Source: Theionarchaea archaeon (lineage in GTDB: Archaea; Methanobacteriota_B; Thermococci; Methanofastidiosales; SZ-28-30). Taken from it: 64,000 nucleotides of DNA. The position numbers and the translations under genes are program-made. This document shows, piece by piece, positions 1 through 64,000 of the stretch (within the stretch, counting starts at the first letter, position 1; every line of letters begins with the position of its first letter). Below the pieces are notes generated by a model, which did no database searches, was not told the DNA's origin, and saw nothing but the letters and a program-made list of their open reading frames with translations. The stretch is taken from assembly GCA_018992685.1 (NCBI GenBank), contig JACVGT010000002.1, positions 1 through 64,000 of the forward strand, written 5' to 3'.

Positions 1-1
1 T

Positions 2-1285
2 CCTCTCATGAACTGCATGACCTGGCTGGATTCCAGAGCGGCCGGGCAGGCGAAGAAAATCATCGGGAAAGGGATTTTGAAAGTTTCAGGGTATTCTTTG
101 ATACCATTGTTCCAATTTTTGAGAATTACAGGAGGCTCACCGGGGAAGGCAGGCAAAGATGCCATAAGCAAGATTGTATGGTTGAAGGAAGAAGCACCCC
201 AAATCTACCAGGGGAGTTATAGACTTTTGGATGTAAAAGACTACCTGATCTACCGGTGTACTGGAAAATTTGTCACCAGCCGAGACTGCGCCAATGTTTC
301 CTGGATGATGGATACCAGGCCAGGAAAGTTCTGCTGGTCACAGACCATTTTGAATAAGTACGGAATCGATGGGGAAAAGCTCCCAGACATAAGAAAATCA
401 ACTGATATTGCAGGACGGGTAACAGAATCAGCATCCCGGGAGCTGACCGTTCCTGAGGGAACACCGGTAATCACAGGAGCGGGAGACATGGCGTCTGCAG
501 CCCTGGGTTCAGGAGCAGTTCTTCCTGGAGAACCCCACGTGTATGTGGGAACGAGCTCGTGGATAGCAGCCCATCTCCCTGCCAGGAAGAAGGATTTAAG
601 ACACTACATGGGCAGTATTTGCAGTGGAAACCCTGATCTATACATGCTGGTAGCCGAACAAGAGACAGCATCAGGGTGCCTGGAGTGGATCAAGCACAAT
701 ATTGTGCGTGAATGGGACTACGAACAGCTGAACCAGTATGTATCTGAAGTAGAGCCAGGAGCTGGAGGCGTCATTTTCACCCCCTGGCTGTTCGGCGAGA
801 GGAGTCCACTTGATGATTCAGAAGTCAGAGCAGGGTTCTACAATCTGAGTCTGGAACACACCCGGGGGCATATGGCCAGAGCTGTCTATGAGGGTGTGGC
901 GGTGAATATCTCCTGGGCTTTTCAGTATTTTGAACAACTAATCTCCTCTTTCAGGGCAGGCAATGTGGTAAACCTAATTGGCGGCGGTGCACAATCTACT
1001 GTATGGTGTCAGATCTTTGCTGATGCCTTGGGCTGTCCTGTGGCCAGAGTGGAAAACCCTGTAGATGCAGGAGCACGGGGTGCTGCAGCTCTTGCTCTGC
1101 TTTCCCTGGGGCATCTGGAAGAGTTTGCTGATATCAAGAAACTAATTACTGTGGAGAAACGATTCGAGCCAAGGGAAGAAAACACAGCACTGTACAGAAA
1201 AATGCGCGAAGAGTTCAAATCAATTTGTAAAAAGAGGGTTTCCACGCGAAAAGGAGAGAAGACAGAACACCTGGGTTCTGGATAG
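2..1285 (+). CDS. FGGY-family carbohydrate kinase (xylulokinase-like), truncated at 5' end by window edge
   Basis: Frame stays open to the window start (..PLMNCMTWLDSRA); FGGY-like motifs TPVITGAGDMASAALGSG and NLIGGGAQSTVWCQIFADALGCPV. Confidence 0.85.
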   Translation, partial: PLMNCMTWLDSRAAGQAKKIIGKGILKVSGYSLIPLFQFLRITGGSPGKAGKDAISKIVWLKEEAPQIYQGSYRLLDVKDYLIYRCTGKFVTSRDCANVSWMMDTRPGKFCWSQTILNKYGIDGEKLPDIRKSTDIAGRVTESASRELTVPEGTPVITGAGDMASAALGSGAVLPGEPHVYVGTSSWIAAHLPARKKDLRHYMGSICSGNPDLYMLVAEQETASGCLEWIKHNIVREWDYEQLNQYVSEVEPGAGGVIFTPWLFGERSPLDDSEVRAGFYNLSLEHTRGHMARAVYEGVAVNISWAFQYFEQLISSFRAGNVVNLIGGGAQSTVWCQIFADALGCPVARVENPVDAGARGAAALALLSLGHLEEFADIKKLITVEKRFEPREENTALYRKMREEFKSICKKRVSTRKGEKTEHLGSG

Positions 1286-1297
1286 CTTCCATCTTCA

Positions 1298-4084
1298 TCA
1301 GATTTTTACTCTGGGATCGAGCCACCTGTAGGAGATATCAGTTACCAGGTTTGCAATAAGGATCATCAGAGCCAGTGCGAGAGACGTTCCGATAACGGAG
1401 AAGTAGTCTCTCATGAAAGCAGCATCTACGAAGTATTTACCCATCCCCGGCCATGAGAACATTTTTTCAATGATAGGTGATCCCCCAAGCATCATAGCAA
1501 TCCTCAGCCCAATGACCGTCAGAATCGGGAGTATTGCGTTCCTCAATGCATGCTTGTAGATAACAATTCTTTCTTTCAATCCCTTGGAGCGGGCAGTCAG
1601 GATGTAGTCTTCCCTCAGTACACTGAGCATGGAAGATCGAACCAATCGGGTTGTATAGCCAATGGAGGCCAGCGTTAACGTCAGGACAGGTAGCATGAGG
1701 TGCTTCAGGTAGTCCAGGTAATAGGTCAGATCATGGGGGACATTTTGTCCTGCAAATTCCCAGGAATGAGTACCTCCAAAGGGAAACCATCCAAGTACCA
1801 GTGAGAAAAGGAGTATGAGCATCAGTCCAATGACAAACTCCGGAAATGAAGCACCAAACAGGGAACCCATGACAATGTATGTGTCAGTGCGCGTGTTGCG
1901 GTGAATCGCTGATATGATTCCCAGTGGTACAGCAATAACTGTTGAAAGAACCAGGGCAAGAATCTGGTAGATCAATGTATTGGGCAGCCTCACAAGGATT
2001 TCTGAGAGAACAGGTTGACCAGTGGTGAACGAAAATCCAAGGTTTCCTCTCACTGCCTGTTGTAACCAGCGGTAATACTGGATATACCATGGTTGGTCCA
2101 ATCCCCACGCCTTCTTAAGCAGAAGATACTCCTCCATGGTGGGTCTCTCTCTGAACACCTGTTCCAGCCCCATGACTCTGTCGACTGCATCTCCCGGACA
2201 GAGGTAAACCAGAATGAAGACAATGAAGGAAACAGCCAGCAGTATAGGCACAAGAAAAACGAGTCTTCTTGCAACATACCGTAGCAATCCGGGATCGAAA
2301 AGTCTGGATTTCCCTGGCTTCGTTTCCACTGGAGCAAAGGCAGGTGTAGGCCTCAACAGCCCTCTGCGCTCCATGTTCCTTAGAATCAGTCCCAGGCACT
2401 CATCAATCTCCGCTTCAAGATATGAATCTACATTCTTAGGAAGTGCAGATCTCTTCCTCACCAATTCATCATATCTCGTGTGCGCCCGCGAAACGTTGCC
2501 CCTGTCAATATCAGAAGCAAGTCTCTGAGCGTCTCTTAGAAATATCTGGAGAAGACCAGAGGATTTCTTCCTTTTCGCCAGGTCGTCTTTCCTTTTTCCT
2601 TTGCTCCGAGACGAATAGATCAGCTCATCCATGAAAACCGGAAAAATGATGGCGAGTGTCACGATTATCAGCCACAGGGGAACAGGTACATCATGTTCAG
2701 TACGAACCTCCTTGTATTGAGCCTTTTTGTTAAGATCTATCTCAAAGATATTTGGTGTCGCCATGCCTGAGACAAACGCCGTATCATCCTCTCCGAAGGT
2801 TATTCCTCGGGGCAAGTTGTCAGGGACATAGTACCAGAGTGAGACTCTTCTAGTTTTCACTGTGATATGAAACGCTTTTCTATCCCCGACTACTACAATT
2901 TCACCATCCTTGAAGGTAATATCACCCGAATGAGCAGATGGGCTTTTGAATTCATCCAAGATCACGTCATTTTCATAATCGTACTGATATATGACTGAGT
3001 CAGGATAAATTTTGTTCATGTTGCCAGAAATGTCTGGGAATTCCTCAATGGAATAGACATCCAGAACCCACAGGTTGGCACCATCCCACGCCACCCCATA
3101 GGGTGTACTGTATGGGGTCTCATAACTTGATACCACCTCCCCCTGAGGAGAAATCTGATAGATAGTCCTCTTACTGAAATCACAAACCCAGAAGTTCTCT
3201 CCATCAAAGGTCAAACCCGTTGCTTCAAAGCAGGGTACATCAATTGAATCTACCACTTCATGTGTGGTGAGATCATATTTCAGGATAGCACCGTGATATC
3301 CTGAGGTAATCCACAGGTACCCATCCATGTACAGCAACCCATTTGCTGCATGCGTGGGGCTCTCAAATTCATTCTCCACTGTGAACCTGTGAGGGATATT
3401 TCTCTCCCCCTGCCGTTCTTCATAAATCCCTACACCATACCAGCCCCCCACAAAGACAATGCAGGCTATGAAGATGATAATCTTATTACTTCGCCTCATC
3501 CTGACGGGATTGGGAATTGAACGAAAAGACAATCCTTTCGCAACCCCGGCCAGCCTGTCTTTGATCTTTTTCTCGGCCTGGGGTTCTCTTCCAGTCATTT
3601 CATGCCTCGAGGGACCAGTGTGTTCCAGGGCCGGTGGTTCAGGATGTGGCTGGATATGAACGTCAACACTTCCTTCTTCTTCCTTCTGGATTTCCTTTCC
3701 GATTTTGAAAAGATATTCTTCAATTTCTGATCTGAGGATGGGATCCCCATCTGTGGGAAGCCTCAGTTCCTGTTTCAGAAGCTCTGCGTACAGTCTTTTG
3801 GCCTGTCCTACATCATAAGTAGCAAGGGCACTATAGAGTTCCTTGGCTTCAGAAAGCAGGCGCTGTGTATTCCTTCCACGGTCTGTTTCTTTGTGTCTGG
3901 CAGTCTTTTTCTGAGAGACTTCACTACTGATTGGAGATTCTCCGGGCAGATCTTGAACAGCGTCCTTGAAATCAGGAGACTCAGCCCCCAGATGAATTCC
4001 CAGGTAGGCTGCCCGTTCCCTGATCTTCCGTTCATTCTGTTCCAGCTTTTTCAAAGCATCTTCAAGATCATTGGCTTTTTTCAT
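1298..4084 (-). CDS. Fusion protein: cytoplasmic helical domain, TM, extracytoplasmic NHL/Vgb-like beta-propeller, TM, second helical domain, then DppB-type ABC peptide permease
   Basis: C-terminal DppB-like permease (VARRLVFLVPILLAVSFIVFILVYLCPGD, RSKGLKERIVIYKHALRNAILPILTVIG); central WITSGYHGAILKYD / FWVCDFSKRTIYQI propeller-like repeats; start chosen at ATG 4084 after GGAGATAGGGATC. Confidence 0.8.
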   Translation of the reverse strand: MKKANDLEDALKKLEQNERKIRERAAYLGIHLGAESPDFKDAVQDLPGESPISSEVSQKKTARHKETDRGRNTQRLLSEAKELYSALATYDVGQAKRLYAELLKQELRLPTDGDPILRSEIEEYLFKIGKEIQKEEEGSVDVHIQPHPEPPALEHTGPSRHEMTGREPQAEKKIKDRLAGVAKGLSFRSIPNPVRMRRSNKIIIFIACIVFVGGWYGVGIYEERQGERNIPHRFTVENEFESPTHAANGLLYMDGYLWITSGYHGAILKYDLTTHEVVDSIDVPCFEATGLTFDGENFWVCDFSKRTIYQISPQGEVVSSYETPYSTPYGVAWDGANLWVLDVYSIEEFPDISGNMNKIYPDSVIYQYDYENDVILDEFKSPSAHSGDITFKDGEIVVVGDRKAFHITVKTRRVSLWYYVPDNLPRGITFGEDDTAFVSGMATPNIFEIDLNKKAQYKEVRTEHDVPVPLWLIIVTLAIIFPVFMDELIYSSRSKGKRKDDLAKRKKSSGLLQIFLRDAQRLASDIDRGNVSRAHTRYDELVRKRSALPKNVDSYLEAEIDECLGLILRNMERRGLLRPTPAFAPVETKPGKSRLFDPGLLRYVARRLVFLVPILLAVSFIVFILVYLCPGDAVDRVMGLEQVFRERPTMEEYLLLKKAWGLDQPWYIQYYRWLQQAVRGNLGFSFTTGQPVLSEILVRLPNTLIYQILALVLSTVIAVPLGIISAIHRNTRTDTYIVMGSLFGASFPEFVIGLMLILLFSLVLGWFPFGGTHSWEFAGQNVPHDLTYYLDYLKHLMLPVLTLTLASIGYTTRLVRSSMLSVLREDYILTARSKGLKERIVIYKHALRNAILPILTVIGLRIAMMLGGSPIIEKMFSWPGMGKYFVDAAFMRDYFSVIGTSLALALMILIANLVTDISYRWLDPRVKI

Positions 4085-4336
4085 GATCCCTATCTCCTTT
4101 TTCAAGTCTCTCCAACTCGCTGCAACAGCCACTCTCCGAAATATTACTACTGTAAGTAGTAGCCGGTACCATTGTGCGCGGCTGTCTTATATATGTTTCG
4201 GTGAAAAGAAAACAATAGCTTCGTGGGCAATCCAGACTTCATGGTGAAAACTGGTGAAGAAATAGACGGGAAAACAAGATGGAGTGACATTCATGGCCGC
4301 TGGGAAACAGGTCTGCATCAATTGTGTTGTCTGGTA

Positions 4337-4367
4337 ATAAAAGAATAAAAGAAAAAAAGAAAAGGGG
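4337..4367 (-). terminator. Oligo-T terminator-like tract downstream of UbiA gene
   Basis: Minus strand reads CCCCTTTTCTTTTTTTCTTTTATTCTTTTATT just past the 4414 stop. Confidence 0.5.
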
Positions 4368-4413
4368 AATATGAATCCGTCTCAAGGAAAGTGCATTTCA
4401 CAGGGATTCAGGT

Positions 4414-5388
4414 TCAGCCCAGTTCACCGTTGAATAGATTGGTGCGCTTCACATGGACAACTGCAAGACCCACCATCACGACAATCCACCCTGAAAAGAG
4501 CAAATGCTGCTGAGGGCTGAAATCACCCATGAAATACTCCAAGAACATGATGACAATCCAAAGGTGAGCGAAGTCCATGACGTGAGAGTGCTTTTCAGGA
4601 TGGGCAAAGTAATAGAGTGAGACATTGGCGCAGATCAAAGCTGCTGTGATATACAAATTGAGGAGACCACAAAACACGATGCTAAATCCAAAAAAAATCA
4701 CCAAGAACAGAACTTTCAGTGTATTTGATGTATTCTGACCCAGTTTCTGGACAGTATGGGACGCACTGCTGATCCTGTCTACATGAAAATCACGTACTTG
4801 ATTATCAATTTGTCCTATTAGACTTATCAGCAAAAGAATGACCACACTTCCCCATACAAATGATTCAGCTGTGACCTTCACTCCAATGAAGTAGAGATAG
4901 CTTGCAGCAATGATCAGACCTTTCCACAAGAAGACAAAGATCCAGTCCCAGTATTTACGGTCTCTCAGCCTCACTGGTGGCGCAGAATAGAGCAGAGCAA
5001 GCACGTTGAGCAGTAGGATGGGTATGAAGACAGCCCGGGTTATAGAAGCTGCCAAGACGAGGCTGGCTCCAGGGCTGATATAGAGGACTGCGGTTCCAAT
5101 CTTTCGGCGTTCTTCTGTGCAGAATACGTTTCTCGTCCCTTTGTTGGGGTCTCTGGAATCATGAGGGGCATCAAAAAAATCGTTGACGACGAACATGAAG
5201 ACATTACCGCAGAATACACTGACCGCGAGAATGATTACCTGCAATGAGAACCCCTGCAGATAATTCCAGAAGAATCCCACCAAGATTAGACCAGATGAAA
5301 CCACAGCATACTCAAATCGCAGATCTTCTAGGAGCAGCAACACAGACTGGCTTCGGCCGAGAACCTGGTAGCTGGAAGTGGACATCAC
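4414..5388 (-). CDS. UbiA-family prenyltransferase
   Basis: NDFFDAPHDSRDP (NDxxDxxxD) motif and multiple TM segments. Confidence 0.8.
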   Translation of the reverse strand: MMSTSSYQVLGRSQSVLLLLEDLRFEYAVVSSGLILVGFFWNYLQGFSLQVIILAVSVFCGNVFMFVVNDFFDAPHDSRDPNKGTRNVFCTEERRKIGTAVLYISPGASLVLAASITRAVFIPILLLNVLALLYSAPPVRLRDRKYWDWIFVFLWKGLIIAASYLYFIGVKVTAESFVWGSVVILLLISLIGQIDNQVRDFHVDRISSASHTVQKLGQNTSNTLKVLFLVIFFGFSIVFCGLLNLYITAALICANVSLYYFAHPEKHSHVMDFAHLWIVIMFLEYFMGDFSPQQHLLFSGWIVVMVGLAVVHVKRTNLFNGELG

Positions 5389-5664
5389 ACATCACCATCA
5401 GAGGGGGGATGGGTGATCCTGCTTGACAACGCATTCTTCTCACTGGAACTACTGGTACACACTGGGGGCATAGGCTGATGTTCAGACGTCGCTCCCCCGG
5501 ATGTCGAATCTCCCATAGAGTACATCTGCTTTGGATTCATTATCACAATCTGTAGAACAGATATTTAAACATTGCGTCATTAGAATTCAGAGGAGGTTGG
5601 AAAGGTGTCAGGAAAGAGCCTTTGACTCAACTTTATAAGTTCTCGTGACAGAGAGACTCAGGAG

Positions 5665-7053
5665 TTGACCCGCATGTTGGATATTCTAGAACGTTGCATT
5701 GATGTCTGTTCTCATCCTGAGCACCTATTGCAGATACGAGGCCAGAGGAGACAGGTGACAGCGTGCACTGTCAAGAATAGTGTCGTCCAGCAGTTCTCCA
5801 CCCTTTCTGTTCAAGGAGTGGGAGTGAGAGCCCGTGTTGATAATGGATGTTGGGGGTTCAGTTCAGTCAATACATGTGAAGCAAGCCAGGTGGAGCAGGC
5901 AGCCAGGCAGGCTGTGGCTTTGGGGAAAGCGGCTTCACGAGTTTCTCAGGATCGTGTTGAAATTCAGACACAGAAAGCCGTCACTGATACGGTTTCTTCA
6001 CCAGTCAAGGTTTCCCCTTCAGGATTAGCTGAAGAAATTGTGGACATTCCCATGAGGGCGTGCACGAGTGCGCTGGGTGCAGGACCGGAGATTAAAGATT
6101 GTAAAGCAACCTATATTAGTATGGAAGATCAAAAGTATTTTGTCAGTTCAGAAGGGTCACAGATCACTGAACATATTACAAGAATCATGCTGTTCGTCAA
6201 TGTGGTGGCAAGGAGGAATGATGTCGTCTGCCCGTGTTCTGACAATGTGGGGTTTACAGGGGGGTGGGAAGTTTTCGATGAAACCTCACCTGAAGAGCTG
6301 GGGCAGACGGTTGCAGAAAAGGCAGTGAATCTACTGGCCGCCAAGACCCCGCCCTCGGGTACGGTTCGTGTGATTATTGGCCCCAAGTTATGCGCTACCC
6401 TCCTTCACGAGGCCATTGGTCATCCCTTGGAGGCTGATCTTGCCATGGCGGGAGGAGGATTTGGCACTCAACTCAATAGACCAGTGTGTTCTGAATTGGT
6501 GACTATTTACGATGATGGACATGTACCAGGAGGGCTGGGCTATTTTTTCTATGACGATGAGGGGACACCCTGCACCCGTACCACCTTGATTGACTGCGGA
6601 GTTTTGAAATCATTCATGCATGACCGCGAGAGTGCCTCAGCTGCAGGGGTTCTACCCACCGGGAATGCTCACGCCTGGGACTACAGCGTGGAGCCCTTGA
6701 TCAGGCAAACCAACATCGGTATTGAACCAGGGGAATATACGGTCGAGGAGATGATAGAAGACGTCTCTGACGGATTGTTTCTGGAAGGAACCTTTGGAGG
6801 GCAAGCAGACTCCAATGCTGATTTCACTTTTGGCTTTCAGAGCGCCCGGGCAATTGAAAAAGGGGAGCTCACAGAGGAGTTCAGGGGTGCAAATGTGGCT
6901 GGAAATGCTATTGACGTGTTCAAGACCATTGACGCCGTGAGCAACACGTCAGTGTTGAGGCCCGGTGCATGCGGGAAGCATCAGTTCGCAGTTCAGGGAC
7001 GGGTGGTTCCAGCCATCAGGTGCCACATCATGGTGGGAGGACATGGAGGCTAG
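5665..7053 (+). CDS. tldD: TldD-type metalloprotease
   Basis: HEAIGHPLEAD zinc motif; pairs with downstream PmbA/TldE homolog. Confidence 0.9.
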   Translation: MTRMLDILERCIDVCSHPEHLLQIRGQRRQVTACTVKNSVVQQFSTLSVQGVGVRARVDNGCWGFSSVNTCEASQVEQAARQAVALGKAASRVSQDRVEIQTQKAVTDTVSSPVKVSPSGLAEEIVDIPMRACTSALGAGPEIKDCKATYISMEDQKYFVSSEGSQITEHITRIMLFVNVVARRNDVVCPCSDNVGFTGGWEVFDETSPEELGQTVAEKAVNLLAAKTPPSGTVRVIIGPKLCATLLHEAIGHPLEADLAMAGGGFGTQLNRPVCSELVTIYDDGHVPGGLGYFFYDDEGTPCTRTTLIDCGVLKSFMHDRESASAAGVLPTGNAHAWDYSVEPLIRQTNIGIEPGEYTVEEMIEDVSDGLFLEGTFGGQADSNADFTFGFQSARAIEKGELTEEFRGANVAGNAIDVFKTIDAVSNTSVLRPGACGKHQFAVQGRVVPAIRCHIMVGGHGG

Positions 7054-7056
7054 ATC

Positions 7057-8436
7057 ATGGAAGAATGGAAGGTACTCCACGGCTTGTGTTCAAGAACTGT
7101 TACAGATCTAGAGAAAAAGGGAGTGACAGCAGAAGCTTTCCTTACAGCAGACAGTACCACTAAGGTATCTATCAGGAATTCCAGAATACTAACTCAAACC
7201 AACGAGAGAGACGCTGGCGTGGGAATACGGGTGATAAGAGGAAAAAGAGTGGGATTCGCCTGTACCAACGTGGTGACAAGGGAGGCTATCATGAAAGCAG
7301 GAGATATGGCATATCATATGTCCAGGGTGAGTTCTGAAGTGCCCGGACTTGAGTTGCCTGAGCCAGGTAGGTATCCAGTGGTCCAGGATTTATATGATGA
7401 AACCATCACGTCCATCACGGGTGACGAGGCAGTGGACGTTGCCTGCAGGGCCCTGACTGCAGCAGAAGGACATGATCCACGGGTGCGGGTGAAGAGTGGT
7501 GTTATCATGTTCAGGAGTGGCTGGCGAGGTGTAGTGTCTTCTTTGGGGATTGACAGTGAGGAGCAGGAAACAAGAGCCGCCATGTATCTGGGAGGAGTGG
7601 GTGAATCAGGTGATGAAGTCACCGGAATTTGCTCTGATTGTGAATGCGGTCGTACGGCGGTGCTTTCTCCTGAGACTCTGGGAGAGTCGGTAGGGGAAAA
7701 GGTGCTGGAAATGTTTCATCCGTGCTCGGTGAAAACAGGGAAAACCACGGTGATTCTGGGTCCAGAGGCAGGGAACTACCAGGTGATAGAAGTACTCATT
7801 GATGCACTGCGGGGAGATTCAGTCATGACAGGGCGTTCTTTCTGGACCGGGGAACTCGGATCTCCTGTCGCGAGTCCCCTCCTGAGTATCCATGATAATG
7901 GGGTATTGAGGAATGGCTTTTCGTCACGGCGATTTGATGACGAAGGGTACCCCTCTCAGGAAACTGTGGTTGTACAGGAGGGAGTTCTTGTATCCTATTT
8001 GCATAATGCTTGGTCTGCTCATGGGTTGAACGTGGAAAACACAGGAAATGCTTCTCGATTTGTAGGCGGGTTCGACCTTGTCCGTAATATTATTGGTTAC
8101 GGGTACCGTACAGAGCCAGAAATCTACTGTTCAAATCTGGTGATCCTTCCAGGAACCAAATCCAGAGATGAACTCGTGTCTGAGGTCTCTGAAGGGGTTT
8201 TGGTGGAATCAATGGCAGGATTTCCCCAGGCGGGATCTGGGGTGATCAGTGCACAATTATCTCGAGCATTTTCCATCAGGAACGGAGAGATACAGCACCC
8301 CGTAAAGGGCATGATCTCTGGAGTTGCATTTGACTGGCTAACCAAAATCTCTGATGTGGGAAATGACAGCAAGCAGTTTGAGAATGCCGTCCTCCCATCA
8401 CTACGAATTGAAGACGTCCACATGGTAGGTGGATGA
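7057..8436 (+). CDS. pmbA: PmbA/TldE-like protein
   Basis: Begins 4 nt after tldD stop; PmbA-like C-terminal region (NAWSAHGLNVENTGNASR, SEVSEGVLVESMAG). Confidence 0.85.
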   Translation: MEEWKVLHGLCSRTVTDLEKKGVTAEAFLTADSTTKVSIRNSRILTQTNERDAGVGIRVIRGKRVGFACTNVVTREAIMKAGDMAYHMSRVSSEVPGLELPEPGRYPVVQDLYDETITSITGDEAVDVACRALTAAEGHDPRVRVKSGVIMFRSGWRGVVSSLGIDSEEQETRAAMYLGGVGESGDEVTGICSDCECGRTAVLSPETLGESVGEKVLEMFHPCSVKTGKTTVILGPEAGNYQVIEVLIDALRGDSVMTGRSFWTGELGSPVASPLLSIHDNGVLRNGFSSRRFDDEGYPSQETVVVQEGVLVSYLHNAWSAHGLNVENTGNASRFVGGFDLVRNIIGYGYRTEPEIYCSNLVILPGTKSRDELVSEVSEGVLVESMAGFPQAGSGVISAQLSRAFSIRNGEIQHPVKGMISGVAFDWLTKISDVGNDSKQFENAVLPSLRIEDVHMVGG

Positions 8437-8447
8437 TTACCTGGAGA

Positions 8448-8897
8448 CTACCCGGTTATGGAGAAGGTTCCTTCTGCTACCGCACTCTTCTCGGATATCG
8501 TATCCGTTATAGTCACAGTTACAGTGTATGTTCCTTCACCAAGATTTGCAGTGGCAATCCAGAATTTGAACCATACGTAGACAGGCTTTCTCTCTAACGG
8601 TATTTCCATGGATTGGGTTATTTCTCCTTGGGAGATGCCCTGTGCGTCAAAGACCTCCAGCGTGGCATCAAAGTACGATACGTACCCTTCCTCCTCTTCC
8701 AGATATCCAAACCGAAAAGCCTCCATATACATCCACAATATGTCGCCTCTTGTATACGCAGCATCTGGATTTCGGCTGTACGAGCGATCAGAGGGTTCAG
8801 TATTGCAGAAAGTGATATCAGTGACAGTGAAGTTCTCTTGCCCTAAACAGCCTATCGCAAAGACTGCAACCAATACAAGACAGACGGACCATTTCAT
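8448..8897 (-). CDS. Secreted lipoprotein-like beta-sandwich protein
   Basis: N-terminal hydrophobic signal with lipobox-like AIGC. Confidence 0.6.
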   Translation of the reverse strand: MKWSVCLVLVAVFAIGCLGQENFTVTDITFCNTEPSDRSYSRNPDAAYTRGDILWMYMEAFRFGYLEEEEGYVSYFDATLEVFDAQGISQGEITQSMEIPLERKPVYVWFKFWIATANLGEGTYTVTVTITDTISEKSAVAEGTFSITG

Positions 8898-8942
8898 AGA
8901 TTTCCTACCTCTTTGGGTATATTAACTTTTCCTTCCGTCTCT

Positions 8943-10088
8943 CTACACTGCTTCTACAATGATGTACCATATTCCGGAATAGGTGCCAGCTTCCATGGCT
9001 TCAGGAAGCACACCCCAGAATATGAGGTGGACTGAATCGTTCTGGCTGAATCCACGGGAACCTGCGTAGTTGGGGTATATCACCTGTTTATCTCCCGTGA
9101 GCTGCACCTGCTGGCCTGAAACCTCAACGTAAAAAGCCTCCACAGGCAGCATGTTTCCTTCAGGAGAATACAGGTTACTGCCTTCCACAGAAATATTCAC
9201 CCCAGAATTCGAGGTGACAACTACATAAAGGGAAACTCCGGACAGTTGCTCTCCTGGAGATCCCTTGCCGAAATCGACTCTAGTCATGGAAGAGCCTGTG
9301 CTGTCCTCCACACGAAAGGACATGTACCGGGTAACTGCCACATGTTCAGACACCTGTGCTGGCTGATACTCTGTGTCAATGGCCTCAATTAGCAGAATCC
9401 AATCTCCCGGGGCAGCTATCTCACCGAGTGAAAAGGTCAATGTCCATGCAATCTCAGTGGGCGTTACAGAAGCTGCAGCCTGTACAGGAAAATCTGACTT
9501 CCACACGGTATAAATATTGGGAGCCTCCCAGCTGAAAATATAACATTCTCTCTCAGATGGTGTCTTGGACTTTTGATAGAGCGTGACCTGTACAGAAGTC
9601 AGATCCTCCACCCCGAAATTATCTGAAACAGAAAAAGACAGTGCATACTCTTGGGCAGGATTGATAACATGTGGGTAAGACACCCCTGTTATCTCAGGTG
9701 GATAGTTGACCCCTATCTCAAAAAACGTCTTCTTCAGGATTTCTACTCCCCCCCAGGTCTTCACCGTAACCTCAGCTGTTCCCAGTCCAGGAGAGACGTT
9801 AAGAGGCAGATCACATCCATACTGATACACCTTCGTTGCAGCTGCATCAAGACGTTCAGTTCCTGCAGGATAGGTGTCCTCCACTGTGTACACCACATGC
9901 TGGGAATCAGACACCTCCACCCTCACAGACTGTAACCACTCCTCACCTGATGTTCTATTCTCAATTGTGACCTCAATTCTCATGGGCTCTCCCGGCTCAT
10001 AGAATGATTCATCCACCGTGATGTCAACTCTGAACCCGGGCAGCTGAACCACCAGCAACAGGAGAAGAACTCCCCACCTCATACTCAT
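8943..10088 (-). CDS. Secreted beta-sandwich protein of unknown function
   Basis: Signal peptide and repeated Ig-like beta-rich segments; overlaps the 3' end of the upstream gene. Confidence 0.6.
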   Translation of the reverse strand: MSMRWGVLLLLLVVQLPGFRVDITVDESFYEPGEPMRIEVTIENRTSGEEWLQSVRVEVSDSQHVVYTVEDTYPAGTERLDAAATKVYQYGCDLPLNVSPGLGTAEVTVKTWGGVEILKKTFFEIGVNYPPEITGVSYPHVINPAQEYALSFSVSDNFGVEDLTSVQVTLYQKSKTPSERECYIFSWEAPNIYTVWKSDFPVQAAASVTPTEIAWTLTFSLGEIAAPGDWILLIEAIDTEYQPAQVSEHVAVTRYMSFRVEDSTGSSMTRVDFGKGSPGEQLSGVSLYVVVTSNSGVNISVEGSNLYSPEGNMLPVEAFYVEVSGQQVQLTGDKQVIYPNYAGSRGFSQNDSVHLIFWGVLPEAMEAGTYSGIWYIIVEAV

Positions 10089-10984
10089 CTGTGCCTCCTC
10101 CACAGAAATACACCTATACCTGCTCCTATGATCACCAGGATGAAAATGCCATACTGTGGGAGGATTCTGTGTTGCAGATCCTTTGAAAGGCTGTATTCCA
10201 CTTCCATAGGATTTCCCGCGATAATCTCATCTCCTATTACAATCAGGGCACTCCATGTTCCTTTTTCATCGAAGGAGAAGGTGGCTTCACTGGGTAGTGA
10301 GTAGGTTTTTCCTGAAGGGGATACCAGGACGAATCCCAGTTCTGTGGGTTCTTCTCCCTCTGCAAATGTCACTGCAAGAGGGGTGGGTTCATGCTGGTAG
10401 ACCTGAGCTGGGACATTGATGAGTAATGGCGTGTCAAAGGGACGAACTGCTGTGGCTTTTGTTTCTTCCAATTCTTGTACCGTCTTTGTCAGTTCCCGCG
10501 GTTTCTCTGGAGTAACTTCTGCCTCTGGGGGTCTGATGGAACCTGCCTCCTCTGTCACAATAAGAGTAAGGTTATACGCCGCAGACATGGCCAGTTGGGC
10601 CATTGCTGAACCAGGAGCAGGTGCTGTCTGGGTTGGAAGGAGGGTAGGCCTGAAAGCAATCTCATACTCCCCCTGGTACCCGGATTCTGCATAGACAGAG
10701 AACTGGATTACCCGGGTTTCCCCGGGAGGGAGGGTGAATACTGACGTGTCCACAGTGATCCAGTCCAGAACATCCTTATACGGGGCACTGACTGAAATCA
10801 CGAAAACTCTCTCTTCAGTCCCCTTGTTGTATACCCTGAATTGATTCTGGTAGACGAAAGGGAAGGAATCAATGACTAGCTCTTCCACCACAGGCGTAGA
10901 TAACCCAATGCCAGGCTGCCCAGCCCCCGAAGGAACAATCAGGAACAGACAGCACAGGATAATAACCCAATGCATGACCACCAT
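10085..10984 (-). CDS. Membrane-anchored extracellular beta-domain protein
   Basis: N-terminal signal, C-terminal TM plus basic tail (YGIFILVIIGAGIGVFLWRRHR). Confidence 0.6.
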   Translation of the reverse strand: MVVMHWVIILCCLFLIVPSGAGQPGIGLSTPVVEELVIDSFPFVYQNQFRVYNKGTEERVFVISVSAPYKDVLDWITVDTSVFTLPPGETRVIQFSVYAESGYQGEYEIAFRPTLLPTQTAPAPGSAMAQLAMSAAYNLTLIVTEEAGSIRPPEAEVTPEKPRELTKTVQELEETKATAVRPFDTPLLINVPAQVYQHEPTPLAVTFAEGEEPTELGFVLVSPSGKTYSLPSEATFSFDEKGTWSALIVIGDEIIAGNPMEVEYSLSKDLQHRILPQYGIFILVIIGAGIGVFLWRRHR

Positions 10985-11036
10985 TTGTGTGAGAAATTAT
11001 AAAGGTTTTCATCCCTGCATGTCAGCCACCCAGGAG

Positions 11037-14000
11037 CTACGCGGGAGAAACAGACTCCTGTACTACCACAGGATGGGACACAGTTCTCTCGAAAATTTCG
11101 GGGGCATCCACGGTGCTTCCATCCACATGGATGACCTCCTGGTTCATCAACAGTATATACCCATTTTTTGCATGAGAAAACCCAAGTCTCTCCAGAATGG
11201 AACTGATTTCTGATTCCTCCACAGGAACTTCATTGAAGGAAGCAAATCGCAGTGCTCTGAACTTCTTCTGGACTGCGCTCTTCCTGCCATACTCTATCAC
11301 TTTGTACAGGAGGGATATCATCTCCTCTCTTGTGACAGTCTGGAGGAGGCTCATTTCTATATTAAAATATCTCTCAGGGTAGTTCTTGCTGGTTAAGATG
11401 CTTACAGGACGCCCCCTCTTAATGATGATGTGATTGGCCACGGCTACGGCATGTTTTACAGGGTTATCTCCATTTTCTATGGGGATGAGCTTTCCATATA
11501 GGTTGGCAGGGTCTTTCATGCATAAGATGACGTACTGATCATCAAAGGTTATGTTGCGAAGCATGTCCACAGCTTCAGGTGTGGCATACTGCATACCATC
11601 CACCTCCTCAATGAATCGCCCCTCTCTCACTTCACCTCGCAACATGAGGACCTTGACAGCCTGGGAGAAATCTTGAGGTGAGACTGCTTCCCTATTCACT
11701 TTGAGGAGATCTCTTGTGACAATGCCATACCGGGTGAAGATCTGCCTCACCTTGTCCAGAGAAGATGACGGTACTGGCCTCTTAACCAGTGACCACCTGC
11801 CTTTATCCACCCGGATTCTTTTCTTCCTGATATTCCTGGATATGATGTCATCTGACACATCCTCCGGAGTGTGGGTCAAATCCCAGGCAGCAGACATCCC
11901 AGAGATGATCACTGATTCTCGAACTGATTCGTAGGAGTCATTCTCCACAATTCCCAGCTGGAACAGGCGCAGGAGGGCACGCATCACCCGAGTCCGTTCC
12001 ATTTGAGCGCCAGTGACAATCCCCTCCAAAGAGAGAGAAGGCCATATACCTAAGATCTCAATGATCTCGTCACACTCTTTTTTCAAGTCTTCATAATACT
12101 CTTCCTGTATCACGCCGTTCACCACGAAGTTCGCATCTTCTGTGCAGTATAACTGAATAATACCTCTGTTTGGCAAATTGTATCGTTCGTGAGGAGGTAG
12201 TTCATTGAATCGTCCGAAAGATATCCTCTTTTCATTGACGAGTTCGTTGAGGTACTTTTTCCTGTAGTCTCGTACCCTGCTGCTCAAGAGGTATCGTTCC
12301 CAGCACGTGATGTGTTCTTCCCAGGTTTCGAGCTTCTTTACTGCCTGGATTACTCCTTCCTTGCCCTGAAGGTTGGTCTGAGGATGGACGTTCTGCCACT
12401 TGAGCATGAAATCCACATACCGATCTGCAGAAAGTGGTTTTACCTGCTCTCTCAGTGAATAGAGACTCCTTCGGTGAAGCTCTTCCAGGGTACGTCTCCA
12501 GCACCACTGAGGAGTGTCTTTGCTGGCCATGAAGGACCCATGAGTTATAACTCCTTCCTCTTCCAGAGTGTCCACCAGCGTAGTTGTACCTTCAGAGGAC
12601 AGACCGTACCGTTCCATGAGCTCGTACTTGGCCACAGGACCACGTCGGCTGAAAAATGTCTTCATGATGGCCAGGCAGGACTGGAGCCTGTCTTTATCAG
12701 TTCTCATGTCCTCTGGAATCCATTCTTCAGGCTTTTCCTCAATTCTCCCCTTCTTCAGGACACCCACTGTGTGAAATGAATGGCGTGTGGCCAATCCAGG
12801 TCCTCCCTTGGCATGTCTTGCAAAAGCAGCTCTATACAGACTGTACAGTTCTGTGGGAATCCAGCGTTCTTCAGGTACCCCAAACGGTATCCACACTTTG
12901 ATGACTCGTTTCTGGTCACATAGTGTCTCCAGGAGCTGGAAACAATCCCCCTTCACTCTCCTTTCAATTTCCTCTGTAGTCAAGTCTCCCAGGGTTTGCA
13001 GGATTCTCGCAAGTTCGTCTGTGGATCTGGCCTTCTGATGTTCTAGGAGGAGCTGGAGTTCCTGTTCCACCCGGATAACTTCTTTTTCCACGAGTAAGCT
13101 TTCAATCAGGTCCTCATCAATCAGCTGTTTCAAGACCTGACGATGCAGATGAATTAATCGCAGCTTTCGTTCCTCGTTGGAGATCTGACCAAAATCACCA
13201 AACTGACCTACCAAGAGCAACTGGTGGATGAAAGGGGAAGGAATTCGTGATTCACAGAACGTAATTCTCAGTTCCTTTCTTGCTATTCCATTGAGAATTT
13301 CCATCAAATGGGGAAGATCAAAGGCTTCTTCTACACTTTCTCGAAGAGCTTCCTTCACTATGGGAAATTCTCTATCTGATCTAACTTCTTCCAGCAGATC
13401 GGCTGCCCTCAAGCTCTGGAGCCAGACGGGAACTCTCTTTCCCGAATATTCCCGTAAGATGAGGAACGATCTCACTGCACAGTGACGAAATCGCGAAGAA
13501 AATACTGGAGAATCCATAATAATCTTGTCAATGTTCTCCTCCATGAATTCGGGAGTGACCAACTGAACTATATCTTCCGGGCTGGCTGTTACCCCCTCAG
13601 GCAGAGTGAGCAGGATTCCATCATCCACTGTAGCCATCCCAGCCCTGACCTCATATAGGGTTTCTGCAGCCTTAACCAGCGCATATCCCCAGATATCATT
13701 GAGCCGCACGCCAAAGGGAGAATGCACCGCAATTTGCTGGTGTCCCAGTTCATTGCTAAAGGATTCCACCACAATATTCACGTCAGAGGGAATAACTCCG
13801 AGCATCATTGACTGCTCTCTGTAGTATTTGGCCACAGCTGCAGCGCCATCTGCATCCAGCATGTACTCAGACATCAACCAGCCTTCAACATCATTTTCGG
13901 TGAGGATTTCCTTCTCCATTTTTCGCCTGAATTCTCCCACCAGCACACCCAAATCATACGTTCGAGATGGCCGCACTCCTCCCCAGTAGGGGATGGTTGG

Positions 14001-15686
14001 TGGCACTCCTGCCACGTTCTGAACCAGAACCTTTTTCTTGTCCAGTCCCACCATCTGCCAGGCCTGAGATCCCAGAATAAACACATCTCCGGGGCGGATA
14101 CGTTCCACAAATCCTTCGTCCAGAGTTCCAATCTTGGATTTTCCCTGATAAACATCATAGTTTGAGACATCAGGGATAGCTCCTCCACAGCGGAATGCAA
14201 TGTTCCGGGACCCTCGACTACCCGTGAGTCTCCTGTTTACTCTGTCATAGAAGATTTTGGGGTAGATATTCCTGGAAATCTGGGATGAGAGCATGGTAAG
14301 AGTCTTCTCAAAGTCCTCTCTGGACAGGGTGTGATAGCAGTATGACTGGGTTATCAGTGCATAGAGTTCCTCAGGGTTCCAGTCATCTGCTGCAACGCAG
14401 GCCACAATCTGCTGGGCGAGAATGTCCAATGCATTGAAGGGAATGACAGTTGTGTCAATGATGCCGTCAGATATTCCTCTTACCAGAACAGCAGACTCCA
14501 CGAGGTCATCCGGATCTGTGGCCACAATTCTCCCCTTGCTGGTTTCTTTGAGCAGGTGCCCTGCTCTTCCAATGCGCTGCATACCGCTGGACAAAGATTT
14601 TGGGCTCTCCAAACTGCATACAAGGTCAATTGACCCAATATCTATGCCCAATTCCAGAGAAGAGGTGGCAATCACGGCGTCCAGCTCATTGTGCTTGAGC
14701 TGGTTCTCGATAGTGTGACGAATGGTTCGGGACATGGATCCGTGATGACTTCCTATCCTGAGTGCTTCTTCTTCTGCCAATTCTCGTAGCTGAAGTGTCA
14801 TGTGTTCTGTTCTATACCGGGAGTTGGCGAAAATAAGCGTTGTTTCATGAGCTTTGATCATGCTCAGCAGTTTGAGGTAGGCTGCATTCCATACCACGTC
14901 GTTCTTGGCATCCAACAGGTTATCCACAGGCGAAATGACCTGCAGATCCAGGTTCTTTCTGGCCCCTGCGTTGACAATGGCACATTTCCTGGGAATGCCT
15001 TGTTCCATTCCCACGAGGAATTTCGCAATTTCTTCCACGGGGGATTGTGTGGCAGACAGTCCGATCCGCACAGGATTCCTGTTGAGTAGATGGACCAACC
15101 GTTCCAACGACACAGACAACTGAACTCCCCTCTTGGACCCAGCCAGTGCGTGGATTTCGTCTACAATAACGTATCTGATGTTTTTCAGATGTTTTCTGAA
15201 TTTGGCAGTGGTCAGTGTAATATACAATGTCTCAGGGGTAGTTATGAGAATGTGGGGTGGTTTTCTTGCCATTTTTGCCCGTTCTGCACTGGTCGTATCC
15301 CCTGTTCTGACCCGTGATCTAATGGGCTGGCAGTGGACATTCTTCTTCTTGAGAATACCATGAATGCCACGAAGAGGCTGATACAGATTCTTGTGAATGT
15401 CATTACTCAAAGCACGTAGGGGGGACACATACAGGACATAGATGGTGTCCTCCAGTTGCTGAGAAACGGATAACTTGAAGAGTTCATTGATGCAGAACAA
15501 AAAGGCTGCCAAGGTCTTCCCCGACCCAGTGGGAGAGAAGATCAAAGTATTCTCACCGCTGGCAATCAAAGGCCAGGCCTCTCGCTGGGGAAGGGTTAAC
15601 CTGTCAAAGGTAGATACCATCCACTCTTCCACATAGTCCTCAAAGAGTTTCATGGTCTCCTGATCCTTTTTTGTGAACTCGCTCAT
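11037..15686 (-). CDS. lhr: Lhr-type superfamily 2 helicase, long form
   Basis: FSPTGSGKTLAAFLF (motif I), IVDEIHALAG (motif II), GLSATQSP (motif III), QRIGRAGH (motif VI); start at MSEFTKKDQ. Confidence 0.92.
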   Translation of the reverse strand: MSEFTKKDQETMKLFEDYVEEWMVSTFDRLTLPQREAWPLIASGENTLIFSPTGSGKTLAAFLFCINELFKLSVSQQLEDTIYVLYVSPLRALSNDIHKNLYQPLRGIHGILKKKNVHCQPIRSRVRTGDTTSAERAKMARKPPHILITTPETLYITLTTAKFRKHLKNIRYVIVDEIHALAGSKRGVQLSVSLERLVHLLNRNPVRIGLSATQSPVEEIAKFLVGMEQGIPRKCAIVNAGARKNLDLQVISPVDNLLDAKNDVVWNAAYLKLLSMIKAHETTLIFANSRYRTEHMTLQLRELAEEEALRIGSHHGSMSRTIRHTIENQLKHNELDAVIATSSLELGIDIGSIDLVCSLESPKSLSSGMQRIGRAGHLLKETSKGRIVATDPDDLVESAVLVRGISDGIIDTTVIPFNALDILAQQIVACVAADDWNPEELYALITQSYCYHTLSREDFEKTLTMLSSQISRNIYPKIFYDRVNRRLTGSRGSRNIAFRCGGAIPDVSNYDVYQGKSKIGTLDEGFVERIRPGDVFILGSQAWQMVGLDKKKVLVQNVAGVPPTIPYWGGVRPSRTYDLGVLVGEFRRKMEKEILTENDVEGWLMSEYMLDADGAAAVAKYYREQSMMLGVIPSDVNIVVESFSNELGHQQIAVHSPFGVRLNDIWGYALVKAAETLYEVRAGMATVDDGILLTLPEGVTASPEDIVQLVTPEFMEENIDKIIMDSPVFSSRFRHCAVRSFLILREYSGKRVPVWLQSLRAADLLEEVRSDREFPIVKEALRESVEEAFDLPHLMEILNGIARKELRITFCESRIPSPFIHQLLLVGQFGDFGQISNEERKLRLIHLHRQVLKQLIDEDLIESLLVEKEVIRVEQELQLLLEHQKARSTDELARILQTLGDLTTEEIERRVKGDCFQLLETLCDQKRVIKVWIPFGVPEERWIPTELYSLYRAAFARHAKGGPGLATRHSFHTVGVLKKGRIEEKPEEWIPEDMRTDKDRLQSCLAIMKTFFSRRGPVAKYELMERYGLSSEGTTTLVDTLEEEGVITHGSFMASKDTPQWCWRRTLEELHRRSLYSLREQVKPLSADRYVDFMLKWQNVHPQTNLQGKEGVIQAVKKLETWEEHITCWERYLLSSRVRDYRKKYLNELVNEKRISFGRFNELPPHERYNLPNRGIIQLYCTEDANFVVNGVIQEEYYEDLKKECDEIIEILGIWPSLSLEGIVTGAQMERTRVMRALLRLFQLGIVENDSYESVRESVIISGMSAAWDLTHTPEDVSDDIISRNIRKKRIRVDKGRWSLVKRPVPSSSLDKVRQIFTRYGIVTRDLLKVNREAVSPQDFSQAVKVLMLRGEVREGRFIEEVDGMQYATPEAVDMLRNITFDDQYVILCMKDPANLYGKLIPIENGDNPVKHAVAVANHIIIKRGRPVSILTSKNYPERYFNIEMSLLQTVTREEMISLLYKVIEYGRKSAVQKKFRALRFASFNEVPVEESEISSILERLGFSHAKNGYILLMNQEVIHVDGSTVDAPEIFERTVSHPVVVQESVSPA

Positions 15687-15908
15687 AACTATTACCCTTT
15701 TCCAGGGGGTTTTTATATCTTTCTGTTCTTGTTCTTCCAAGAGAGATGAGTCCAGAGATTACAGGGCAAGATGTTTGGAATCAGGCTATCCACCACGTTT
15801 CAGGCAGAGGCTCTGAATTCGAGAGGTGGAAGGAGAAGTACGTTCAAGAGGACACTTTTCGGGAAAATCAAAGAATGACTAAATTCGGCAATAATGAGTC
15901 TCTGAAGG

Positions 15909-15929
15909 TAAAAAGAAAAAAAGAAAAGA
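15909..15929 (-). terminator. Oligo-T terminator-like tract after subtilase gene
   Basis: Minus strand CTCTTTTCTTTTTTTCTTTTTAC downstream of the 15939 stop. Confidence 0.5.
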
Positions 15930-15938
15930 GTATTCTGC

Positions 15939-17495
15939 TTATCTCCGCTTGAGTGCTACACCCAGCAATACGAGAGCAGATACAAAGGCAGTTCCAAGGC
16001 AGGTACCGCCACACTCACAACCACAATCTCCATCAGCTGGTGGAGACACACTGGGGTTGCTGATAATCTGCTGTACCGCAGCGTATGCATCTACACGACC
16101 CCATCCCCACAGGCAGTCTTTGTTGACATTGCCCTTGTCGATGGCAGTTGCACCCATGCAGTTCTTGACCTGCAATGGGGTGGCTGTACCACGGGCGTCC
16201 AGCATCAAGGCAGCAACACCTGCAATGTGCGGTGTGGCCATTGATGTACCAGACATTGAAACATCACTGCATGAGGTTCCGGAATCGGCAGCGTAGATAT
16301 ATACACCGGGAGCTGTGATATCGGGCTTTATTCTGTCGTCAGTAGTAGGACCTCTGGAAGAGAAGCTGGCAAGAGCATCTGACTTGTCAGAAGCACCAAC
16401 AGTGATGACATCTGTTGCATCACCAGGTGTGCTAATGGTGCAGCATGCTGAACCATCATTTCCAGCAGCACATACGACGACAACACCCTGACCTACAGCC
16501 CAGTTGCACTCCTTAGCCAATGCGCTAGTACCGTCGCCACCGCTTCCACCTAAAGACAGTGACTCCACATCTGCTCCCTGGGCAACTCCGAAGTCAATAC
16601 CCTGGATGATAGCACTGTCAGTGCATTGTCCGCCAGAAGTACATACTTTGGCCATCATGAGGTCTGCACCAGGTGCAACACCCTCAGGACTGTCTTCGCC
16701 AGCGGCAATGGATGAGCAGTGGGTACCGTGTCCATGGTCATCGTAAGGTGTGGATTGACTGTTGACGTAGTCTGCCCAGGCAATGATCTTCCCAGAGGGG
16801 AAGTCACAGTGGTTGGGGTCAATACCAGTGTCGATGATACATATTTTAATTCCAGTACCATCGTATCCAGCATACCAGCAGTCATCTGCGTTGATCAGCG
16901 GGATACTGTCAGATAAGGTGACGTAGGCGACACCGTCAGCTTCTACGAACTCAACCTCAGCGACCTCAGACAGAGCTTTGATGTTGGACACACGAATGTC
17001 CACAACAGCACCCATGCCACTGAGGAAGTTGTAGTAGACACTGCCGAATTTTTCCAGTTTGCTGGCAGCGTTGGGATTCTTGAACCATACTAGAGTTCTT
17101 ACAATGTCGTTTCCGTTCATGCCATTGATCTGGTCCTTGATTGACCACTTCATTTTGGCCACGTTGTTCGGTACGACGGCGACATATTCGTTAGAACCTA
17201 CTTCAGTTAAGTAGGCCATTGGTATCATGAAATCGGTATCACTGATCTGGACAATGGGAAGGTATTCTACATTGATTTCCTTCGTCACTCTGTTCAGAAC
17301 ACCAGAGCCAACCGATATGTACAGGAAGTCAGAATCTTCCCCTGTAATATCCATGTTGAGCTTCAGCAGGTCTCTTCCCTCGTATCCAAAAGTCTGGACG
17401 TGAATTACTCCCTTGGTGGGCTTAGCACTCACGGCAACTAGTGAGAAAACAAGCATACTTATTGTGGCAAGCACGAAGATCTTTCGACTCTTCAT
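15939..17495 (-). CDS. Secreted S8 subtilisin-like protease with C-terminal CLGT-TM-KRR tail
   Basis: Triad motifs IIDTGIDPNHC, DDHGHGTHCSS, MSGTSMATPHIAG; signal peptide; SD GGAGGTGAAGAAATG. Confidence 0.92.
   Translation of the reverse strand: MKSRKIFVLATISMLVFSLVAVSAKPTKGVIHVQTFGYEGRDLLKLNMDITGEDSDFLYISVGSGVLNRVTKEINVEYLPIVQISDTDFMIPMAYLTEVGSNEYVAVVPNNVAKMKWSIKDQINGMNGNDIVRTLVWFKNPNAASKLEKFGSVYYNFLSGMGAVVDIRVSNIKALSEVAEVEFVEADGVAYVTLSDSIPLINADDCWYAGYDGTGIKICIIDTGIDPNHCDFPSGKIIAWADYVNSQSTPYDDHGHGTHCSSIAAGEDSPEGVAPGADLMMAKVCTSGGQCTDSAIIQGIDFGVAQGADVESLSLGGSGGDGTSALAKECNWAVGQGVVVVCAAGNDGSACCTISTPGDATDVITVGASDKSDALASFSSRGPTTDDRIKPDITAPGVYIYAADSGTSCSDVSMSGTSMATPHIAGVAALMLDARGTATPLQVKNCMGATAIDKGNVNKDCLWGWGRVDAYAAVQQIISNPSVSPPADGDCGCECGGTCLGTAFVSALVLLGVALKRR
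15942..16560 (-). repeat. Near-identical 3' segment shared with the second subtilase gene (22023-22640)
   Basis: Side-by-side reading shows only scattered differences, unlike the 5' parts of the two genes. Confidence 0.85.
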
Positions 17496-17563
17496 TTCTT
17501 CACCTCCTTTTTCCTTGTTATGCAGCTGCACAAGGCAGGCACACATTTCTGTTTGCCCTCATG

Positions 17564-17580
17564 TATATAAATTTTTCGGT
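17564..17580 (-). promoter_or_regulatory. BRE/TATA promoter of subtilase gene
   Basis: Minus strand ACCGAAAAATTTATATA upstream of the start codon. Confidence 0.6.
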
Positions 17581-17747
17581 TAGACAATTGTCTAGTAGGT
17601 GATATTATAAGAAAAGGAGAAATATTTCTGACCTTCTAGGATTATGTACATTATCCCATGATAAGAAATAAGAATGAGAGCCGCTTTTCTATTGGGCAAT
17701 AACTGGATCGAGATTGCACATTCACTACAATCTGGGCGTGTGAACTC

Positions 17748-18983
17748 TCACCGAACTACCCACGACACGATGAGGACAATCAGGAAGGTCACAGCAGTCA
17801 GTATTCCAAAGAAAACCAGAACGGCAAAGAAGATCAGTGCACTCATTTGCGGGCTGCTCAGAGGATTGGAAAGGAATGCAAGGAGTAAAGCAGGAACCAC
17901 AAGATACTCATAGTCTTTGAGCCAGGACTCGACTCTGGTACCCCATCGTTCACTGTCCATTCTCACAGTGTTTATCATGAGAACACTTCCCGTATATCCC
18001 AGGAGAAGACCGAAGGCTGTGTAGCTATACGTGATGACCTGCAACTGGAATGCGCTGAGAGCTCCAGCATCCAGGATTCCAAGAAAATCAGCAATGTTCA
18101 GCCCAAAAAACATGAATATCTGGGGAAGCAGTCCAGGGACGTAGAACTTCCAGGTGTGCAGCTTCTCGAAAAGGGTTTTCTCGAAGAGGAGGAAAGCAAT
18201 GAATACTCCCAGGAATATGCCAGTGCACCCCGAACAGGTTACAAATTGCTTTCCTGCAAAGAAATAGGAAGAGGCTCCCCACTGGTCACAGAACACTCCA
18301 CCGAACCTGAACAGGTATTTGTACAATGCTTCTGTCCATTCAGGTGCTGTCACAATCCATGACGGCATTGAGGTCATATTACTGTATACCAGAACGTCCC
18401 AGATGACATGACTTATGGCAGGGGCCAGCAGATTCCGTATCTTCTCCATTTCTATGCTCAAGATCACTGATCCGATGCAACTGATGACCACAATCTCGGC
18501 CAAGGACAGGGGGGAACGCAGGGAATAGAATACTGACACTTTGTACAGTCCAAACAGTGCCGTAACAATGATGACCTTGCTCACAAATCCAAAGCTCTCG
18601 GACAGTTTCCCCTGAAGATATCCTCTGAAGAAGAACTCTTCCGCAGCAGCTACCACTGTAACAGCAGCCACAATAGATGCATTAAAAGCAATGGTGGACA
18701 GACTCAGTCTCTCATAGACTACATATATGAGGAACATTGCCAGTCCAAGCACCAATCCCACTCCAATGTTCAGGGGCAAATCCTGATTCTTGAGTTGAAA
18801 GTCGTCAAACCCTCTTAGGGTACTGCTCCACACATATAGGACACCCAAGAATAGTGCAATTGACACCAGTTGTGCCCAGCTATCTCCGGTGTAGTACAGA
18901 TAGATGACGGCGCACAGGCCGAGGGTGGCTATGATAGCCTGATTCGAAATCGAAATTGAACGTATCTTTTCAGTCACATTCAT
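17748..18983 (-). CDS. CPBP-family intramembrane protease-like protein
   Basis: EEFFFRGYLQ (EExxxR) and ISHVIWDVLVY motifs, multiple TMs; ATGA overlap with upstream UbiA stop. Confidence 0.8.
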   Translation of the reverse strand: MNVTEKIRSISISNQAIIATLGLCAVIYLYYTGDSWAQLVSIALFLGVLYVWSSTLRGFDDFQLKNQDLPLNIGVGLVLGLAMFLIYVVYERLSLSTIAFNASIVAAVTVVAAAEEFFFRGYLQGKLSESFGFVSKVIIVTALFGLYKVSVFYSLRSPLSLAEIVVISCIGSVILSIEMEKIRNLLAPAISHVIWDVLVYSNMTSMPSWIVTAPEWTEALYKYLFRFGGVFCDQWGASSYFFAGKQFVTCSGCTGIFLGVFIAFLLFEKTLFEKLHTWKFYVPGLLPQIFMFFGLNIADFLGILDAGALSAFQLQVITYSYTAFGLLLGYTGSVLMINTVRMDSERWGTRVESWLKDYEYLVVPALLLAFLSNPLSSPQMSALIFFAVLVFFGILTAVTFLIVLIVSWVVR

Positions 18984-19864
18984 GATATTCCTCCTGCATA
19001 GGTGATTCCTGAGAGCAGAATGCTTGCTGTGCAAAAAAAGAAGCAGTTTATATAAGCTTTTTCATAAGAGTTGGTGTTGCCCATGAGTATGTGGATGTAG
19101 GCCATCCAGGGCACCAGGCCCAGATATACGAGGAACCATGGAGAGAATAACCCTGCAACAGCCAGTATTGGAAATCCCACCACAGGCACAGCAAGGCCCC
19201 CCATGACCACAGCGCGCGATGTGTTGATCCCCATGGTGAGAGGAACAGTGTCCACGTCAAGAGCGTCATCACCTTTGAGATCAATGAAATCTTTGCTGAT
19301 ACTGGCCCCTGCGGTTTGTGCAGTGAGAAGGGCAGCAATGATCATAATATCAGAATTCAGTGAGGAGTAGATGTCAAACCCACCGACGAGAGGTATCAAA
19401 ACATACCCAGCTGCAATTGCCAGCGGTGCAGCCGCACCACGTGCCTTTATGCGGGTTGGCCGGATGGAGTAGGTTGTTGCCAAGATGAGACCTGCTATCA
19501 CAAAGAGGGAACGGGTCAGGTCGAGGAACACTATTGACAAGAGGAGACCGCCCACAAAAAGGAATGCGGAAAAGTATAAAACTGTCTCTTTCTTTACGAT
19601 GCCTTTGGGTATTGCCCTATCAGGACGTGTAATCCTGTCGATTCTGTAATCTGTGTATGCATTGAGGCTGTTGGCGTACCCCAGTATGAACACAGGGAAT
19701 AAAACGGCAATAAAGACAATGTCCTGGAGAGGAGGTATTCCCCGTAACGCAATCATCATTCCGGCCAGGATCGTGACGATTACAGAAACCCAGGTCATAG
19801 GGCGCATGGTTCGAATAAGTGCGACTGCTTTCGTAATCATGCTATGTGGAACCCCAGCCTCCAT
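18980..19864 (-). CDS. UbiA-family prenyltransferase
   Basis: NAYTDYRIDRITRPDRAIPKG and KDFIDLKGDDALDVDTVP aspartate-rich motifs. Confidence 0.85.
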   Translation of the reverse strand: MEAGVPHSMITKAVALIRTMRPMTWVSVIVTILAGMMIALRGIPPLQDIVFIAVLFPVFILGYANSLNAYTDYRIDRITRPDRAIPKGIVKKETVLYFSAFLFVGGLLLSIVFLDLTRSLFVIAGLILATTYSIRPTRIKARGAAAPLAIAAGYVLIPLVGGFDIYSSLNSDIMIIAALLTAQTAGASISKDFIDLKGDDALDVDTVPLTMGINTSRAVVMGGLAVPVVGFPILAVAGLFSPWFLVYLGLVPWMAYIHILMGNTNSYEKAYINCFFFCTASILLSGITYAGGIS

Positions 19865-20006
19865 AAAAGGTTTTCGATATGAAAGAGATTGACCCAGGTG
19901 TGTGATAGTATATAAGAGGTACGTGATTTGATGACTGGTACTTTCTAACTTCTGAAGAAGAAGACCATGAATACCCGAAAAATCTTCAGGCTAGATTCGG
20001 GAAAGG

Positions 20007-20031
20007 TAGGAGAAAAAGAAAAAGGAAATAA
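20007..20031 (-). terminator. Oligo-T terminator-like tract after M14 gene
   Basis: Minus strand T-rich (CTTATTTCCTTTTTCTTTTTCTCC). Confidence 0.45.
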
Positions 20032-20044
20032 GAGAGAAGTTGAC

Positions 20045-21910
20045 CTATCTCTTTCTGAACACTTCTACAGAACCAAAGAGCAGCAGTATTCCCAGGAGGA
20101 CTGTTCCAAGGCAGCTTCCGCTGTTATCAACAGTCACAGTTATTGTATCGTCATCCACCAACTGACTGCTGGCATTGTATCCTTCAGCCTTCACCGTGTG
20201 GCTGGCGTCAGAGTACTGGGTTGTGTCCCAGCTCCACGAGAATGGGGATGTACTGTCTGTGGCCACGTTCGTGCCGTCTATGTAAAACTTGACGGATGTG
20301 ACTTCTGTGCTGGTGTCTACGGTGACGCTAACTGTGCCAGAAACGGTCTGGCCCTGCGAGGGGTTGGTTATAGAGACTGCTGGAATGACCTTGTATGGAT
20401 TGTCTGCGCAGTCGATAAAGTAGAGGGCACCTTGGTAGTTGTTTGCACACAGTGTGGGCAGCACTGAAGGCGGTGGGTAGAATTCTCCTCCCTCCAACTC
20501 AACTGTGAAGGAGAAGCACGGCATAGCGTCATTCTGTGTTACTCCGTAACTCCAGTCATCAGTAGTCCCAGAAGCCAGGTACAAATCTGCAGACTGCTGA
20601 GCTGTGTATCCAACGTAGCTAGCATACTTGGCACCCATGGTCTCGTGAACCTTTCGGTCGCTTGCATCTGAAATAGCATCATAAGTGTAACCCCACGGCC
20701 AGAGTACTAGCTCGCCGTAAGAGTGGTAGGTCAGTAGCACATTGATATCAGGATGAGCATTGAAGAAGTCCCTTACAACTGCCGTCTCGGGAGCGTCAAA
20801 GGCCTCATACCCCCGGAAGGTGTCACTGGTGCAGTAGCCTGAAGAGCCGCTTCCACCCCATCCGTAGGAGTAGTTTCTGTTCAGATCAGTCCCAATGCCA
20901 CCATCGCATGGCTGTCTGTTCTTTCTCCAGCTGAGTCCGCTGCCTGAGTAGCCACCAGAGTCATCATATACTTTACCATCTGGATTGATGATGGGCACAA
21001 TGTAGATTTCTCTGTTATTCACCAGATCAGTGATTGTCTGATTCGAACCGTAGTTGTCAGTCAGCTGATTTATGATGTACATGGCAACTTCTACTGTAGC
21101 ACATTCTCTTGCGTGGTGCAGGGCACAGAAGAAGATCTCGGCTTCAGATTCTTCAGTTGCAACGTTGTCTGAAATTTTGAGGTATGGGATGGTTCTGCCT
21201 TCATATGAAGTCCCGAGAGAATATACTTTGGCAATGGACGAGTGATCCGATTCAATCTGACTGAGTTCACTGACGACTTCAGCGTAGGTGTGGTACTCAT
21301 CTTCTATTACCAAGATCGACGGGCTGTCCACCACCTCAACGGTAAACCCAGAGAGGCAGAGTGCTATCAGACCTTCATAGGATACTAGAACATTCATGTA
21401 TCCCTCTTTAAGGTTCACTCCTGCAACGTCTACACCACTGATTGCCACCAGGGTTCTCAGGTACTTGTTGTTGGCGTACACTTTGACTTGAAGCTGCTCT
21501 GCTCCAATGTATTGATCGAACTCGGATGTGTCAATTTCCTTCTTCAGCACTGAGTGGGGCAGTTTGATCACGTAATCATTGAGTCCTTTCTGTTTGAGAT
21601 CACTCTTGGCGATAGTCACTACAAAATAGCCTTGTCCAACTCCGGTGACTGTCAAATCAACGTATTTGACAGCTGAAGCTATGGCAAAATGATACTGGAA
21701 CATTGCCATGTCCAGGTCAGTGAACTTACAGGTGATTGTCTTTTTGTCTTCCGAAATCTTTTCCAGTTGCAGGACGACAATATCCTCTTTTTCTCCTGCA
21801 ATCTGAACGTGGACGGTAACTGTGTTTCCGAGTCCAGTGGCTGCTGCAGATAAAGCGAGTATAGCTGTTAGGAATACTAGAGCTCCGATTTTACCTTTCA
21901 TGTCTTTCAC
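20045..21910 (-). CDS. Secreted M14 zinc carboxypeptidase with Ig-like domain and C-terminal CLGT-TM-RKR tail
   Basis: HHARECATVEV (HxxE), TDLNRNYSYGW, LLTYHSYGELVLWPWGY, FTVELEGG; Big_7-like NPSQGQTVSGTVSV. Confidence 0.9.
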   Translation of the reverse strand: MKDMKGKIGALVFLTAILALSAAATGLGNTVTVHVQIAGEKEDIVVLQLEKISEDKKTITCKFTDLDMAMFQYHFAIASAVKYVDLTVTGVGQGYFVVTIAKSDLKQKGLNDYVIKLPHSVLKKEIDTSEFDQYIGAEQLQVKVYANNKYLRTLVAISGVDVAGVNLKEGYMNVLVSYEGLIALCLSGFTVEVVDSPSILVIEDEYHTYAEVVSELSQIESDHSSIAKVYSLGTSYEGRTIPYLKISDNVATEESEAEIFFCALHHARECATVEVAMYIINQLTDNYGSNQTITDLVNNREIYIVPIINPDGKVYDDSGGYSGSGLSWRKNRQPCDGGIGTDLNRNYSYGWGGSGSSGYCTSDTFRGYEAFDAPETAVVRDFFNAHPDINVLLTYHSYGELVLWPWGYTYDAISDASDRKVHETMGAKYASYVGYTAQQSADLYLASGTTDDWSYGVTQNDAMPCFSFTVELEGGEFYPPPSVLPTLCANNYQGALYFIDCADNPYKVIPAVSITNPSQGQTVSGTVSVTVDTSTEVTSVKFYIDGTNVATDSTSPFSWSWDTTQYSDASHTVKAEGYNASSQLVDDDTITVTVDNSGSCLGTVLLGILLLFGSVEVFRKR

Positions 21911-21983
21911 CTCCTTTTGATTTGTCTCATTAGTGAGCTAATGAGCGTGATGCATGATATGATACGGTATGATGTGGTGAGCG

Positions 21984-22010
21984 TAAAAGAGAAATAAAAA
22001 AGAAAAAAAG
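21984..22010 (-). terminator. Oligo-T terminator-like tract after second subtilase
   Basis: Minus strand CTTTTTTTCTTTTTTATTTCTCTTTTA. Confidence 0.5.
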
Positions 22011-22019
22011 ATGAATGAT

Positions 22020-23570
22020 TTATCTCCGCTTGAGTGCTACACCCAGCAATACGAGAGCAGATACAAAGGCAGTTCCAAGGCAGGTACCGCCACACTCACA
22101 ACCACAATCTCCATCAGCTGGTGGAGACACACTGGGGTTGCTGATGATCTGCTGTACCGCAGCGTATGCATCTACACGGCCCCATCCCCACAGGCAGTCT
22201 TTGTTGACATTGCCCTTGTCGATGGCAGTTGCACCCATGCAGTTCTTGACCTGCAACGGGGTGGCTGTACCACGGGCATCCAGCATCAAGGCAGCAACAC
22301 CTGCAATGTGCGGTGTGGCCATTGAAGTACCAGACATGGCAACATCACTGCATGAGGTTCCTGCATCGGCAGCGTAGATTGACACACCAGGAGCTGTGAT
22401 GTCGGGCTTTATCCTGTCGTCAGTGGTAGGACCTCTGGAAGAGAAGCTGGCAAGAGCATCTGACTTGTCAGAAGCACCAACAGTGATGACATCTGTTGCA
22501 TCACCAGGTGTGCTAATGGTGCAGCAAGTTGAACCATCATTTCCAGCAGCACAAGCAACGACAGCGCCCTGACCTACAGCCCAGTTGCACTCCTGAGCCA
22601 AGGTGCTGGTACCGTCGCCACCGCTTCCACCTAAGGACAGAGACAATACATCTGCTCCCTGAGCGACTGCCCAGTCAATACCCTGGACGATAGCAGTTGT
22701 GGTACCGGACCCGGAAGAGTTCAGCACCTTTGCACCCATCAATGAAGCAGCCTTGGCTACACCATATGGTGATGCAGCACCTGCAGCAATGGATGCGCAG
22801 TGAGTACCGTGTCCATGGTCATCGTAGGCTGTGGTCTTGCTGTTGACATAGTCCACGAATTTCACAATCTTCCCAGAGGGGAAGTCACAGTGGTTGGGGT
22901 CAATACCAGTGTCAATGATGCAGATCTTAATTCCAGCACCATCGTATCCGGCATTCCAGCAGTCATCTGCGTTGATCAGAGGTACACTGGAAGACAGTGT
23001 TGCGTAGACAATGGCGTCATCTTCCAGGAACAGAATTCCAGCATCCTCAGACAGTGCCTTGATGTTGGAAACAGCGATGGTCATGGATGCTCCCAGTCCA
23101 CTGGCAAACTCGTAGGTGACTGTACCGAATTTGGTGAGGTCGACAGCTCCGCCCTTGTACATAACCATGATGTCCATCAGATCATTGCCGTTCTTTCCAG
23201 CGATCTTGTCCTTCAAGTTCCACTTGATCTTGGTGACATCGTTGGGGACGACAGCGACGAATTCATTGTCACCCACCTCAGTCAGATATGCTTTGGGGAT
23301 GCCAAAGGTCGTCTCATTGATCTGGACAATGGGCAGCTTGTCAACGTTGATCTCCTTCTCGATTCTGTTGAGCATTCCGGGGTTGACGTTAACATAAATG
23401 TAGCCGGAGTCTTCACCAGTGATGTCAACGTTGAGTTTCAGAACGTCTCTTCCCTCAAATCCGAAAGTTTGAACGTGAATTGTTGCGTTGGTGGGCTTAG
23501 CACTAACAGCAATCAGTGAGAAAACAAGCATAGCCACTGTAGCAAGCACAAATACCTTTCGCGTTTTCAT
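22020..23570 (-). CDS. Secreted S8 subtilisin-like protease, paralog of 15939-17495
   Basis: Same triad motifs and identical CGCECGGTCLGTAFVSALVLLGVALKRR tail. Confidence 0.92.
   Translation of the reverse strand: MKTRKVFVLATVAMLVFSLIAVSAKPTNATIHVQTFGFEGRDVLKLNVDITGEDSGYIYVNVNPGMLNRIEKEINVDKLPIVQINETTFGIPKAYLTEVGDNEFVAVVPNDVTKIKWNLKDKIAGKNGNDLMDIMVMYKGGAVDLTKFGTVTYEFASGLGASMTIAVSNIKALSEDAGILFLEDDAIVYATLSSSVPLINADDCWNAGYDGAGIKICIIDTGIDPNHCDFPSGKIVKFVDYVNSKTTAYDDHGHGTHCASIAAGAASPYGVAKAASLMGAKVLNSSGSGTTTAIVQGIDWAVAQGADVLSLSLGGSGGDGTSTLAQECNWAVGQGAVVACAAGNDGSTCCTISTPGDATDVITVGASDKSDALASFSSRGPTTDDRIKPDITAPGVSIYAADAGTSCSDVAMSGTSMATPHIAGVAALMLDARGTATPLQVKNCMGATAIDKGNVNKDCLWGWGRVDAYAAVQQIISNPSVSPPADGDCGCECGGTCLGTAFVSALVLLGVALKRR
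22023..22640 (-). repeat. Near-identical 3' segment shared with the first subtilase gene (15942-16560)
   Basis: By-eye alignment of the two segments. Confidence 0.85.
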
Positions 23571-23646
23571 TCTTTTTCACCTCCTTTGCGTATTTTGACA
23601 GCCTGCGAATAGATTCTTACAGGCAATCATACATCTTCTGTTCACC

Positions 23647-23663
23647 TATATAAACTTTTCGGT
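23647..23663 (-). promoter_or_regulatory. BRE/TATA promoter of second subtilase gene
   Basis: Minus strand ACCGAAAAGTTTATATA, near-identical to the 17564-17580 element. Confidence 0.6.
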
Positions 23664-23726
23664 TAGTGGGCAAATGAAATCCTCTCCAGTACTGAAAGAA
23701 AGAAATTCCGAAAGAATTGATGAATA

Positions 23727-24929
23727 TCACAGAGATATCCCAAGATGATAGATCAGGATCGGAAGGAGGAGAGCACCCATACAATGTGATCGGCGTATGG
23801 CCAGAAAAAGCGGAAGAAGTCCGATAAGGCAACCAACTCCCATCAGTGCAACCCCTCTTACCCCGGTCATTACCCATACCAGTATGACCAGCATGCAACA
23901 AGTGCCAGCCACTACCGCGGTGTAGTGGACACGAGATAAGAGCTTCAGCATCTGTCGAGCAATAAAGAGAGCAGCAACAGATGCTATTCCAGCTGCAAGG
24001 AGTCCACAAGATAGGAGTTGCGCCAGCGCTGCTCTATCTACTTGGATCAGGTTCTGGATGGCAGCTACTGCCCCACTCCGTGCCTTTCCAACAGTATATG
24101 CTACAATGAGAGCATACACAGCATTTGCGGTGTTGACCCCAGAGACTGCCACCAGAAATGCCCTGGGAGAAGATCTCACGGAAATGACAGCAGTCGCATG
24201 AGCAGGGCCGATTCCTGGAAAGAGTGACACAAAAATGCCTGCCACTGCTCCCTTTGCCATATTCAGCATGATTTGAATCTGGCTCAGGTGGATTCTGGAG
24301 TCAACGGGCTGAAGGGGAAGGGTTGCTGAACAAGTTGCGCTTACCAGTAAAGTACTCATTCCAAATAACCCACAGAACATAGGAAATAAGACAAGATCAC
24401 TGCTGACCAAAGGAGAGTTCAGGGCGATGTATCCATAGATTCCTGATATCAGAAAGACCACACAGGCTGCCGAAATCCTGTAGAGAGTCCTTTCAGAACC
24501 AGCCATTAGAACCACAAATCCCAGCAGGATATATGCCAGGTACGGATTGATGGCCACATAGATGCAAGGAATTACCAGGACCAGCAGTGGGACCAATGCA
24601 CATGATATCATCAATGATCCCAAACTTCCTATTATCGTGAGCTTGATTGCTTCGTATCCCCTTCCCTGGAGAAGCAGCCGATGTGCTGGCAGAATACTCA
24701 GGGCAGTGTCTTCGTCGGGGACCCCAAATAATGTGGATGGAATGAAGTCTAGAAATGTATGGGTCACAGCCAGGGAGAAAATGAGGACAGCGCCCATGGT
24801 TCCGGAAATAGGAAGCAGCACCACAAATGGCAACAGCGTATTGACGTGTAATCCTGGAGTCAATCCGGTAATAATTCCGAGACAGACCCCCGCTCCGCAC
24901 ATACTGGTAAATACTAGAACTTCATGCAC
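23727..24929 (-). CDS. TctA/DUF112-like polytopic membrane protein
   Basis: GLTPGLHVNTLLP and LFPGIGPAHATAV duplicated motif; many TMs. Confidence 0.75.
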   Translation of the reverse strand: MHEVLVFTSMCGAGVCLGIITGLTPGLHVNTLLPFVVLLPISGTMGAVLIFSLAVTHTFLDFIPSTLFGVPDEDTALSILPAHRLLLQGRGYEAIKLTIIGSLGSLMISCALVPLLVLVIPCIYVAINPYLAYILLGFVVLMAGSERTLYRISAACVVFLISGIYGYIALNSPLVSSDLVLFPMFCGLFGMSTLLVSATCSATLPLQPVDSRIHLSQIQIMLNMAKGAVAGIFVSLFPGIGPAHATAVISVRSSPRAFLVAVSGVNTANAVYALIVAYTVGKARSGAVAAIQNLIQVDRAALAQLLSCGLLAAGIASVAALFIARQMLKLLSRVHYTAVVAGTCCMLVILVWVMTGVRGVALMGVGCLIGLLPLFLAIRRSHCMGALLLPILIYHLGISL

Positions 24930-25857
24930 AGATGGTCACCGGTATAAGTTCCACCTTCCCATTGTACAGATGAACGATCCCGGTCACCGTGAGGGACTGA
25001 TCTTCATGAAATGAGTTCACATCCACCTGCAACTGAGACTGCAAATCAGAGAAAATAGGGACAAGAATCGATCCTGTAGAATCTTCAATCACCATGAAAA
25101 TGTGTCCATTGGATGCAGTCACTGATTCAATGATGCCCGATATGGTTATGGGGTATCCTTCAGGCATTCTTCTTGCCTGCGCAATAGAGTCTACTGCCAG
25201 GGGTTCCCAGGTGTAGTAGAGAACTCTTACCGTTTGGCCACTCTGGACGCCGAACCCCTTGACGGTACCTGGAGAAAGTGGACAGAAGGAGACAAATGTG
25301 CGGTAGTCTCCGTACAGGAGAAATGTACTGGAGCTACCTCCAGTTGAAATGTCACATATTCTTCCTTCCAAAGACACCAACGGGATCTGGAGACACCTTT
25401 CAATAAGGAGCTGACCTTCCTTCGTTGATCCTGCGAGAGCGTAGTCGCCGTCCGCCAGTGGGACAGAGAATGTACCCTGTTCTGTGTACAATACTGAATT
25501 GACACATCTTCCATAAATGACGTTGGCTGCGCTCCATTTCTTGGGGATAAGTTCGAGCCTTCCTTTGTACAACGATACTGTCCCCTCGACCTGGAGTAAA
25601 TCTCCCACCGATATCTTGTCTGAAAAATTGAATAAAGGTACCAGAATAGGAGAACCATCAAAAAGCGTAACAAAGGTGTGCTCTTGATTCTGGAACGTTT
25701 CCCACACAATGCCTTCACAGGCAACGTATGAGCCGGGCTCACTCACAGATGATATCGGACATAGTACAGGATGTGACAGATGGACTGCAGCGGCCAGCCC
25801 GGCTAGGCCGCACACAGCACAGACTGCAGCCCCCATGGTAATGCCCATGTTTTTCAT
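24922..25857 (-). CDS. Secreted or membrane-anchored tandem OB-fold protein
   Basis: Two similar OB-like units (ISVGDLLQVEGTVSLYKGRLELIPKKW / HEDQSLTVTGIVHLYNGKVELIPVTI); overlaps the TctA-like gene by 8 nt. Confidence 0.65.
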   Translation of the reverse strand: MKNMGITMGAAVCAVCGLAGLAAAVHLSHPVLCPISSVSEPGSYVACEGIVWETFQNQEHTFVTLFDGSPILVPLFNFSDKISVGDLLQVEGTVSLYKGRLELIPKKWSAANVIYGRCVNSVLYTEQGTFSVPLADGDYALAGSTKEGQLLIERCLQIPLVSLEGRICDISTGGSSSTFLLYGDYRTFVSFCPLSPGTVKGFGVQSGQTVRVLYYTWEPLAVDSIAQARRMPEGYPITISGIIESVTASNGHIFMVIEDSTGSILVPIFSDLQSQLQVDVNSFHEDQSLTVTGIVHLYNGKVELIPVTICA

Positions 25858-25963
25858 GAGGCGTCCCCTCTGTAAGAGGCTATAACCCTTTGGTGTGCAC
25901 TTCAGAGTGCTGACTGATAGATACTGATAGTAGGAAAGGAAAACCTTTTAACGGTTTAGTGGA

Positions 25964-26728
25964 ATGTCTGTACATCATGAGCTCTTCACATTCAATGAGA
26001 TATTGCTTGAAGAGTTCTCTCGCGGAAGTGGGATCGTGAAATACCAATGGGTCATTTCTGTTCTGGTAGGGATGGTGCTTCTTACACCACTTGGCCAGGC
26101 CGGTACCGAGTATGTGTGGACTGAGAGAGGGTGTAATGCATCATATACTGTTGGAGAGAAGATCACAGTCTATTTTGTAACGATCAAGGATGTAGAATTT
26201 GAATTGTGGGCCTATGACGTTCTTATGAGAGAAACCGTGCTTGCATCAGGAGTAGGTGACGGAAGTACTTTCTTCGTTGAAGTAACTGCATCCATGCCGT
26301 CTGGCCCGTTCACCTTTGTGCTGAAGATGCCCTGCAATGAGGAATGCGAGGCATGTCTGTGTGATCTTGACCAGTGTACGCTGCACATCCAGGAGGAGGA
26401 GTGCGAAGGCCACTGCTCCAACGGCAAGCAGGACTGCGGAGAACGCGGTATAGACTGCGGCGGGGGATGTCCCTTCACGGATTCTGATGATGATGGAATA
26501 GAAGATTGCAGGGACCAATGTCCTGATACTGAGTGCAGAAGTATTAGTTTGAATGGATGCGAATTGGATTCAGATGGTGATTCCATCGGCGATTGTTCGG
26601 ACCAGTGTCCTTTGAGGAGAGGAGACTTATCCAATGGTGGATGCCCCACCGGGATGAATTATCCCCTGTATCTGGTAGGGGGTGTAGCAATTGTGGCAGC
26701 AGGCATTGCCGTGTGGAAGCTCAGATAG
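25964..26728 (+). CDS. Secreted, C-terminally TM-anchored protein with thrombospondin type 3-like Ca-binding repeats
   Basis: DSDDDGIEDCRDQCPDTE and DSDGDSIGDCSDQCPLRRGD repeats; C-terminal TM. Confidence 0.65.
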   Translation: MSVHHELFTFNEILLEEFSRGSGIVKYQWVISVLVGMVLLTPLGQAGTEYVWTERGCNASYTVGEKITVYFVTIKDVEFELWAYDVLMRETVLASGVGDGSTFFVEVTASMPSGPFTFVLKMPCNEECEACLCDLDQCTLHIQEEECEGHCSNGKQDCGERGIDCGGGCPFTDSDDDGIEDCRDQCPDTECRSISLNGCELDSDGDSIGDCSDQCPLRRGDLSNGGCPTGMNYPLYLVGGVAIVAAGIAVWKLR

Positions 26729-26732
26729 CAGG

Positions 26733-27155
26733 TTATTTCTGTTCAGGGCAGCATTCTCCTCTAGGTATGCCGTTCCCGTGTGGGCATTCCCGCGGATGAT
26801 CCAGGAATATGCACAGCTTTGTGGCAACTTCGCTTGAAATTGAATGCTCGCAAGAACAGGCAATTTCCTCAATATCTCTCCTGTCGATGTGAACTACTCT
26901 GTTCAGAAGCACTTCCATGAGTCTGTGGGCTCTTACTATTTGTTTGGCCTCTGTCTCCCCCTTTTCGGTCATAATAATCCCCTTTTGCCTTCTGTACGTG
27001 ACCAGCCCCTTTTTCTCCAGTTTTCTCAACATTTCTACGGCACTGGGGGGCTGCACATCCAGCAGCTGGGCTATATCCCTGATTCGACAGATACTGTCAC
27101 CGCTTTCCCTCAGGTACCACAGAGCTTCCAGATATTCTTCCCCGCTTTCACTCAT
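26733..27155 (-). CDS. DtxR/MntR-family metal-dependent regulator
   Basis: MSESGEEYLEALWYL..DIAQLLDVQPPSAVEMLRKLEKKGLV; ATG overlaps feoB stop. Confidence 0.88.
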   Translation of the reverse strand: MSESGEEYLEALWYLRESGDSICRIRDIAQLLDVQPPSAVEMLRKLEKKGLVTYRRQKGIIMTEKGETEAKQIVRAHRLMEVLLNRVVHIDRRDIEEIACSCEHSISSEVATKLCIFLDHPRECPHGNGIPRGECCPEQK

Positions 27156-29053
27156 ATCAAAATCCCTCCTGCTCTCACCAAGAGAGCCAGAATCACCGCC
27201 AGCCCAGTTGTCAAGAATACAATGGACACCGTTCTTTGGATCCCAAATTCCTTTAACAGAACGCCAATGGTAGCAACACATGGAACATAAAACATGACGA
27301 ACACCGTGAATGTCAAGACCTGTACTCGTGTCAGAACGTTGAGCACCTGAGATGTACCCAGAGCCTGGATCAACATGACCAGAGAGAGTTCTTTCTTCAA
27401 TACACCAAATACGAGAGTCACTCCCACTGCAGCGGGGAGGCCCAGCACCATTGTGATTGGGCTGAGAGCCTGGTTAATGGAGAAATCAACTCCTACGTAG
27501 GTCATGAGACTGAGCACAGAACTTCCTCCTATGAGAAGAGGCCATGCAATGTATATAAACTCTCTCACCCGAAGCCAGGTTTTCAACAACACGTTCTTTA
27601 CAGAAGGAACGTGGTACGTTGGAATTTCAAGGATGAGTCCCGGGGTAACCTCCGGCATGAACCGAGACATGACAAGACCCAGTGCTACGACCACTACTAT
27701 ATTGAAGGCGTAAAGACCTAAAGCAGCATTGGGAGATATGAAAAAGGCTACCAACCCTAAAATTACGGTAGTCCGGGCAGCACAGGGTATAAGAGTTGAT
27801 AAGGTGGCTGTAATGAAACGATCCCGTTCAGATTCCAGAATTCGAGTGGCCATTATTGCAGGAACAGTACACCCATACCCCAGTATGACGGGTATTACAG
27901 CCTTCCCGTGGAGACCAATCCTGTGCAGGAACGTATCCATGAGAAAAGCTATCCGGGGCAAGTACCCGATATCTTCTAGAATGGCAAGTCCAATCAGGAA
28001 AGGGACCAGGTAGGGCAGGACAATACCCACCCCTCCAGAGAATCCTTCCAGCACGCCTTCAGCCATTTCCAGTGGCAGCCCGCTCAGATACTCCGACAGG
28101 TGAGGCATGAGGTGTTCAAACGCGTGAAGAACGTAAGATTCCACGATTTGGCCAATTCCGAAAACCACATTAAAAAAGACGTAGAGGATAACAGCCAGGG
28201 CAACATATCCTCCGTACCTGTGCATTAGTACATCATCGAGCCGGTCTCTCAGAGAGATCTCGGGCTCTGTGACTACTCCTACTTTTTCGAAAATATTCAT
28301 AGCCTGGGCGTGCCTTTCTGAGGAGATTACTACATCTGCAGCTCTTCCGTGGGATTTTTCCAGTCGGCTTTGAAAGGTTCGCACCTTCTCCAGGATTTGT
28401 GAGTCTCCAATCGATTCTATGAAAAACTGGTCATTCTCCAGGAGTTTCAGTGCCAGAAGTCTGGATGGCACGTTTAAGGTTTCACTCTCTCCTATGAGTT
28501 CTCTTTCCAGTTCTGTTATAACCTTCTCGATATCTTTGCTGAACTCAATCTTGTGAGACAGGGTTCCTGCTCGAGCAGTGGCTATGGCAGCCTGGAATAC
28601 TTCTCTGATTCCCTTTCCCTTGACTGCAACAGCAGTTACCACTGGGATTCCCAAAATTCTCTTCAGCTGCTCTGTGTCTATATGTATTCCCTTTCGTTCT
28701 GCTTCATCCATCATGTTCAAGACAAGTACCAGAGGAATATCCAACTCTGCGATCTGAATGGTTAGTTCCAGGCTTCGTGACAGCCGGGAAGCGTCAACTA
28801 CATTGACGACCACGTCTGCTTCCTTTCGCAACAAGTACGTGCGGGCTTCAAGTTCTGCAAGATCAAAAGAAGTCAAGGAATACGTTCCCGGAAGATCCAC
28901 CACATCCAGGATCTGACCTGAAAACTGAACACGGGATTCGTTGTATTTCACCGTTTTTCCAGGGAAATTGGAGGTCACTGTCTTGTATCCAGCGATTTGG
29001 TTGAAAAGGGTACTCTTGCCGGAATTGGGTTGTCCTGCCATGGCCACGATCAT
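27152..29053 (-). CDS. feoB: Ferrous iron transport protein B
   Basis: GQPNSGKSTLFN G1 motif, VVDLPGTYSLTSF, NMMDEA, FeoB core membrane domain. Confidence 0.95.
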   Translation of the reverse strand: MIVAMAGQPNSGKSTLFNQIAGYKTVTSNFPGKTVKYNESRVQFSGQILDVVDLPGTYSLTSFDLAELEARTYLLRKEADVVVNVVDASRLSRSLELTIQIAELDIPLVLVLNMMDEAERKGIHIDTEQLKRILGIPVVTAVAVKGKGIREVFQAAIATARAGTLSHKIEFSKDIEKVITELERELIGESETLNVPSRLLALKLLENDQFFIESIGDSQILEKVRTFQSRLEKSHGRAADVVISSERHAQAMNIFEKVGVVTEPEISLRDRLDDVLMHRYGGYVALAVILYVFFNVVFGIGQIVESYVLHAFEHLMPHLSEYLSGLPLEMAEGVLEGFSGGVGIVLPYLVPFLIGLAILEDIGYLPRIAFLMDTFLHRIGLHGKAVIPVILGYGCTVPAIMATRILESERDRFITATLSTLIPCAARTTVILGLVAFFISPNAALGLYAFNIVVVVALGLVMSRFMPEVTPGLILEIPTYHVPSVKNVLLKTWLRVREFIYIAWPLLIGGSSVLSLMTYVGVDFSINQALSPITMVLGLPAAVGVTLVFGVLKKELSLVMLIQALGTSQVLNVLTRVQVLTFTVFVMFYVPCVATIGVLLKEFGIQRTVSIVFLTTGLAVILALLVRAGGILI

Positions 29054-29289
29054 CTGATAACCTCAACTGTCACCTTCATGGCAACCCCTCGTCCCAGAGC
29101 GACCTCACACGAGTTGACCTGCACTCTGACTGGACCTCTCCACAGGCTAGAGTTGGCCATGGTCACGACCTGTCCCGGGAGTATCCCCATCTCACACAGT
29201 CTCTGTCTGAGACCCCATCCTCCCTGCACTTCTACCACTGTTGCCTTTTGGCCAGGTTCCAGAGTATCCAATGTCTGAATTAGGCTCAC
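29050..29289 (-). CDS. feoA: Ferrous iron transport protein A
   Basis: Small SH3-like FeoA protein (LCEMGILPGQVV) overlapping feoB start by 4 nt. Confidence 0.9.
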   Translation of the reverse strand: MSLIQTLDTLEPGQKATVVEVQGGWGLRQRLCEMGILPGQVVTMANSSLWRGPVRVQVNSCEVALGRGVAMKVTVEVIR

Positions 29290-29310
29290 CTAACTTTCTA
29301 GTGAGGGCAA

Positions 29311-29327
29311 ACTTATAAACCTTACGG
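29311..29327 (-). promoter_or_regulatory. BRE/TATA promoter of feoAB-dtxR operon
   Basis: Minus strand CCGTAAGGTTTATAAGT upstream of feoA. Confidence 0.5.
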
Positions 29328-29571
29328 TTGCTGAAGTGCTTGGAACTGAGGTGGCCTTTGAGGTGACTTTGTCAGTATAATCTCCACACAACACAAGGTC
29401 TCAGGTAGAATTGGGCTGGTAAAGAGGTATTATTCAGGTTCAAGCTTAGAATACCTTCAAAAGGAATGTAAGAAGAAAAGTATTTAAGGAAAGCAGAGGA
29501 AAAAGAGAAAGAGAGTCTTGGAGTTATTGTCTTGCATCAGAATGAGTCCTATGAATGTGGAGGGAAACAAA

Positions 29572-30327
29572 ATGAGAGAACGAAACCCGAGAGACTGGAA
29601 GACTCCGGAATTCTGCTTGGTTGTGGTCATGTTAGCGGTGCTTGTTCTTCTGGTTGGAATAGTGCTGTGGATGCCAATCAATATCCCTGCTGCGGACAAA
29701 ACAACGACAGGGAAGGACCTTCTTGAATATCGGAGAACTATCCTGACTGTCATAATCACTGCCTTTGGTGCATGGGTAGGGGCAGGAGCTGCGTATTTTT
29801 TTGGGCGTGAGAACCTTCGTGAGGCTGCGGAAAGTCTGCTGGAAATGCGGCAGCTCACACCGAGAGAATTTCTCCGCAGAATCCAAGTTCAAGAGATCCC
29901 GCCCAGAAAATTGACGTGGCGTGTCAAAAAAAGTGACAACATCAGGGACATCTTGGAAAGGCTCAGAAAAGATCCCAGCTACTGGTTTATTCCGGTTGTC
30001 ACAGATAAAAACACTCTGGAAACTGTCATCCATGAAGAGGCTGTGTGGCGATTCATAGACAGTAAGACCGAAGAGAAGATTGAACGTGACAAGATTGTGG
30101 GTGCGACAGTCTCGGATGTGCTTGACTACCTTAAGGGAAATGAGGATCTCAATAAGGTCGTTTCAGGGGCGTACGTACTAGTCAGTATGGATCAGAGTCT
30201 TGCAGACGCCGCAGACCTCATGGATGATAGAAATGTGAGTCTTGCCATCGTGAGAGATGAGGCAGGTATCCCCGTGGGATTTATCACTACAAAGGACGTG
30301 AGGGAAGCGCTCTTCCGATCCAGATAG
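29572..30327 (+). CDS. Two-TM protein with C-terminal CBS-domain pair
   Basis: Two hydrophobic helices, then CBS-like repeats (IPVGFITTKDVREALF); SD GGAGGG before ATG 29572 (ORF open from 29518). Confidence 0.7.
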   Translation: MRERNPRDWKTPEFCLVVVMLAVLVLLVGIVLWMPINIPAADKTTTGKDLLEYRRTILTVIITAFGAWVGAGAAYFFGRENLREAAESLLEMRQLTPREFLRRIQVQEIPPRKLTWRVKKSDNIRDILERLRKDPSYWFIPVVTDKNTLETVIHEEAVWRFIDSKTEEKIERDKIVGATVSDVLDYLKGNEDLNKVVSGAYVLVSMDQSLADAADLMDDRNVSLAIVRDEAGIPVGFITTKDVREALFRSR

Positions 30328-30538
30328 AGTCTTTGACGTCTCAGCTGAAGTCTTTCTGTGCCTGACGAATTGCTCGTTCGGTATACGCAAGTAGTGTTAC
30401 GCTTGAAGAGTTGGCAATAATTCTTTAAGCGGCAAAGGTCGAACGATTCAAAACTTATTTATTGGGACACGTCATTGAATGAATAGTGCACAGAGAACGT
30501 GACATCGAGGAGAAGGAGGAAAAGAGGGAGAAAGGATC

Positions 30539-31621
30539 ATGGACTTAACAACATCTGAAAAGAAACTCCTCACACTCATTGGAAAGAATCCCTCACATAC
30601 CAGGTCGGAATTGCTGCATGAGCTCAATTACAAACGGGCCACTACACTGAGCAGTAAAATGAGTGAATTGAAAGAGTCTGGATATATCAAGGGGCCATAC
30701 TACCACGTCAATCTGAATGCTGTATGTGAGACTCCCGTATTCAGCATGTTGGTTGAAATTCGATTCAGCCCCCACAACTACGATGTGGTCTTCAAGAGTA
30801 TTCTATGCATTGACTGCTGGGAGTGGATTTTTCCCGCCATACAGGGAGAGACACTCTTCGCATTTTTCAGATCCTGCGACTGTTCTCATCTCCACAGGTT
30901 GCTGAACTTTCTGAGGAATAGGGGGTTCATTGAGTACCGCTCATATTCTTCTCAGAACAGGTGGTTTGTGCAGAACCCAGACTTCTCAGGAAACATTTTT
31001 CCACAGACGTCTGATCTTTTTCGTCCTGTAGACATTGAGCTCTGCTATCCACATAAGGCTCATGACACCACGTGGCAATTTATCGATCTAAAAGTGATGC
31101 AATACCTCCAGGTGAGAACCAGCAGCATAACAGAAATACAGAAACTGGAAATGAACCTGCATAAGAGGTTCTGGAGGCGCCATCAAATCAAATACAGCAT
31201 TAGGAAGATTACTGAAGCGGGAATTGCGGAAAGAAAACATTACAACATTTCTCCCTATCCTCGAGGTGAGGAGTATGCATTTCTGTTGATGATTGAAGGT
31301 GACAGCATGGATGTTCTGCAGTTCATTTCGAATTTTGGCGAAGGATGCAGACTGTATAAGGCCTTCACGATAAGTGGTGAGACAGGGTTTCTATGGTGCT
31401 GGTGCAACCCCCAGGTCGGTCCAACGTTGATGAAGAGGCTTGATGGTCTTCGTCCGCGAATCGAAGCCCGCTGCCTCCCATTGAAATCCAGGGGATACGA
31501 TGATACCCTGAAGAAATCGTTTAACGAAGAGTATTTTGATCTTGAAAAGCAGAAGTGGACGTTTCGCTTCAAGAAATGCGAAGATGAAATAAAAAAGATA
31601 ATGGAAAGAAAGAACGAATAG
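30539..31621 (+). CDS. Winged-helix transcriptional regulator, duplicated Lrp-like architecture
   Basis: N-terminal LTTSEKKLLTLIGKNPSHTRSELLHEL..ATTLSSKMSELKESGYIKG, second HTH-like unit near residues 180-230. Confidence 0.55.
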   Translation: MDLTTSEKKLLTLIGKNPSHTRSELLHELNYKRATTLSSKMSELKESGYIKGPYYHVNLNAVCETPVFSMLVEIRFSPHNYDVVFKSILCIDCWEWIFPAIQGETLFAFFRSCDCSHLHRLLNFLRNRGFIEYRSYSSQNRWFVQNPDFSGNIFPQTSDLFRPVDIELCYPHKAHDTTWQFIDLKVMQYLQVRTSSITEIQKLEMNLHKRFWRRHQIKYSIRKITEAGIAERKHYNISPYPRGEEYAFLLMIEGDSMDVLQFISNFGEGCRLYKAFTISGETGFLWCWCNPQVGPTLMKRLDGLRPRIEARCLPLKSRGYDDTLKKSFNEEYFDLEKQKWTFRFKKCEDEIKKIMERKNE

Positions 31622-31934
31622 ATGCTTTTCAGCAGGGAGTGTCTTTATCATCACCTTCAACTCCCCCACAGGGGGTTATTCTCCAGATGATGTCCGGAAG
31701 AACTGATTTCTGTATTGTATTGTACATTCTAGACCACCTAGTGGGTGGATTGAGCAGGTACTTAAGAATCGTTTCGCCTTTATTACATATGCGAGGGATT
31801 CTCAAAATTTAAGAATTCACTGGGTTCAGATATGGGAACCCTCTCATATCTTTGGGAACCGGTGCGAGCAGAACCCGAGGGAACCCGGCGGAAGAGAAAT
31901 CAGTCTGAGACTGGAGAGAGCCCTGCAACCATGA

Positions 31935-33296
31935 TCATCCCTCTGGAGGGGTGATGAGATCCATTTCGAAACTGACAAGTGCATTGTATGCCCTTCTGAC
32001 ATCTTCTGAGGTCCCTGTTTGCAGCGCCTCCCTGTATTTTTCTTCAAGGAATTCTCTCTTTTCTTTCGCACTGATCTCTCTGACGTTTCGTTTCACTTTT
32101 CTGATCTCTACAGAGTCACCCAGCTGTTCATAGAGATGAAGACTTCTCTCCCAGTGTTCCCTGGCTCTGGCCAAGTCTTCTTTCCGGGCATAGCACAGTC
32201 CTTCATTATGAAGCGTGCCTGCAGTCCTGAATGCACAATTTCCTGCCAGGGCCAATGCTTTCTCAAACAATGCCAGAGCATCATCAATGTCATCATTCAT
32301 GTAGAGGCAGGAACCCAGATTGTTCAACACATCTGACAGCAGTGGGATATCCTGCACATCTTGAGCAATTCCTTGGCACCTTCTGTAGTAGTGCTCTGCC
32401 ACTAGGAAGCTCGATCTCTTGTATGACACGTTTCCCAGTCCCTTCAATGCGTATGCCCTCCCTCTGTCGTCTCCTGTCTCTCCACATATCCCCTCCATGC
32501 GGAGAAATGTTGCCTCTGCCTTGGCCAGGTCACCCTTCAATTCATAGACGTTTCCTAAAGTATAAAGTGCCCAGATACTCTGAGAGTTGTCCAACCCATC
32601 AGGGAGGACAGCATCCAAGGCATGAAAAAGTGCTGTGTCATCCTCCTCTCGTTCTCGCGTTACTTTCTCAAGTATCTTCTTGAGAGCAGTATCCCATTCC
32701 TCAGACGTTCGCAGCCGGGAAGCTGCATCCGCCTTTGTCATGTAAAAGATTTCTTCCCCTTTTTTCGAAAGTCTGTACTGACTCTGATCAATGTGGCTCT
32801 TTTTCTCATATGCTATGTACCCTTTCATTCTCAGGTGTTTCAAGTTCCGGTAGATGCTTGCTCTTGATACACCCTTTATACCACCAAGATATGTGTTGAA
32901 ATAAGCTTCAATTTCTCCTGTTGTAACGAACTGCCTTTTTCCGACCACATGAATGATGTGAACCATGATCTCCCAAGGTTTCACCTCCAATTCTTCCATT
33001 ACTTTGATGATTTTCTTTCCAATCTCTGTCTTGAGCTTCTCTGGGGCTGGCTGGGATTTCCTCACGTCTCCGAAGAGGTTTAGCCCTCTTGACGTGATTG
33101 TGTAGAAAGGAGGAATATCCTGCTTTTCGACTTTCAGGAGGTACTCCTGGGCAAGAAGCTTGAGCAGAATAGACTGGGCGCTGCCACCCCCAAGTTTTCT
33201 GGCTTGATCTTCTGTGATTTTTCTCCCGTGGCGACGTGCGAAGTCCAGCACCTCAACCATGAGCTCAACCTCCTGTTTGTCACTGACAAGAGTCAT
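31935..33296 (-). CDS. Winged-helix regulator with C-terminal TPR repeats
   Basis: GVSRASIYRNLKHLRMKGYIAYEKKS wHTH; TPRs such as ALYTLGNVYELKGDLAKAEATFLRM. Confidence 0.7.
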   Translation of the reverse strand: MTLVSDKQEVELMVEVLDFARRHGRKITEDQARKLGGGSAQSILLKLLAQEYLLKVEKQDIPPFYTITSRGLNLFGDVRKSQPAPEKLKTEIGKKIIKVMEELEVKPWEIMVHIIHVVGKRQFVTTGEIEAYFNTYLGGIKGVSRASIYRNLKHLRMKGYIAYEKKSHIDQSQYRLSKKGEEIFYMTKADAASRLRTSEEWDTALKKILEKVTREREEDDTALFHALDAVLPDGLDNSQSIWALYTLGNVYELKGDLAKAEATFLRMEGICGETGDDRGRAYALKGLGNVSYKRSSFLVAEHYYRRCQGIAQDVQDIPLLSDVLNNLGSCLYMNDDIDDALALFEKALALAGNCAFRTAGTLHNEGLCYARKEDLARAREHWERSLHLYEQLGDSVEIRKVKRNVREISAKEKREFLEEKYREALQTGTSEDVRRAYNALVSFEMDLITPPEG

Positions 33297-33515
33297 GAAG
33301 TGTCTGGGGAATTCACTTTAATATGCGTTTTGGAGAGCTGGGCTGCGTTCCCATTACTAGTGATCTGTTCGTTCTTTGCCATAGGGACCCCCTTTCTTTC
33401 AAGTAACAGCTCTAGTGTGGGAAAACGCTGCTTGATAATGAAGCGTCATGACCTCGTCAAAAATCGCTGTATGTACCGTCTCGTACAACCTTTTTCCACG
33501 GTTGAATCAATAGCA

Positions 33516-33932
33516 TTATTGAAAATCCCTTTTATCCATGAGAAAGTCGACAATCTCCATGGAGAACTCAAGGGGAAATTCATTCTCTGACAAGAGCTTG
33601 AGCATCTTTTCTTCGAGGCCCTTGTTGCTTTCAGAATCCACCATGCGAGTCATCCCCGTGAAAAGGACATAAAAGGCTCGAACCACTTTGGGAGCCATGA
33701 CGCCCCTGTTCCCCTGGTGTGTTGATGGTTTTCCTGCATCCCTGACTGAGGGTCCCTCGAAATCCCACACTGCATTCCTGGCTGCATGGGCGACATTCTT
33801 CCGTTCCCCGATGGCTTCCATAAACGTCTCCCATATAATATGGAGGTAGGGGACTTCCTCGGGGTATTCTCGTTCTATGAATTCTTCTGCATACTGTCTG
33901 ACCTTGTCCACGATATCCTCTTTTGTGTTCAT
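33516..33932 (-). CDS. Small protein of unknown function divergent from CHAT gene
   Basis: 139-codon ORF with coherent acidic/helical composition, divergent from 34121. Confidence 0.55.
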   Translation of the reverse strand: MNTKEDIVDKVRQYAEEFIEREYPEEVPYLHIIWETFMEAIGERKNVAHAARNAVWDFEGPSVRDAGKPSTHQGNRGVMAPKVVRAFYVLFTGMTRMVDSESNKGLEEKMLKLLSENEFPLEFSMEIVDFLMDKRDFQ

Positions 33933-34120
33933 GAATAATCCTCATCCCTCTCTTCTAACGTTCATTGATGCCTTATAAGACTTTATGGTGCTTCTTCATC
34001 TTTCATTTTTTCGTGCCACATCAGGAATGGTGCTGCACGATTCGTGCCAAACCTATAAGAATGTGGGCATGCATGGTAATGGTAGACACTATCGGGAATT
34101 GCACAGAAACGGAGGTTACG

Positions 34121-36979
34121 ATGATCACCCATCCAAAGATCCTCTACTTGTTCTCTGGACCTCTGGTAGCCTTGGACGGCAGCCCTCTTGACGTGCTGGA
34201 TTTGAAAACGGAACGTGATATCATTGTGAGAGAGGTTTCTGCCTGTGAGATGACATGTTCACTCCGAATCGGGTATGCAACCATAGAAGAACTTGCCAAA
34301 GGCATTGAAGATGGATTCAACATTCTGCATATAAGTACACATGGCAGAGCGGAATGTCTCCTATTTGAAGATGGGAAGGGCGGAAGTCAGCCTGTCACAG
34401 GCGAGTACCTCAAGAGAGTGATAAGCACAAAAGGGTTACTTGAGTTGATCATCATCAGTGCCTGCCATTCAGAAGAGATTGGTGCAATGCTGGCAGACGC
34501 AGGTGTTCCACATGTTGTGGCTATCAGGCGCGATTCCTCTGTAGTAGATCAGTCAGCCATTCTCTTCACAACCCACTTCCTTCGCAATCTCTTTCGGGGA
34601 AGTTCTGTACAGAAAGCCTTTGAAATGGCTTCCCTGCTCGTAGAAGGGAACCCTGAATTGATGAAGATGAAACAACGTCTTGAGGTCATTGCCTACAGAA
34701 AAAAAGGGACATTCATTCCAGAAGAAAAGAAATTCATTCTACTTCCCACAGATGCTGCCCACCACGATCCTCTCCTCTCTCAAGAAGTCCCCTCAGGTAC
34801 CGTGACAATTGAAGAGCCCCCGGTTTCACCCTCGAATCTTCCCACAAAGCCGCAGTTCTTTGCAGGTCGACTTGAGGAGATGCATACCATCATCAACGAA
34901 CTCATTCAGGGTAGGTTTGTCACCCTGACAGGAGTGGGAGGCATTGGAAAAACAACGGTAGCTCTTGAGGTGGCACGATGGTTTTCTTCCAGGAGGGTTT
35001 TTCCTCATGGAATCTACTACATAGACCTCCGGCAGACTGATACTGCAGATGGAGCCCTTGATCTCTTGTGTTCAGCTCTCAAAGTACAGGTTTCTCGGCT
35101 CCAGAACGTTATCACCTACCTGGCGGACCGTCGCTGCTTGCTGCTTTTTGATAATGCAGAGGATGTTCTCTGGCACAATGAGAAAGACCTGCAGCATCTC
35201 TTCAACACAGTCCTGAAGACTACTCCCCACTCCACGATGTTGATAACAAGTCAGAGACCGGTTGGAGGCAACCTGCATGAACCCGAACATGTGTGCAGAA
35301 TATTTCCACTGGAACAGACATATGCTTGGATGCTTTTCTGTGCCACCACAAAGAGGAGGATTTTGCCCGATGAATGTGAATCGCCCCTCTTTTCTGCCCT
35401 CCTTGCCCGATTGGGGGGACACCCCTTATCAATTGTATTAACAGCACGTCAACTTGCTCCCGGGGTGACTCTGGAGGACATATACGAAAGGATTGAGACA
35501 TACAAGGCCGCAGCAATCAAAATAAAGCATCGTACAGATAGAATCCTGGACCACGGAGAAAGCCTCATGACAGCTCTGGCTTCTGCCTACCACATCTTGT
35601 CAGATCGAGCACAGATACTCTTTCAAGTGCTTTCCCTTCTTCCAGCGGGTGCCAGACGTGATATACTGGAAGAAATCTGGGGCAACCCAGTCTGGGAGCA
35701 CGTACAAGAACTCAATGATGCTTCCCTGGCAGAAGTGAGAAGCAGACGGGTGACTCTGCTGCCTCCAGTGCAACTATTTGCATTCACTGTTCTTGCTGAG
35801 GAAGTCAAAGAGTACTATGGTCCCAGAATCGTGGAAGCTATGGGGACATATGCCAAGACGCTGTACAAGGGCCACACCACAGAGGATTCGAGAGAATACC
35901 GGATTCTCTTTACTGTAGAAGAGCCAACCTTCCGAGCTATTCTAGACCTTCCCGATGAATCATTTCAAGCAGGGAAGAATGGTTCATTCCTTGGGTTCTT
36001 CGGAGCTGAACTCATTTACTTATATATTTTCCATAATCGGTGGAAAGAAGCAGAAACCATTGGTTCTAGGATACTGTCTCATCTTGGACGATGTGAGGAT
36101 TTTCAGGGTGAAGCACATGTTCTTGTAGCCCTGGGGGTCCTTGCTTTTCGAACAGGAAACCTTGAAGAAGCTAGGACAAGGTATGAAAAAGCTCTCAAAA
36201 CATACCAGAATATCCACGCGAGAATGGGAGTCGCAAATGCGTTTTGGGCACTGGGCGATCTTTTCTTTAGAACAGGAGATTTCGAAGAGGCTCAAAGGCG
36301 ATTTGAAGAAGCTCTGGATATATACCAGGAGATTGATGTGAATCTTGGTAAAGCAAATGCCTTCTTACGTTTAGGGATGCTTACTTTTCTAACAGGCAAT
36401 TCTGAAGAAGCTCAAGAACGGCTTGGAAAGGCCCTGATGATCTATCGATATATTCACGTCGAAATCGGTGAAGCAAACACTCTCCGCATACTGGGAGATG
36501 TCGCCATGTGGACAGGTGATGTGGACGCAGCCCACATCCAGTACCAGAAAGCCCTGAGAATCTATGTGCACAACAGCGTGAAGGATGGTGAAGCGCGTGC
36601 CCTGGTTCACCTAGCCCGGTGGGCCGCTCTTACAGGCAGAAGTGAGCACATGCAGACGTATCTTGATGATGCATTCACAATATATAGGGAGATAGAAGAC
36701 CTTGATGGACTGGCCCACGCGCACTTGGTAAAAGCGCTTCTCTTTCTCAAGACTCACAATACGATCAAAGCAAGGCGCCAACTCGATTTTTGTTCATCTA
36801 TCCAGGAAAAAACGTGCCAACATTCTGAAACAGCCCAATGGCTCATTACGTATGCAGACCACTTCATGTACTGTAAAGAAGAAGCAGTATTGTGTTTGGA
36901 ATATGCAGAGGAATTTGCCATGATGGCACGAAATCTCTACCTTCTTGGCAGAATAAGAGAAAAACAGGCATTGCTGTGA
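34121..36979 (+). CDS. CHAT (caspase-like) - NB-ARC/STAND ATPase - TPR protein
   Basis: CHAT His/Cys context HISTHGRAE and ISACHSEEIG; P-loop GVGGIGKTTVALE, Walker B LLLFDNAED; C-terminal ~40-aa TPR repeats; SD GGAGG before ATG 34121. Confidence 0.85.
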   Translation: MITHPKILYLFSGPLVALDGSPLDVLDLKTERDIIVREVSACEMTCSLRIGYATIEELAKGIEDGFNILHISTHGRAECLLFEDGKGGSQPVTGEYLKRVISTKGLLELIIISACHSEEIGAMLADAGVPHVVAIRRDSSVVDQSAILFTTHFLRNLFRGSSVQKAFEMASLLVEGNPELMKMKQRLEVIAYRKKGTFIPEEKKFILLPTDAAHHDPLLSQEVPSGTVTIEEPPVSPSNLPTKPQFFAGRLEEMHTIINELIQGRFVTLTGVGGIGKTTVALEVARWFSSRRVFPHGIYYIDLRQTDTADGALDLLCSALKVQVSRLQNVITYLADRRCLLLFDNAEDVLWHNEKDLQHLFNTVLKTTPHSTMLITSQRPVGGNLHEPEHVCRIFPLEQTYAWMLFCATTKRRILPDECESPLFSALLARLGGHPLSIVLTARQLAPGVTLEDIYERIETYKAAAIKIKHRTDRILDHGESLMTALASAYHILSDRAQILFQVLSLLPAGARRDILEEIWGNPVWEHVQELNDASLAEVRSRRVTLLPPVQLFAFTVLAEEVKEYYGPRIVEAMGTYAKTLYKGHTTEDSREYRILFTVEEPTFRAILDLPDESFQAGKNGSFLGFFGAELIYLYIFHNRWKEAETIGSRILSHLGRCEDFQGEAHVLVALGVLAFRTGNLEEARTRYEKALKTYQNIHARMGVANAFWALGDLFFRTGDFEEAQRRFEEALDIYQEIDVNLGKANAFLRLGMLTFLTGNSEEAQERLGKALMIYRYIHVEIGEANTLRILGDVAMWTGDVDAAHIQYQKALRIYVHNSVKDGEARALVHLARWAALTGRSEHMQTYLDDAFTIYREIEDLDGLAHAHLVKALLFLKTHNTIKARRQLDFCSSIQEKTCQHSETAQWLITYADHFMYCKEEAVLCLEYAEEFAMMARNLYLLGRIREKQALL

Positions 36980-36982
36980 TAT

Positions 36983-37894
36983 TCAACTCCCTGGATCGTC
37001 CCTGTCTGAGGGAGGCTGGGGGAACGGCTCTGAAAGATTCTCTATGAACTTTCTAACATCCTCAACCAGCTCTGGTGCACTATCAATCTTGTCATTGATG
37101 CTGAAGAGTCCCACTGCTTCTTCGAAACAGTGGAGAATCAACGTAACCTGGGTGGGATCATCATCTTTCGCTTGTTTCCAGAGAATATTGGCCTCTGTCC
37201 AGAGCCTGTTTGCCCTTCTTCTCAGTCTGTTCGCACGATTCCGGAATTGTTTCTTGAATTCTACTGGAATGCTTCTTTCTTCTCTTGTATCCCTTGTACC
37301 CTCCTGCAGACACTTGGTTTCATGGGCCAGGAGGATATCATACACATGACCAACTATGCCATCTGGATGGGTTTCACCTTCAGCCTTCCAGTTGTTCTTC
37401 GTTACTGCTGTTATCTCTAATCCACACGCTTCCTTAACCAGATCGGCAGAATTCTGTATCATGGGCCTGGAAGCAGACGGGTTATAGCTTGAAAGGTTGG
37501 CCAGTCTTTCAGCAGGTGCTGTGTATCCCTGATACCCGTTGCACAGATACTCCCAGTGTGTTCCCAGCAAATTGAAGTGAGTGGGGATTATATCAGGCTG
37601 CCCCCATCCCTCACGCGCGTAGGAGTCGGTGAGGAATCTTGAAAGAACTTCTGTCATCTCAATGACAATTTCCAGTAGTTCTTTCTCTTTCCCTACTAGT
37701 GTAGAAGTAAGAACCACCATTTCGTCTCTCTTTTCGTCAATGGCACCCATATTGAAAAGCACGGCGTCACCTGTCTTTAATGCTGCAGCAGCCGCTCCTT
37801 TGAGTGCTTCGTCAAAACTCCTCTTGATCTGCTGTTCTATACTGATGATCCTATTTATTTCCAGTTCAATGCTGTTTTCTTTTTGCCTTTCCAT
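36983..37894 (-). CDS. Protein of unknown function
   Basis: 304-codon ORF convergent with CHAT gene, only 3 nt separating the stops; helical C-terminus RNRANRLRRRANRLWTEANILW. Confidence 0.6.
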   Translation of the reverse strand: MERQKENSIELEINRIISIEQQIKRSFDEALKGAAAAALKTGDAVLFNMGAIDEKRDEMVVLTSTLVGKEKELLEIVIEMTEVLSRFLTDSYAREGWGQPDIIPTHFNLLGTHWEYLCNGYQGYTAPAERLANLSSYNPSASRPMIQNSADLVKEACGLEITAVTKNNWKAEGETHPDGIVGHVYDILLAHETKCLQEGTRDTREERSIPVEFKKQFRNRANRLRRRANRLWTEANILWKQAKDDDPTQVTLILHCFEEAVGLFSINDKIDSAPELVEDVRKFIENLSEPFPQPPSDRDDPGS

Positions 37895-38050
37895 GAGTTC
37901 GCCTCATATCGAATTGTTCTGATACATTCTCATAATAACAAGTGAGTATTCCTTTAAGAATCTTGGGTTGGAGGAGGTATTCTCATCCTCCCAAGGATTT
38001 CAGAGAACCAACCTGTACAAAAGTCTCAAGGAAAAGCATGAGACATTGGT

Positions 38051-38070
38051 GAAAAAAGGAGAAAAAAGGA
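38051..38070 (-). terminator. T-rich terminator-like tract after radical SAM gene
   Basis: Minus strand TCCTTTTTTCTCCTTTTTTC. Confidence 0.45.
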
Positions 38071-38079
38071 CTCCCTGGT

Positions 38080-39126
38080 CTAATCAGTCACCAAGATGTG
38101 TTCCAGTTCCTGCCAGCACCGCGGATCTTCTCCAAGGAAGTCGCCCGTTGCAGAAGCAGCTCCTCTACAGCCTCCGCAGGCGAATTTGTACTTACAGCCA
38201 CCACATTTCCCTTCAAGTGCTGATCTGGAATGGCGAAAATTATCTAGAAGTTCATTCTCAAACCAGATTCTTTCCACGTTCTCTCTTGTGGCATCAGCCA
38301 CAGAGATGGGGAAATAAGGACAGAGCTGCACAATCCCCTGAGGGTTGATGTAGAGCAGCGTAAAAGCAATCGAGCAACCAGTAACTGCTATCCCCTGCAT
38401 GAGATCTGAATCAATGTCTATCTCTTTCTGTCTGGTCTCGTTCACGAACATCTCAGGGAAGGGGTCACTGAACCCAACCCTCATATTCAATTCTTCACCC
38501 GTTTCCCATATTCTCTCGCACAGCCTCCGGTACTGATCCGCATCCACCATCCTATTTGTAGCTCGTCCCACTGGAACGAGATACCGGAAATTGAATATCC
38601 TGACGCCAATGCTATCTACAAATCGCATGAGAGCTTCAGGTTCATCTTCTCCCTGATGAAAATATGTCATCCGGACAGCCACTGTGGCATCACTTTCCAC
38701 GAGAAGGTTTAATGCCTGGACAGTCTTTTCAAAAGATCCTCTGCCCCGTACAGAATCGTGTATTCCTGGAGTTGCCCCTTCCATGCTGACATTGAACCCC
38801 CGGACTGTTTCTAAGAGCCAGTCAATTCTCTCAGGAGTTATCAAGGTTGCATTGGTGAGAAGCTCAACGTGATTTCCAGGCAGGTTGTCTCTAATGTAGG
38901 AGAGAATCTCCTGGAGGTCAGCTCTCATGAGAGGTTCCCCTCCTGCCATCGCAAGGGCTGCATGTGGTGAAAGAGAGTGTATCTGATTCAGCAGTGATAC
39001 AATTTGCTGATATGTCAAGTCTGCCGCAGTCTTGTCCAGGACACTTGCCCGACAGTGTTTGCATGCCAGGTTACACTGGCTTGTAATGTCCATCTGGACA
39101 ATTCTTGGTGGGTATTGCCATTTCAT
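38080..39126 (-). CDS. Radical SAM/SPASM protein, candidate peptide maturase
   Basis: CNLACKHC (CxxxCxxC), AGGEPLMR, SPASM-like cysteines CGGCKYKFACGGCRG; SD GAGGTGAT before ATG. Confidence 0.9.
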   Translation of the reverse strand: MKWQYPPRIVQMDITSQCNLACKHCRASVLDKTAADLTYQQIVSLLNQIHSLSPHAALAMAGGEPLMRADLQEILSYIRDNLPGNHVELLTNATLITPERIDWLLETVRGFNVSMEGATPGIHDSVRGRGSFEKTVQALNLLVESDATVAVRMTYFHQGEDEPEALMRFVDSIGVRIFNFRYLVPVGRATNRMVDADQYRRLCERIWETGEELNMRVGFSDPFPEMFVNETRQKEIDIDSDLMQGIAVTGCSIAFTLLYINPQGIVQLCPYFPISVADATRENVERIWFENELLDNFRHSRSALEGKCGGCKYKFACGGCRGAASATGDFLGEDPRCWQELEHILVTD

Positions 39127-39150
39127 TTCATCACCTCTGGTTGTGTGGAT

Positions 39151-39175
39151 AAAAAAACGGGGGCATGAAGCCCCC
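39151..39175 (-). terminator. Intrinsic terminator/attenuator-like hairpin between peptide gene and radical SAM gene
   Basis: Minus strand GGGGGC-TTCAT-GCCCCC followed by GTTTTTTT. Confidence 0.6.
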
Positions 39176-39183
39176 CACTCTAG

Positions 39184-39432
39184 TTACTTCGGCAAAATGC
39201 AGATATCGCATCCGCCACATGGCCCCTGCAAGTCGGGATAGAATGGCCGTAGAGGATGAATCGTCTTCAGTTTCTGCAACCTGTCTTCAATATCCATCTT
39301 CTTTGGCTCTCCTATGACAAGGTCGCATCCTCCACATGGACCTTGAGCTGCGTACACCGGGATCTTGTTTTGTTTCGCATGTTCCAAGGCATCTATCAAC
39401 TCTGATACAGAGTAGTGTTTGTTTGTATCCAC
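39184..39432 (-). CDS. Candidate RiPP precursor with two QGPCGGCD motifs
   Basis: Peptide VDTNKHYSVSELIDALEHAKQNKIPVYAAQGPCGGCDLVIG...DLQGPCGGCDICILPK; SD GGAAGTGAT 4 nt before GTG 39432; directly upstream of radical SAM gene. Confidence 0.7.
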   Translation of the reverse strand: MDTNKHYSVSELIDALEHAKQNKIPVYAAQGPCGGCDLVIGEPKKMDIEDRLQKLKTIHPLRPFYPDLQGPCGGCDICILPK

Positions 39433-39839
39433 GTTAATCACTTCCTTTCTTGCTGTGAGGTTGCTCTCTTTCCACAATGCAACCTCATACAGACACGTAT
39501 CTGGGTTCCTCTTCTTTCATGAATGTTATTATGGAGGATTAGACAACTCTTGGACAAAAAGGTTAGATTCATCAGGCCAGTTTTGACATTTTTCAGCAAA
39601 AATCATACATCTGAGGTATTGAAAATTCAAATAACCTGTTTCTAGAGACATAATGAACTAGATAATTCAATTGCCTGGATTGAGCATTGAGAACGAATGT
39701 CTAGGAATGTTAATTGTGAGGCCCTCGCTCGACTGTCATTTGAAAACATCAAGGCTTTCTGGGGACAACATCGAGGGATCATGGTATCATTAGGCGAGTT
39801 CCGGTGCCAGAAGCAGGTCTTCAATTGCAGGAAACACAG

Positions 39840-40928
39840 CTAATCCACATCTTCTGCAGCAATGCTGTCCCGATAGTTCTTCTTGATCCAGAGGTTCCGC
39901 ACAGGAATCAAGAGCCGAAATGCACCATTCAGGACTGGATTCGAAAATCTAATTGAAGCTTTTTTTTCCAGAAGAGTGCAGCCAATACGACGTTTCACAA
40001 TATAGGTTGTTGGACCGAAGTACATTCGTTTGCATCCTCGTCTGATCATTTCTCGAACTACCTCATAGCAAATGTTGAAGTAGGCATTATATTCTCTTCC
40101 GTATGTCTTTTCCACTCCAGAAATTGCCATAGATGCCAGATCGCCATCAAAGAAATAAATCCAGTATCCAAGCAATTTGTCCTCAAGGTAACAGCGCAGG
40201 ATGAACGCATAGTCACCAACATACTTTTCAAGTCCCTTGTAGAAATTCGAAGTGAAAGAAAGAGGATAGTTGTGTCCGTGTTCCAGAAGGTTGTCTCTGT
40301 GGAAACTAAATAGGAATTCTGCATCTGAGAAATCCTGGGAATGTTCCAGCCGAATTCCTCGTCTTTCTCCCTGGTTCAGAGTGTGTCGTATGTTCTTCTT
40401 TGATTTCCTCGGTAGTGATTTCAGGTAGTCCTTGAACGTCTTCCACCGGACATCAAGATATGTTGAGGGCGAGACCTCCAAGAGAGAGGTTTTTTTCTTG
40501 AGAAAGGACACATACGGCTCGTTGTCCACGTTGGCAATGACGATGGCTTTGGTGTGTTCCTTCCGTGCGGCATCCATCATGCTACCGTACAAAAGCGAGA
40601 GGATTGGTTCAGCAGGTTCCCCCTCTTTCACATGAATGCCGATTTCATCTGAGAAGGGGCACAAACAGGCGAGGCTTGACACATACACCCCTAGGATCGC
40701 CCTGTATGACAGAAAACAGACTGCAGATCCCACAAGCTGATCGTCCCGAGTGACGGTGAGGAAGTATGGGGAAATGCCTTCCCGGAGAGAATGCTCCAGG
40801 AGCTCCATCCACCTGTAGGTGTGGAAGGTTCTATTATTGACCACATTGTCCCATTCCTCTCGGGGAATCTCACTAATGTGATGGTGAACATGGGCTGTAA
40901 GGTTCATGGCTCTTTCACTATCCTTCAT
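39840..40928 (-). CDS. GNAT/FemAB-like acyltransferase (peptidogalycan biosynthesis family-like)
   Basis: LRCYLEDKLLGYWIYFFDGDLASMAISG..RGCKRMYFGPTTYIVKRRIGC. Confidence 0.6.
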   Translation of the reverse strand: MKDSERAMNLTAHVHHHISEIPREEWDNVVNNRTFHTYRWMELLEHSLREGISPYFLTVTRDDQLVGSAVCFLSYRAILGVYVSSLACLCPFSDEIGIHVKEGEPAEPILSLLYGSMMDAARKEHTKAIVIANVDNEPYVSFLKKKTSLLEVSPSTYLDVRWKTFKDYLKSLPRKSKKNIRHTLNQGERRGIRLEHSQDFSDAEFLFSFHRDNLLEHGHNYPLSFTSNFYKGLEKYVGDYAFILRCYLEDKLLGYWIYFFDGDLASMAISGVEKTYGREYNAYFNICYEVVREMIRRGCKRMYFGPTTYIVKRRIGCTLLEKKASIRFSNPVLNGAFRLLIPVRNLWIKKNYRDSIAAEDVD

Positions 40929-41110
40929 GGAAGACTCTTCTCATTTCTCCTCTTAAAAGGTTTGGTCTCAGCCATTCAGGGCAACCTACCCGCATTCTCT
41001 GTGGATAGAACGCTCAGGTCTGCAGTGAACCTAGTTCTGACGAAAAGGTGAGAGGAGTGGAATGAAAAAGGTTATTATATGCCAAGGCCAGCTTTTGTCG
41101 GAGGAATCAC

Positions 41111-42643
41111 ATGATACGCACAGCATCATTTACTCGTGCTTTCCTTGAAACAGGACTGCCTGTCTGGCTACTTTTTGCTGCATTGCAGGTGGTTCAGGAA
41201 AATCGATCCCCCGGGATTATCGTCTTTTTCGCTCCTGTGTGGGGTGCTATTCGCCTTACCCAGCCCGATGGCTCATCCTGGAAGCGGCTGGAATACTACG
41301 TCAGATTCTGTTTGCTTCATGTTGCTGCAATGCTTGTGGTGATGTATGCAGCTGGATACGTCTCCTACGTGGCGGGGGCAATTCCAGAGCCACCCTCATG
41401 GACTTCTTTTAGCACTAACACATTTCTCTTGCTGACGATGATTATTATTCCGTTCGTTGCAGTGCGTGGGCTGCTATTCTTATGTGATTCATCTAGAGAA
41501 CCAGGATTTCCAGCGCAGTCCTTCTCAGAAGAAAGAGGAGAAAGAACCAGAATATTCGCTTTTGATGCAGTACGTGGGTGGGTGATGATCTTCATGGCCC
41601 TGGATCATGCGATGTACTTCTGCTATGTGCACATTTTTGCTGAAGGGTTTCAGAATTTACGGCCAGATCCCCTGCCTGATGCCATCCACTATTTGACCCG
41701 ATTTGTCACCCACTACTGTGCCCCGACATTTATCTTCTTGGCTGGCGTGAGCGTAGCTCTCTATGGTGCATCACGCAGATCATATATGACAGAGGGGCGC
41801 ATCACGAGACATCTGGTGACCCGGGGTGTTCTTCTCATCCTCTTACAGATGGTACTTGTGAACTGGGCATGGGGGTTCACCATCAGGGCCGGGCAGACTC
41901 TTGTGTACTTTGGAGTCCTGGCATGCATTGGATCAGGACTCGTCATACTGGCTCTCATAAGACGCGCCCCCTGCTCTCTGGTGATCATTGGCTCCGTGAT
42001 GTTACTGTTGATGATTCCGGTATTACTGAGTACCTTCGCTGTGCAGCCGGGAGCTGATCAGCCGCTTCTTGAAATCCTCCTGCAACCTGACACTGAAGGA
42101 TGGATTAGTTCTCTCTACCCAATTCTTCCCTGGTTCGGCGTTATGGGGCTGGGATACGGGGTCGGAGTGGTAGTAAGCAGAAAGCCCGAAAAGACCACGA
42201 GAGTGTTCCTGGTACTGGGGATTATTTTGCTGGTATCCTGGATTCTATTACGATTGGGTGGCGGCTACGGAAATCTGACCGTGTATCAGGGTGGAGACTG
42301 GAGGGATTTCATGCTCATGTCCAAGTATCCGCCCAGTCTCGTTTTCCTATGCTGGAATGTGGGGGGCATGGCACTGGCTATAGCTGTGCACAACTATTTC
42401 GGGAGGAGATTGCCTTTCAGAAGATTCTGGGACAGCGTTGTCCTCTTCGGTCAAACACCTCTATTCTTTTACGTGGTTCACCTGTACCTATACAGGACGC
42501 TTTCCCTGATCCCCGTTCTCAGAGGTTCCCTGGCTGCAGGATACGTGGCGTGGCTGGTGGGATTGATGGTGATGATCCTCCTTTGCAGACAGTACCAGAG
42601 GCTGCAGAAAGCTCACCCTGATAGTGTCCTCAAGTATGTATAA
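41111..42643 (+). CDS. DUF1624/heparan-N-acetyltransferase-like multi-TM protein
   Basis: RTRIFAFDAVRGWVMIFMALDHAMYF and multiple TMs. Confidence 0.7.
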   Translation: MIRTASFTRAFLETGLPVWLLFAALQVVQENRSPGIIVFFAPVWGAIRLTQPDGSSWKRLEYYVRFCLLHVAAMLVVMYAAGYVSYVAGAIPEPPSWTSFSTNTFLLLTMIIIPFVAVRGLLFLCDSSREPGFPAQSFSEERGERTRIFAFDAVRGWVMIFMALDHAMYFCYVHIFAEGFQNLRPDPLPDAIHYLTRFVTHYCAPTFIFLAGVSVALYGASRRSYMTEGRITRHLVTRGVLLILLQMVLVNWAWGFTIRAGQTLVYFGVLACIGSGLVILALIRRAPCSLVIIGSVMLLLMIPVLLSTFAVQPGADQPLLEILLQPDTEGWISSLYPILPWFGVMGLGYGVGVVVSRKPEKTTRVFLVLGIILLVSWILLRLGGGYGNLTVYQGGDWRDFMLMSKYPPSLVFLCWNVGGMALAIAVHNYFGRRLPFRRFWDSVVLFGQTPLFFYVVHLYLYRTLSLIPVLRGSLAAGYVAWLVGLMVMILLCRQYQRLQKAHPDSVLKYV

Positions 42644-42720
42644 GGGTATCATGGCAATATCACTGCCATTTTCCAGTATGTACTGGAAAACTATTTCAGG
42701 TAGGAATCAGAGAGAACTCT

Positions 42721-43599
42721 ATGACCGAAAAATCTCTTCCATCGCAGCATGAGACGCTGGCCCTCAAGTACTCACCGGAGCTGTACTACGCGGAGACAAG
42801 AGATCCTTTCAAAGATGTTTGCTCTGACGATTTTGGAGGGATTTACTGGAGAGCTGTAGAGAGCTCGGTTGCTTGGGCTGACGTGTGTATCCAGTACCTC
42901 CTGTATTTCAAAGAGCAGCACTGGGTCCCCAGTCCCCTTGATGGAATTCTGAGTAAGCTAGCGGGGAAGGGGGGAAAACTGCCTGGTAATCACCCCAATG
43001 ACTATGCTCCCATTTTTCTCTACTTCAAGGATGGACATCCAGTCAGAGCCGTCTTTGACGTCTGCCACTATGAGGCTGTGGGAGTTCTGGCTGAAGGCTC
43101 TGGATTTCTTCCTCCTGATTCGAAGCTGAAATTCCAGATAACAAACTTCTACAGAGGGCTCAGGCCATTGACAGAGAGTGAAGACCTTACCTATCTTCAA
43201 GAAAGTTTTGTTCCCCGTCTTTTGAGTCAGGAGCGTCTCGAAGATTGGTGGGAAGGGCTCACAGTTTCTGGAACATTTCAGGAGGCTGCAAAGCTCATAA
43301 TCAGAGAGAAGATCCATAATCCGTTCCAGGAAATATCCACCTTTCGCGACATTGGAAGTAAGCTTGGAAAAATCTTTGATTTAATATTCCGTTCGACAGA
43401 GAACATACCTGTGATTAGAGTCTCGACTGGGGATACAGGAATTGTTTCCGAGATACAGGAAAAAATGCCTGATAGAGACGATATTTCTGAAGAAGATATC
43501 AAAGGAGTACTGAGATTTGCAGAAGAGCATGTCTTGGAGGATCCTCATGCATCAAACTATCTCCCTGTGGGGAGACACGACAAAGCATACCCTATGTGA
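42721..43599 (+). CDS. Unknown protein, possibly Vps62-like
   Basis: Weak resemblance: ALKYSPELYYAE..WADVCIQYLLYFKEQHW..NDYAPIFLYFKDGHPVRAVFDVCHYEA. Confidence 0.4.
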   Translation: MTEKSLPSQHETLALKYSPELYYAETRDPFKDVCSDDFGGIYWRAVESSVAWADVCIQYLLYFKEQHWVPSPLDGILSKLAGKGGKLPGNHPNDYAPIFLYFKDGHPVRAVFDVCHYEAVGVLAEGSGFLPPDSKLKFQITNFYRGLRPLTESEDLTYLQESFVPRLLSQERLEDWWEGLTVSGTFQEAAKLIIREKIHNPFQEISTFRDIGSKLGKIFDLIFRSTENIPVIRVSTGDTGIVSEIQEKMPDRDDISEEDIKGVLRFAEEHVLEDPHASNYLPVGRHDKAYPM

Positions 43600-43648
43600 C
43601 GCTCTCAGAGCCAGCAGTGATCAAGAAACCACGCAGAAAACCTTCACT

Positions 43649-44341
43649 CTACTCGTCATCCCTGAAAGCGATCCTTTTGTATGGGTTCCCCCACCGTTCG
43701 CAATAGAACACTGATTCTAGCGGAAATCGGGAAGGGCCCAACATTCTCGGGATTTTGGGAACACCAATGGACAAGGTGGCTACAGGTATCCATGTGCGAG
43801 GGACACCAATTTTCTCACAGAGTAGTTCACACCGTCTCGGTTCCATGACAGGAAGGGCCTGGTATCCAGCGCCATACCCTAGTGCATGGGCAGCATACCA
43901 CATGTTCAGAATCCCCATGGCGACTACAATAGACCCGAAGTACTCCAGCTCATAAATCAACGGGGAGTCATGGAACGTCTCACTTCCACAGCCGATAATC
44001 ACGACGTCTGCATCTTGTGGGTACTCGAAGAGGTCGCCACGTCGCATGTCCTCAAACGTAGCTGGCCTGTTATGATCCGGCACATACCATATCCTGCCCT
44101 GAGTTATCTCATAGGGGGCTGACCCGAATAATTCGCTGGCTGCCTGCCTGGACACATCTGCCACGAATTTCTTTAGCTCCTGGTCTTCCCTAATAACAAC
44201 GTACCGCCACATTTGCATGTTTTCTGGGCTGGGAGCATATCGAGCAGCATCCAGGATTTTCTCCAGATCATCATCAGGGATCTTCTCTCCCGTGAAGTCC
44301 CGAATACTTCTTCTTGTTCTGACAGCTTCAAAGACATCCAT
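43649..44341 (-). CDS. Nitroreductase-family protein
   Basis: MDVFEAVRTRRSIRDFTGEKIPDDDLEKILDAARYAPSPENMQMWRYVVI. Confidence 0.9.
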   Translation of the reverse strand: MDVFEAVRTRRSIRDFTGEKIPDDDLEKILDAARYAPSPENMQMWRYVVIREDQELKKFVADVSRQAASELFGSAPYEITQGRIWYVPDHNRPATFEDMRRGDLFEYPQDADVVIIGCGSETFHDSPLIYELEYFGSIVVAMGILNMWYAAHALGYGAGYQALPVMEPRRCELLCEKIGVPRTWIPVATLSIGVPKIPRMLGPSRFPLESVFYCERWGNPYKRIAFRDDE

Positions 44342-44612
44342 AATGAATCCTCCTGTCGCTTGCTTGCAGGTGGCTCACAGACAATCCAACACTATATAAT
44401 AGTATGCATGACTCCGGTCGTGTCACGTACTTCCACAGTCATCCACTCCACAGCAACCCAAGAGGGAGGGAATGCGATCCGCTGAAAAGCCAGGAAGACA
44501 ACTGCCACCTAGAAATGACCTGGGTCCTTCTCAGGGTTAAGAAAAGGAATCGACAGCATGCCAGAATCGTACCAACCCTTTTCTTGGATGCCCACCAATA
44601 GCAGATGATACC

Positions 44613-45017
44613 ATGAATGATCAGGAACTGATGAGCGCAGCGAGAAAGGCAGTTGAAACCTCCTACTCCCCATACAGCATGATTCAGGTAGGTGCAGCCC
44701 TGATAACCAAGGGTAATGAAGTTTTCACCGGCTGTAACGTCGAAAATGTCTCCTACTCACTTTCCATGTGCGCAGAGAGGATTGCTGTCTTCACCGCGGT
44801 TCTGCACGGAATGAAACCAGGAGAACTCACGAAGATTGCGGTGGCGGGAAAGACCTCAGATGGCCAATGGCAGTCCTGTCCCCCCTGCGGGGCGTGCAGG
44901 CAGGTCATTTGGGAATTCGCTGAAAGCCCTGAAACTCCCATCATATACCAGGATAGAGAAGAGGTGAAATCTAAGTCCATTGGCGAACTGCTCCCCGATG
45001 GGTTTGACCTCAGGTGA
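44613..45017 (+). CDS. cdd: Cytidine deaminase
   Basis: GCNVENVSYSLSMCAERIA and CPPCGACRQVIWEF zinc motifs. Confidence 0.93.
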   Translation: MNDQELMSAARKAVETSYSPYSMIQVGAALITKGNEVFTGCNVENVSYSLSMCAERIAVFTAVLHGMKPGELTKIAVAGKTSDGQWQSCPPCGACRQVIWEFAESPETPIIYQDREEVKSKSIGELLPDGFDLR

Positions 45018-45023
45018 TCCAGC

Positions 45024-46214
45024 CTATCTTTCATATACTACTTTACCTTTCTTTACTACCATGTCGACCAGGTTGATCCCAAAGTGGTATCCCATGTGTT
45101 TGTAATTGGGTATATCCAGAACAATGATATCAGCTTGGGTTCCCACTTCCAGCGACCCGATGTCCTCTCTGCCTACCGAATACGCAGCATTCACCGTGGC
45201 TGCTGCAATAGCTTCAGCGGGAGTCATTCTCATTTTTATGCAGGCCAGACTGATCATGAACTGCATGGACTCTGTCATACAGTTGGGATTGAAGTCAGTA
45301 GCTAATCCCACAAGGGCTCCTGCTTCAATCATCCGCCGAGCATCAGGGTACTTCCCGTTCAAGACAAAAGGTGTTCCAGGCAGCAGTATCGCAGCAGTCT
45401 GGCTCTCTGCCAGGGTCTGGATGCCGGCTTCAGTGGTGTTCTCCAGATGATCTGCTGACAGACACTTCAGGTCAGCTGCCAGTTCAGCCCCTCCAGAAGA
45501 GAATTCATCCACGTGCAGACGAGGACGCAACCCATGATGTCGGGCAGCCTCAACAATCTCTCTTGTCTGTGCAAATGAAAATACTCCTTCTTCACAGAAA
45601 ACATCCACAAATTCTGCCAGTGGAGCTGCATGTGGAAGGATATTCTCAATTACGTACTGCGTATAGTCTCCAGAGTACCCTTTTGGTACAGCGTGGACCA
45701 AATAAGTAGGTATGCGTTCGACACAGTGCTCAATCTCGCCAATGCATTCCAGTGATTTGACTTCTGTTTCCAGATCAAGGCCATACCCTGACTTTGCTTC
45801 AATCGTGGTGGTTCCGTACTGCAGCATGCGGGTCAATGTCTTCACTGCACGCTTCTTCAGTTCCTCTTTGGTGGCCTTCCGTGTCTTATCAACGGTATAG
45901 TAGATTCCTCCTCCAGCTTTCATAATTTCCATGTATGGCTTCCCTTCAATCTTCATTTGGAACTCTTCTTCACGAGTTCCATCGAAAATCAAGTGAGTAT
46001 GGGGGTCTACAAATCCTGGCATGACTACTTTTCCCTCTGCATCAATGACCTCTCCTGCACAATCAATGCGTGACGACTTTCCTACTGCAGCTATGGTCTC
46101 TCCTTCTACAGCGACTGCACCCTTCTGTATGATAGACAGGTCTCTCATTCTCTCTTTTCTTCTGGGTCCACCTCTTAGCGTGAGGAGCTCTGATGCATTC
46201 TTGATGACGAGCAT
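45024..46214 (-). CDS. hutI: Imidazolonepropionase
   Basis: GFVDPHTHLIFDGTREEEFQMK, TTIEAKSGYGLDLETE, LATDFNPN; start at MLVIKNASEL with GGTGG SD. Confidence 0.92.
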   Translation of the reverse strand: MLVIKNASELLTLRGGPRRKERMRDLSIIQKGAVAVEGETIAAVGKSSRIDCAGEVIDAEGKVVMPGFVDPHTHLIFDGTREEEFQMKIEGKPYMEIMKAGGGIYYTVDKTRKATKEELKKRAVKTLTRMLQYGTTTIEAKSGYGLDLETEVKSLECIGEIEHCVERIPTYLVHAVPKGYSGDYTQYVIENILPHAAPLAEFVDVFCEEGVFSFAQTREIVEAARHHGLRPRLHVDEFSSGGAELAADLKCLSADHLENTTEAGIQTLAESQTAAILLPGTPFVLNGKYPDARRMIEAGALVGLATDFNPNCMTESMQFMISLACIKMRMTPAEAIAAATVNAAYSVGREDIGSLEVGTQADIIVLDIPNYKHMGYHFGINLVDMVVKKGKVVYER

Positions 46215-46305
46215 GATTCCACCTACAAACCAGGTACCTATAACAGTTTTGCCGGAGCCAAAGCCAGAGATTCGATCATCTGCAGATGTGACTCTTCCAG
46301 CAGAG

Positions 46306-46872
46306 TTACACCTTCGTGGTCTCGGGCATGAATTCATTCTCCAGAATGCTCATCATGATAAAATCATGATAGTGATGGTCGTAGTAGTACCCATCCCTTT
46401 GAATACCTTCCGTTTCGAACCCAACTTTCTGGTAGAATTGTACCGCTCTCTCGTTGAAGCCTACCACCCCAACAGCTACCCTGTGGAAATTCAAGTATCC
46501 AAACGCATAGTCAAGCAGAAGGAGTATGGCTTCTGTCCCGTATCCCTTTCCCCAGCAATCTTTCTCTCCAATAATGAGTGTTAGATCCGTAGTCCTCCAG
46601 AAATGGAACATTCTCAAAAGGCCTGCTTCTCCGATGACGCGATCATTTTCTTTCAAGACTACAGAAAACCATACTCTCTCTTTTTCGGTGGATATCTTTT
46701 TCAAGAATTCTGTGGCCTGGCTCATGTTCATGGGCAGAACCTCACCAGTTAGCTTCCGTATCTCAGAATCATTTGCCCACTGACACAATAGCGGGAGGTC
46801 ATCTGGCTCCATGGCTCTGAGGAAGATTTTTTCTCCCACAAGAAAAGGATTATGAATGTTCTCTGACATGGA
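46306..46872 (-). CDS. GNAT acetyltransferase (RimJ-like)
   Basis: CWGKGYGTEAILLLLDYAFGYLNFHRVAVGVVGFNERAVQFYQKVGFETEG. Confidence 0.85.
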   Translation of the reverse strand, partial: SMSENIHNPFLVGEKIFLRAMEPDDLPLLCQWANDSEIRKLTGEVLPMNMSQATEFLKKISTEKERVWFSVVLKENDRVIGEAGLLRMFHFWRTTDLTLIIGEKDCWGKGYGTEAILLLLDYAFGYLNFHRVAVGVVGFNERAVQFYQKVGFETEGIQRDGYYYDHHYHDFIMMSILENEFMPETTKV

Positions 46873-47153
46873 TTCCCCTTGATTGCTGTACAAAAAAACC
46901 TTTAGTTCGTCACGTCAGCTATGCCTGATGACCCACATTGTAGATCAATACAACCGTAATCTCCCGGTTCTTTGCTGTTCACCCCTGAAACCCTTGACAC
47001 TCTTTGTGGATTCTTTTCTTGAAATTGCTCATTCGATTCACGGTGGATAATTCTGGAGCACAAGAAAAACACTGGACGATTCTCAAGGGTTGTGACCTCC
47101 ATCCTAGCAGGATGAACCAGAAGAGTCATATATAGTGGTGGAGAATATGCTGC

Positions 47154-48200
47154 ATGAAGAACAGGTTACGTGTGATCACATTCATTTTGATGGTTCTCGC
47201 GGTGGCAGCCGCATCTGATTTGTCTCTTGTACAAGGAGATTCTGTGGGAAAAAATGTGCCCAGAGAAGACAGATGGGGAATATACGCTTTAGATCTTGCC
47301 ACTGAGGAGATTTCTTTAATTTACAGCTCTCCCATGAAGATATCTGGACTCCAATTGAATGGGAAGGGAGATACTTTTGTCTTTTCTCAGGCATTCGGTG
47401 ATGCGAGTGGTCAGGAGGAGATTTGCAGCATACGAAGTGATGGAGAAAACGTCAGAAGATTGACCAACAACACTCTCATGGATACGTATCCTTGTTGGTC
47501 ACCTGATGGCAAGAAGATTGCATTTCTTTCCTTCAGGGATACTCTGGACATCTATGTCATGAATCAGGACGGGAGTGAGGTGACCCTCCTGTATGATTCG
47601 GGCTCCCATGACGGGGACATCCACTGGGCTGGTGAGACTATTGTCTTTACCAGGGACAACCGGATATGGATGATGAACCAGGATGGAACAGGTGCCCGTC
47701 CTGTAACTGATCCACCCCGTGCAGGGGAATGGGGAAAGGCTGTCCTTCCTTTTGGAGATTACGATCCCCGACTGAGTCCTGATGGTAAAAGAATTGTCTT
47801 CGAACGGTTGGTTGATGATGAGACTCGCCACGGTAACTACAATCTGTACTGCATCAGTATTGATTCTTCTTCAGAACAGGCCCTGACCTCCACAGGGTAC
47901 ACTCAGGGAATGGCAACCTGGTCTCATGACGGAAGCAGAATAGCCTATGTGGTCACAGCAGTTGGAGAAAAGGGCGTATACCGCATCTACATGATGAACG
48001 CGGATGGAACGGACCAGAGTGATGTGACGCCTGAGTACTTCCCCGAGGCATTTCTCTGCCATGCAGGATGGTTTTCCCCTGATGACACGGTCTTCTTCTT
48101 CGTGGGAGAATGGTGGGAAGGAGAATCGGCATGGGGGATAGGGTTGACAGTAGCTGGATTGCTACTGTTGCTGATAATGAGGACTCATCTCGCACGATGA
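47154..48200 (+). CDS. Secreted TolB/PD40-type beta-propeller, C-terminal TM
   Basis: CWSPDGKKIAFLSFRD, RLSPDGKRIVFE, TWSHDGSRIAYV. Confidence 0.8.
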   Translation: MKNRLRVITFILMVLAVAAASDLSLVQGDSVGKNVPREDRWGIYALDLATEEISLIYSSPMKISGLQLNGKGDTFVFSQAFGDASGQEEICSIRSDGENVRRLTNNTLMDTYPCWSPDGKKIAFLSFRDTLDIYVMNQDGSEVTLLYDSGSHDGDIHWAGETIVFTRDNRIWMMNQDGTGARPVTDPPRAGEWGKAVLPFGDYDPRLSPDGKRIVFERLVDDETRHGNYNLYCISIDSSSEQALTSTGYTQGMATWSHDGSRIAYVVTAVGEKGVYRIYMMNADGTDQSDVTPEYFPEAFLCHAGWFSPDDTVFFFVGEWWEGESAWGIGLTVAGLLLLLIMRTHLAR

Positions 48201-48245
48201 GATGCAAAAGCGACAGGATACAACCGAGAAACAGAACGCATTCTA

Positions 48246-48260
48246 AGAAAAAGAAAAGGG
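48246..48260 (-). terminator. Oligo-T terminator-like tract after TPP enzyme gene
   Basis: Minus strand CCCTTTTCTTTTTCT. Confidence 0.4.
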
Positions 48261-48309
48261 AATACTTCCAGTGTATCTAACTCTGTGAATTCCTGATTCT
48301 CTAGACCTT

Positions 48310-49986
48310 TTAATGGACAACCCAGGGCAGCTTCTCGGGTGCAATCTCATGGAGTCTCATGGTGTGAGCATCAATAAAAGTTGGCTCGTCGGTCTTCAGT
48401 GCCATTTTCAAGGCTTCTTCAAATTCCCTGTCCGTCTCTGCAACAGAGGATGACAATCCCAGTGATTCTGCAACACCATCGTACTTCACCTCAGGCAAGT
48501 CCACTGAGAGGTACTTCTGTTCCTTCCGGTATTTCAAGTGGACCTTTATCCAGCCATACTCATTGTTATGGAAGAGAATGACCACAGCAGGAATCTGTTC
48601 TCTCGCCACACTGGCGAGTTCAGCCATGCTGACCAACATGCTTCCGTCTCCTGTCAAAGAGATGATCCGCGACGAGGGACGTCCTTTATGTGCCCCTACG
48701 GCGCCCGGGATGGCATACCCCAGAGAACCAAACGCTCGGGGACTCAGGAACATCCTTCTCGCTCTGGAAGGATAAAATGAGGCAAAATACGGGGTAGGTG
48801 TTCCTGCATCAGCAACCAGAATCACGTCCTCAGGCAAAAGCTTCTTACATGTTTTCACAACAGTCAGAGGATGTATGGATCTCGAAACACTCGGATCTGC
48901 CAGTTCAGCTTCTTTCCATGCAGTGATGGTTTCATTCAGCCTTTCACTTCTTCCTGCATCTTTTCTCATTTTCGTCTCCAGCCCTCGTACCAGAATCTCT
49001 AGGACGCTTCGTGCATCTCCCACCAGTCCGCAGCTCACATCGTAGTTTCTCCCTATCTCTTGAGGATCAATGTCTATTTGGATGATCTTTCTCCTTCCAT
49101 CATTTGGAGGTGTGTGCCAGTGACTGGTGACGACAGAACCCGTCTGTGTTCCTACAAAGATCACCAGATCGGCCTCATTCAACATCACATTCGCAGCAGG
49201 ACTTCCTCCATTCTCTCCCACCACTCCCGCGCTGAGTGGATGTTCCTCATCCATGCTCCCTTTGCCAGTTATGCTGGTTCCCACCAGGCTGCCCGTGATC
49301 ACAGCAAACTCCTCAAGTGCCTCATACGCCTGGGAAAGGTGAATACCTCCGCCTGCCACCACGAAGGGAGTCTCCGATTCCATAATGATGTTCAGTGCTT
49401 CACTTACATCATCAGTGGAAGGACAAATCCGGACTGCAGGAAGGGATGTATACAGCCTTCTGAATGCTTTCCTTTCTGCAGAACCCTCACAACCAAGAAC
49501 ATCCATGGGAAAACTGATGTGGACTGCTCCTGGCTTTCCTGTGGTGGCTTCTCTGAAGGCATTTCTCACTGTTTCAGGTATCTTTTCCGCCTGAGTAACT
49601 ACCGTGCTCCACTTGGTAGCATCTTCGAAAAAATGCACCTGATCCATTTCAGTGAGCACGGCCTTTCCTTTCCCTGCAACTGGTATGTCTGTGTTTATGG
49701 CAACCATTGGCAGTGATGAATAATGAGCTTCATACAACCCAGGTATAATATACGATGCTCCTCCGCCGGAAGGTCCTTCACACACGCCCGGCCTGTTGGT
49801 GATCCTGGCATAGGCATCTGCCATGTATGCTGCATTTCGTTCATCGGTGGCCAACACGTGGCAGATTTCATCCTCCGCATCATACAGGGCCTCGTAAAGA
49901 TCCAGGCTGGTATCTCCTGGCAGTCCAAAAATGTACCTCACTTCGTGCTCTATCAACGATTCAACCAGAAGTGCAGCTCCTTTCAT
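48310..49986 (-). CDS. Thiamine-pyrophosphate enzyme, acetolactate synthase-like
   Basis: VRYIFGLPGDTSLDLYEAL, TDERNAAYMADAYAR, LTGDGSMLVSMAELASVAREQIPAVVILFHNNEYGW. Confidence 0.85.
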   Translation of the reverse strand: MKGAALLVESLIEHEVRYIFGLPGDTSLDLYEALYDAEDEICHVLATDERNAAYMADAYARITNRPGVCEGPSGGGASYIIPGLYEAHYSSLPMVAINTDIPVAGKGKAVLTEMDQVHFFEDATKWSTVVTQAEKIPETVRNAFREATTGKPGAVHISFPMDVLGCEGSAERKAFRRLYTSLPAVRICPSTDDVSEALNIIMESETPFVVAGGGIHLSQAYEALEEFAVITGSLVGTSITGKGSMDEEHPLSAGVVGENGGSPAANVMLNEADLVIFVGTQTGSVVTSHWHTPPNDGRRKIIQIDIDPQEIGRNYDVSCGLVGDARSVLEILVRGLETKMRKDAGRSERLNETITAWKEAELADPSVSRSIHPLTVVKTCKKLLPEDVILVADAGTPTPYFASFYPSRARRMFLSPRAFGSLGYAIPGAVGAHKGRPSSRIISLTGDGSMLVSMAELASVAREQIPAVVILFHNNEYGWIKVHLKYRKEQKYLSVDLPEVKYDGVAESLGLSSSVAETDREFEEALKMALKTDEPTFIDAHTMRLHEIAPEKLPWVVH

Positions 49987-50418
49987 GCTATCACATTCCT
50001 CCTTTGGGGATTCCATTTAGAGACAGCCCCCTTAAAATGTTATTGCCATACTATTTTGGGAAATCTCCAGGTCAGGTGATCTGACAGAGACGCAGCAACC
50101 ACCCATTACTGGAATCCTCACGAATCGCGAGGCCTCTGTGATGAAAACCTCCTTCAAAGCATCCAGCATCTCTAAGGAAACTCTGGAGGAAGGAATACAC
50201 ACCATCACACACTCTAATCTGCAAAAGAACCTGAAGAAGAGCATATTCTCATCTCCATACAATCATGCCCGGGAATTTTTCCATGTTCTCACAAGATGAC
50301 CCCTGCTGATACCTTTCACTGAGTTTAATATAGTGTTACCAGAATATTCTGGGAAAATTCATAAGAACTTCCATTCCCTCTGCTGAATGAGGATGATCCT
50401 GACAGTAAATGCTGCAGG

Positions 50419-50440
50419 TGACACAAACACCATAGTGTCA
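50419..50440. promoter_or_regulatory. Inverted repeat, candidate operator
   Basis: TGACACAAACACCATAGTGTCA (arms TGACAC/GTGTCA) 29 nt before DUF3311 start codon. Confidence 0.4.
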
Positions 50441-50469
50441 AAACACAGATGAGGAAAGGAGGACTGAAA

Positions 50470-50727
50470 ATGAAGGATTTTTGGTTTGCCAAAAAGAAAG
50501 CAGTGACGGCTATGATTATCTATGCTGTCGTTTTCTTCCTGGTATTGTATGAATATCCAATGCTGGGTTGGTTCGACAGTCCAACGCTGACTGCTGGAAT
50601 GCCTACTTTTGTCCTGTACATTTGGATCTTGAATGTACTGTACATTGTCTTGACTGGAGCTGTGGTCATGTGGATGTTCAAGAACGCAGACAGGATTGAG
50701 TGGAAAGGAGCACCTAAGGAGGGATAA
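50470..50727 (+). CDS. DUF3311-like small membrane protein, accessory to symporter
   Basis: Two TM segments directly upstream of SSS symporter; SD GGAGG before ATG 50470. Confidence 0.7.
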   Translation: MKDFWFAKKKAVTAMIIYAVVFFLVLYEYPMLGWFDSPTLTAGMPTFVLYIWILNVLYIVLTGAVVMWMFKNADRIEWKGAPKEG

Positions 50728-50729
50728 GA

Positions 50730-52247
50730 ATGGAATCATGGGTTATTGTATTGCTCGGTCTTTTTGCTTACATCCTGGTGGCAGTCTACATCGGGCTCAG
50801 AGGCTATAAGACCACGAAGCACACGCTGGAAGACTACTTCCTGGGTGGTAGAGGAATTGGCGTCATTCTGCTGTTCTTCACCATGTACGCCACGTACCAG
50901 AGTGCCTACATGTATATTGGTGTGACTGGATTCACGTATACGCATGGTATTGGTATCTGGTACTCGAATGTGGCCAACCTGATGTGGGGATTCCTGTTCC
51001 TCTTGATTGCCATCCCAATGTGGAAGCTGGGAAAGAACTTTGGCTACGTGACGCAGGCTGATTTCTTTGCCGACCGATTTGGCTCAGAGATTCTCAGACT
51101 GATCATTGCCTTGTGGATGATTCTGGGATTGACGCCATACATTGGTTCTCAAGTTCTGGCTACTGGAAGGACTCTGAATACCATCTCAGGTGGTGTTCTC
51201 ACTCTTGGCGTGGCTGCTGCCCTTTACATCATTACAGTGATCATCTATACCAGTCTTGGAGGATTGAAAGGTGTGGTGTGGACTGATCTGATTCAGGGTC
51301 TACTCATGCTGATCTTTATCTGGCTGGGAGTCTTTGTACTGGTGGGAAAAGTAGGCGGGTTTGGAGCACTCTTTGAGCAGATCCAGGCTATCAAACCAGA
51401 ACTGCTGACCATCCCGGGTCCAAAAGGACTCTTAACGCCGCGTGCATGGTTCGGGTTCCTGCTGGTGGATGCACTGGGAGGAATCATGTGGATTCAAAAC
51501 TGGATGCGATACTACGTCGGCAAGACCTGGAGAACAATGGCAATGATGTCATTCTTGGTTCCAATCGGGACAACCCTGACATTCCTGCCCGCAATGCTGA
51601 TCGGGCTGTCAGGTGTGATTCTGGAACCCGGACTGGCCTCAGGAGACGCAATCTTCCCCACTCTCATGGTGAATTACCTCCCCGTGTGGGTAGTCATGGG
51701 ATTGATTGTGGGTCTGTTCGCAGCGTCCATGTCTACGGTGGATTCACTGTCACTGGCATTGTCAGCCAGTATATCCAAAGATATCTACGGACTGATCAAA
51801 CCAGGTACTGACGAGGCGAAGTTGGTCAAGATGGGCCGCTTCTTGATTATTGCCGTGCTGGTGGCCGGTGGACTGGTAGGCTATGTTGCTGCTGGAACGT
51901 ACATTGTGGTTCTGTTGACCTTGCTTTCTCTAGGCTTGAGTGCTGTGCTGTTCCCCGTGGCTGTGGCTGGTATCTACTGGAAGGGCGCCAACCGGTATGG
52001 AGCTATTGCAGGTATTCTCGTTGGTGCTGCAGTGGGTGTCAAGACCCTGCTCATTGGACCTGAGTTCTGGCTGGGTGTATACGGTGGATTGTGGGCTGTA
52101 CTAGCCTGTGCTGTTGCACTGATAGTTGTCAGTCTCGTTACACCACACAGTGAGAAGGAGAAGAGAGCAGAGAGTAGGATTTCTGAGGCCCTGGCCTCTC
52201 CCGTCATAACCATGATGGACGTCTCAAAGGACTACAGTGCGAAGTAG
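50730..52247 (+). CDS. Sodium:solute symporter (SSS family)
   Basis: DYFLGGRGIGVILLFFTMYATYQSA, AASMSTVDSLSLALSASISKDIY. Confidence 0.92.
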   Translation: MESWVIVLLGLFAYILVAVYIGLRGYKTTKHTLEDYFLGGRGIGVILLFFTMYATYQSAYMYIGVTGFTYTHGIGIWYSNVANLMWGFLFLLIAIPMWKLGKNFGYVTQADFFADRFGSEILRLIIALWMILGLTPYIGSQVLATGRTLNTISGGVLTLGVAAALYIITVIIYTSLGGLKGVVWTDLIQGLLMLIFIWLGVFVLVGKVGGFGALFEQIQAIKPELLTIPGPKGLLTPRAWFGFLLVDALGGIMWIQNWMRYYVGKTWRTMAMMSFLVPIGTTLTFLPAMLIGLSGVILEPGLASGDAIFPTLMVNYLPVWVVMGLIVGLFAASMSTVDSLSLALSASISKDIYGLIKPGTDEAKLVKMGRFLIIAVLVAGGLVGYVAAGTYIVVLLTLLSLGLSAVLFPVAVAGIYWKGANRYGAIAGILVGAAVGVKTLLIGPEFWLGVYGGLWAVLACAVALIVVSLVTPHSEKEKRAESRISEALASPVITMMDVSKDYSAK

Positions 52248-52268
52248 GACTCAGAATCTCTATCCATA

Positions 52269-52290
52269 TTTTTTTATTTTTTTGTTTCTT
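52269..52290 (+). terminator. Oligo-T terminator-like tract after symporter
   Basis: TTTTTTTATTTTTTTGTTTCTT just after the 52247 stop. Confidence 0.55.
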
Positions 52291-52309
52291 ACTATAAAAG
52301 GTGATTTCA

Positions 52310-52789
52310 ATGCAGAGAGAATTGTTTGACACGCTGTGCTTGTATGGACTGTCTGTTGGATATCCCAGAAGCTGGAAAATAATCATAGACTCACGGCAGG
52401 TGACCTTCAAGGAGGGTAAGGTCAACGCACTGGGCAATGACATTCTCATGGGGGTTTTGTGGGAAAAAGTGGAGAAAGCCATAACCCTGGAAGAATATGA
52501 AGAACGGGTATTGACCAATCTGAAGAAAAAAGACAAGAAATTCAAGCTTATCAGGAAAGAGGTTGACGAGGTCTCTGGACACCGAGCGTTCAAGGAGACC
52601 ATGGAAACCAGAGGGCGTTCCGGGTTCATCGGGCTACAGAAGGGAGCAGTTGAACACAACCACTGTATCTTCTTTTGTGAATATCACAGGCGATTTGTCA
52701 CCGTGTATGTGTCTCTGGTGCCCTCCTTGAGGACGGAGTATCAGTTTGTGATTGATGAGATATTCGATTCAATCACATGCATTCACTGA
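52310..52789 (+). CDS. Small protein of unknown function
   Basis: SD GGTGAT 4 nt before ATG; pattern VGYPRSWKI..VTVYVSLVPSLRTEYQFVIDEIFDSI suggests a PsbP/DcrB-like fold. Confidence 0.55.
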   Translation: MQRELFDTLCLYGLSVGYPRSWKIIIDSRQVTFKEGKVNALGNDILMGVLWEKVEKAITLEEYEERVLTNLKKKDKKFKLIRKEVDEVSGHRAFKETMETRGRSGFIGLQKGAVEHNHCIFFCEYHRRFVTVYVSLVPSLRTEYQFVIDEIFDSITCIH

Positions 52790-52915
52790 CCGATGGAAAC
52801 CCTGTGATCCGAATACACGGAAAAGGAACCTCAGAACGTCTATTCACGAATCGGAACAGGAAAAAGAAAGGAGAGGAAAGAAAATCTGTGCCCAAGGTCG
52901 AGAGGAGGTAAGAAG

Positions 52916-53890
52916 ATGGATAGCGAAATAATACAGATGATGGTGGGAGCCAAGAAAGTGATCAAGGAATGTGCCCAGACGAAGCCAGGCGAGAAGGTTC
53001 TGATAGTGACAGATACAGAGATTGAACTCAGCATATCGACTGCACTGGCTGCAGCTGCTTACTATGAAGATGCTGAACCCTTGATCGCTGTCATGACTCC
53101 TCGAAAAGGACACGCTGAAGAGCCCCCAGCACATGTCAGGGAGGCCATGCTGGCTTCTGATGTGATCGTCACCCCCACATCCAAAACACTGTTCCATACG
53201 AAAGCCACCAGGGATTCCTGTGCCAAAGGTGCACGTGTTCTCTCCATGACGGGTGCCCTCCCCCGCACTCTCATGCGGGGAGCAATTACTGCCAACTTTG
53301 AGGAGATAGAACCCATCTGCAGGAAACTGGCTGATCGGCTAACCGAGGCAGAAAAGATACATCTGACCACACCAGGGGGAACAGACATCACATCCTCCCT
53401 AAAGGGGAGAGTAGGACAGTTCGAGCCTGGTATTGCCAGGAACAAAGGTGATCTTGTGGGAGTGCCCGATATTGAGGCAAATATCTCTCCTGTGGAAGAC
53501 ACCTCCCAGGGGGTCTTCGTAATAGATGTGACAGCCACCGACTTCGGGTTTGTGGACGCACCCATCAGAATTGAAGTGAAAAATGGAAAGGCAGTTAAAA
53601 TTGAAGGTGGTGTCATAGCAGAGCGCCTGAAGAACTTGCTGGAGAGTGCACATGATCCCAACCAGTACTTTGTCGCAGAGTATGGACTTGGACTGAATCC
53701 AAAAGCAGAGCTGCAGGGGCGCATTATTGAGGATGAATCTGCTCTCGGTACAGCACACATTGCCCTTGGTGACAACATCACCCTTGGTGGACAGAATAGG
53801 GCACCGTTTCACATTGACCTCATTATGAAAGATCCCACAGTAGAGCTGGATGGCAAGGTCGTCATTGACCGGGACAAGGTCATGGTGTAG
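52916..53890 (+). CDS. M29 aminopeptidase-like / NicX-like metalloprotein
   Basis: C-terminal metal-ligand pattern VAEYGLGLNPKA..GTAHIALGDNITLGG..APFHIDLIM. Confidence 0.75.
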   Translation: MDSEIIQMMVGAKKVIKECAQTKPGEKVLIVTDTEIELSISTALAAAAYYEDAEPLIAVMTPRKGHAEEPPAHVREAMLASDVIVTPTSKTLFHTKATRDSCAKGARVLSMTGALPRTLMRGAITANFEEIEPICRKLADRLTEAEKIHLTTPGGTDITSSLKGRVGQFEPGIARNKGDLVGVPDIEANISPVEDTSQGVFVIDVTATDFGFVDAPIRIEVKNGKAVKIEGGVIAERLKNLLESAHDPNQYFVAEYGLGLNPKAELQGRIIEDESALGTAHIALGDNITLGGQNRAPFHIDLIMKDPTVELDGKVVIDRDKVMV

Positions 53891-53898
53891 GTGGATAC

Positions 53899-54615
53899 AT
53901 GTATGGCTGGCGGTGCAGAATAGGGCTGATCATACCTTCAGATAACACAGTCATGGAGAGTGAATTCAACAAGCTGTTCAGAGACATACCTGGTGTGAGT
54001 GTCCACGCAACCCGTGTCTTTCTGGAAGAACTCACTGTGGAAACATTGTTGCAGATGAAAGAGGGGTTGAAGAGAGCATGCGAAGAGCTCAAGAGTGCAG
54101 AGATGGATGTCCTTGCCTATGGTTGCACCAGTGGCAGCTTTGTTAAGGGATTGCATTTTGACCAGGAGATCATCCAGGAAATCGAAGAAGAGACCCAGAT
54201 AACTGCCACCACCACCTCCACAGCAGTTATTGAGGCATTGAGGAAGCTCAAGGTCAACAAGATCGCTCTGGGAACTCCCTATTCTGACGAAATCAACGAG
54301 AAGGCAATCCACTTCTTTGAAGGAAACAACATTGAAGTGACCAATTCTCGAGGGCTGAATGTTGTGCCTGACGTTGATGTTGGAAAGCAGGAACCCTACA
54401 TTGCATACAACCTGGGAATCAAAGTGAATACAGAGGATTGCGACTGCGTTTTCCTGAGCTGTACTGATTTCAGGACGGTTGAGATTATAGACCTTCTGGA
54501 AACCCGATTGAAAAAACCTGTCATCAGTTCAAACCAGGCCACCTTATGGCACTGTATTGCTCTGAAGAACCTGGGGATGACTCTCCCCGGGTATGGGACG
54601 CTTTTGGCAGGGTGA
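53899..54615 (+). CDS. Maleate isomerase / Asp-Glu racemase superfamily enzyme
   Basis: Two Cys motifs YGCTSGSF and LSCTDFRT; GLIIPSDNTVMESE N-terminus. Confidence 0.82.
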   Translation: MYGWRCRIGLIIPSDNTVMESEFNKLFRDIPGVSVHATRVFLEELTVETLLQMKEGLKRACEELKSAEMDVLAYGCTSGSFVKGLHFDQEIIQEIEEETQITATTTSTAVIEALRKLKVNKIALGTPYSDEINEKAIHFFEGNNIEVTNSRGLNVVPDVDVGKQEPYIAYNLGIKVNTEDCDCVFLSCTDFRTVEIIDLLETRLKKPVISSNQATLWHCIALKNLGMTLPGYGTLLAG

Positions 54616-54628
54616 AGAAGGTGTAACA

Positions 54629-55963
54629 ATGTCAGAAGAAATCGAAATTGACGAAGCACGGTTGAACCAATTTGTCCCCGAACCAGGGTACCTGGACGTC
54701 AACCAGAAGGGACACCTTGAGTTTGACGGGGTGGACTGTGTGGATCTCCGGGATCAGTATGGGTCCCCCTTGTATGTCATGAGTGAGAGAAGGATACGAG
54801 AAAACTACCGCAGTCTTGTGAACACCTTCACAGCACTGTACAGCAGGGCGAAGATTGCCTATGCCTACAAGGCAAACCCCATATTGGCAGCTTTGAGAAT
54901 TCTCAATGAAGAAGGTGCTACAGCAGAAGTGATATCCACGGGTGAACTCTTCCTGGCAAAAGTGGTAGGTGTCAGGGGAGACAATATTGTGCTCAATGGG
55001 TGCTACAAGGACAGGAAGGGTATCAGACTGGCCATCAGAATGGGTGCTGTGATTAACGTTGATTCATTTCATGAACTGGACATGGTTGATGAGGAAGCAT
55101 CTCATGTGGGGATACCTGCCAGGATTGGAATCCGCATAAACCCCATAGTCAGAACGGGTACATTGAGTGTCTGGGAGACTGCCTTGGACGAAAGCAAATT
55201 TGGGATCAGGTTGGAAAAGGGGTTGGAAGCCTACAAAAAGGCAAAGAGCTTGAAGAACGTGGAAATTGTTGGAATACACACTCATATTGGATCTCAGATT
55301 GAGAATACCAACCCGTACCGCGTAGCCAGTACTCGGATTATGGATTTTGTGGGAGATCTCAAAGAAAAGCTGGACATTGATCTTGAACTGGTGGATCTAG
55401 GTGGCGGGATTGCTGTCCCCTTCAAGTACATTGACCGTGCTCTCCTGGAGGAGTATGCTCATGCCATACTGGATCCTTTCATCCAGAAAAAGGAAGAGTG
55501 TGGATTGGGAGATTGTGACGTGGTCATTGAGCCGGGAGGGAGTATCATCGGCACCTCCACTATTCTGCTGGTGACTGTGGGAACTGTAAAGAGAGAGGAA
55601 TCAGGCAGGAAGTGGGCCCTGGTGGATGGTGGTGCAAATATCAATCTGCGGGCTACCCAGGGGTGGTATGTGTACCAGTCTGTGTGCTGCAACAAAATGA
55701 GGGAGACAAAAAAAGAGGTTGTCAATGTTGCAGGTCCTCTGTGTTATGCAGGAGACGTTCTGGGATACAACAGGGAGTTGCCCTACCTGGATGAAGGCGA
55801 TGTCCTGGCATTTCTGGATTGCGGAGCATATACCATGGCTATTCTCAATAGGTACAATTCCTATCCCTTCCCTGCAGCTGTCCTCATCACAGACAGTGTA
55901 CCCAGGATTATCAAGAGAAGAGAAGCTCTAGTTGATCTTTTCATGGGAGAGGAACTTATATAG
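54629..55963 (+). CDS. LysA-like PLP decarboxylase (alanine racemase fold) with non-canonical CYAGD motif
   Basis: AYAYKANP (PLP Lys), HTHIGSQ, EPGGSIIG, GPLCYAGDVLG. Confidence 0.88.
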   Translation: MSEEIEIDEARLNQFVPEPGYLDVNQKGHLEFDGVDCVDLRDQYGSPLYVMSERRIRENYRSLVNTFTALYSRAKIAYAYKANPILAALRILNEEGATAEVISTGELFLAKVVGVRGDNIVLNGCYKDRKGIRLAIRMGAVINVDSFHELDMVDEEASHVGIPARIGIRINPIVRTGTLSVWETALDESKFGIRLEKGLEAYKKAKSLKNVEIVGIHTHIGSQIENTNPYRVASTRIMDFVGDLKEKLDIDLELVDLGGGIAVPFKYIDRALLEEYAHAILDPFIQKKEECGLGDCDVVIEPGGSIIGTSTILLVTVGTVKREESGRKWALVDGGANINLRATQGWYVYQSVCCNKMRETKKEVVNVAGPLCYAGDVLGYNRELPYLDEGDVLAFLDCGAYTMAILNRYNSYPFPAAVLITDSVPRIIKRREALVDLFMGEELI

Positions 55964-55992
55964 TTCTTCTTTCTATTATATTGTGTGATAGT

Positions 55993-57216
55993 ATGGATTT
56001 TCGCCAATTGACTGAGATCAGGACAACATATGGAACTCCGACCTATGTGTATGACAAGCAGGTCATGGTCACGCAGTATCAGACCCTGGCTCAGAGCATT
56101 CACTATACTCCTCTCAAAATATATTATGCCTGTAAAGCTAACACCAATTGCGTTATACTGAGAATATTTAAGGAGTTAGGGTGTGGGGTGGACTGTGTCT
56201 CACCTGGCGAAGTCTTTCTTGCTTTGAAAGCAGGATTCGATTCTTCTGACATTTTATTTACAGGCAACAATCTCACAAATTCTGAAATGAAGTATGCTGT
56301 TTCTCATGATGTTTTGATGACTGCAGATTCTTTGTCTCAATTGGAGCTGTATGGGCAGATAAACCCGGAATCTGACGTTTGTGTCAGGATCAATCCCAAC
56401 CTGGGGGCAGGGCACCACAAACACGTCATTACGGGAGGGCTTCAGAGTAAATTCGGCATATACCAGGCTGATGTTCCTTACATCAGGTCGCTTCTACATA
56501 AGTATAACCTCCATTTGAAAGGCGTCCACATGCATATTGGCTCGGGGATTCTAGAGCCCGGACTGCTTCTCAAGGGCGTGAGTTCTCTCTTGGACGTGGC
56601 CAGTGAGTTCCCGGACCTGGAATTTGTAGACATTGGAGGGGGACTTGGGGTCCCATACGAGCCAGAGGAAGCACCCATGGATGTGCAGAAATTTGGCGAG
56701 CTGCTCACAGACATGATAACCCAGTGGGTTGAGCAGCATCACCAGATTGCCCTGGCCTTGGAACCAGGACGATTTCTGGTGGCAGAATCTGGCATTCTTC
56801 TAACTACGGTGACTGCAGTCAAAGAGAATCCCAAGTACACCTTTGTGGGTGTGGACACAGGGTTCAACCATTTCATGAGGCCTGCCCTGTATAATGCGTA
56901 CCATGAAATCGTCAAAGTGGAGCCTTCAGAATCCAGAGGAGGACTTCAGGAACGTGTTGACGTCACGGTGTGTGGTGACATCTGTGAGAGTGCAGACATA
57001 TTTGCCAGAAACAGAGCCCTCCCACCACTCAAAGAGGGTGATCTTCTGGCTATTTTGGATACGGGAGCATATGGATTCAGTATGGCATCAGAGTATAATT
57101 CCAGACCGCTCCCTGCAGAAGTCCTGGTTGATAAAACAACTGTTACCGAGATCAGAAAGAGAGGAACGTTCCAGGACTTGTTACGCAATCAATGTGAGGT
57201 AGATACCAATGGATAA
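55993..57216 (+). CDS. lysA: Diaminopimelate decarboxylase-like, canonical CESAD motif
   Basis: YYACKANTN, HMHIGSG, LEPGRFLVAESG, GDICESADIFA. Confidence 0.88.
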   Translation: MDFRQLTEIRTTYGTPTYVYDKQVMVTQYQTLAQSIHYTPLKIYYACKANTNCVILRIFKELGCGVDCVSPGEVFLALKAGFDSSDILFTGNNLTNSEMKYAVSHDVLMTADSLSQLELYGQINPESDVCVRINPNLGAGHHKHVITGGLQSKFGIYQADVPYIRSLLHKYNLHLKGVHMHIGSGILEPGLLLKGVSSLLDVASEFPDLEFVDIGGGLGVPYEPEEAPMDVQKFGELLTDMITQWVEQHHQIALALEPGRFLVAESGILLTTVTAVKENPKYTFVGVDTGFNHFMRPALYNAYHEIVKVEPSESRGGLQERVDVTVCGDICESADIFARNRALPPLKEGDLLAILDTGAYGFSMASEYNSRPLPAEVLVDKTTVTEIRKRGTFQDLLRNQCEVDTNG

Positions 57217-58336
57217 CCAGGAAATTAGGGCCCATTTCGAGCCTGCGGTGAGCAACTGGACATATTTGAACGCCGCAGCGTGCGGGCTTTCCCCGCAATT
57301 CAGTAAGACTGGATGCGATACGTGGTGGGACGATAAACTGACCCATGGATCAGTACATTACCATACATGGGAGGATGACACTCTCGAAATCAAAGCCAAG
57401 TTTGGGACCCTGATCAATGCAGAGAAAGAAGAGATTGCCTGCGTGATGAACACGTCAGAAGGGTTGAACTTTGCCATCAATGGTATGAGGTTCAAAAAGG
57501 GGGACAACGTCGTTGTGAATAAGTACGATTTTCCCTCCAATTTTCTGCCCTGGCTGGCCTTGAAGCAGAAGGGCGTCGAGGTACGGTTGATGGAGGTTAC
57601 GGATAATAGGATCCCCGTGGAACGTATTCAGGAGAAAGTCGATGAGAATACCAGAGCTGTGTCTATCAGCAGCGTTCAATTCAAGAACGGATTCCGCAGT
57701 GACCTGAAAGCACTTGGAGCATTGTGCAAGGAGGTTGATGCATATTTTGTGGTAGATGCTATCCAGTCACTGGGAGCGCTTGAAATGGATGTAAAACGGT
57801 ATGGAATTGACATTCTGTGTACCAGCAGCTACAAATGGTTGCTAGGCCCTGATGGTGTTGGCTTTCTGTACTGCAGCAAGGACATTCTGGATGAGATTTC
57901 CACCACGAATATTGGATGGATGAGTACACCTGATCCATGGAGTTTCCCCACTGAGCTGGAGTTCATGAAAACGGCTCAGAAATTCGAGTCTGGGACATTG
58001 CCCTGGGCCCTCCTGTACAGTATGGACCCTATCCTTGATTTCTTCCTCAAGGTAAAGGTGAAGAATATTACAGAACACGTTTTTGGGCTTCTTGATTACT
58101 TGATTGAGGAGCTGGAAGCCCTGCATGTGGACATTGTTTCATCCCTTCGAGAGAACGAGCGGAGCTGTATCCTGGTCTTTGATGTCAAGGACAGAGAGAA
58201 GCTTGTAGATCTCTATCAGAGCAAAAAGGTGAGAATCAGTCTCAGGGATGGAATACGGGTAGCCCCTCACATCTATAACAATGAGGATGATATTACCCGG
58301 CTTGTATCCATTTTAAAGGAGTTTCTGGGTGGTTAG
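57209..58336 (+). CDS. Class V aminotransferase / cysteine desulfurase-like PLP enzyme
   Basis: VVDAIQSLGALEMDVKRYGIDILCTSSYKWLLGPDGVGFLY; overlaps lysA by 8 nt. Confidence 0.88.
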   Translation: MDNQEIRAHFEPAVSNWTYLNAAACGLSPQFSKTGCDTWWDDKLTHGSVHYHTWEDDTLEIKAKFGTLINAEKEEIACVMNTSEGLNFAINGMRFKKGDNVVVNKYDFPSNFLPWLALKQKGVEVRLMEVTDNRIPVERIQEKVDENTRAVSISSVQFKNGFRSDLKALGALCKEVDAYFVVDAIQSLGALEMDVKRYGIDILCTSSYKWLLGPDGVGFLYCSKDILDEISTTNIGWMSTPDPWSFPTELEFMKTAQKFESGTLPWALLYSMDPILDFFLKVKVKNITEHVFGLLDYLIEELEALHVDIVSSLRENERSCILVFDVKDREKLVDLYQSKKVRISLRDGIRVAPHIYNNEDDITRLVSILKEFLGG

Positions 58337-59158
58337 ATGAAAATAGAAGGAATTACGTTCTATAAAATGTCTGGTGCAGGAAATGATTTCCTGGTTATTG
58401 ACAATCGAGAAGGCATCATCCCTGAGAAAGAGAAGGGTGACGTTGCCAGAAGAGTGTGCAGGAGACGGCTTTCAGTGGGAGCAGATGGGATTCTTCTGGT
58501 GGAGCTATCACAGATTGCCACCTTCAGAATGAGATATTTCAATGCAGACGGGACTGAAGGGGAAATGTGTGGAAATGGAGCACGATGCATTACCCGATTT
58601 GCTTTTGTGAAAGGGATTGCAGGCGAAGAAATGACAATTGAGAGTATGTCCGGGATACTGGAGGCACGCGTCATGGGTGAGAAGGCCACAATCACGCTGA
58701 ACCCAGTGACAGAAAAGGAACTTGACAGGGAGATTACGGTTGATGGCCAGAAGATACAGTTTGATTACATAGAAGAAGGAACACCCGGACTGCCGCACAG
58801 CGTGATATTCAAAGATGATCTGACTGAGGAGGAAGATATCGAAGAGATTGGCAGAAAAATAAGGTACCACAAAGCCTTTCAGAGGGGAACAAATGCTAAT
58901 TTCTGCAGAGTCCTGGGGAAGGATACAATCCTGAACAGGACCTACGAGAGGGGCGTGGAGAGAGAGACCCTGGCCTGTGGAACTGGGTCTGGAGCTGCTG
59001 CGTGTGCAGTATTCTTGCACGGAATCTGTGGACCTGAAATCGAGGTAAAAACCAAAGGTGGAACTCTCAAGGTCACCATAGGAGATGAAAACCTGCAGAA
59101 GATTTATTTGACTGGAGATGCTCGAATCGTGTATGAGGGGATCTTAAAGGAGGTATGA
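58337..59158 (+). CDS. dapF: Diaminopimelate epimerase-like
   Basis: KMSGAGNDFLVIDN, MCGNGARC and LACGTGSGA with both catalytic Cys; abuts previous gene. Confidence 0.93.
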   Translation: MKIEGITFYKMSGAGNDFLVIDNREGIIPEKEKGDVARRVCRRRLSVGADGILLVELSQIATFRMRYFNADGTEGEMCGNGARCITRFAFVKGIAGEEMTIESMSGILEARVMGEKATITLNPVTEKELDREITVDGQKIQFDYIEEGTPGLPHSVIFKDDLTEEEDIEEIGRKIRYHKAFQRGTNANFCRVLGKDTILNRTYERGVERETLACGTGSGAAACAVFLHGICGPEIEVKTKGGTLKVTIGDENLQKIYLTGDARIVYEGILKEV

Positions 59159-59483
59159 TCGGAGCTGGGTTGAACCAGGACGTGGACAGATTGTCTGGTG
59201 CAGAGTCAGGGAATCGGATAAAATTCAGTAGTATTAGTTCTTCCGGAAAAGAGAGACTTCTTTTGATACATTTCTGCAAACGTGGTATATAGACCTTGCA
59301 CTTGGAGAATTTTTTCAAATTTGCCATTTGATTCACTGTATCCCTTCCAGGGATAACCTAAGGTTTCTCTACTCACACAGATCTAAATTGGTGTCATCGA
59401 TCACAGTAATCGGCATATATCCATCGATATGACTTTCACGCTCAGGATAATACTTATATTGAACAAAACCACCGGGCAATCCA

Positions 59484-59695
59484 TGGCTACAGAATCCAGA
59501 AGAAGATTCACCTTCCCTGTAGGATACCATGAGTTCCACAGAGACCAGGTTTTCAATTTCCAGCTCAATCGCTGGTATTCTCTTGGATATACACGATTCG
59601 AAGATTTGAAAGAGGCGGTTTCCTCCAGAATTCTAGAGTTTAGAAAAGGGCCACGACTGCATAATCTCAGTTTGATTCGAAAGAGAACACTCTAG
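59484..59695 (+). pseudogene. N-terminal remnant of an alpha/beta-hydrolase-like gene
   Basis: FPVGYHEFHRDQVFNFQLNRWYSLGYTRFEDLKEA resembles the N-terminus of longer hydrolases, then the ORF stops. Confidence 0.45.
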
Positions 59696-60091
59696 AACAG
59701 CTGATCACTTCTTGTATCTACTCCGTTCTTTTCCTCCATGAATGGGGAACCTTATGAAAAGAACTGAAGGTATCCATTCCCGCTTCGTATGAACTACTAT
59801 TTCTTCTACTGTATTTCAACGTTTTAGTTCCAGGCTTTTTTCAAGTCCTCAAAAGTACTTTTCTAGCTGTTTTTTAGAAAATATGTCCTTAAAATATGAA
59901 GGCTCATAAACGTTCATAGTTCTACTATTCTTACCTTCAATTCTGCACTTTATGAATCATGTTTTTCTACCACGAACGCAAAGTAACAGTCAAATACGAC
60001 ATTCCAGTCCCGACTCCAGAGACTTGGTGCGCGTCATGAGTGAATAGCTAGATTTTTATATAACAGGTTTCAATGTCAAAATGGCGATGAA

Positions 60092-62530
60092 ATGATACAT
60101 TGTCCAGTATGCGGAGCAGAGAATCCTGTAGATTCTTTCTTCTGCGGAAGATGTGGAGAAAAGATAATTATTGAAAAGAGATCTCTGATTGACTGGCCAG
60201 ATTTTGAGAAGGCAGTTATTGACCGTTTGAAGAGAAACATTGGAAAAGAAGAAGATGATAATCAGAATAGAGCTATTGGAGCTCCTATCAACAGCTCTCT
60301 CTTCGTGGTTGCAGGTCCAGGGAGTGGCAAGACCACGGTTGTCGCTCTCAGAATACTGAAGTTGATATTTGTGGACGGTATAGATCCATCTTGTATCATC
60401 GCGACGACTTTTACACGCAAAGCAGCAGCTGAACTCCGATCTCGAATTCTTGGATGGGGAGATCAACTCAAACAATGGTTCATTACTGGCTCCATCTCTG
60501 AGTCTGATAGAGAATGGCTGAAAAAGCTTGATTTGAATCGGATTATTACAGGAACTCTTGATGAAATTGCAGAAACAATTTTAGGGGAAAACCGTTTCCC
60601 CGGAGACACTCCCCCTATTATAATCGAAAATTTCGTGTCAAAAGTACTGATGTTAAAATGTGGTCTTCTTCAGACCAATCTGCATTCTGATATGAACCTG
60701 GAAAACTTCATTATCTTTCTGAGAGATAGTAAATGGGAACTCACTATTTCGGAGAAGTGTTCCATTTTGCTCGAGTTGAAAGACAGATTTCTTCATGACC
60801 GTGTAGACGTTAGAGAATATCGTTCAGACTCCAGACACGCGGGAGCCAGACTAGCGTGTGAGGCAATAGGGGCATATATAGTTGAACTGAAGAAGAAAGA
60901 TCTCTTTGATTTCGCATTATTGGAATTACGATTATTCAATGATCTTAAAAATGGATTGTTAAATGAATTCCTTGGCAGTATCAGGTTTCTTCTAGTTGAT
61001 GAATACCAGGATACGAATTTGCTCCAGGAAGGAATTTATTTTGAAATTGCCAACGTGGTCACGAGAAATGATGGGAGCATTACTGTTGTTGGAGACGACG
61101 ACCAGTCTCTGTACCGATTTAGAGGGGCAACAGTTGACCTTTTCAAGACATTTCAGGAGAGAGTGAGTGAACAGCTGGGTCTGAACCCGTCTCAGATATT
61201 TCTTTCCAACAACTATAGATCGACGTCGACTATTGTTAATTTTTGTAATGATTTCATCAGACTTGATCAAAATTATCAGAAGACAAGAGTCAAAGAGAAG
61301 CCTTCTGTAAGACCAGCTCGTGCTAGGAGAAATCCAGAGTTCCCAGTCATCGGAATGTTCAGGCCTAATGTTGATCAGCTTGCACAGGATATTGCCACGT
61401 TTGTCCACGAAGTCATCCGTGGGAAGGGCTTCCGTATCAGGGATAATCAGAACGACATGACCTACACTATAAGAGTTGACGCTGACAGAGGAGGTCCTGC
61501 AGATGTTGCCCTTCTCTTTCATTCTCCTCGTGAATATAGTTATGAAAGAAGGAGACTCCCCTTGCTTTTGCGAGAAGAATTCAGCAAGTTCTTGCCACCA
61601 CTCCTGGTTTTCAATCCTCGAGGTCAGAATTTCGAGGAAATTCCTACTGTCAAAATACTCTGTGGCTTGTTACTGGAATGCATAGACCCAGGTAGTCGCG
61701 TCCAAAATGCGCTTAACCTCTCCTCTGCAGCACATGAGGTCATGGAAAAGTGGAGGGAGACTGCAAGGAGGTATGTTGAAACAAATCATGTATCCTCATC
61801 AATGGGCAGCCTTCGTTCCTTCATAGATACCTGGCAGAAAAGATCAACCCCAGGAATGAAGCGAAAAGTCAACATGAACGTGTCTCTGATAGCATTGGTG
61901 TACAAACTTATTACGTGGATACCACCCATGCAGGATGACATAGAGAATCTGGTCTATCTGGAAGCCATCGTAAGAACGATCAATCAACTGAACCCTTCTG
62001 GTAGATATGGGGGGCACATTGTGCTCAACAGTGAGAAGCTCTGGTTGCAGCAGGATTCCATAGAAGAAGCGATATACAGTATATTTTTCCCCATGGCATC
62101 TGGAGCAGTGGAGGTCAACGAGGATCTTTTTGAAACTCTTCCCAGGGACAGAGTCAACTGCATGTCCATTCATCAATCCAAGGGCCTGGAATTCCCTCTT
62201 GTTATCGTGGATGTGGGTTCTGAATTTCTAGGAGATAATGAAATGCAGGCATTCAAGAGATTCCCAAGACGAGGTGGAAGGACAAGTAGAATCGAAGATG
62301 AGACCAGAGACTATTCTGATCTGAGATTTTTCACAAGAACAGGCTTAGATAGGGAATTTGACGATTTGATTAGATTATATTTTGAAGCCTATAGTAGAGC
62401 CAAAGACTGCCTGATGCTCGTAGGCCTGGAAAGCGTCAAGTCTGGTCGAGTACCACATGTCGCCACCGGATGGGATCGAAACAGAACCTGGTTCTGGAGG
62501 CATACACTTGGAAATGTGCTCTATATCTAG
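60092..62530 (+). CDS. UvrD/Rep-type SF1 helicase with N-terminal zinc ribbon
   Basis: CPVCGAENPVDSFFCGRCG; AGPGSGKTTVVALRIL; LLVDEYQDTN; GDDDQSLYRFRGA; NYRST; HQSKGLEFPLVIV. Confidence 0.92.
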   Translation: MIHCPVCGAENPVDSFFCGRCGEKIIIEKRSLIDWPDFEKAVIDRLKRNIGKEEDDNQNRAIGAPINSSLFVVAGPGSGKTTVVALRILKLIFVDGIDPSCIIATTFTRKAAAELRSRILGWGDQLKQWFITGSISESDREWLKKLDLNRIITGTLDEIAETILGENRFPGDTPPIIIENFVSKVLMLKCGLLQTNLHSDMNLENFIIFLRDSKWELTISEKCSILLELKDRFLHDRVDVREYRSDSRHAGARLACEAIGAYIVELKKKDLFDFALLELRLFNDLKNGLLNEFLGSIRFLLVDEYQDTNLLQEGIYFEIANVVTRNDGSITVVGDDDQSLYRFRGATVDLFKTFQERVSEQLGLNPSQIFLSNNYRSTSTIVNFCNDFIRLDQNYQKTRVKEKPSVRPARARRNPEFPVIGMFRPNVDQLAQDIATFVHEVIRGKGFRIRDNQNDMTYTIRVDADRGGPADVALLFHSPREYSYERRRLPLLLREEFSKFLPPLLVFNPRGQNFEEIPTVKILCGLLLECIDPGSRVQNALNLSSAAHEVMEKWRETARRYVETNHVSSSMGSLRSFIDTWQKRSTPGMKRKVNMNVSLIALVYKLITWIPPMQDDIENLVYLEAIVRTINQLNPSGRYGGHIVLNSEKLWLQQDSIEEAIYSIFFPMASGAVEVNEDLFETLPRDRVNCMSIHQSKGLEFPLVIVDVGSEFLGDNEMQAFKRFPRRGGRTSRIEDETRDYSDLRFFTRTGLDREFDDLIRLYFEAYSRAKDCLMLVGLESVKSGRVPHVATGWDRNRTWFWRHTLGNVLYI

Positions 62531-62533
62531 GAT

Positions 62534-63733
62534 GTGAGAGGAATGACATTATCACCACAAGTCCCGCCGTACAAGATACCTGAATACAGCCTGACAGGAG
62601 ATTTACTGGCATACTTGAATTGTGGACTTCAATACAGGTACCATAATAGAGGATGTCTGCCGCCTTCAAGGCCAATTCAGTTGTGGTTTGGTGAGTTCAT
62701 TCATTCAGTCATGGAGGAAGCTTTCCTCCAATGGAAGCAAGATGCTCAGAAGAAGATATTTCCATGGATGTGGAATCCTGATATCCGCAACATTGAGCAA
62801 GAGATAGGCAAAAGACTGAGAGCACGAGGACTGATTCCACCTGCGAGAATCTTCTGCCCGTATGACTCATCATACCGGAGACAGGGATGGTGTCCAGATG
62901 GAAAGCACCCTCATAAACTGATTGCAAGCCGGAGAGCTGAAGAAGCGATTAACACATGGGGGGTACATCTCTTTCCCTTAATTGACAGTGCTGAGGTCCG
63001 GCTGAAAGGTATTCGTGATATGCCTGGTTCTACGGGGGAAAGGAGGTGTGATTACTATGAGATAACAGGGATCATTGATGTGATAAGCTCTGTCAATCTT
63101 CGTAATTCACTGTCTGGAAACCTGATATTGCACTACATGCAGAGAAACCCCGCTGTGAAGAAGTACATTGACAGTCTGAAGGGGCCTGAGTATGAGATTA
63201 TCGTTGACTACAAAGGAATGGGGAGACCCTCTTTAGGAGACCCGAGAAGAACCTGGACGTATCATGAATGGCAAATACTCACGTATGCCTGGCTTCGCAG
63301 TCAGCAGCCCGATGCCAGGCCTGTAGCTGCGGGGATCATTTTCTATCTCAATGAATTGGCGCCGGTGAGGCGAGACATCAGAGAGCTGCGCGAGAGTGTA
63401 GAAAGAGGTTCAACAGATGTCGTACCTCAAGGACAGGATTTAGACGTCGTCCAGAGTCTGGGAAGGAACGTACCCTTCCCATTTCTCTCGAGAGAATTCA
63501 GGGAAGAAAGGTCTATAAGGATTATTCCAATGAGTGAAGAGAGAGTCCAAGCCTCTCTACATGAATTTGATACTGTGGTGAAAAACATCGAATCTTGCGT
63601 GCACCTGGAGGTTTCTGGAAATGGCATTAGGTCGTCATGGCCTGCACAACCACTTGAACGTATGTGCACGCTCTGCGATTTCAGGACATTCTGCCCACAT
63701 CCGGACGTCTCTGAGTATGGAGAAAGCAGATGA
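62534..63733 (+). CDS. RecB/AddB/Cas4-type PD-(D/E)XK nuclease with probable Fe-S cluster cysteines
   Basis: GIIDVIS, IIVDYKGMG, HEWQILTYAWL (QxxxY); Cys in YLNCGLQYRYHNRG and CTLCDFRTFC. Confidence 0.82.
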   Translation: MRGMTLSPQVPPYKIPEYSLTGDLLAYLNCGLQYRYHNRGCLPPSRPIQLWFGEFIHSVMEEAFLQWKQDAQKKIFPWMWNPDIRNIEQEIGKRLRARGLIPPARIFCPYDSSYRRQGWCPDGKHPHKLIASRRAEEAINTWGVHLFPLIDSAEVRLKGIRDMPGSTGERRCDYYEITGIIDVISSVNLRNSLSGNLILHYMQRNPAVKKYIDSLKGPEYEIIVDYKGMGRPSLGDPRRTWTYHEWQILTYAWLRSQQPDARPVAAGIIFYLNELAPVRRDIRELRESVERGSTDVVPQGQDLDVVQSLGRNVPFPFLSREFREERSIRIIPMSEERVQASLHEFDTVVKNIESCVHLEVSGNGIRSSWPAQPLERMCTLCDFRTFCPHPDVSEYGESR

Positions 63734-63737
63734 TACT

Positions 63738-64000
63738 ATGGAAATGAAGTTCTATTTGCCAGATTGGGAAGACCGGCTGGATCCAGATTTTGATTTCGCC
63801 AATGACGAATATTCGGAAGGGCACAAAGAGAACCCCTATACATATGATATGTATGCGCATCAGCTCTTTGATACACCTCTCTGTGATGGAATTCTCGTCA
63901 GTCTGAGTATTTTCAGATCGAAAATCTCTTTGAATAAGGAAGAGACAAGCTATAGTATACGAGATTGCAGGAACATAAAGGATTTCCTCAGAATCCCGGG
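63738..64000 (+). CDS. Truncated ORF at window edge, possible TGT/DpdA-like protein
   Basis: My translation: MEMKFYLPDWEDRLDPDFDFANDEYSEGHKENPYTYDMYAHQLFDTPLCDGILVSLSIFRSK..; 4 nt after nuclease stop; runs off the window. Confidence 0.5.
   Translation, partial: MEMKFYLPDWEDRLDPDFDFANDEYSEGHKENPYTYDMYAHQLFDTPLCDGILVSLSIFRSKISLNKEETSYSIRDCRNIKDFLRIP

Follow-up and report, generated by a model that had tools for sequence, protein, structure and literature searches.

If a caspase-like protease, a STAND ATPase and an array of TPRs are joined on one archaeal polypeptide, what does the protease cut, and with what consequence for the cell? CHAT-STAND-TPR proteins are known mainly from bacteria, and few substrates have been proposed for the archaeal ones. 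The protein considered here is encoded in a window of 64,000 nucleotides from a Theionarchaea archaeon, and the first-pass annotation took it for a candidate STAND immune or death effector. We find that its gene belongs to a cassette of five genes that is duplicated in the genus and includes regulators, and this points more to a gene switch under protease control than to a death effector acting alone. The CHAT-STAND-TPR architecture itself is already known; the duplicated cassette is what is new here.

The CHAT gene and its product

The CHAT-NB-ARC-TPR gene (34121..36979, + strand) encodes 952 aa between an ATG at 34121 and a TGA stop at 36977-36979, and the three domains that the first-pass annotation had placed on a single polypeptide in exactly this frame are all recovered by Pfam above the curated cut-offs. 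The start is supported by a Shine-Dalgarno sequence, GGAGGT (34111-34116), and by a shared BRE/TATA-like element, CAAACCTATAAGAATGTG (34048-34065, + strand), which is almost fully kept in the orthologue (73% identity) and the paralogue (55%) and which is probably the promoter of the gene. AAACCTATAANAATGTG has the same letters in the window, the orthologue and the paralogue. An alternative frame started by TTG (33965-36979) comes without a ribosome-binding site, and the ATG at 34121 is therefore favoured.

The N-terminal part (about residues 1-215; 34121..34765, + strand) is a predicted CHAT cysteine protease domain. Pfam CHAT matches residues 53-172 (E 2.8e-9; 37.3 bits, curated cut-off 24), and this score, together with the catalytic His and Cys, places the protein among the CHAT peptidases (PF12770). 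His74 (codon 34340-34342) lies within HISTHG (residues 70-75) and Cys115 (codon 34463-34465) within ISACHSEEIG (residues 112-121). Their loss in orthologues had been named as grounds for giving up the initial proposal, which described both as intact; we find both kept in the 73% orthologue and the 55% paralogue, and in the alignment with CHAT proteins encoded on plasmids of Halobacillus, Leisingera and Agrobacterium they fall on a GHG motif and on the Cys motif, which reads NAC or NTC there. A profile of the three Theionarchaea CHAT domains moreover covers these motifs in its match to the solved CHAT protein 8tl0 (E 8.5e-8). The Pfam match spans profile positions 130-264 of 289, and we do not read this partial coverage as decay, because bacterial CHAT matches reach N-terminally to about residue 6 and the motifs match those of 8tl0. 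Purifying selection acts on the protein, the dN/dS against the orthologue being 0.17 over the whole gene and 0.13 within CHAT, the most constrained domain; the neighbouring FeoB, used as control, gives 0.09.

The NB-ARC STAND ATPase follows (about residues 241-465; 34841..35515, + strand; Pfam NB-ARC at residues 254-465, E 7.8e-11, 42.1 bits, curated cut-off 23.5), with Walker A GVGGIGKTT at residues 271-279, Walker B LLLFDNAED at residues 340-348 and GGHPLS at residues 432-437. These motifs are invariant or near-invariant across window protein, orthologue and paralogue, and the domain gives the best NB-ARC match among 61 relatives. The C-terminal TPR array (residues 624-943; 35990..36949, + strand) consists of about eight units, each exactly 40 aa long (period z = 13.6 relative to shuffled sequence); it matches Pfam TPR_12 above the curated cut-off (E 5.5e-35), and TPR_MalT matches the protein as well. 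The NB-ARC match, Walker A, Walker B, the GGHPL motif and C-terminal superstructure repeats together assign the protein to the STAND/NB-ARC class, so that the ATPase and the repeats of about 40 aa described earlier are borne out. The effector-switch-sensor logic then ascribed to the protein holds as anatomy; that the TPRs are the sensor is presumed by analogy with the STAND class. Between the orthologues the TPR part is 74% and the NB-ARC part 70% identical, so that in this comparison the TPRs do not evolve faster than the ATPase. The closest named relative is in the Theionarchaea MAG SZ_28-30, which bears out the archaeal assignment.

A duplicated five-gene cassette

The gene does not stand alone, as the idea of a lone effector would have it, but sits with two winged-helix regulators in a conserved five-gene cassette of 7.4 kb, which the first-pass annotation had passed over. 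The first of these, wHTH-360 (360 aa; 30539..31621, + strand), has a weak Pfam HTH_24 match and is 86% identical to its orthologue; the second, wHTH-TPR (453 aa; 31935..33296, - strand), is by Pfam a PadR-like winged-helix protein with TPRs. Both may bind DNA, as the weak Pfam hits would suggest. A 138-aa protein (33516..33932, - strand) is encoded divergently from the CHAT gene, 188 bp from its start, and in the same place at the orthologous and paralogous loci; a 303-aa protein (36983..37894, - strand), likewise present at the counterparts of the CHAT locus, is encoded convergently, 3 bp from the CHAT stop. The 138-aa protein has no match in Pfam, NCBIfam, PHROGs or PADLOC, and proteins of its type share an invariant D-x2-GP-x-VR motif. 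For the 303-aa protein no family match was found in Pfam, NCBIfam and further family searches; its predicted structure is all-helical at a pLDDT of 46, and its family is confined to the host genus among the 41 genomes searched. Shared ancestry of the two small proteins was considered, and their comparison speaks against it.

The second genome of the genus (G001; the window genome is G000, and both are MAGs) holds the same five genes at the orthologous locus (L035), between the same outer flanks (FeoB and radical SAM), and once more at a paralogous locus (L034), in identical order and orientation with different outer flanks. Identity between window and paralogue is 55% for wHTH-360, 58% for wHTH-TPR and 55% for the CHAT protein, about 40% for the 138-aa protein and 27-28% for the 303-aa protein. 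An assembly gap falls within the TPR array of the paralogous CHAT gene, with the C-terminus recovered past the gap. The window locus is chromosomal and has been inherited vertically, with synteny between the two species. The two MAGs behind this evidence belong to a single genus, and the linkage in both copies traces back to one duplication that has been kept, not to many events. As a side observation, the paralogous 303-type protein (L034 7676-9043; L060 5388-5909) has an apparent extra hydrophobic N-terminal segment ending in LWYxCKGGE, which is absent from the window copy; an internal start after the segment is possible in the paralogue.

Both genomes have a third locus (L058 2295-7520; L059 2641-7806), where two wHTH-360 genes, wHTH-TPR and a 138-type protein of 123 aa are found, the order of the 138-type and wHTH-TPR genes being reversed. 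Neither gene nor remnant of CHAT or 303 is present there, apart from a single chance-level match of 28 aa to 303 (E 0.036). The window genome has three copies of wHTH-TPR, five relatives of which show 80/58/57/50/50% identity, and the four closest copies of wHTH-360 in the genome are all at the three cassette loci. The 138 family occurs only in the two genomes of the genus, among 115 genomes of the phylum searched, and always adjoins wHTH-TPR (at all three loci in G001, and at two intact loci and one relic in G000). This exclusive pairing with wHTH-TPR appears to tie the cassette to transcription control.

The relic is the G000 counterpart of the paralogous cassette (L060, G000:C23), which has two deletions relative to G001. 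One has taken away the entire CHAT gene together with the latter half of the 303 gene, the other most of the 138 gene, of which 28 codons are left. Half of a 303-type gene and the 138 fragment thus remain at 5388-6045, while wHTH-TPR and wHTH-360 are still open. From the gene fragments we infer that the direction was loss in G000. The joint loss of CHAT, 138 and 303 with the regulators intact suggests that the three share a function, and, taken with the third locus, that the regulators and the 138-type protein form a core to which CHAT and 303 are an added part.

The 138-type gene is not a dedicated CHAT substrate, as it occurs without CHAT too. We considered the D-x2-GP-x-VR motif as a CHAT-specific cleavage site, an idea weakened by its being invariant at the CHAT-less locus as well. 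It is only the longer loop surrounding the motif that is CHAT-associated: in a comparison of just two CHAT-linked groups with one CHAT-less group, the CHAT-linked proteins have about 15 extra residues around the central D-x2-GP-x-VR segment, possibly an exposed loop.

CHAT proteins elsewhere and defence context

Among the 101 genomes of the class searched, CHAT domains were found only in both genomes of the genus and in one other, and the control search recovered CHAT outside the phylum in Methanosarcina acetivorans. Of the five CHAT matches in the window genome, three share their chain with a STAND-type ATPase and TPRs. Two of these are further proteins of 1028 and 1371 aa (L036 1872-4958 and L063 3316-7431) with very regular TPR arrays, which resemble the window protein in domain composition but, unlike it, have no 138, 303 or wHTH-TPR homologue adjoining. 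The wHTH gene beside the L036 CHAT-STAND gene was rejected as a member of the wHTH-360 family, the similarity being limited to a short wHTH stretch. The other two CHAT proteins of the genome are without STAND, and one bears a beta-propeller. In bacteria, a winged-helix gene is immediately followed by CHAT on the Agrobacterium plasmid pTiCFBP5877 (L083) and on a Leisingera plasmid (L082), so the pairing of wHTH and CHAT recurs there; pTiCFBP5877 carries three CHAT genes alongside TIR and caspase genes. The viral contigs searched yielded no relative of the CHAT protein or the 138-aa protein, and the phage search gave two unannotated faecal contigs whose match is confined to the ATPase part.

For an immune or death effector the domain logic is in place, and it is the surroundings that do not fit: no defence island, mobile element, PADLOC effector or gasdermin partner was found. 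PADLOC gave just generic TPR hits and weak fragments on the CHAT protein, and no described anti-phage STAND family (Avs, bNACHT or others). In the part of the window scanned, up to about 46 kb, there is no defence-island or mobile-element context, the flanks being syntenic and chromosomal, and the nearest defence-type gene is a DpdJ-like helicase some 20 kb away; generic subtilase hits occur besides. This helicase (11037-15740, - strand; 1567 aa) matches PADLOC DpdJ over residues 28-608 (E 2.1e-191), and a subtilase-type gene adjoins it at 15939-17546.

Discussion

We favor, tentatively and at a little short of even chances, the reading in which the protein acts as a caspase-like protease switch gated by ATP and works with its cassette neighbours, cutting a partner and thereby altering the linked winged-helix regulators. 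By analogy with the STAND class, the TPR array would bind a ligand, upon which the NB-ARC domain would swap its nucleotide and oligomerise, and this would activate CHAT. Once active, the protease would cleave one of the cassette's own products, with the 138-aa and 303-aa proteins as the likeliest targets, and through this cut the winged-helix regulators would change in activity, so that transcription would respond to stress or to viruses. We put all of these steps forward as predictions, from sensing and oligomerisation to the protease activity, its substrate and the output. The intact domains and motifs, and the five genes kept both at the orthologous locus and at a paralogous locus of about 55% identity, count for such a relay, and because of the five-gene linkage a cassette partner is the most economical substrate.

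The closest parallel may be Craspase (type III-E CRISPR; Csx29, Csx30, Csx31 and CASP-sigma), in which a sigma factor is restrained by Csx30, and Csx30 is cleaved by the CHAT protease encoded next to it, Csx29 (PMC10028731). Like the window protein, Csx29 combines CHAT with TPRs, and its gene is likewise linked to unknown proteins and transcription control; the catalytic spacing is also similar, with H615/C658 in Csx29 (43) and H74/C115 here (41). In contrast to Craspase, the window protein has its own NB-ARC switch and an N-terminal CHAT domain, the cassette partners have no family match, and archaeal wHTH proteins take the place of the sigma factor. No Cas7-11 match was found among the cassette genes and their neighbours, nor any other Cas gene among the neighbours. 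That the cassette is a self-contained archaeal counterpart of Craspase without CRISPR, in which the CHAT-STAND receptor would sense infection or stress, cut its cassette partner and free the winged-helix regulators, we regard as rather doubtful in this complete form. In fungi, a gasdermin is activated by the TPR-CHAT protease whose gene lies beside its own (PMC12881547), and there too a CHAT receptor with TPRs is encoded next to its substrate; in the window no gasdermin gene adjoins CHAT, and neither the 138-aa nor the 303-aa protein matches a gasdermin family in Pfam or NCBIfam. The bacterial CHAT/caspase-STAND conflict proteins and the DGR-diversified CHAT proteins (PMC8195603; PMC10907252) follow the same logic of effector, STAND and superstructure repeats, whereas the system described here is archaeal, stably inherited and a lineage-specific five-gene cassette.

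It is this likeness in domain logic to antiviral STANDs and CHAT effectors that speaks for a stand-alone immune or death effector, in which the TPRs would detect a viral or cellular trigger, CHAT would attack essential host proteins until the cell stops, and the neighbours would only control expression. The tightly placed divergent and convergent neighbours could well be such controllers, and the loss of the second copy in G000 is what one would expect of a costly, dispensable gene. Against this stand the missing PADLOC effector match, the scanned neighbourhood without defence or mobile elements, the syntenic orthologues, a sensor that is not fast-evolving between them, the absence of full-length relatives from the viral contigs and phages searched, and the linkage to 138 and 303, kept through an old duplication, and we consider this explanation rather unlikely. 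Somewhat less probable, in our opinion, is a regulator of the MalT/AfsR type without an immune role, in which NB-ARC and TPRs would sense a metabolite or a protein and CHAT would process a regulator in normal physiology. AfsR is the best natural NB-ARC-TPR match among solved structures, over the TPR part, and the AfsR-type SARP/LuxR/wHTH-NB-ARC-TPR regulators (PDB 8k60, 8jke) share the order of NB-ARC followed by 40-aa TPRs. Transcription regulators of the wHTH, SARP/BTAD or LuxR kind make up most of the annotated plasmid relatives of the NB-ARC domain, so that a signalling role outside immunity stays in play; the TPR_MalT match, the two wHTH regulators and the vertical, syntenic inheritance are in line with it. 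Yet CHAT replaces the DNA-binding domain at the N-terminus of the window protein, which leaves it with none, CHAT is better known from conflict systems, and G000 has lost its second copy. An inactive CHAT serving as a binding scaffold, to which the partial profile match could point, we hold to be very improbable, since orthologue and paralogue both retain His74 and Cys115 along with the residues around them, CHAT is under the strongest constraint of all the domains, and short bacterial CHAT domains match its N-terminal part too.

Under the protease switch that we favor, the cassette offers a short list of candidate substrates, namely two small proteins and two regulators that have stayed beside the protease since an old duplication, and the question of what CHAT cuts becomes directly testable, the natural deletion at L060 and the sister locus without CHAT serving as built-in controls. 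Should the protease indeed cut a partner, receptor, protease, substrate and output of an archaeal caspase-like relay would be united in 7.4 kb, and the system would test whether prokaryotic caspase-like signalling ends in death or in gene regulation.

We point out one further gene pair close to the cassette. A 97-aa protein with two QGPCGGCD repeats (39184-39477, - strand) is encoded directly upstream of a radical SAM/SPASM enzyme (38080-39126, - strand), and in the second genome both genes are conserved and again lie side by side (86%). The pair looks like a putative RiPP precursor and its maturase.

Follow-up and report, generated by a model that had tools for sequence, protein, structure and literature searches.

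Introduction

The radical SAM/SPASM enzyme PapB joins a Cys sulfur to the beta-carbon of Asp in Cys-X3-Asp units, with a mass change of -2 Da per link, and tolerates Cys-Xn-Asp spacings with n from 0 to 6 (PMC9413430). In ranthipeptide maturases, AuxI sites held by three Cys residues can join in substrate binding, and the full eight-Cys SPASM motif of the heme-synthesis enzyme AhbD, which includes the cysteine of a TCAP motif, is found in methanogens and sulfate reducers; in AhbD of M. barkeri, C223, a cysteine preceding the SPASM core, was suggested to supply the fourth AuxI ligand (PMC10452713). Genome mining for modified peptides is largely guided by RRE domains and by maturase families already known. 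Here, we describe a pair of archaeal genes, encoding a small twin-CGGCD peptide and a radical SAM/SPASM enzyme, that would escape both. The pair lies in a stretch of 64,000 nucleotides (the window), which belongs to contig C4 of an archaeal genome of 3.03 Mb that is 91% complete (G000). All between-species comparisons of the peptide and the enzyme were based on G001, a sister Theionarchaea genome.

Results

A constrained gene for a twin-CGGCD peptide

The peptide gene is located on the minus strand at positions 39184..39432 and extends from a GTG start at 39432 to a TAA stop, yielding a product of 82 aa (MDTNKHYSVSELIDALEHAKQNKIPVYAAQGPCGGCDLVIGEPKKMDIEDRLQKLKTIHPLRPFYPDLQGPCGGCDICILPK). A previous sequence-only reading of this DNA had described an 82-codon, GTG-start gene with a consensus-like Shine-Dalgarno sequence and two copies of QGPCGGCD, the second near the C-terminus, and our analysis confirmed this description. 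The Shine-Dalgarno-like sequence GGAAGTGAT is present on the minus strand at 39437..39445, 4 nt before the GTG codon, and both motif copies are exact coding matches on that strand, at 39322..39345 (aa 30-37) and at 39205..39228 (aa 69-76), the latter followed by ICILPK up to the C-terminus. Five Cys residues are present in total, one of which, C78, falls outside the CGGCD motifs. In the entire 3.0-Mb genome, TGYGGNGGNTGYGAY occurs twice, both times in the peptide gene, and these are the only CGGCD-coding sites. The internal repeat score of the peptide was equalled by 0 of 5000 shuffles. The repeat proper is nevertheless short (PxY..QGPCGGCDxxI) and reaches significance only within a stretch of about 11-17 residues surrounding the motif, while upstream of it, the two 22-residue segments show no significant likeness (p 0.11-0.18); a full 38-aa internal duplication was therefore rejected.

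The gene is conserved in G001, with 93% identity at the protein level. Of the 35 nucleotide differences between the two species, 27 fall at third codon positions, and the substitution rates (dN 0.049, dS 0.796, dN/dS 0.061) indicate stronger constraint on the peptide than on the adjacent enzyme (dN/dS 0.107). All five Cys residues and both CGGCD units are identical at a dS of 0.8, and conservation is strong along the whole length of the peptide and not in the core alone. Given this conservation and the low dN/dS, we regard the small open reading frame (ORF) as a real gene. A longer reading of 97 aa, starting from an in-frame TTG 15 codons upstream (39477), was also considered; the extension is broken by indels in G001, which supports the GTG start. 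An AlphaFold model of the peptide, built with only two sequences as input, had very low confidence (mean pLDDT 49) and displayed no compact fold.

A radical SAM/SPASM enzyme below the family cut-offs

The second gene of the pair (38080..39126, minus strand) starts 57 bases downstream of the peptide gene and encodes a 348-aa enzyme, whose counterpart in G001 is 86% identical. As the sequence-only reading had stated, it is a same-strand radical SAM gene with a CxxxCxxC motif and SPASM-like cysteines. The motif comprises C18/C22/C25, and the SPASM cysteines are seven in number (C251, C269, C308, C311, C317, C320 and C337). The product passes the Pfam models of the superfamily (PF04055, 82.7 bits; PF13186, 26.3 bits against a gathering score of 21.5), and its alignment reveals no N-terminal extension and hence no fused RRE/PqqD domain.

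All NCBIfam scores of the enzyme are below the cut-offs. The highest ones, 124-171 bits against cut-offs of 395-515 bits, were obtained with TIGR04053 (171 bits; cut-off 395), AhbD (TIGR04545, 169.5 bits; cut-off 500), NirJ2 (150 bits; cut-off 500) and NirJ, and the scores with the ACGX model (TIGR04340, 104.7 bits; cut-off 400) and with MftC were lower than these. The suggested kinship with sactipeptide, ranthipeptide or QhpD-like systems stands as far as Cys-X3-Asp units do lie beside a SPASM enzyme; it is weak for the enzyme itself, which scored 58.7 bits with the PapB model (cut-off 340), 63.1 bits with the QhpD-type model (cut-off 453) and 58.3 bits with the sactipeptide maturase AlbA (cut-off 850), and matched SkfB (E value of 6e-10) in the radical SAM core only. 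The best matches outside Theionarchaea are about 28-34% identical.

At the position of the AhbD TCAP motif, the enzyme has SDPF, and the TCAP cysteine is absent. In our reading of the alignment, this cysteine would correspond to C223 of M. barkeri AhbD, the proposed fourth AuxI ligand. AuxI of the enzyme is thus predicted to have three Cys ligands, a feature that is not diagnostic, as the AhbD cysteine is missing from TIGR04053-type enzymes too.

Hairpins and flanking genes

Between the two genes lies a stem-loop (GGGGGC-TTCAT-GCCCCC-G followed by T7; 39151..39175, minus strand) that is conserved in G001 with an altered loop (z -1.8 and -2.2). It is a candidate partial terminator, and such an element after a precursor gene would fit a substrate required in excess of its enzyme. 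A further conserved hairpin (39457..39486, minus strand; z -2.36) precedes the Shine-Dalgarno sequence of the peptide gene; its 8-bp arms are GAGGTTGC/GCAACCTC, and GAGGTTGC/GCGACCTC with one G-U pair in G001. An Rfam search at the locus returned no match.

No RRE, protease or exporter was found in the scanned neighbourhood of the pair, and the window contains no heme genes. Downstream of the pair, behind a T-rich tract, a 303-aa protein with no significant Pfam or NCBIfam match is encoded on the same strand (36983-37894) and is kept in G001. A CHAT-NB-ARC-TPR protein of STAND-type architecture (33965-36979) is convergent with the pair and is also retained beside it in G001.

Distribution of the pair

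Both genes recur together in G001, on a 14.7-kb contig that is collinear with the window over its entire length. The contig stops just upstream of the peptide gene, and the comparison covers the remaining side. Since the whole contig is syntenic with the window, the shared adjacency constitutes weak evidence of a functional link. The homolog and co-occurrence search proposed with the sequence-only reading thus recovered the pair in this collinear sister contig and yielded no further genome with the peptide, so that the pair is known from two sister genomes only.

A peptide profile run against 397 archaeal genomes gave nothing credible beyond the two Theionarchaea, and no occurrence outside Theionarchaea was found in further, partly overlapping sets of 158 and 23 archaeal genomes or in GTDB contigs, the last scanned solely with the non-motif stretches EHAKQNK and GEPKKMD. 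Viral contigs and plasmids yielded none either. Weak matches in other archaea (E values of 0.002-0.05) were rejected: the two strongest correspond to ORFs of AbrB-like and methyltransferase-like type, and the rest of those inspected were non-coding or unrelated. In line with the sequence-only reading, which did not recognise the repeated motif from a described class, the peptide matches no known Pfam or NCBIfam family, including zinc-ribbon, rubredoxin and ferredoxin models. The RecQ zinc-binding segment (PCGNCDIC) was among the best profile matches without being significant (E value of 1.2; 0.2-0.3 for the NCBIfam RecQ models). Among the titles and abstracts retrieved by a literature search for CGGCD, none reported such a peptide.

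A twin-repeat cluster beside the closest-grouping enzyme

In a 51-row tree, the Theionarchaeal enzymes grouped weakly (85/88) with two enzymes of G076, a genome that we read as a Thermococcales member from its group in the sister order. Support rose to 98/96 after NirJ, MftC and TIGR04053 references had been added and very long rows dropped. Keeping a single G076 enzyme gave 98/97 for the first and 93/83 for the second. The branches joined are long (1.7-2.1). Forcing the Theionarchaeal pair of enzymes into AhbD cost 14-15 log units, with an AU p value of 0.004 in one set and 0.13 when a different row was omitted. Placement of the enzyme outside AhbD, on its own deep branch beside the G076 enzyme, appears good but not final on the aligned sequences.

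Directly upstream of the radical SAM enzyme in G076, a 65-aa ORF (MKERKYIPPTISRDLDRIGPICAPEAHWKSSTFMDEYVPPTITREPNRLGPICAPEAHWRSGEIS) with a clear Shine-Dalgarno sequence contains a 26-residue unit twice (0 of 2000 shuffles), PPTIxR...R[IL]GPICAPEAHW, with a single Cys per repeat and no NCBIfam or Pfam match. The cluster (locus L138, 456-4243 on contig C12) continues with the enzyme, a PqqD-domain protein, a second radical SAM/SPASM enzyme and an MFS protein, a gene order matching that of a modified-peptide cluster. In another genome, G050 (L141), the twin-repeat peptide is frameshifted and the first enzyme broken. No sequence similarity was detected between the Theionarchaeal and thermococcal peptides; what the two loci have in common is their architecture, in which a duplicated Cys-containing unit directly precedes an enzyme from one and the same branch.

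Other peptide and radical SAM loci of the host genome

The host genome contains 31 radical SAM/SPASM-like stretches matching the TIGR04340 model, corresponding to about 28 genes. Several radical SAM/SPASM genes adjoin short Cys-containing ORFs (for example, MKFNVKKVESISTTAVAPAAKNPWKETKMQCL or ...CGCGGCCCAFYCRTLIC), and a peptide-modifying role for one more enzyme of this genome would therefore not be exotic. On contig C10 (L078, 1954-8152), a short Cys/Gly-rich ORF ending in VNPTGKCGGCACGCFVVNCMGLSAC precedes four CxxxCxxC ORFs of 454-616 aa, a candidate for another modified-peptide cluster by its gene content. A 52-aa ORF with eight Cys residues (...VCGCGGCCCAFYCRTLIC) lies ahead of two CxxxCxxC ORFs of 461 and 465 aa on contig C18 (L088, 1976-5089), and on contig C1 (L079, 1155-1646), EIS[VM]EIDQCMCCA is present in two short, related ORFs near radical SAM genes. 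Peptides of 29-35 aa ending in WKExKxxCL (WKEAKLQCL, WKESKMVCL and WKETKMQCL) recur beside radical SAM genes on contigs C3 (L073, 2021-2128), C7 (L075, 6361-6450) and C19 (L086, 4744-4842), and likely represent a repeated precursor family.

Discussion

We moderately favor the interpretation that the small peptide is a substrate and the radical SAM/SPASM enzyme its dedicated maturase. This interpretation is supported by the G076 enzyme that groups closest, which also follows a two-repeat, Cys-containing peptide. We hypothesize that the pair represents a RiPP family, as had been proposed from the sequence alone. A peptide with its radical SAM enzyme is what fits best, both genes being constrained, the SPASM enzyme lying outside AhbD and the G076 cluster offering a parallel; on the other side stand the lack of a nearby RRE, protease or exporter, the restriction to two sister genomes and the rival metal role of CGGC...CGGCDIC.

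According to that rival explanation, which we consider less likely but serious, the peptide would be a small protein that binds a metal or a cluster: its two CGGC units would build a single Zn or Fe-S site together with C78, for a structural, electron-carrying or accessory function, with or without the enzyme. The CxxC...CxxCxxC spacing would suit such a site, as would conservation along the whole peptide, and the RecQ zinc segment ranks among the best matches, although insignificantly; yet neither a zinc-ribbon, rubredoxin nor ferredoxin model recognized the peptide, the predicted structure is not compact, albeit from two sequences, and the G076 twin peptide, with one Cys per repeat, could not build a site in the same way. 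It is improbable, in our view, that the enzyme acts on a tetrapyrrole or another small molecule, in the manner of AhbD or NirJ, with the peptide as a chance neighbour or helper. The top NCBIfam models and a shared C-terminal CGGCR...GDxxxxDPxC pattern point in that direction, but the scores remain far under the cut-offs, the TCAP motif is missing, forcing the enzyme into AhbD is costly in the tree, and some AhbD-type relatives adjoin HemE/HemH-like genes, whereas the Theionarchaeal enzyme does not.

If the peptide is indeed the substrate of a maturase, the intergenic stem-loop would allow it to be produced in excess of the enzyme. The enzyme, having no RRE, would contact the peptide directly, probably via the conserved N-terminal part (aa 5-47). 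Cleavage of SAM would then lead to hydrogen abstraction from a residue of each CGGCD, either the Asp beta-carbon or a Gly alpha-carbon, while the Cys thiol may be bound at the auxiliary cluster AuxI with its three predicted Cys ligands. Each turnover would close one Cys thioether (-2 Da), in the simplest case C33-D37 and C72-D76. Both CGGCD units fit Cys-X3-Asp, the target type of PapB, and because PapB makes such links in these units, the most economical proposal by analogy is that each motif acquires a Cys-Asp thioether, a tentative suggestion even within the maturase interpretation. Cys-to-Gly alpha-carbon links within the motif are also possible.

More speculatively, and with some doubt on our part, the two loci could define a novel class of archaeal peptides modified by radical SAM enzymes, marked by cores duplicated in tandem and by AhbD-like SPASM enzymes that carry no fused RRE, the core types being CGGCD in Theionarchaea and GPICAPEAHW in Thermococcales. 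The enzyme lies near heme-synthesis enzymes in sequence space, and if the peptide is its substrate, the pair would show how SPASM chemistry passes between tetrapyrrole and peptide substrates, and Theionarchaea would contribute a two-gene system of simple genetics.

Compared with known systems, the locus resembles the PapA/PapB and SCIFF/CteB ranthipeptides in combining a SPASM radical SAM enzyme with a short peptide nearby that contains Cys-X3-Asp units, and may resemble CteB in the three Cys residues at AuxI predicted from the alignment. Unlike PapA/PapB, it has an enzyme that scores far below the PapB cut-off and is free of an RRE, an unrelated precursor and a thioether that is hypothetical. 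The ACGX system, whose target is a Cys-Gly repeat, also employs a radical SAM/SPASM protein, by its NCBIfam name, but the low score of our enzyme with that model speaks for a different family. RecQ shares the PCGxCDxC residue pattern of the zinc-binding segment, yet this match is statistically insignificant and the peptide has no RecQ domain. With AhbD, NirJ and TIGR04053, the enzyme shares overall length, the radical SAM core and the SPASM spacing CX17C...CX2CX5CX2C...C, and it differs from them in missing all cut-offs, in the absent TCAP cysteine and heme genes and in its separate branch. The Thermococcales cluster differs in its unrelated peptide, in the additional PqqD protein, second radical SAM enzyme and MFS protein, and in an enzyme that is about 30% identical; it is alike in that a peptide with two Cys-containing copies lies directly ahead of a radical SAM enzyme, and the enzymes group at 98/97. 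We regard the Theionarchaeal pair as a candidate new variant among radical SAM/SPASM peptide systems, to be considered together with this twin-repeat cluster.

What the first reader, a model, noticed from the sequence alone, without database searches (positions are those of the whole stretch)
50470..59158. Compact operon: transporter, M29-like, maleate-isomerase-like, two LysA-fold decarboxylases, class V PLP enzyme, DapF
Sequence: the six enzyme genes from 52916 are adjacent with gaps of 0-30 nt or overlaps, and follow DUF3311/SSS transport genes. No dapA, dapB or other early lysine genes lie in the window. Inference: rather than ordinary lysine synthesis, this set (a racemase-superfamily enzyme, an epimerase, two decarboxylases, a PLP C-S/C-N lyase or transaminase, and a peptidase-like metalloenzyme) could import and process an unusual amino acid or dipeptide, or build a D- or diamino-acid product.
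Basis: partly seen in the sequence, partly recalled or inferred. Interest (0 to 1): 0.85.

Follow-up and report, generated by a model that had tools for sequence, protein, structure and literature searches.

The report
Archaeal cell-wall amino-acid salvage operon
A compact gene cluster in an uncultured sediment archaeon appears to import and convert an amino acid typical of bacterial cell walls (diaminopimelate) into lysine, although the archaeon seems unable to make that amino acid itself; the roles of the neighbouring enzymes, including a second, altered decarboxylase, are inferred and untested.

Summary
The operon is real. Window 50449-59158 of a Theionarchaea genome holds an SSS symporter followed by six tightly packed enzyme genes: M29-like metalloprotein, AMDase/maleate-isomerase-type racemase, LysA1, LysA2, class V PLP enzyme and DapF. 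All nine genes keep their order in the only other species held in this genus, at 85-95% protein identity.

These are the only LysA-fold and DapF genes in the genome. DapB and DapL are absent from both Theionarchaea genomes, the DapA-family genes have altered active-site motifs, and no LysX was found. The sister family keeps a canonical dapB-dapA-lysA-dapF-dapL operon. LysA2 and DapF look competent for diaminopimelate (DAP). LysA1 has lost two of the three distal-site residues that recognise DAP (EPGR Arg to Gly, CES Glu to Tyr) while keeping the PLP site.

Best reading: an import and salvage/catabolic operon that turns exogenous, probably bacterial, DAP into lysine (LL-DAP to meso-DAP to L-Lys). 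LysA1, the racemase, the M29-like protein and the class V enzyme would handle a second D- or modified amino acid. LysA-only DAP salvage has been predicted in gut bacteria, so this is a new variant of a known kind. Substrates are inferred.

The parts
50449..50727 (+). 92-aa membrane protein, likely small partner of the symporter
   Evidence: 88% identical in L018; no Pfam family above cut-off
50730..52247 (+). SSS-family sodium:solute symporter (uptake; substrate unknown)
   Evidence: PF00474 149.5 bits; PanF/PutP-like but below every equivalog cut-off
52301..52789 (+). 162-aa conserved protein, no family
   Evidence: 88% identical in L018
52916..53890 (+). M29/NicX-superfamily metalloprotein, probably a hydrolase
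   Evidence: PF02073 28.6 bits; AF2 model pLDDT 93.7, TM 0.83 to NicX and about 0.7 to AmpT/PepS; Glu255 at the NicX His265 position and His299-x-Asp301
53899..54615 (+). AMDase/maleate-isomerase/EutA-type racemase or isomerase with two cysteines
   Evidence: PF17645 127.5 bits; both Cys motifs (YGCTSG, LSCTDF) in the alignments
54593..55963 (+). LysA1: divergent fold-III PLP decarboxylase; start more likely ATG 54629
   Evidence: TIGR01048 363.5 bits; EPGG for EPGR and CYAGD for CES; alternative starts listed
55981..57216 (+). LysA2: canonical meso-DAP decarboxylase; start more likely ATG 55993
   Evidence: TIGR01048 424.6 bits; EPGR, MRPALY, CES all present
57209..58336 (+). class V PLP enzyme, not a cysteine desulfurase by its C-terminal sequence
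   Evidence: PF00266 169.6 bits; all SufS/IscS/kynureninase models far below cut-off; PLP-lysine motif SSYKWLLGP and no Cys in the C-terminal loop
58337..59158 (+). DapF, diaminopimelate epimerase
   Evidence: TIGR00652 230.5 bits; both catalytic Cys motifs MCGNG and ACGTG; only DapF in the genome
48310..50016 (-). divergent TPP enzyme, conserved neighbour, not part of the operon
   Evidence: 85% identical in L018
50263..50448 (.). conserved upstream region, possible promoter/leader
   Evidence: 88% DNA identity to L018 over 185 bp

Best explanation
An uptake and salvage/catabolic operon for amino acids of bacterial cell-wall origin. The SSS symporter imports a small amino-acid substrate (inferred). 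DapF converts LL-DAP to meso-DAP, and LysA2 removes the D-centre carboxylate of meso-DAP to give L-lysine (inferred from motif-level conservation). LysA1 keeps the PLP site but has lost two distal-site residues for DAP; it is probably a decarboxylase of another, likely D-configured, amino acid with a neutral or acidic side chain. The two-cysteine AMDase-type protein would racemise an acidic or cyclic partner, the M29-like protein would hydrolyse an amide or peptide derivative, and the class V enzyme would transaminate or cleave a product. Shown by sequence: gene content, order, conservation in two species, missing DapB/DapL, residue changes. Inferred: every substrate and the direction of flow.
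For: The only LysA-fold and DapF genes of the genome are here. No DapB by family or by a relative's DapB. No DapL: best hits about 28-30% against 66-72% in the sister family. DapA-family genes lack the GTTGE threonine pair (own GSTGE, without the Arg of the YNxxxRTG motif; G001 GSAGE). The only LysX-like gene is MptN beside a gene that reads as Mch. Sister family f3 has dapB-dapA-lysA-dapF-dapL. LysA2 keeps EPGR/RPALY/CES; LysA1 has EPGG/CYAGD; these residues bind the distal carboxylate and amino group of DAP in the T. maritima enzyme (PMC8277567). Related M29-like and AMDase-like genes sit in amino-acid or cyclic-amide clusters: with PxpA/B/C-like genes (L039), HyuA/B-like genes (L048), and SSS, aminotransferase and ketoacid-oxidoreductase-like genes (L100) (named by eye from translations). 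Precedents: LysA-only DAP salvage (PMC9026213); P. abyssi Pab87 cleaves D-peptides, proposed for bacterial cell debris (PMC2651629).
Against: No muropeptide peptidase (LdcA, MpaA, NlpC/P60) was seen in the operon and the genome was not searched for one. The symporter substrate is unknown. Four of six enzymes have no DAP-specific role. Both genomes are incomplete (91% and 88%). DapA-family proteins pass NCBI's dapA cut-off despite their altered motifs. DapF has GLPH where the f3 DapFs have GNPH, so its substrate may differ.
Confidence: 0.45

Rival explanations
1. A non-canonical but complete lysine pathway: DapA-like proteins, an unknown reductase in place of DapB, the class V enzyme in place of DapL, then DapF and LysA2.
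For: DapA-family genes above the dapA cut-off, one of them 3 kb downstream of dapF in L018; G001 has a Semialdhyde_dhC gene; a PLP enzyme of unknown function lies between lysA2 and dapF.
Against: No DapB in two genomes; DapA active-site motifs altered; no Asd/ArgC-type hit in the window's genome; transporter, M29-like and racemase genes have no place in such a pathway.
Confidence: 0.15
2. The operon makes an unusual amine, D-amino acid or small metabolite, with LysA1 as tailoring decarboxylase (as BtrK or FslC do).
For: LysA1 has a changed substrate pocket; related fold-III enzymes include BtrK, FslC and DokD.
Against: No ligase, NRPS, NIS synthetase or ATP-grasp gene in the cluster; it starts with an uptake-type symporter.
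Confidence: 0.12
3. Breakdown of an N-heterocycle or cyclic amide by a NicX-like and NicE-like pair, with the PLP enzymes downstream.
For: M29-like protein nearest to NicX in fold and adjacent gene nearest to maleate isomerase; AMDase-like homologues beside PxpA/B/C-like and HyuA/B-like genes.
Against: The NicX position His265 (an iron ligand, from memory) is Glu255 here; NicD and NicF are missing; an oxygenase is unlikely in a lineage I take to be anaerobic.
Confidence: 0.12
4. Ordinary lysine-salvage genes next to unrelated amino-acid catabolic genes, with no joint pathway.
For: Only one genus seen; the M29-like and class V queries each have nine matches in this genome.
Against: Tight spacing and overlaps, and order kept across two species with about 26-40% third-position divergence.
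Confidence: 0.16

Closest known systems
Canonical DAP-aminotransferase lysine operon (dapB-dapA-lysA-dapF-dapL), as in sister family f3 (L071, L072)
   Same: LysA2 and DapF
   Different: No DapB or DapL, no intact DapA; extra transporter, racemase, M29-like, class V and second LysA-fold genes
LysA-only DAP salvage variant predicted in 14 gut genomes (PMC9026213)
   Same: DAP-to-lysine end of the pathway without its synthesis
   Different: Here in an archaeon, with DapF and a transporter-led operon
Archaeal use of bacterial D-peptides: Pab87 CubicO of Pyrococcus abyssi (PMC2651629)
   Same: Proposed use of bacterial cell-wall debris by an archaeon; aminotransferase and transport genes nearby
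   Different: Different enzymes; no DAP decarboxylase or epimerase in the passages read
D-ornithine/D-lysine decarboxylase DokD (6n2h)
   Same: Fold-III PLP decarboxylase, among the nearest structures to LysA1
   Different: LysA1 scores 232.7 against a DokD cut-off of 700; its pocket was not compared residue by residue
nic cluster NicX and NicE (nicotinate catabolism)
   Same: Fold of the M29-like protein; maleate-isomerase-type neighbour
   Different: NicX His265 replaced by Glu; no NicD or NicF

Membership tests
meso-DAP decarboxylase: LysA2 | lysA equivalog score and distal-site residues EPGR, R(P), CE(S/T) | tested here: met
   424.6 bits against 297.9; all motifs present
meso-DAP decarboxylase: LysA1 | distal carboxylate Arg (EPGR) and distal amino Glu (CES) | tested here: not met
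   EPGG and CYAGD in both species; score passes the equivalog cut-off, so the name alone misleads
Diaminopimelate epimerase DapF | two catalytic cysteines and equivalog score | tested here: met
   MCGNG and ACGTG; 230.5 bits against 114.65
Canonical DAP lysine pathway | DapA, DapB and DapL present in the genome | tested here: not met
LysW (AAA) lysine pathway | LysX over cut-off | tested here: not met
   only MptN, 161.7 bits against 275.6
Peptidase M29 | M29 metal-ligand set and aminopeptidase activity | tested here: inconclusive
   Glu255, His281, His299-x-Asp301 fit the M29 pattern as I recall it; score barely over cut-off; nearest fold NicX
Arylmalonate decarboxylase (AMDase) | single catalytic Cys (first Cys replaced by Gly, from memory) and equivalog score | tested here: not met
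   both Cys present, 122.7 bits against 225; racemase/isomerase type more likely
Cysteine desulfurase (SufS/IscS) | C-terminal catalytic Cys loop and equivalog score | tested here: not met
DAP salvage system | uptake of DAP and its conversion to lysine in vivo | not testable with these tools
   needs assays

The most novel reading that the evidence does not exclude
An archaeal operon dedicated to harvesting bacterial peptidoglycan amino acids, in which a second LysA-fold enzyme (LysA1) has become a D-amino-acid decarboxylase with a new substrate, working with two cofactor-free racemases.
Probability: 0.25. Interest if true: 0.7.

Novelty: new variant of a known kind. Interest (0 to 1): 0.45.

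Why it matters
If true, an archaeon that apparently cannot make DAP would obtain lysine from bacterial cell-wall remains, a concrete and testable case of necromass use in sediments. It would also explain DapF and LysA in an archaeal genome without DapB, which automatic annotation would read as a partial lysine pathway. LysA1 would add a natural decarboxylase with a distal pocket of a kind that has been explored by mutation of a DAP decarboxylase (PMC8277567).

Tried and rejected
Ordinary lysine biosynthesis: rejected on missing DapB/DapL/LysX. LysX-like hit at G000:C20: its neighbour reads as Mch and its best NCBIfam match is MptN (below cut-off), so it was dropped. DUF3311 label for the small protein: no support. 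Cysteine desulfurase, kynureninase and AMDase labels: sub-threshold and motif mismatches. Searching genome contigs for the M29-like protein gave only the same-genus locus L018. Plasmid tblastn with LysA1 gave nothing above about 34% identity among the listed hits. Promoter and terminator scan: no better than shuffles, and a bacterial consensus in an archaeon. The LysA1 model (pLDDT 76.7 from 8 sequences) gives the expected fold but is too weak for pocket comparison.

Full report
Setting. The window is contig C4 (positions 1-64000) of a 3.03-Mb draft archaeal genome, 45 contigs, 91% complete. That f5 is Thermococcales is my reading, not a tool result.

Observation. Spacing between M29, AMDase-like, LysA1, LysA2, class V and DapF is 8, -23, 17, -8 and 0 nt, or 8, 13, 29, -8 and 0 with better starts for LysA1 and LysA2. 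The symporter is preceded by the 92-aa membrane protein, and a 162-aa family-less ORF separates the symporter from the enzyme block, with a 126-nt gap before M29. All nine genes and the divergent TPP enzyme keep their order in L018 at 85-95% protein identity. Codon-position divergence (third position 0.26-0.40, second 0.01-0.08) shows purifying selection on all nine. Because only two species of one genus are available, conservation of order is good evidence of function but says little about age or spread.

Lysine pathway in this genome. There are two LysA-fold genes, both in the operon, and one DapF. DapB is not found with the family model or with a DapB from a sister family. DapL of the sister family finds only about 28-30% generic aminotransferases in the two Theionarchaea, against 66-72% in f3. 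One DapA-family gene was found here, as a fusion to a formaldehyde-activating-enzyme domain. It has GSTGE for GTTGE and lacks the Arg of the YNxxxRTG motif; the gene in L018 has GSAGE. The only LysX-like gene has MptN as its best family and lies next to a gene that reads as Mch. A Semialdhyde_dhC hit exists in G001 but not in the window's genome. Sister family f3 carries dapB-dapA-lysA-dapF-dapL in one operon (gene names beyond those searched were read from translations), so absence here is a lineage difference rather than poor detection. Both Theionarchaea drafts are incomplete, which limits each single absence; the joint absence of DapB and DapL in both is the stronger point.

The two decarboxylases differ. 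LysA2 keeps EPGR, MRPALY and CES. LysA1 has EPGG, LRATQGW and CYAGD in both species. In the T. maritima enzyme Arg249 and Arg285 hold the distal carboxylate and Glu315 the distal amino group; replacing Glu315 lowers DAP activity and opens activity on other D-amino acids (PMC8277567). Mapping by alignment: LysA1 lacks the Arg249 and Glu315 equivalents and keeps the Arg285 one. The solved DAP decarboxylases aligned (M. jannaschii, A. aeolicus, V. cholerae, E. coli) all keep EPGR, R(P) and CE(S/T). LysA1 keeps the PLP lysine, the HIGSQ motif, the glycine-rich loop and the Cys/Asp of CxxxD. LysA1 and LysA2 are 29% identical, so this is not a recent duplication. LysA1 passes the lysA equivalog cut-off (363.5 against 297.9), so automatic annotation would call it LysA. 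Its nearest structures are M. jannaschii DAP decarboxylase and DokD.

Other enzymes. DapF has both cysteines; it has GLPH where f3 has GNPH, of unknown effect. The AMDase-like protein has both cysteines, unlike natural AMDase with one (recalled knowledge), which suggests racemase or isomerase chemistry. The M29-like protein models well (pLDDT 93.7) and is nearest to NicX (TM 0.83) and then to AmpT/PepS (about 0.7). By the alignment, NicX His318 and Asp320 are His299 and Asp301 here, while NicX His265 is Glu255; with His281 this resembles M29 aminopeptidases as I recall them. The class V protein has the PLP lysine but no C-terminal cysteine loop. It falls below every named model.

Context elsewhere. 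AMDase-like homologues occur in 91 of 115 genomes searched. In three of the loci read (L039, L041, L048) they lie beside cyclic-amide or oxoproline genes, and in L100 with symporters, an M29-like gene, an aminotransferase and ketoacid oxidoreductase-like genes (names read from translations, not from family searches). M29-like genes occur in 47 of 115 genomes, with nine matches in this one. LysA1 has no relative above 34% in the phylum outside the genus.

Mechanism. The part I commit to is: LL-DAP or meso-DAP enters, and DapF and LysA2 give L-lysine. This follows from two conserved enzymes and missing synthesis. The rest (LysA1, racemase, M29-like, class V) is inferred to process a partner residue; no result fixes its substrate. 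Precedents exist for each idea separately: LysA-only salvage predicted in gut genomes, a D-peptide peptidase in Pyrococcus proposed to digest bacterial debris, and glutamate racemase in ammonia-oxidising archaea proposed for D-Glu use (PMC12363236). The searches of the library did not bring up a description of an archaeal DAP salvage operon; the library omits most subscription journals.

Verdict. Real, conserved in two species, and not ordinary lysine synthesis. New variant of a known kind, with one feature (LysA1) that would be of wider interest if its substrate were found.

Noticed in passing
window 59329-59618 and G000:C4:77786-78075 (L051): A 290-bp direct repeat (93% identical) bounds about 18.5 kb (a UvrD-like gene and cobalamin-type biosynthesis and transport genes, read by eye) lying between dapF and the methyltransferase gene; L018 has no such block there, so it is an insertion or rearrangement.
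   Followed up: partly
L070:7764-9218 (G000:C8): A DapA-family domain fused to a formaldehyde-activating enzyme (Fae) domain in one 484-aa ORF.
   Followed up: partly
L048:3792-7986 (G000:C32): A second AMDase-like gene directly followed by two large ORFs that read as HyuA/HyuB-type hydantoinase or oxoprolinase.
   Followed up: partly
window 48310-50016: Divergently transcribed TPP enzyme, acetolactate-synthase-like but below the cut-offs of all listed models, conserved beside the operon in L018.
   Followed up: no
window 5665-8433: TldD/PmbA-type metallopeptidase pair; another adjacent pair of similar look lies at L070:2-2436.
   Followed up: partly
window 15942-17546, 20048-21910, 22023-23570: Three ORFs with similar beginnings (for two of them HVQTFG.EGRD.LKLN.DITGED), apparently paralogous secreted proteins.
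   Followed up: no
L044:7997-13244: Locus in a relative of the same class with an M29-like gene, two class V PLP genes, an NSS-like transporter and a RidA-like gene: a possible parallel catabolic cluster.
   Followed up: partly
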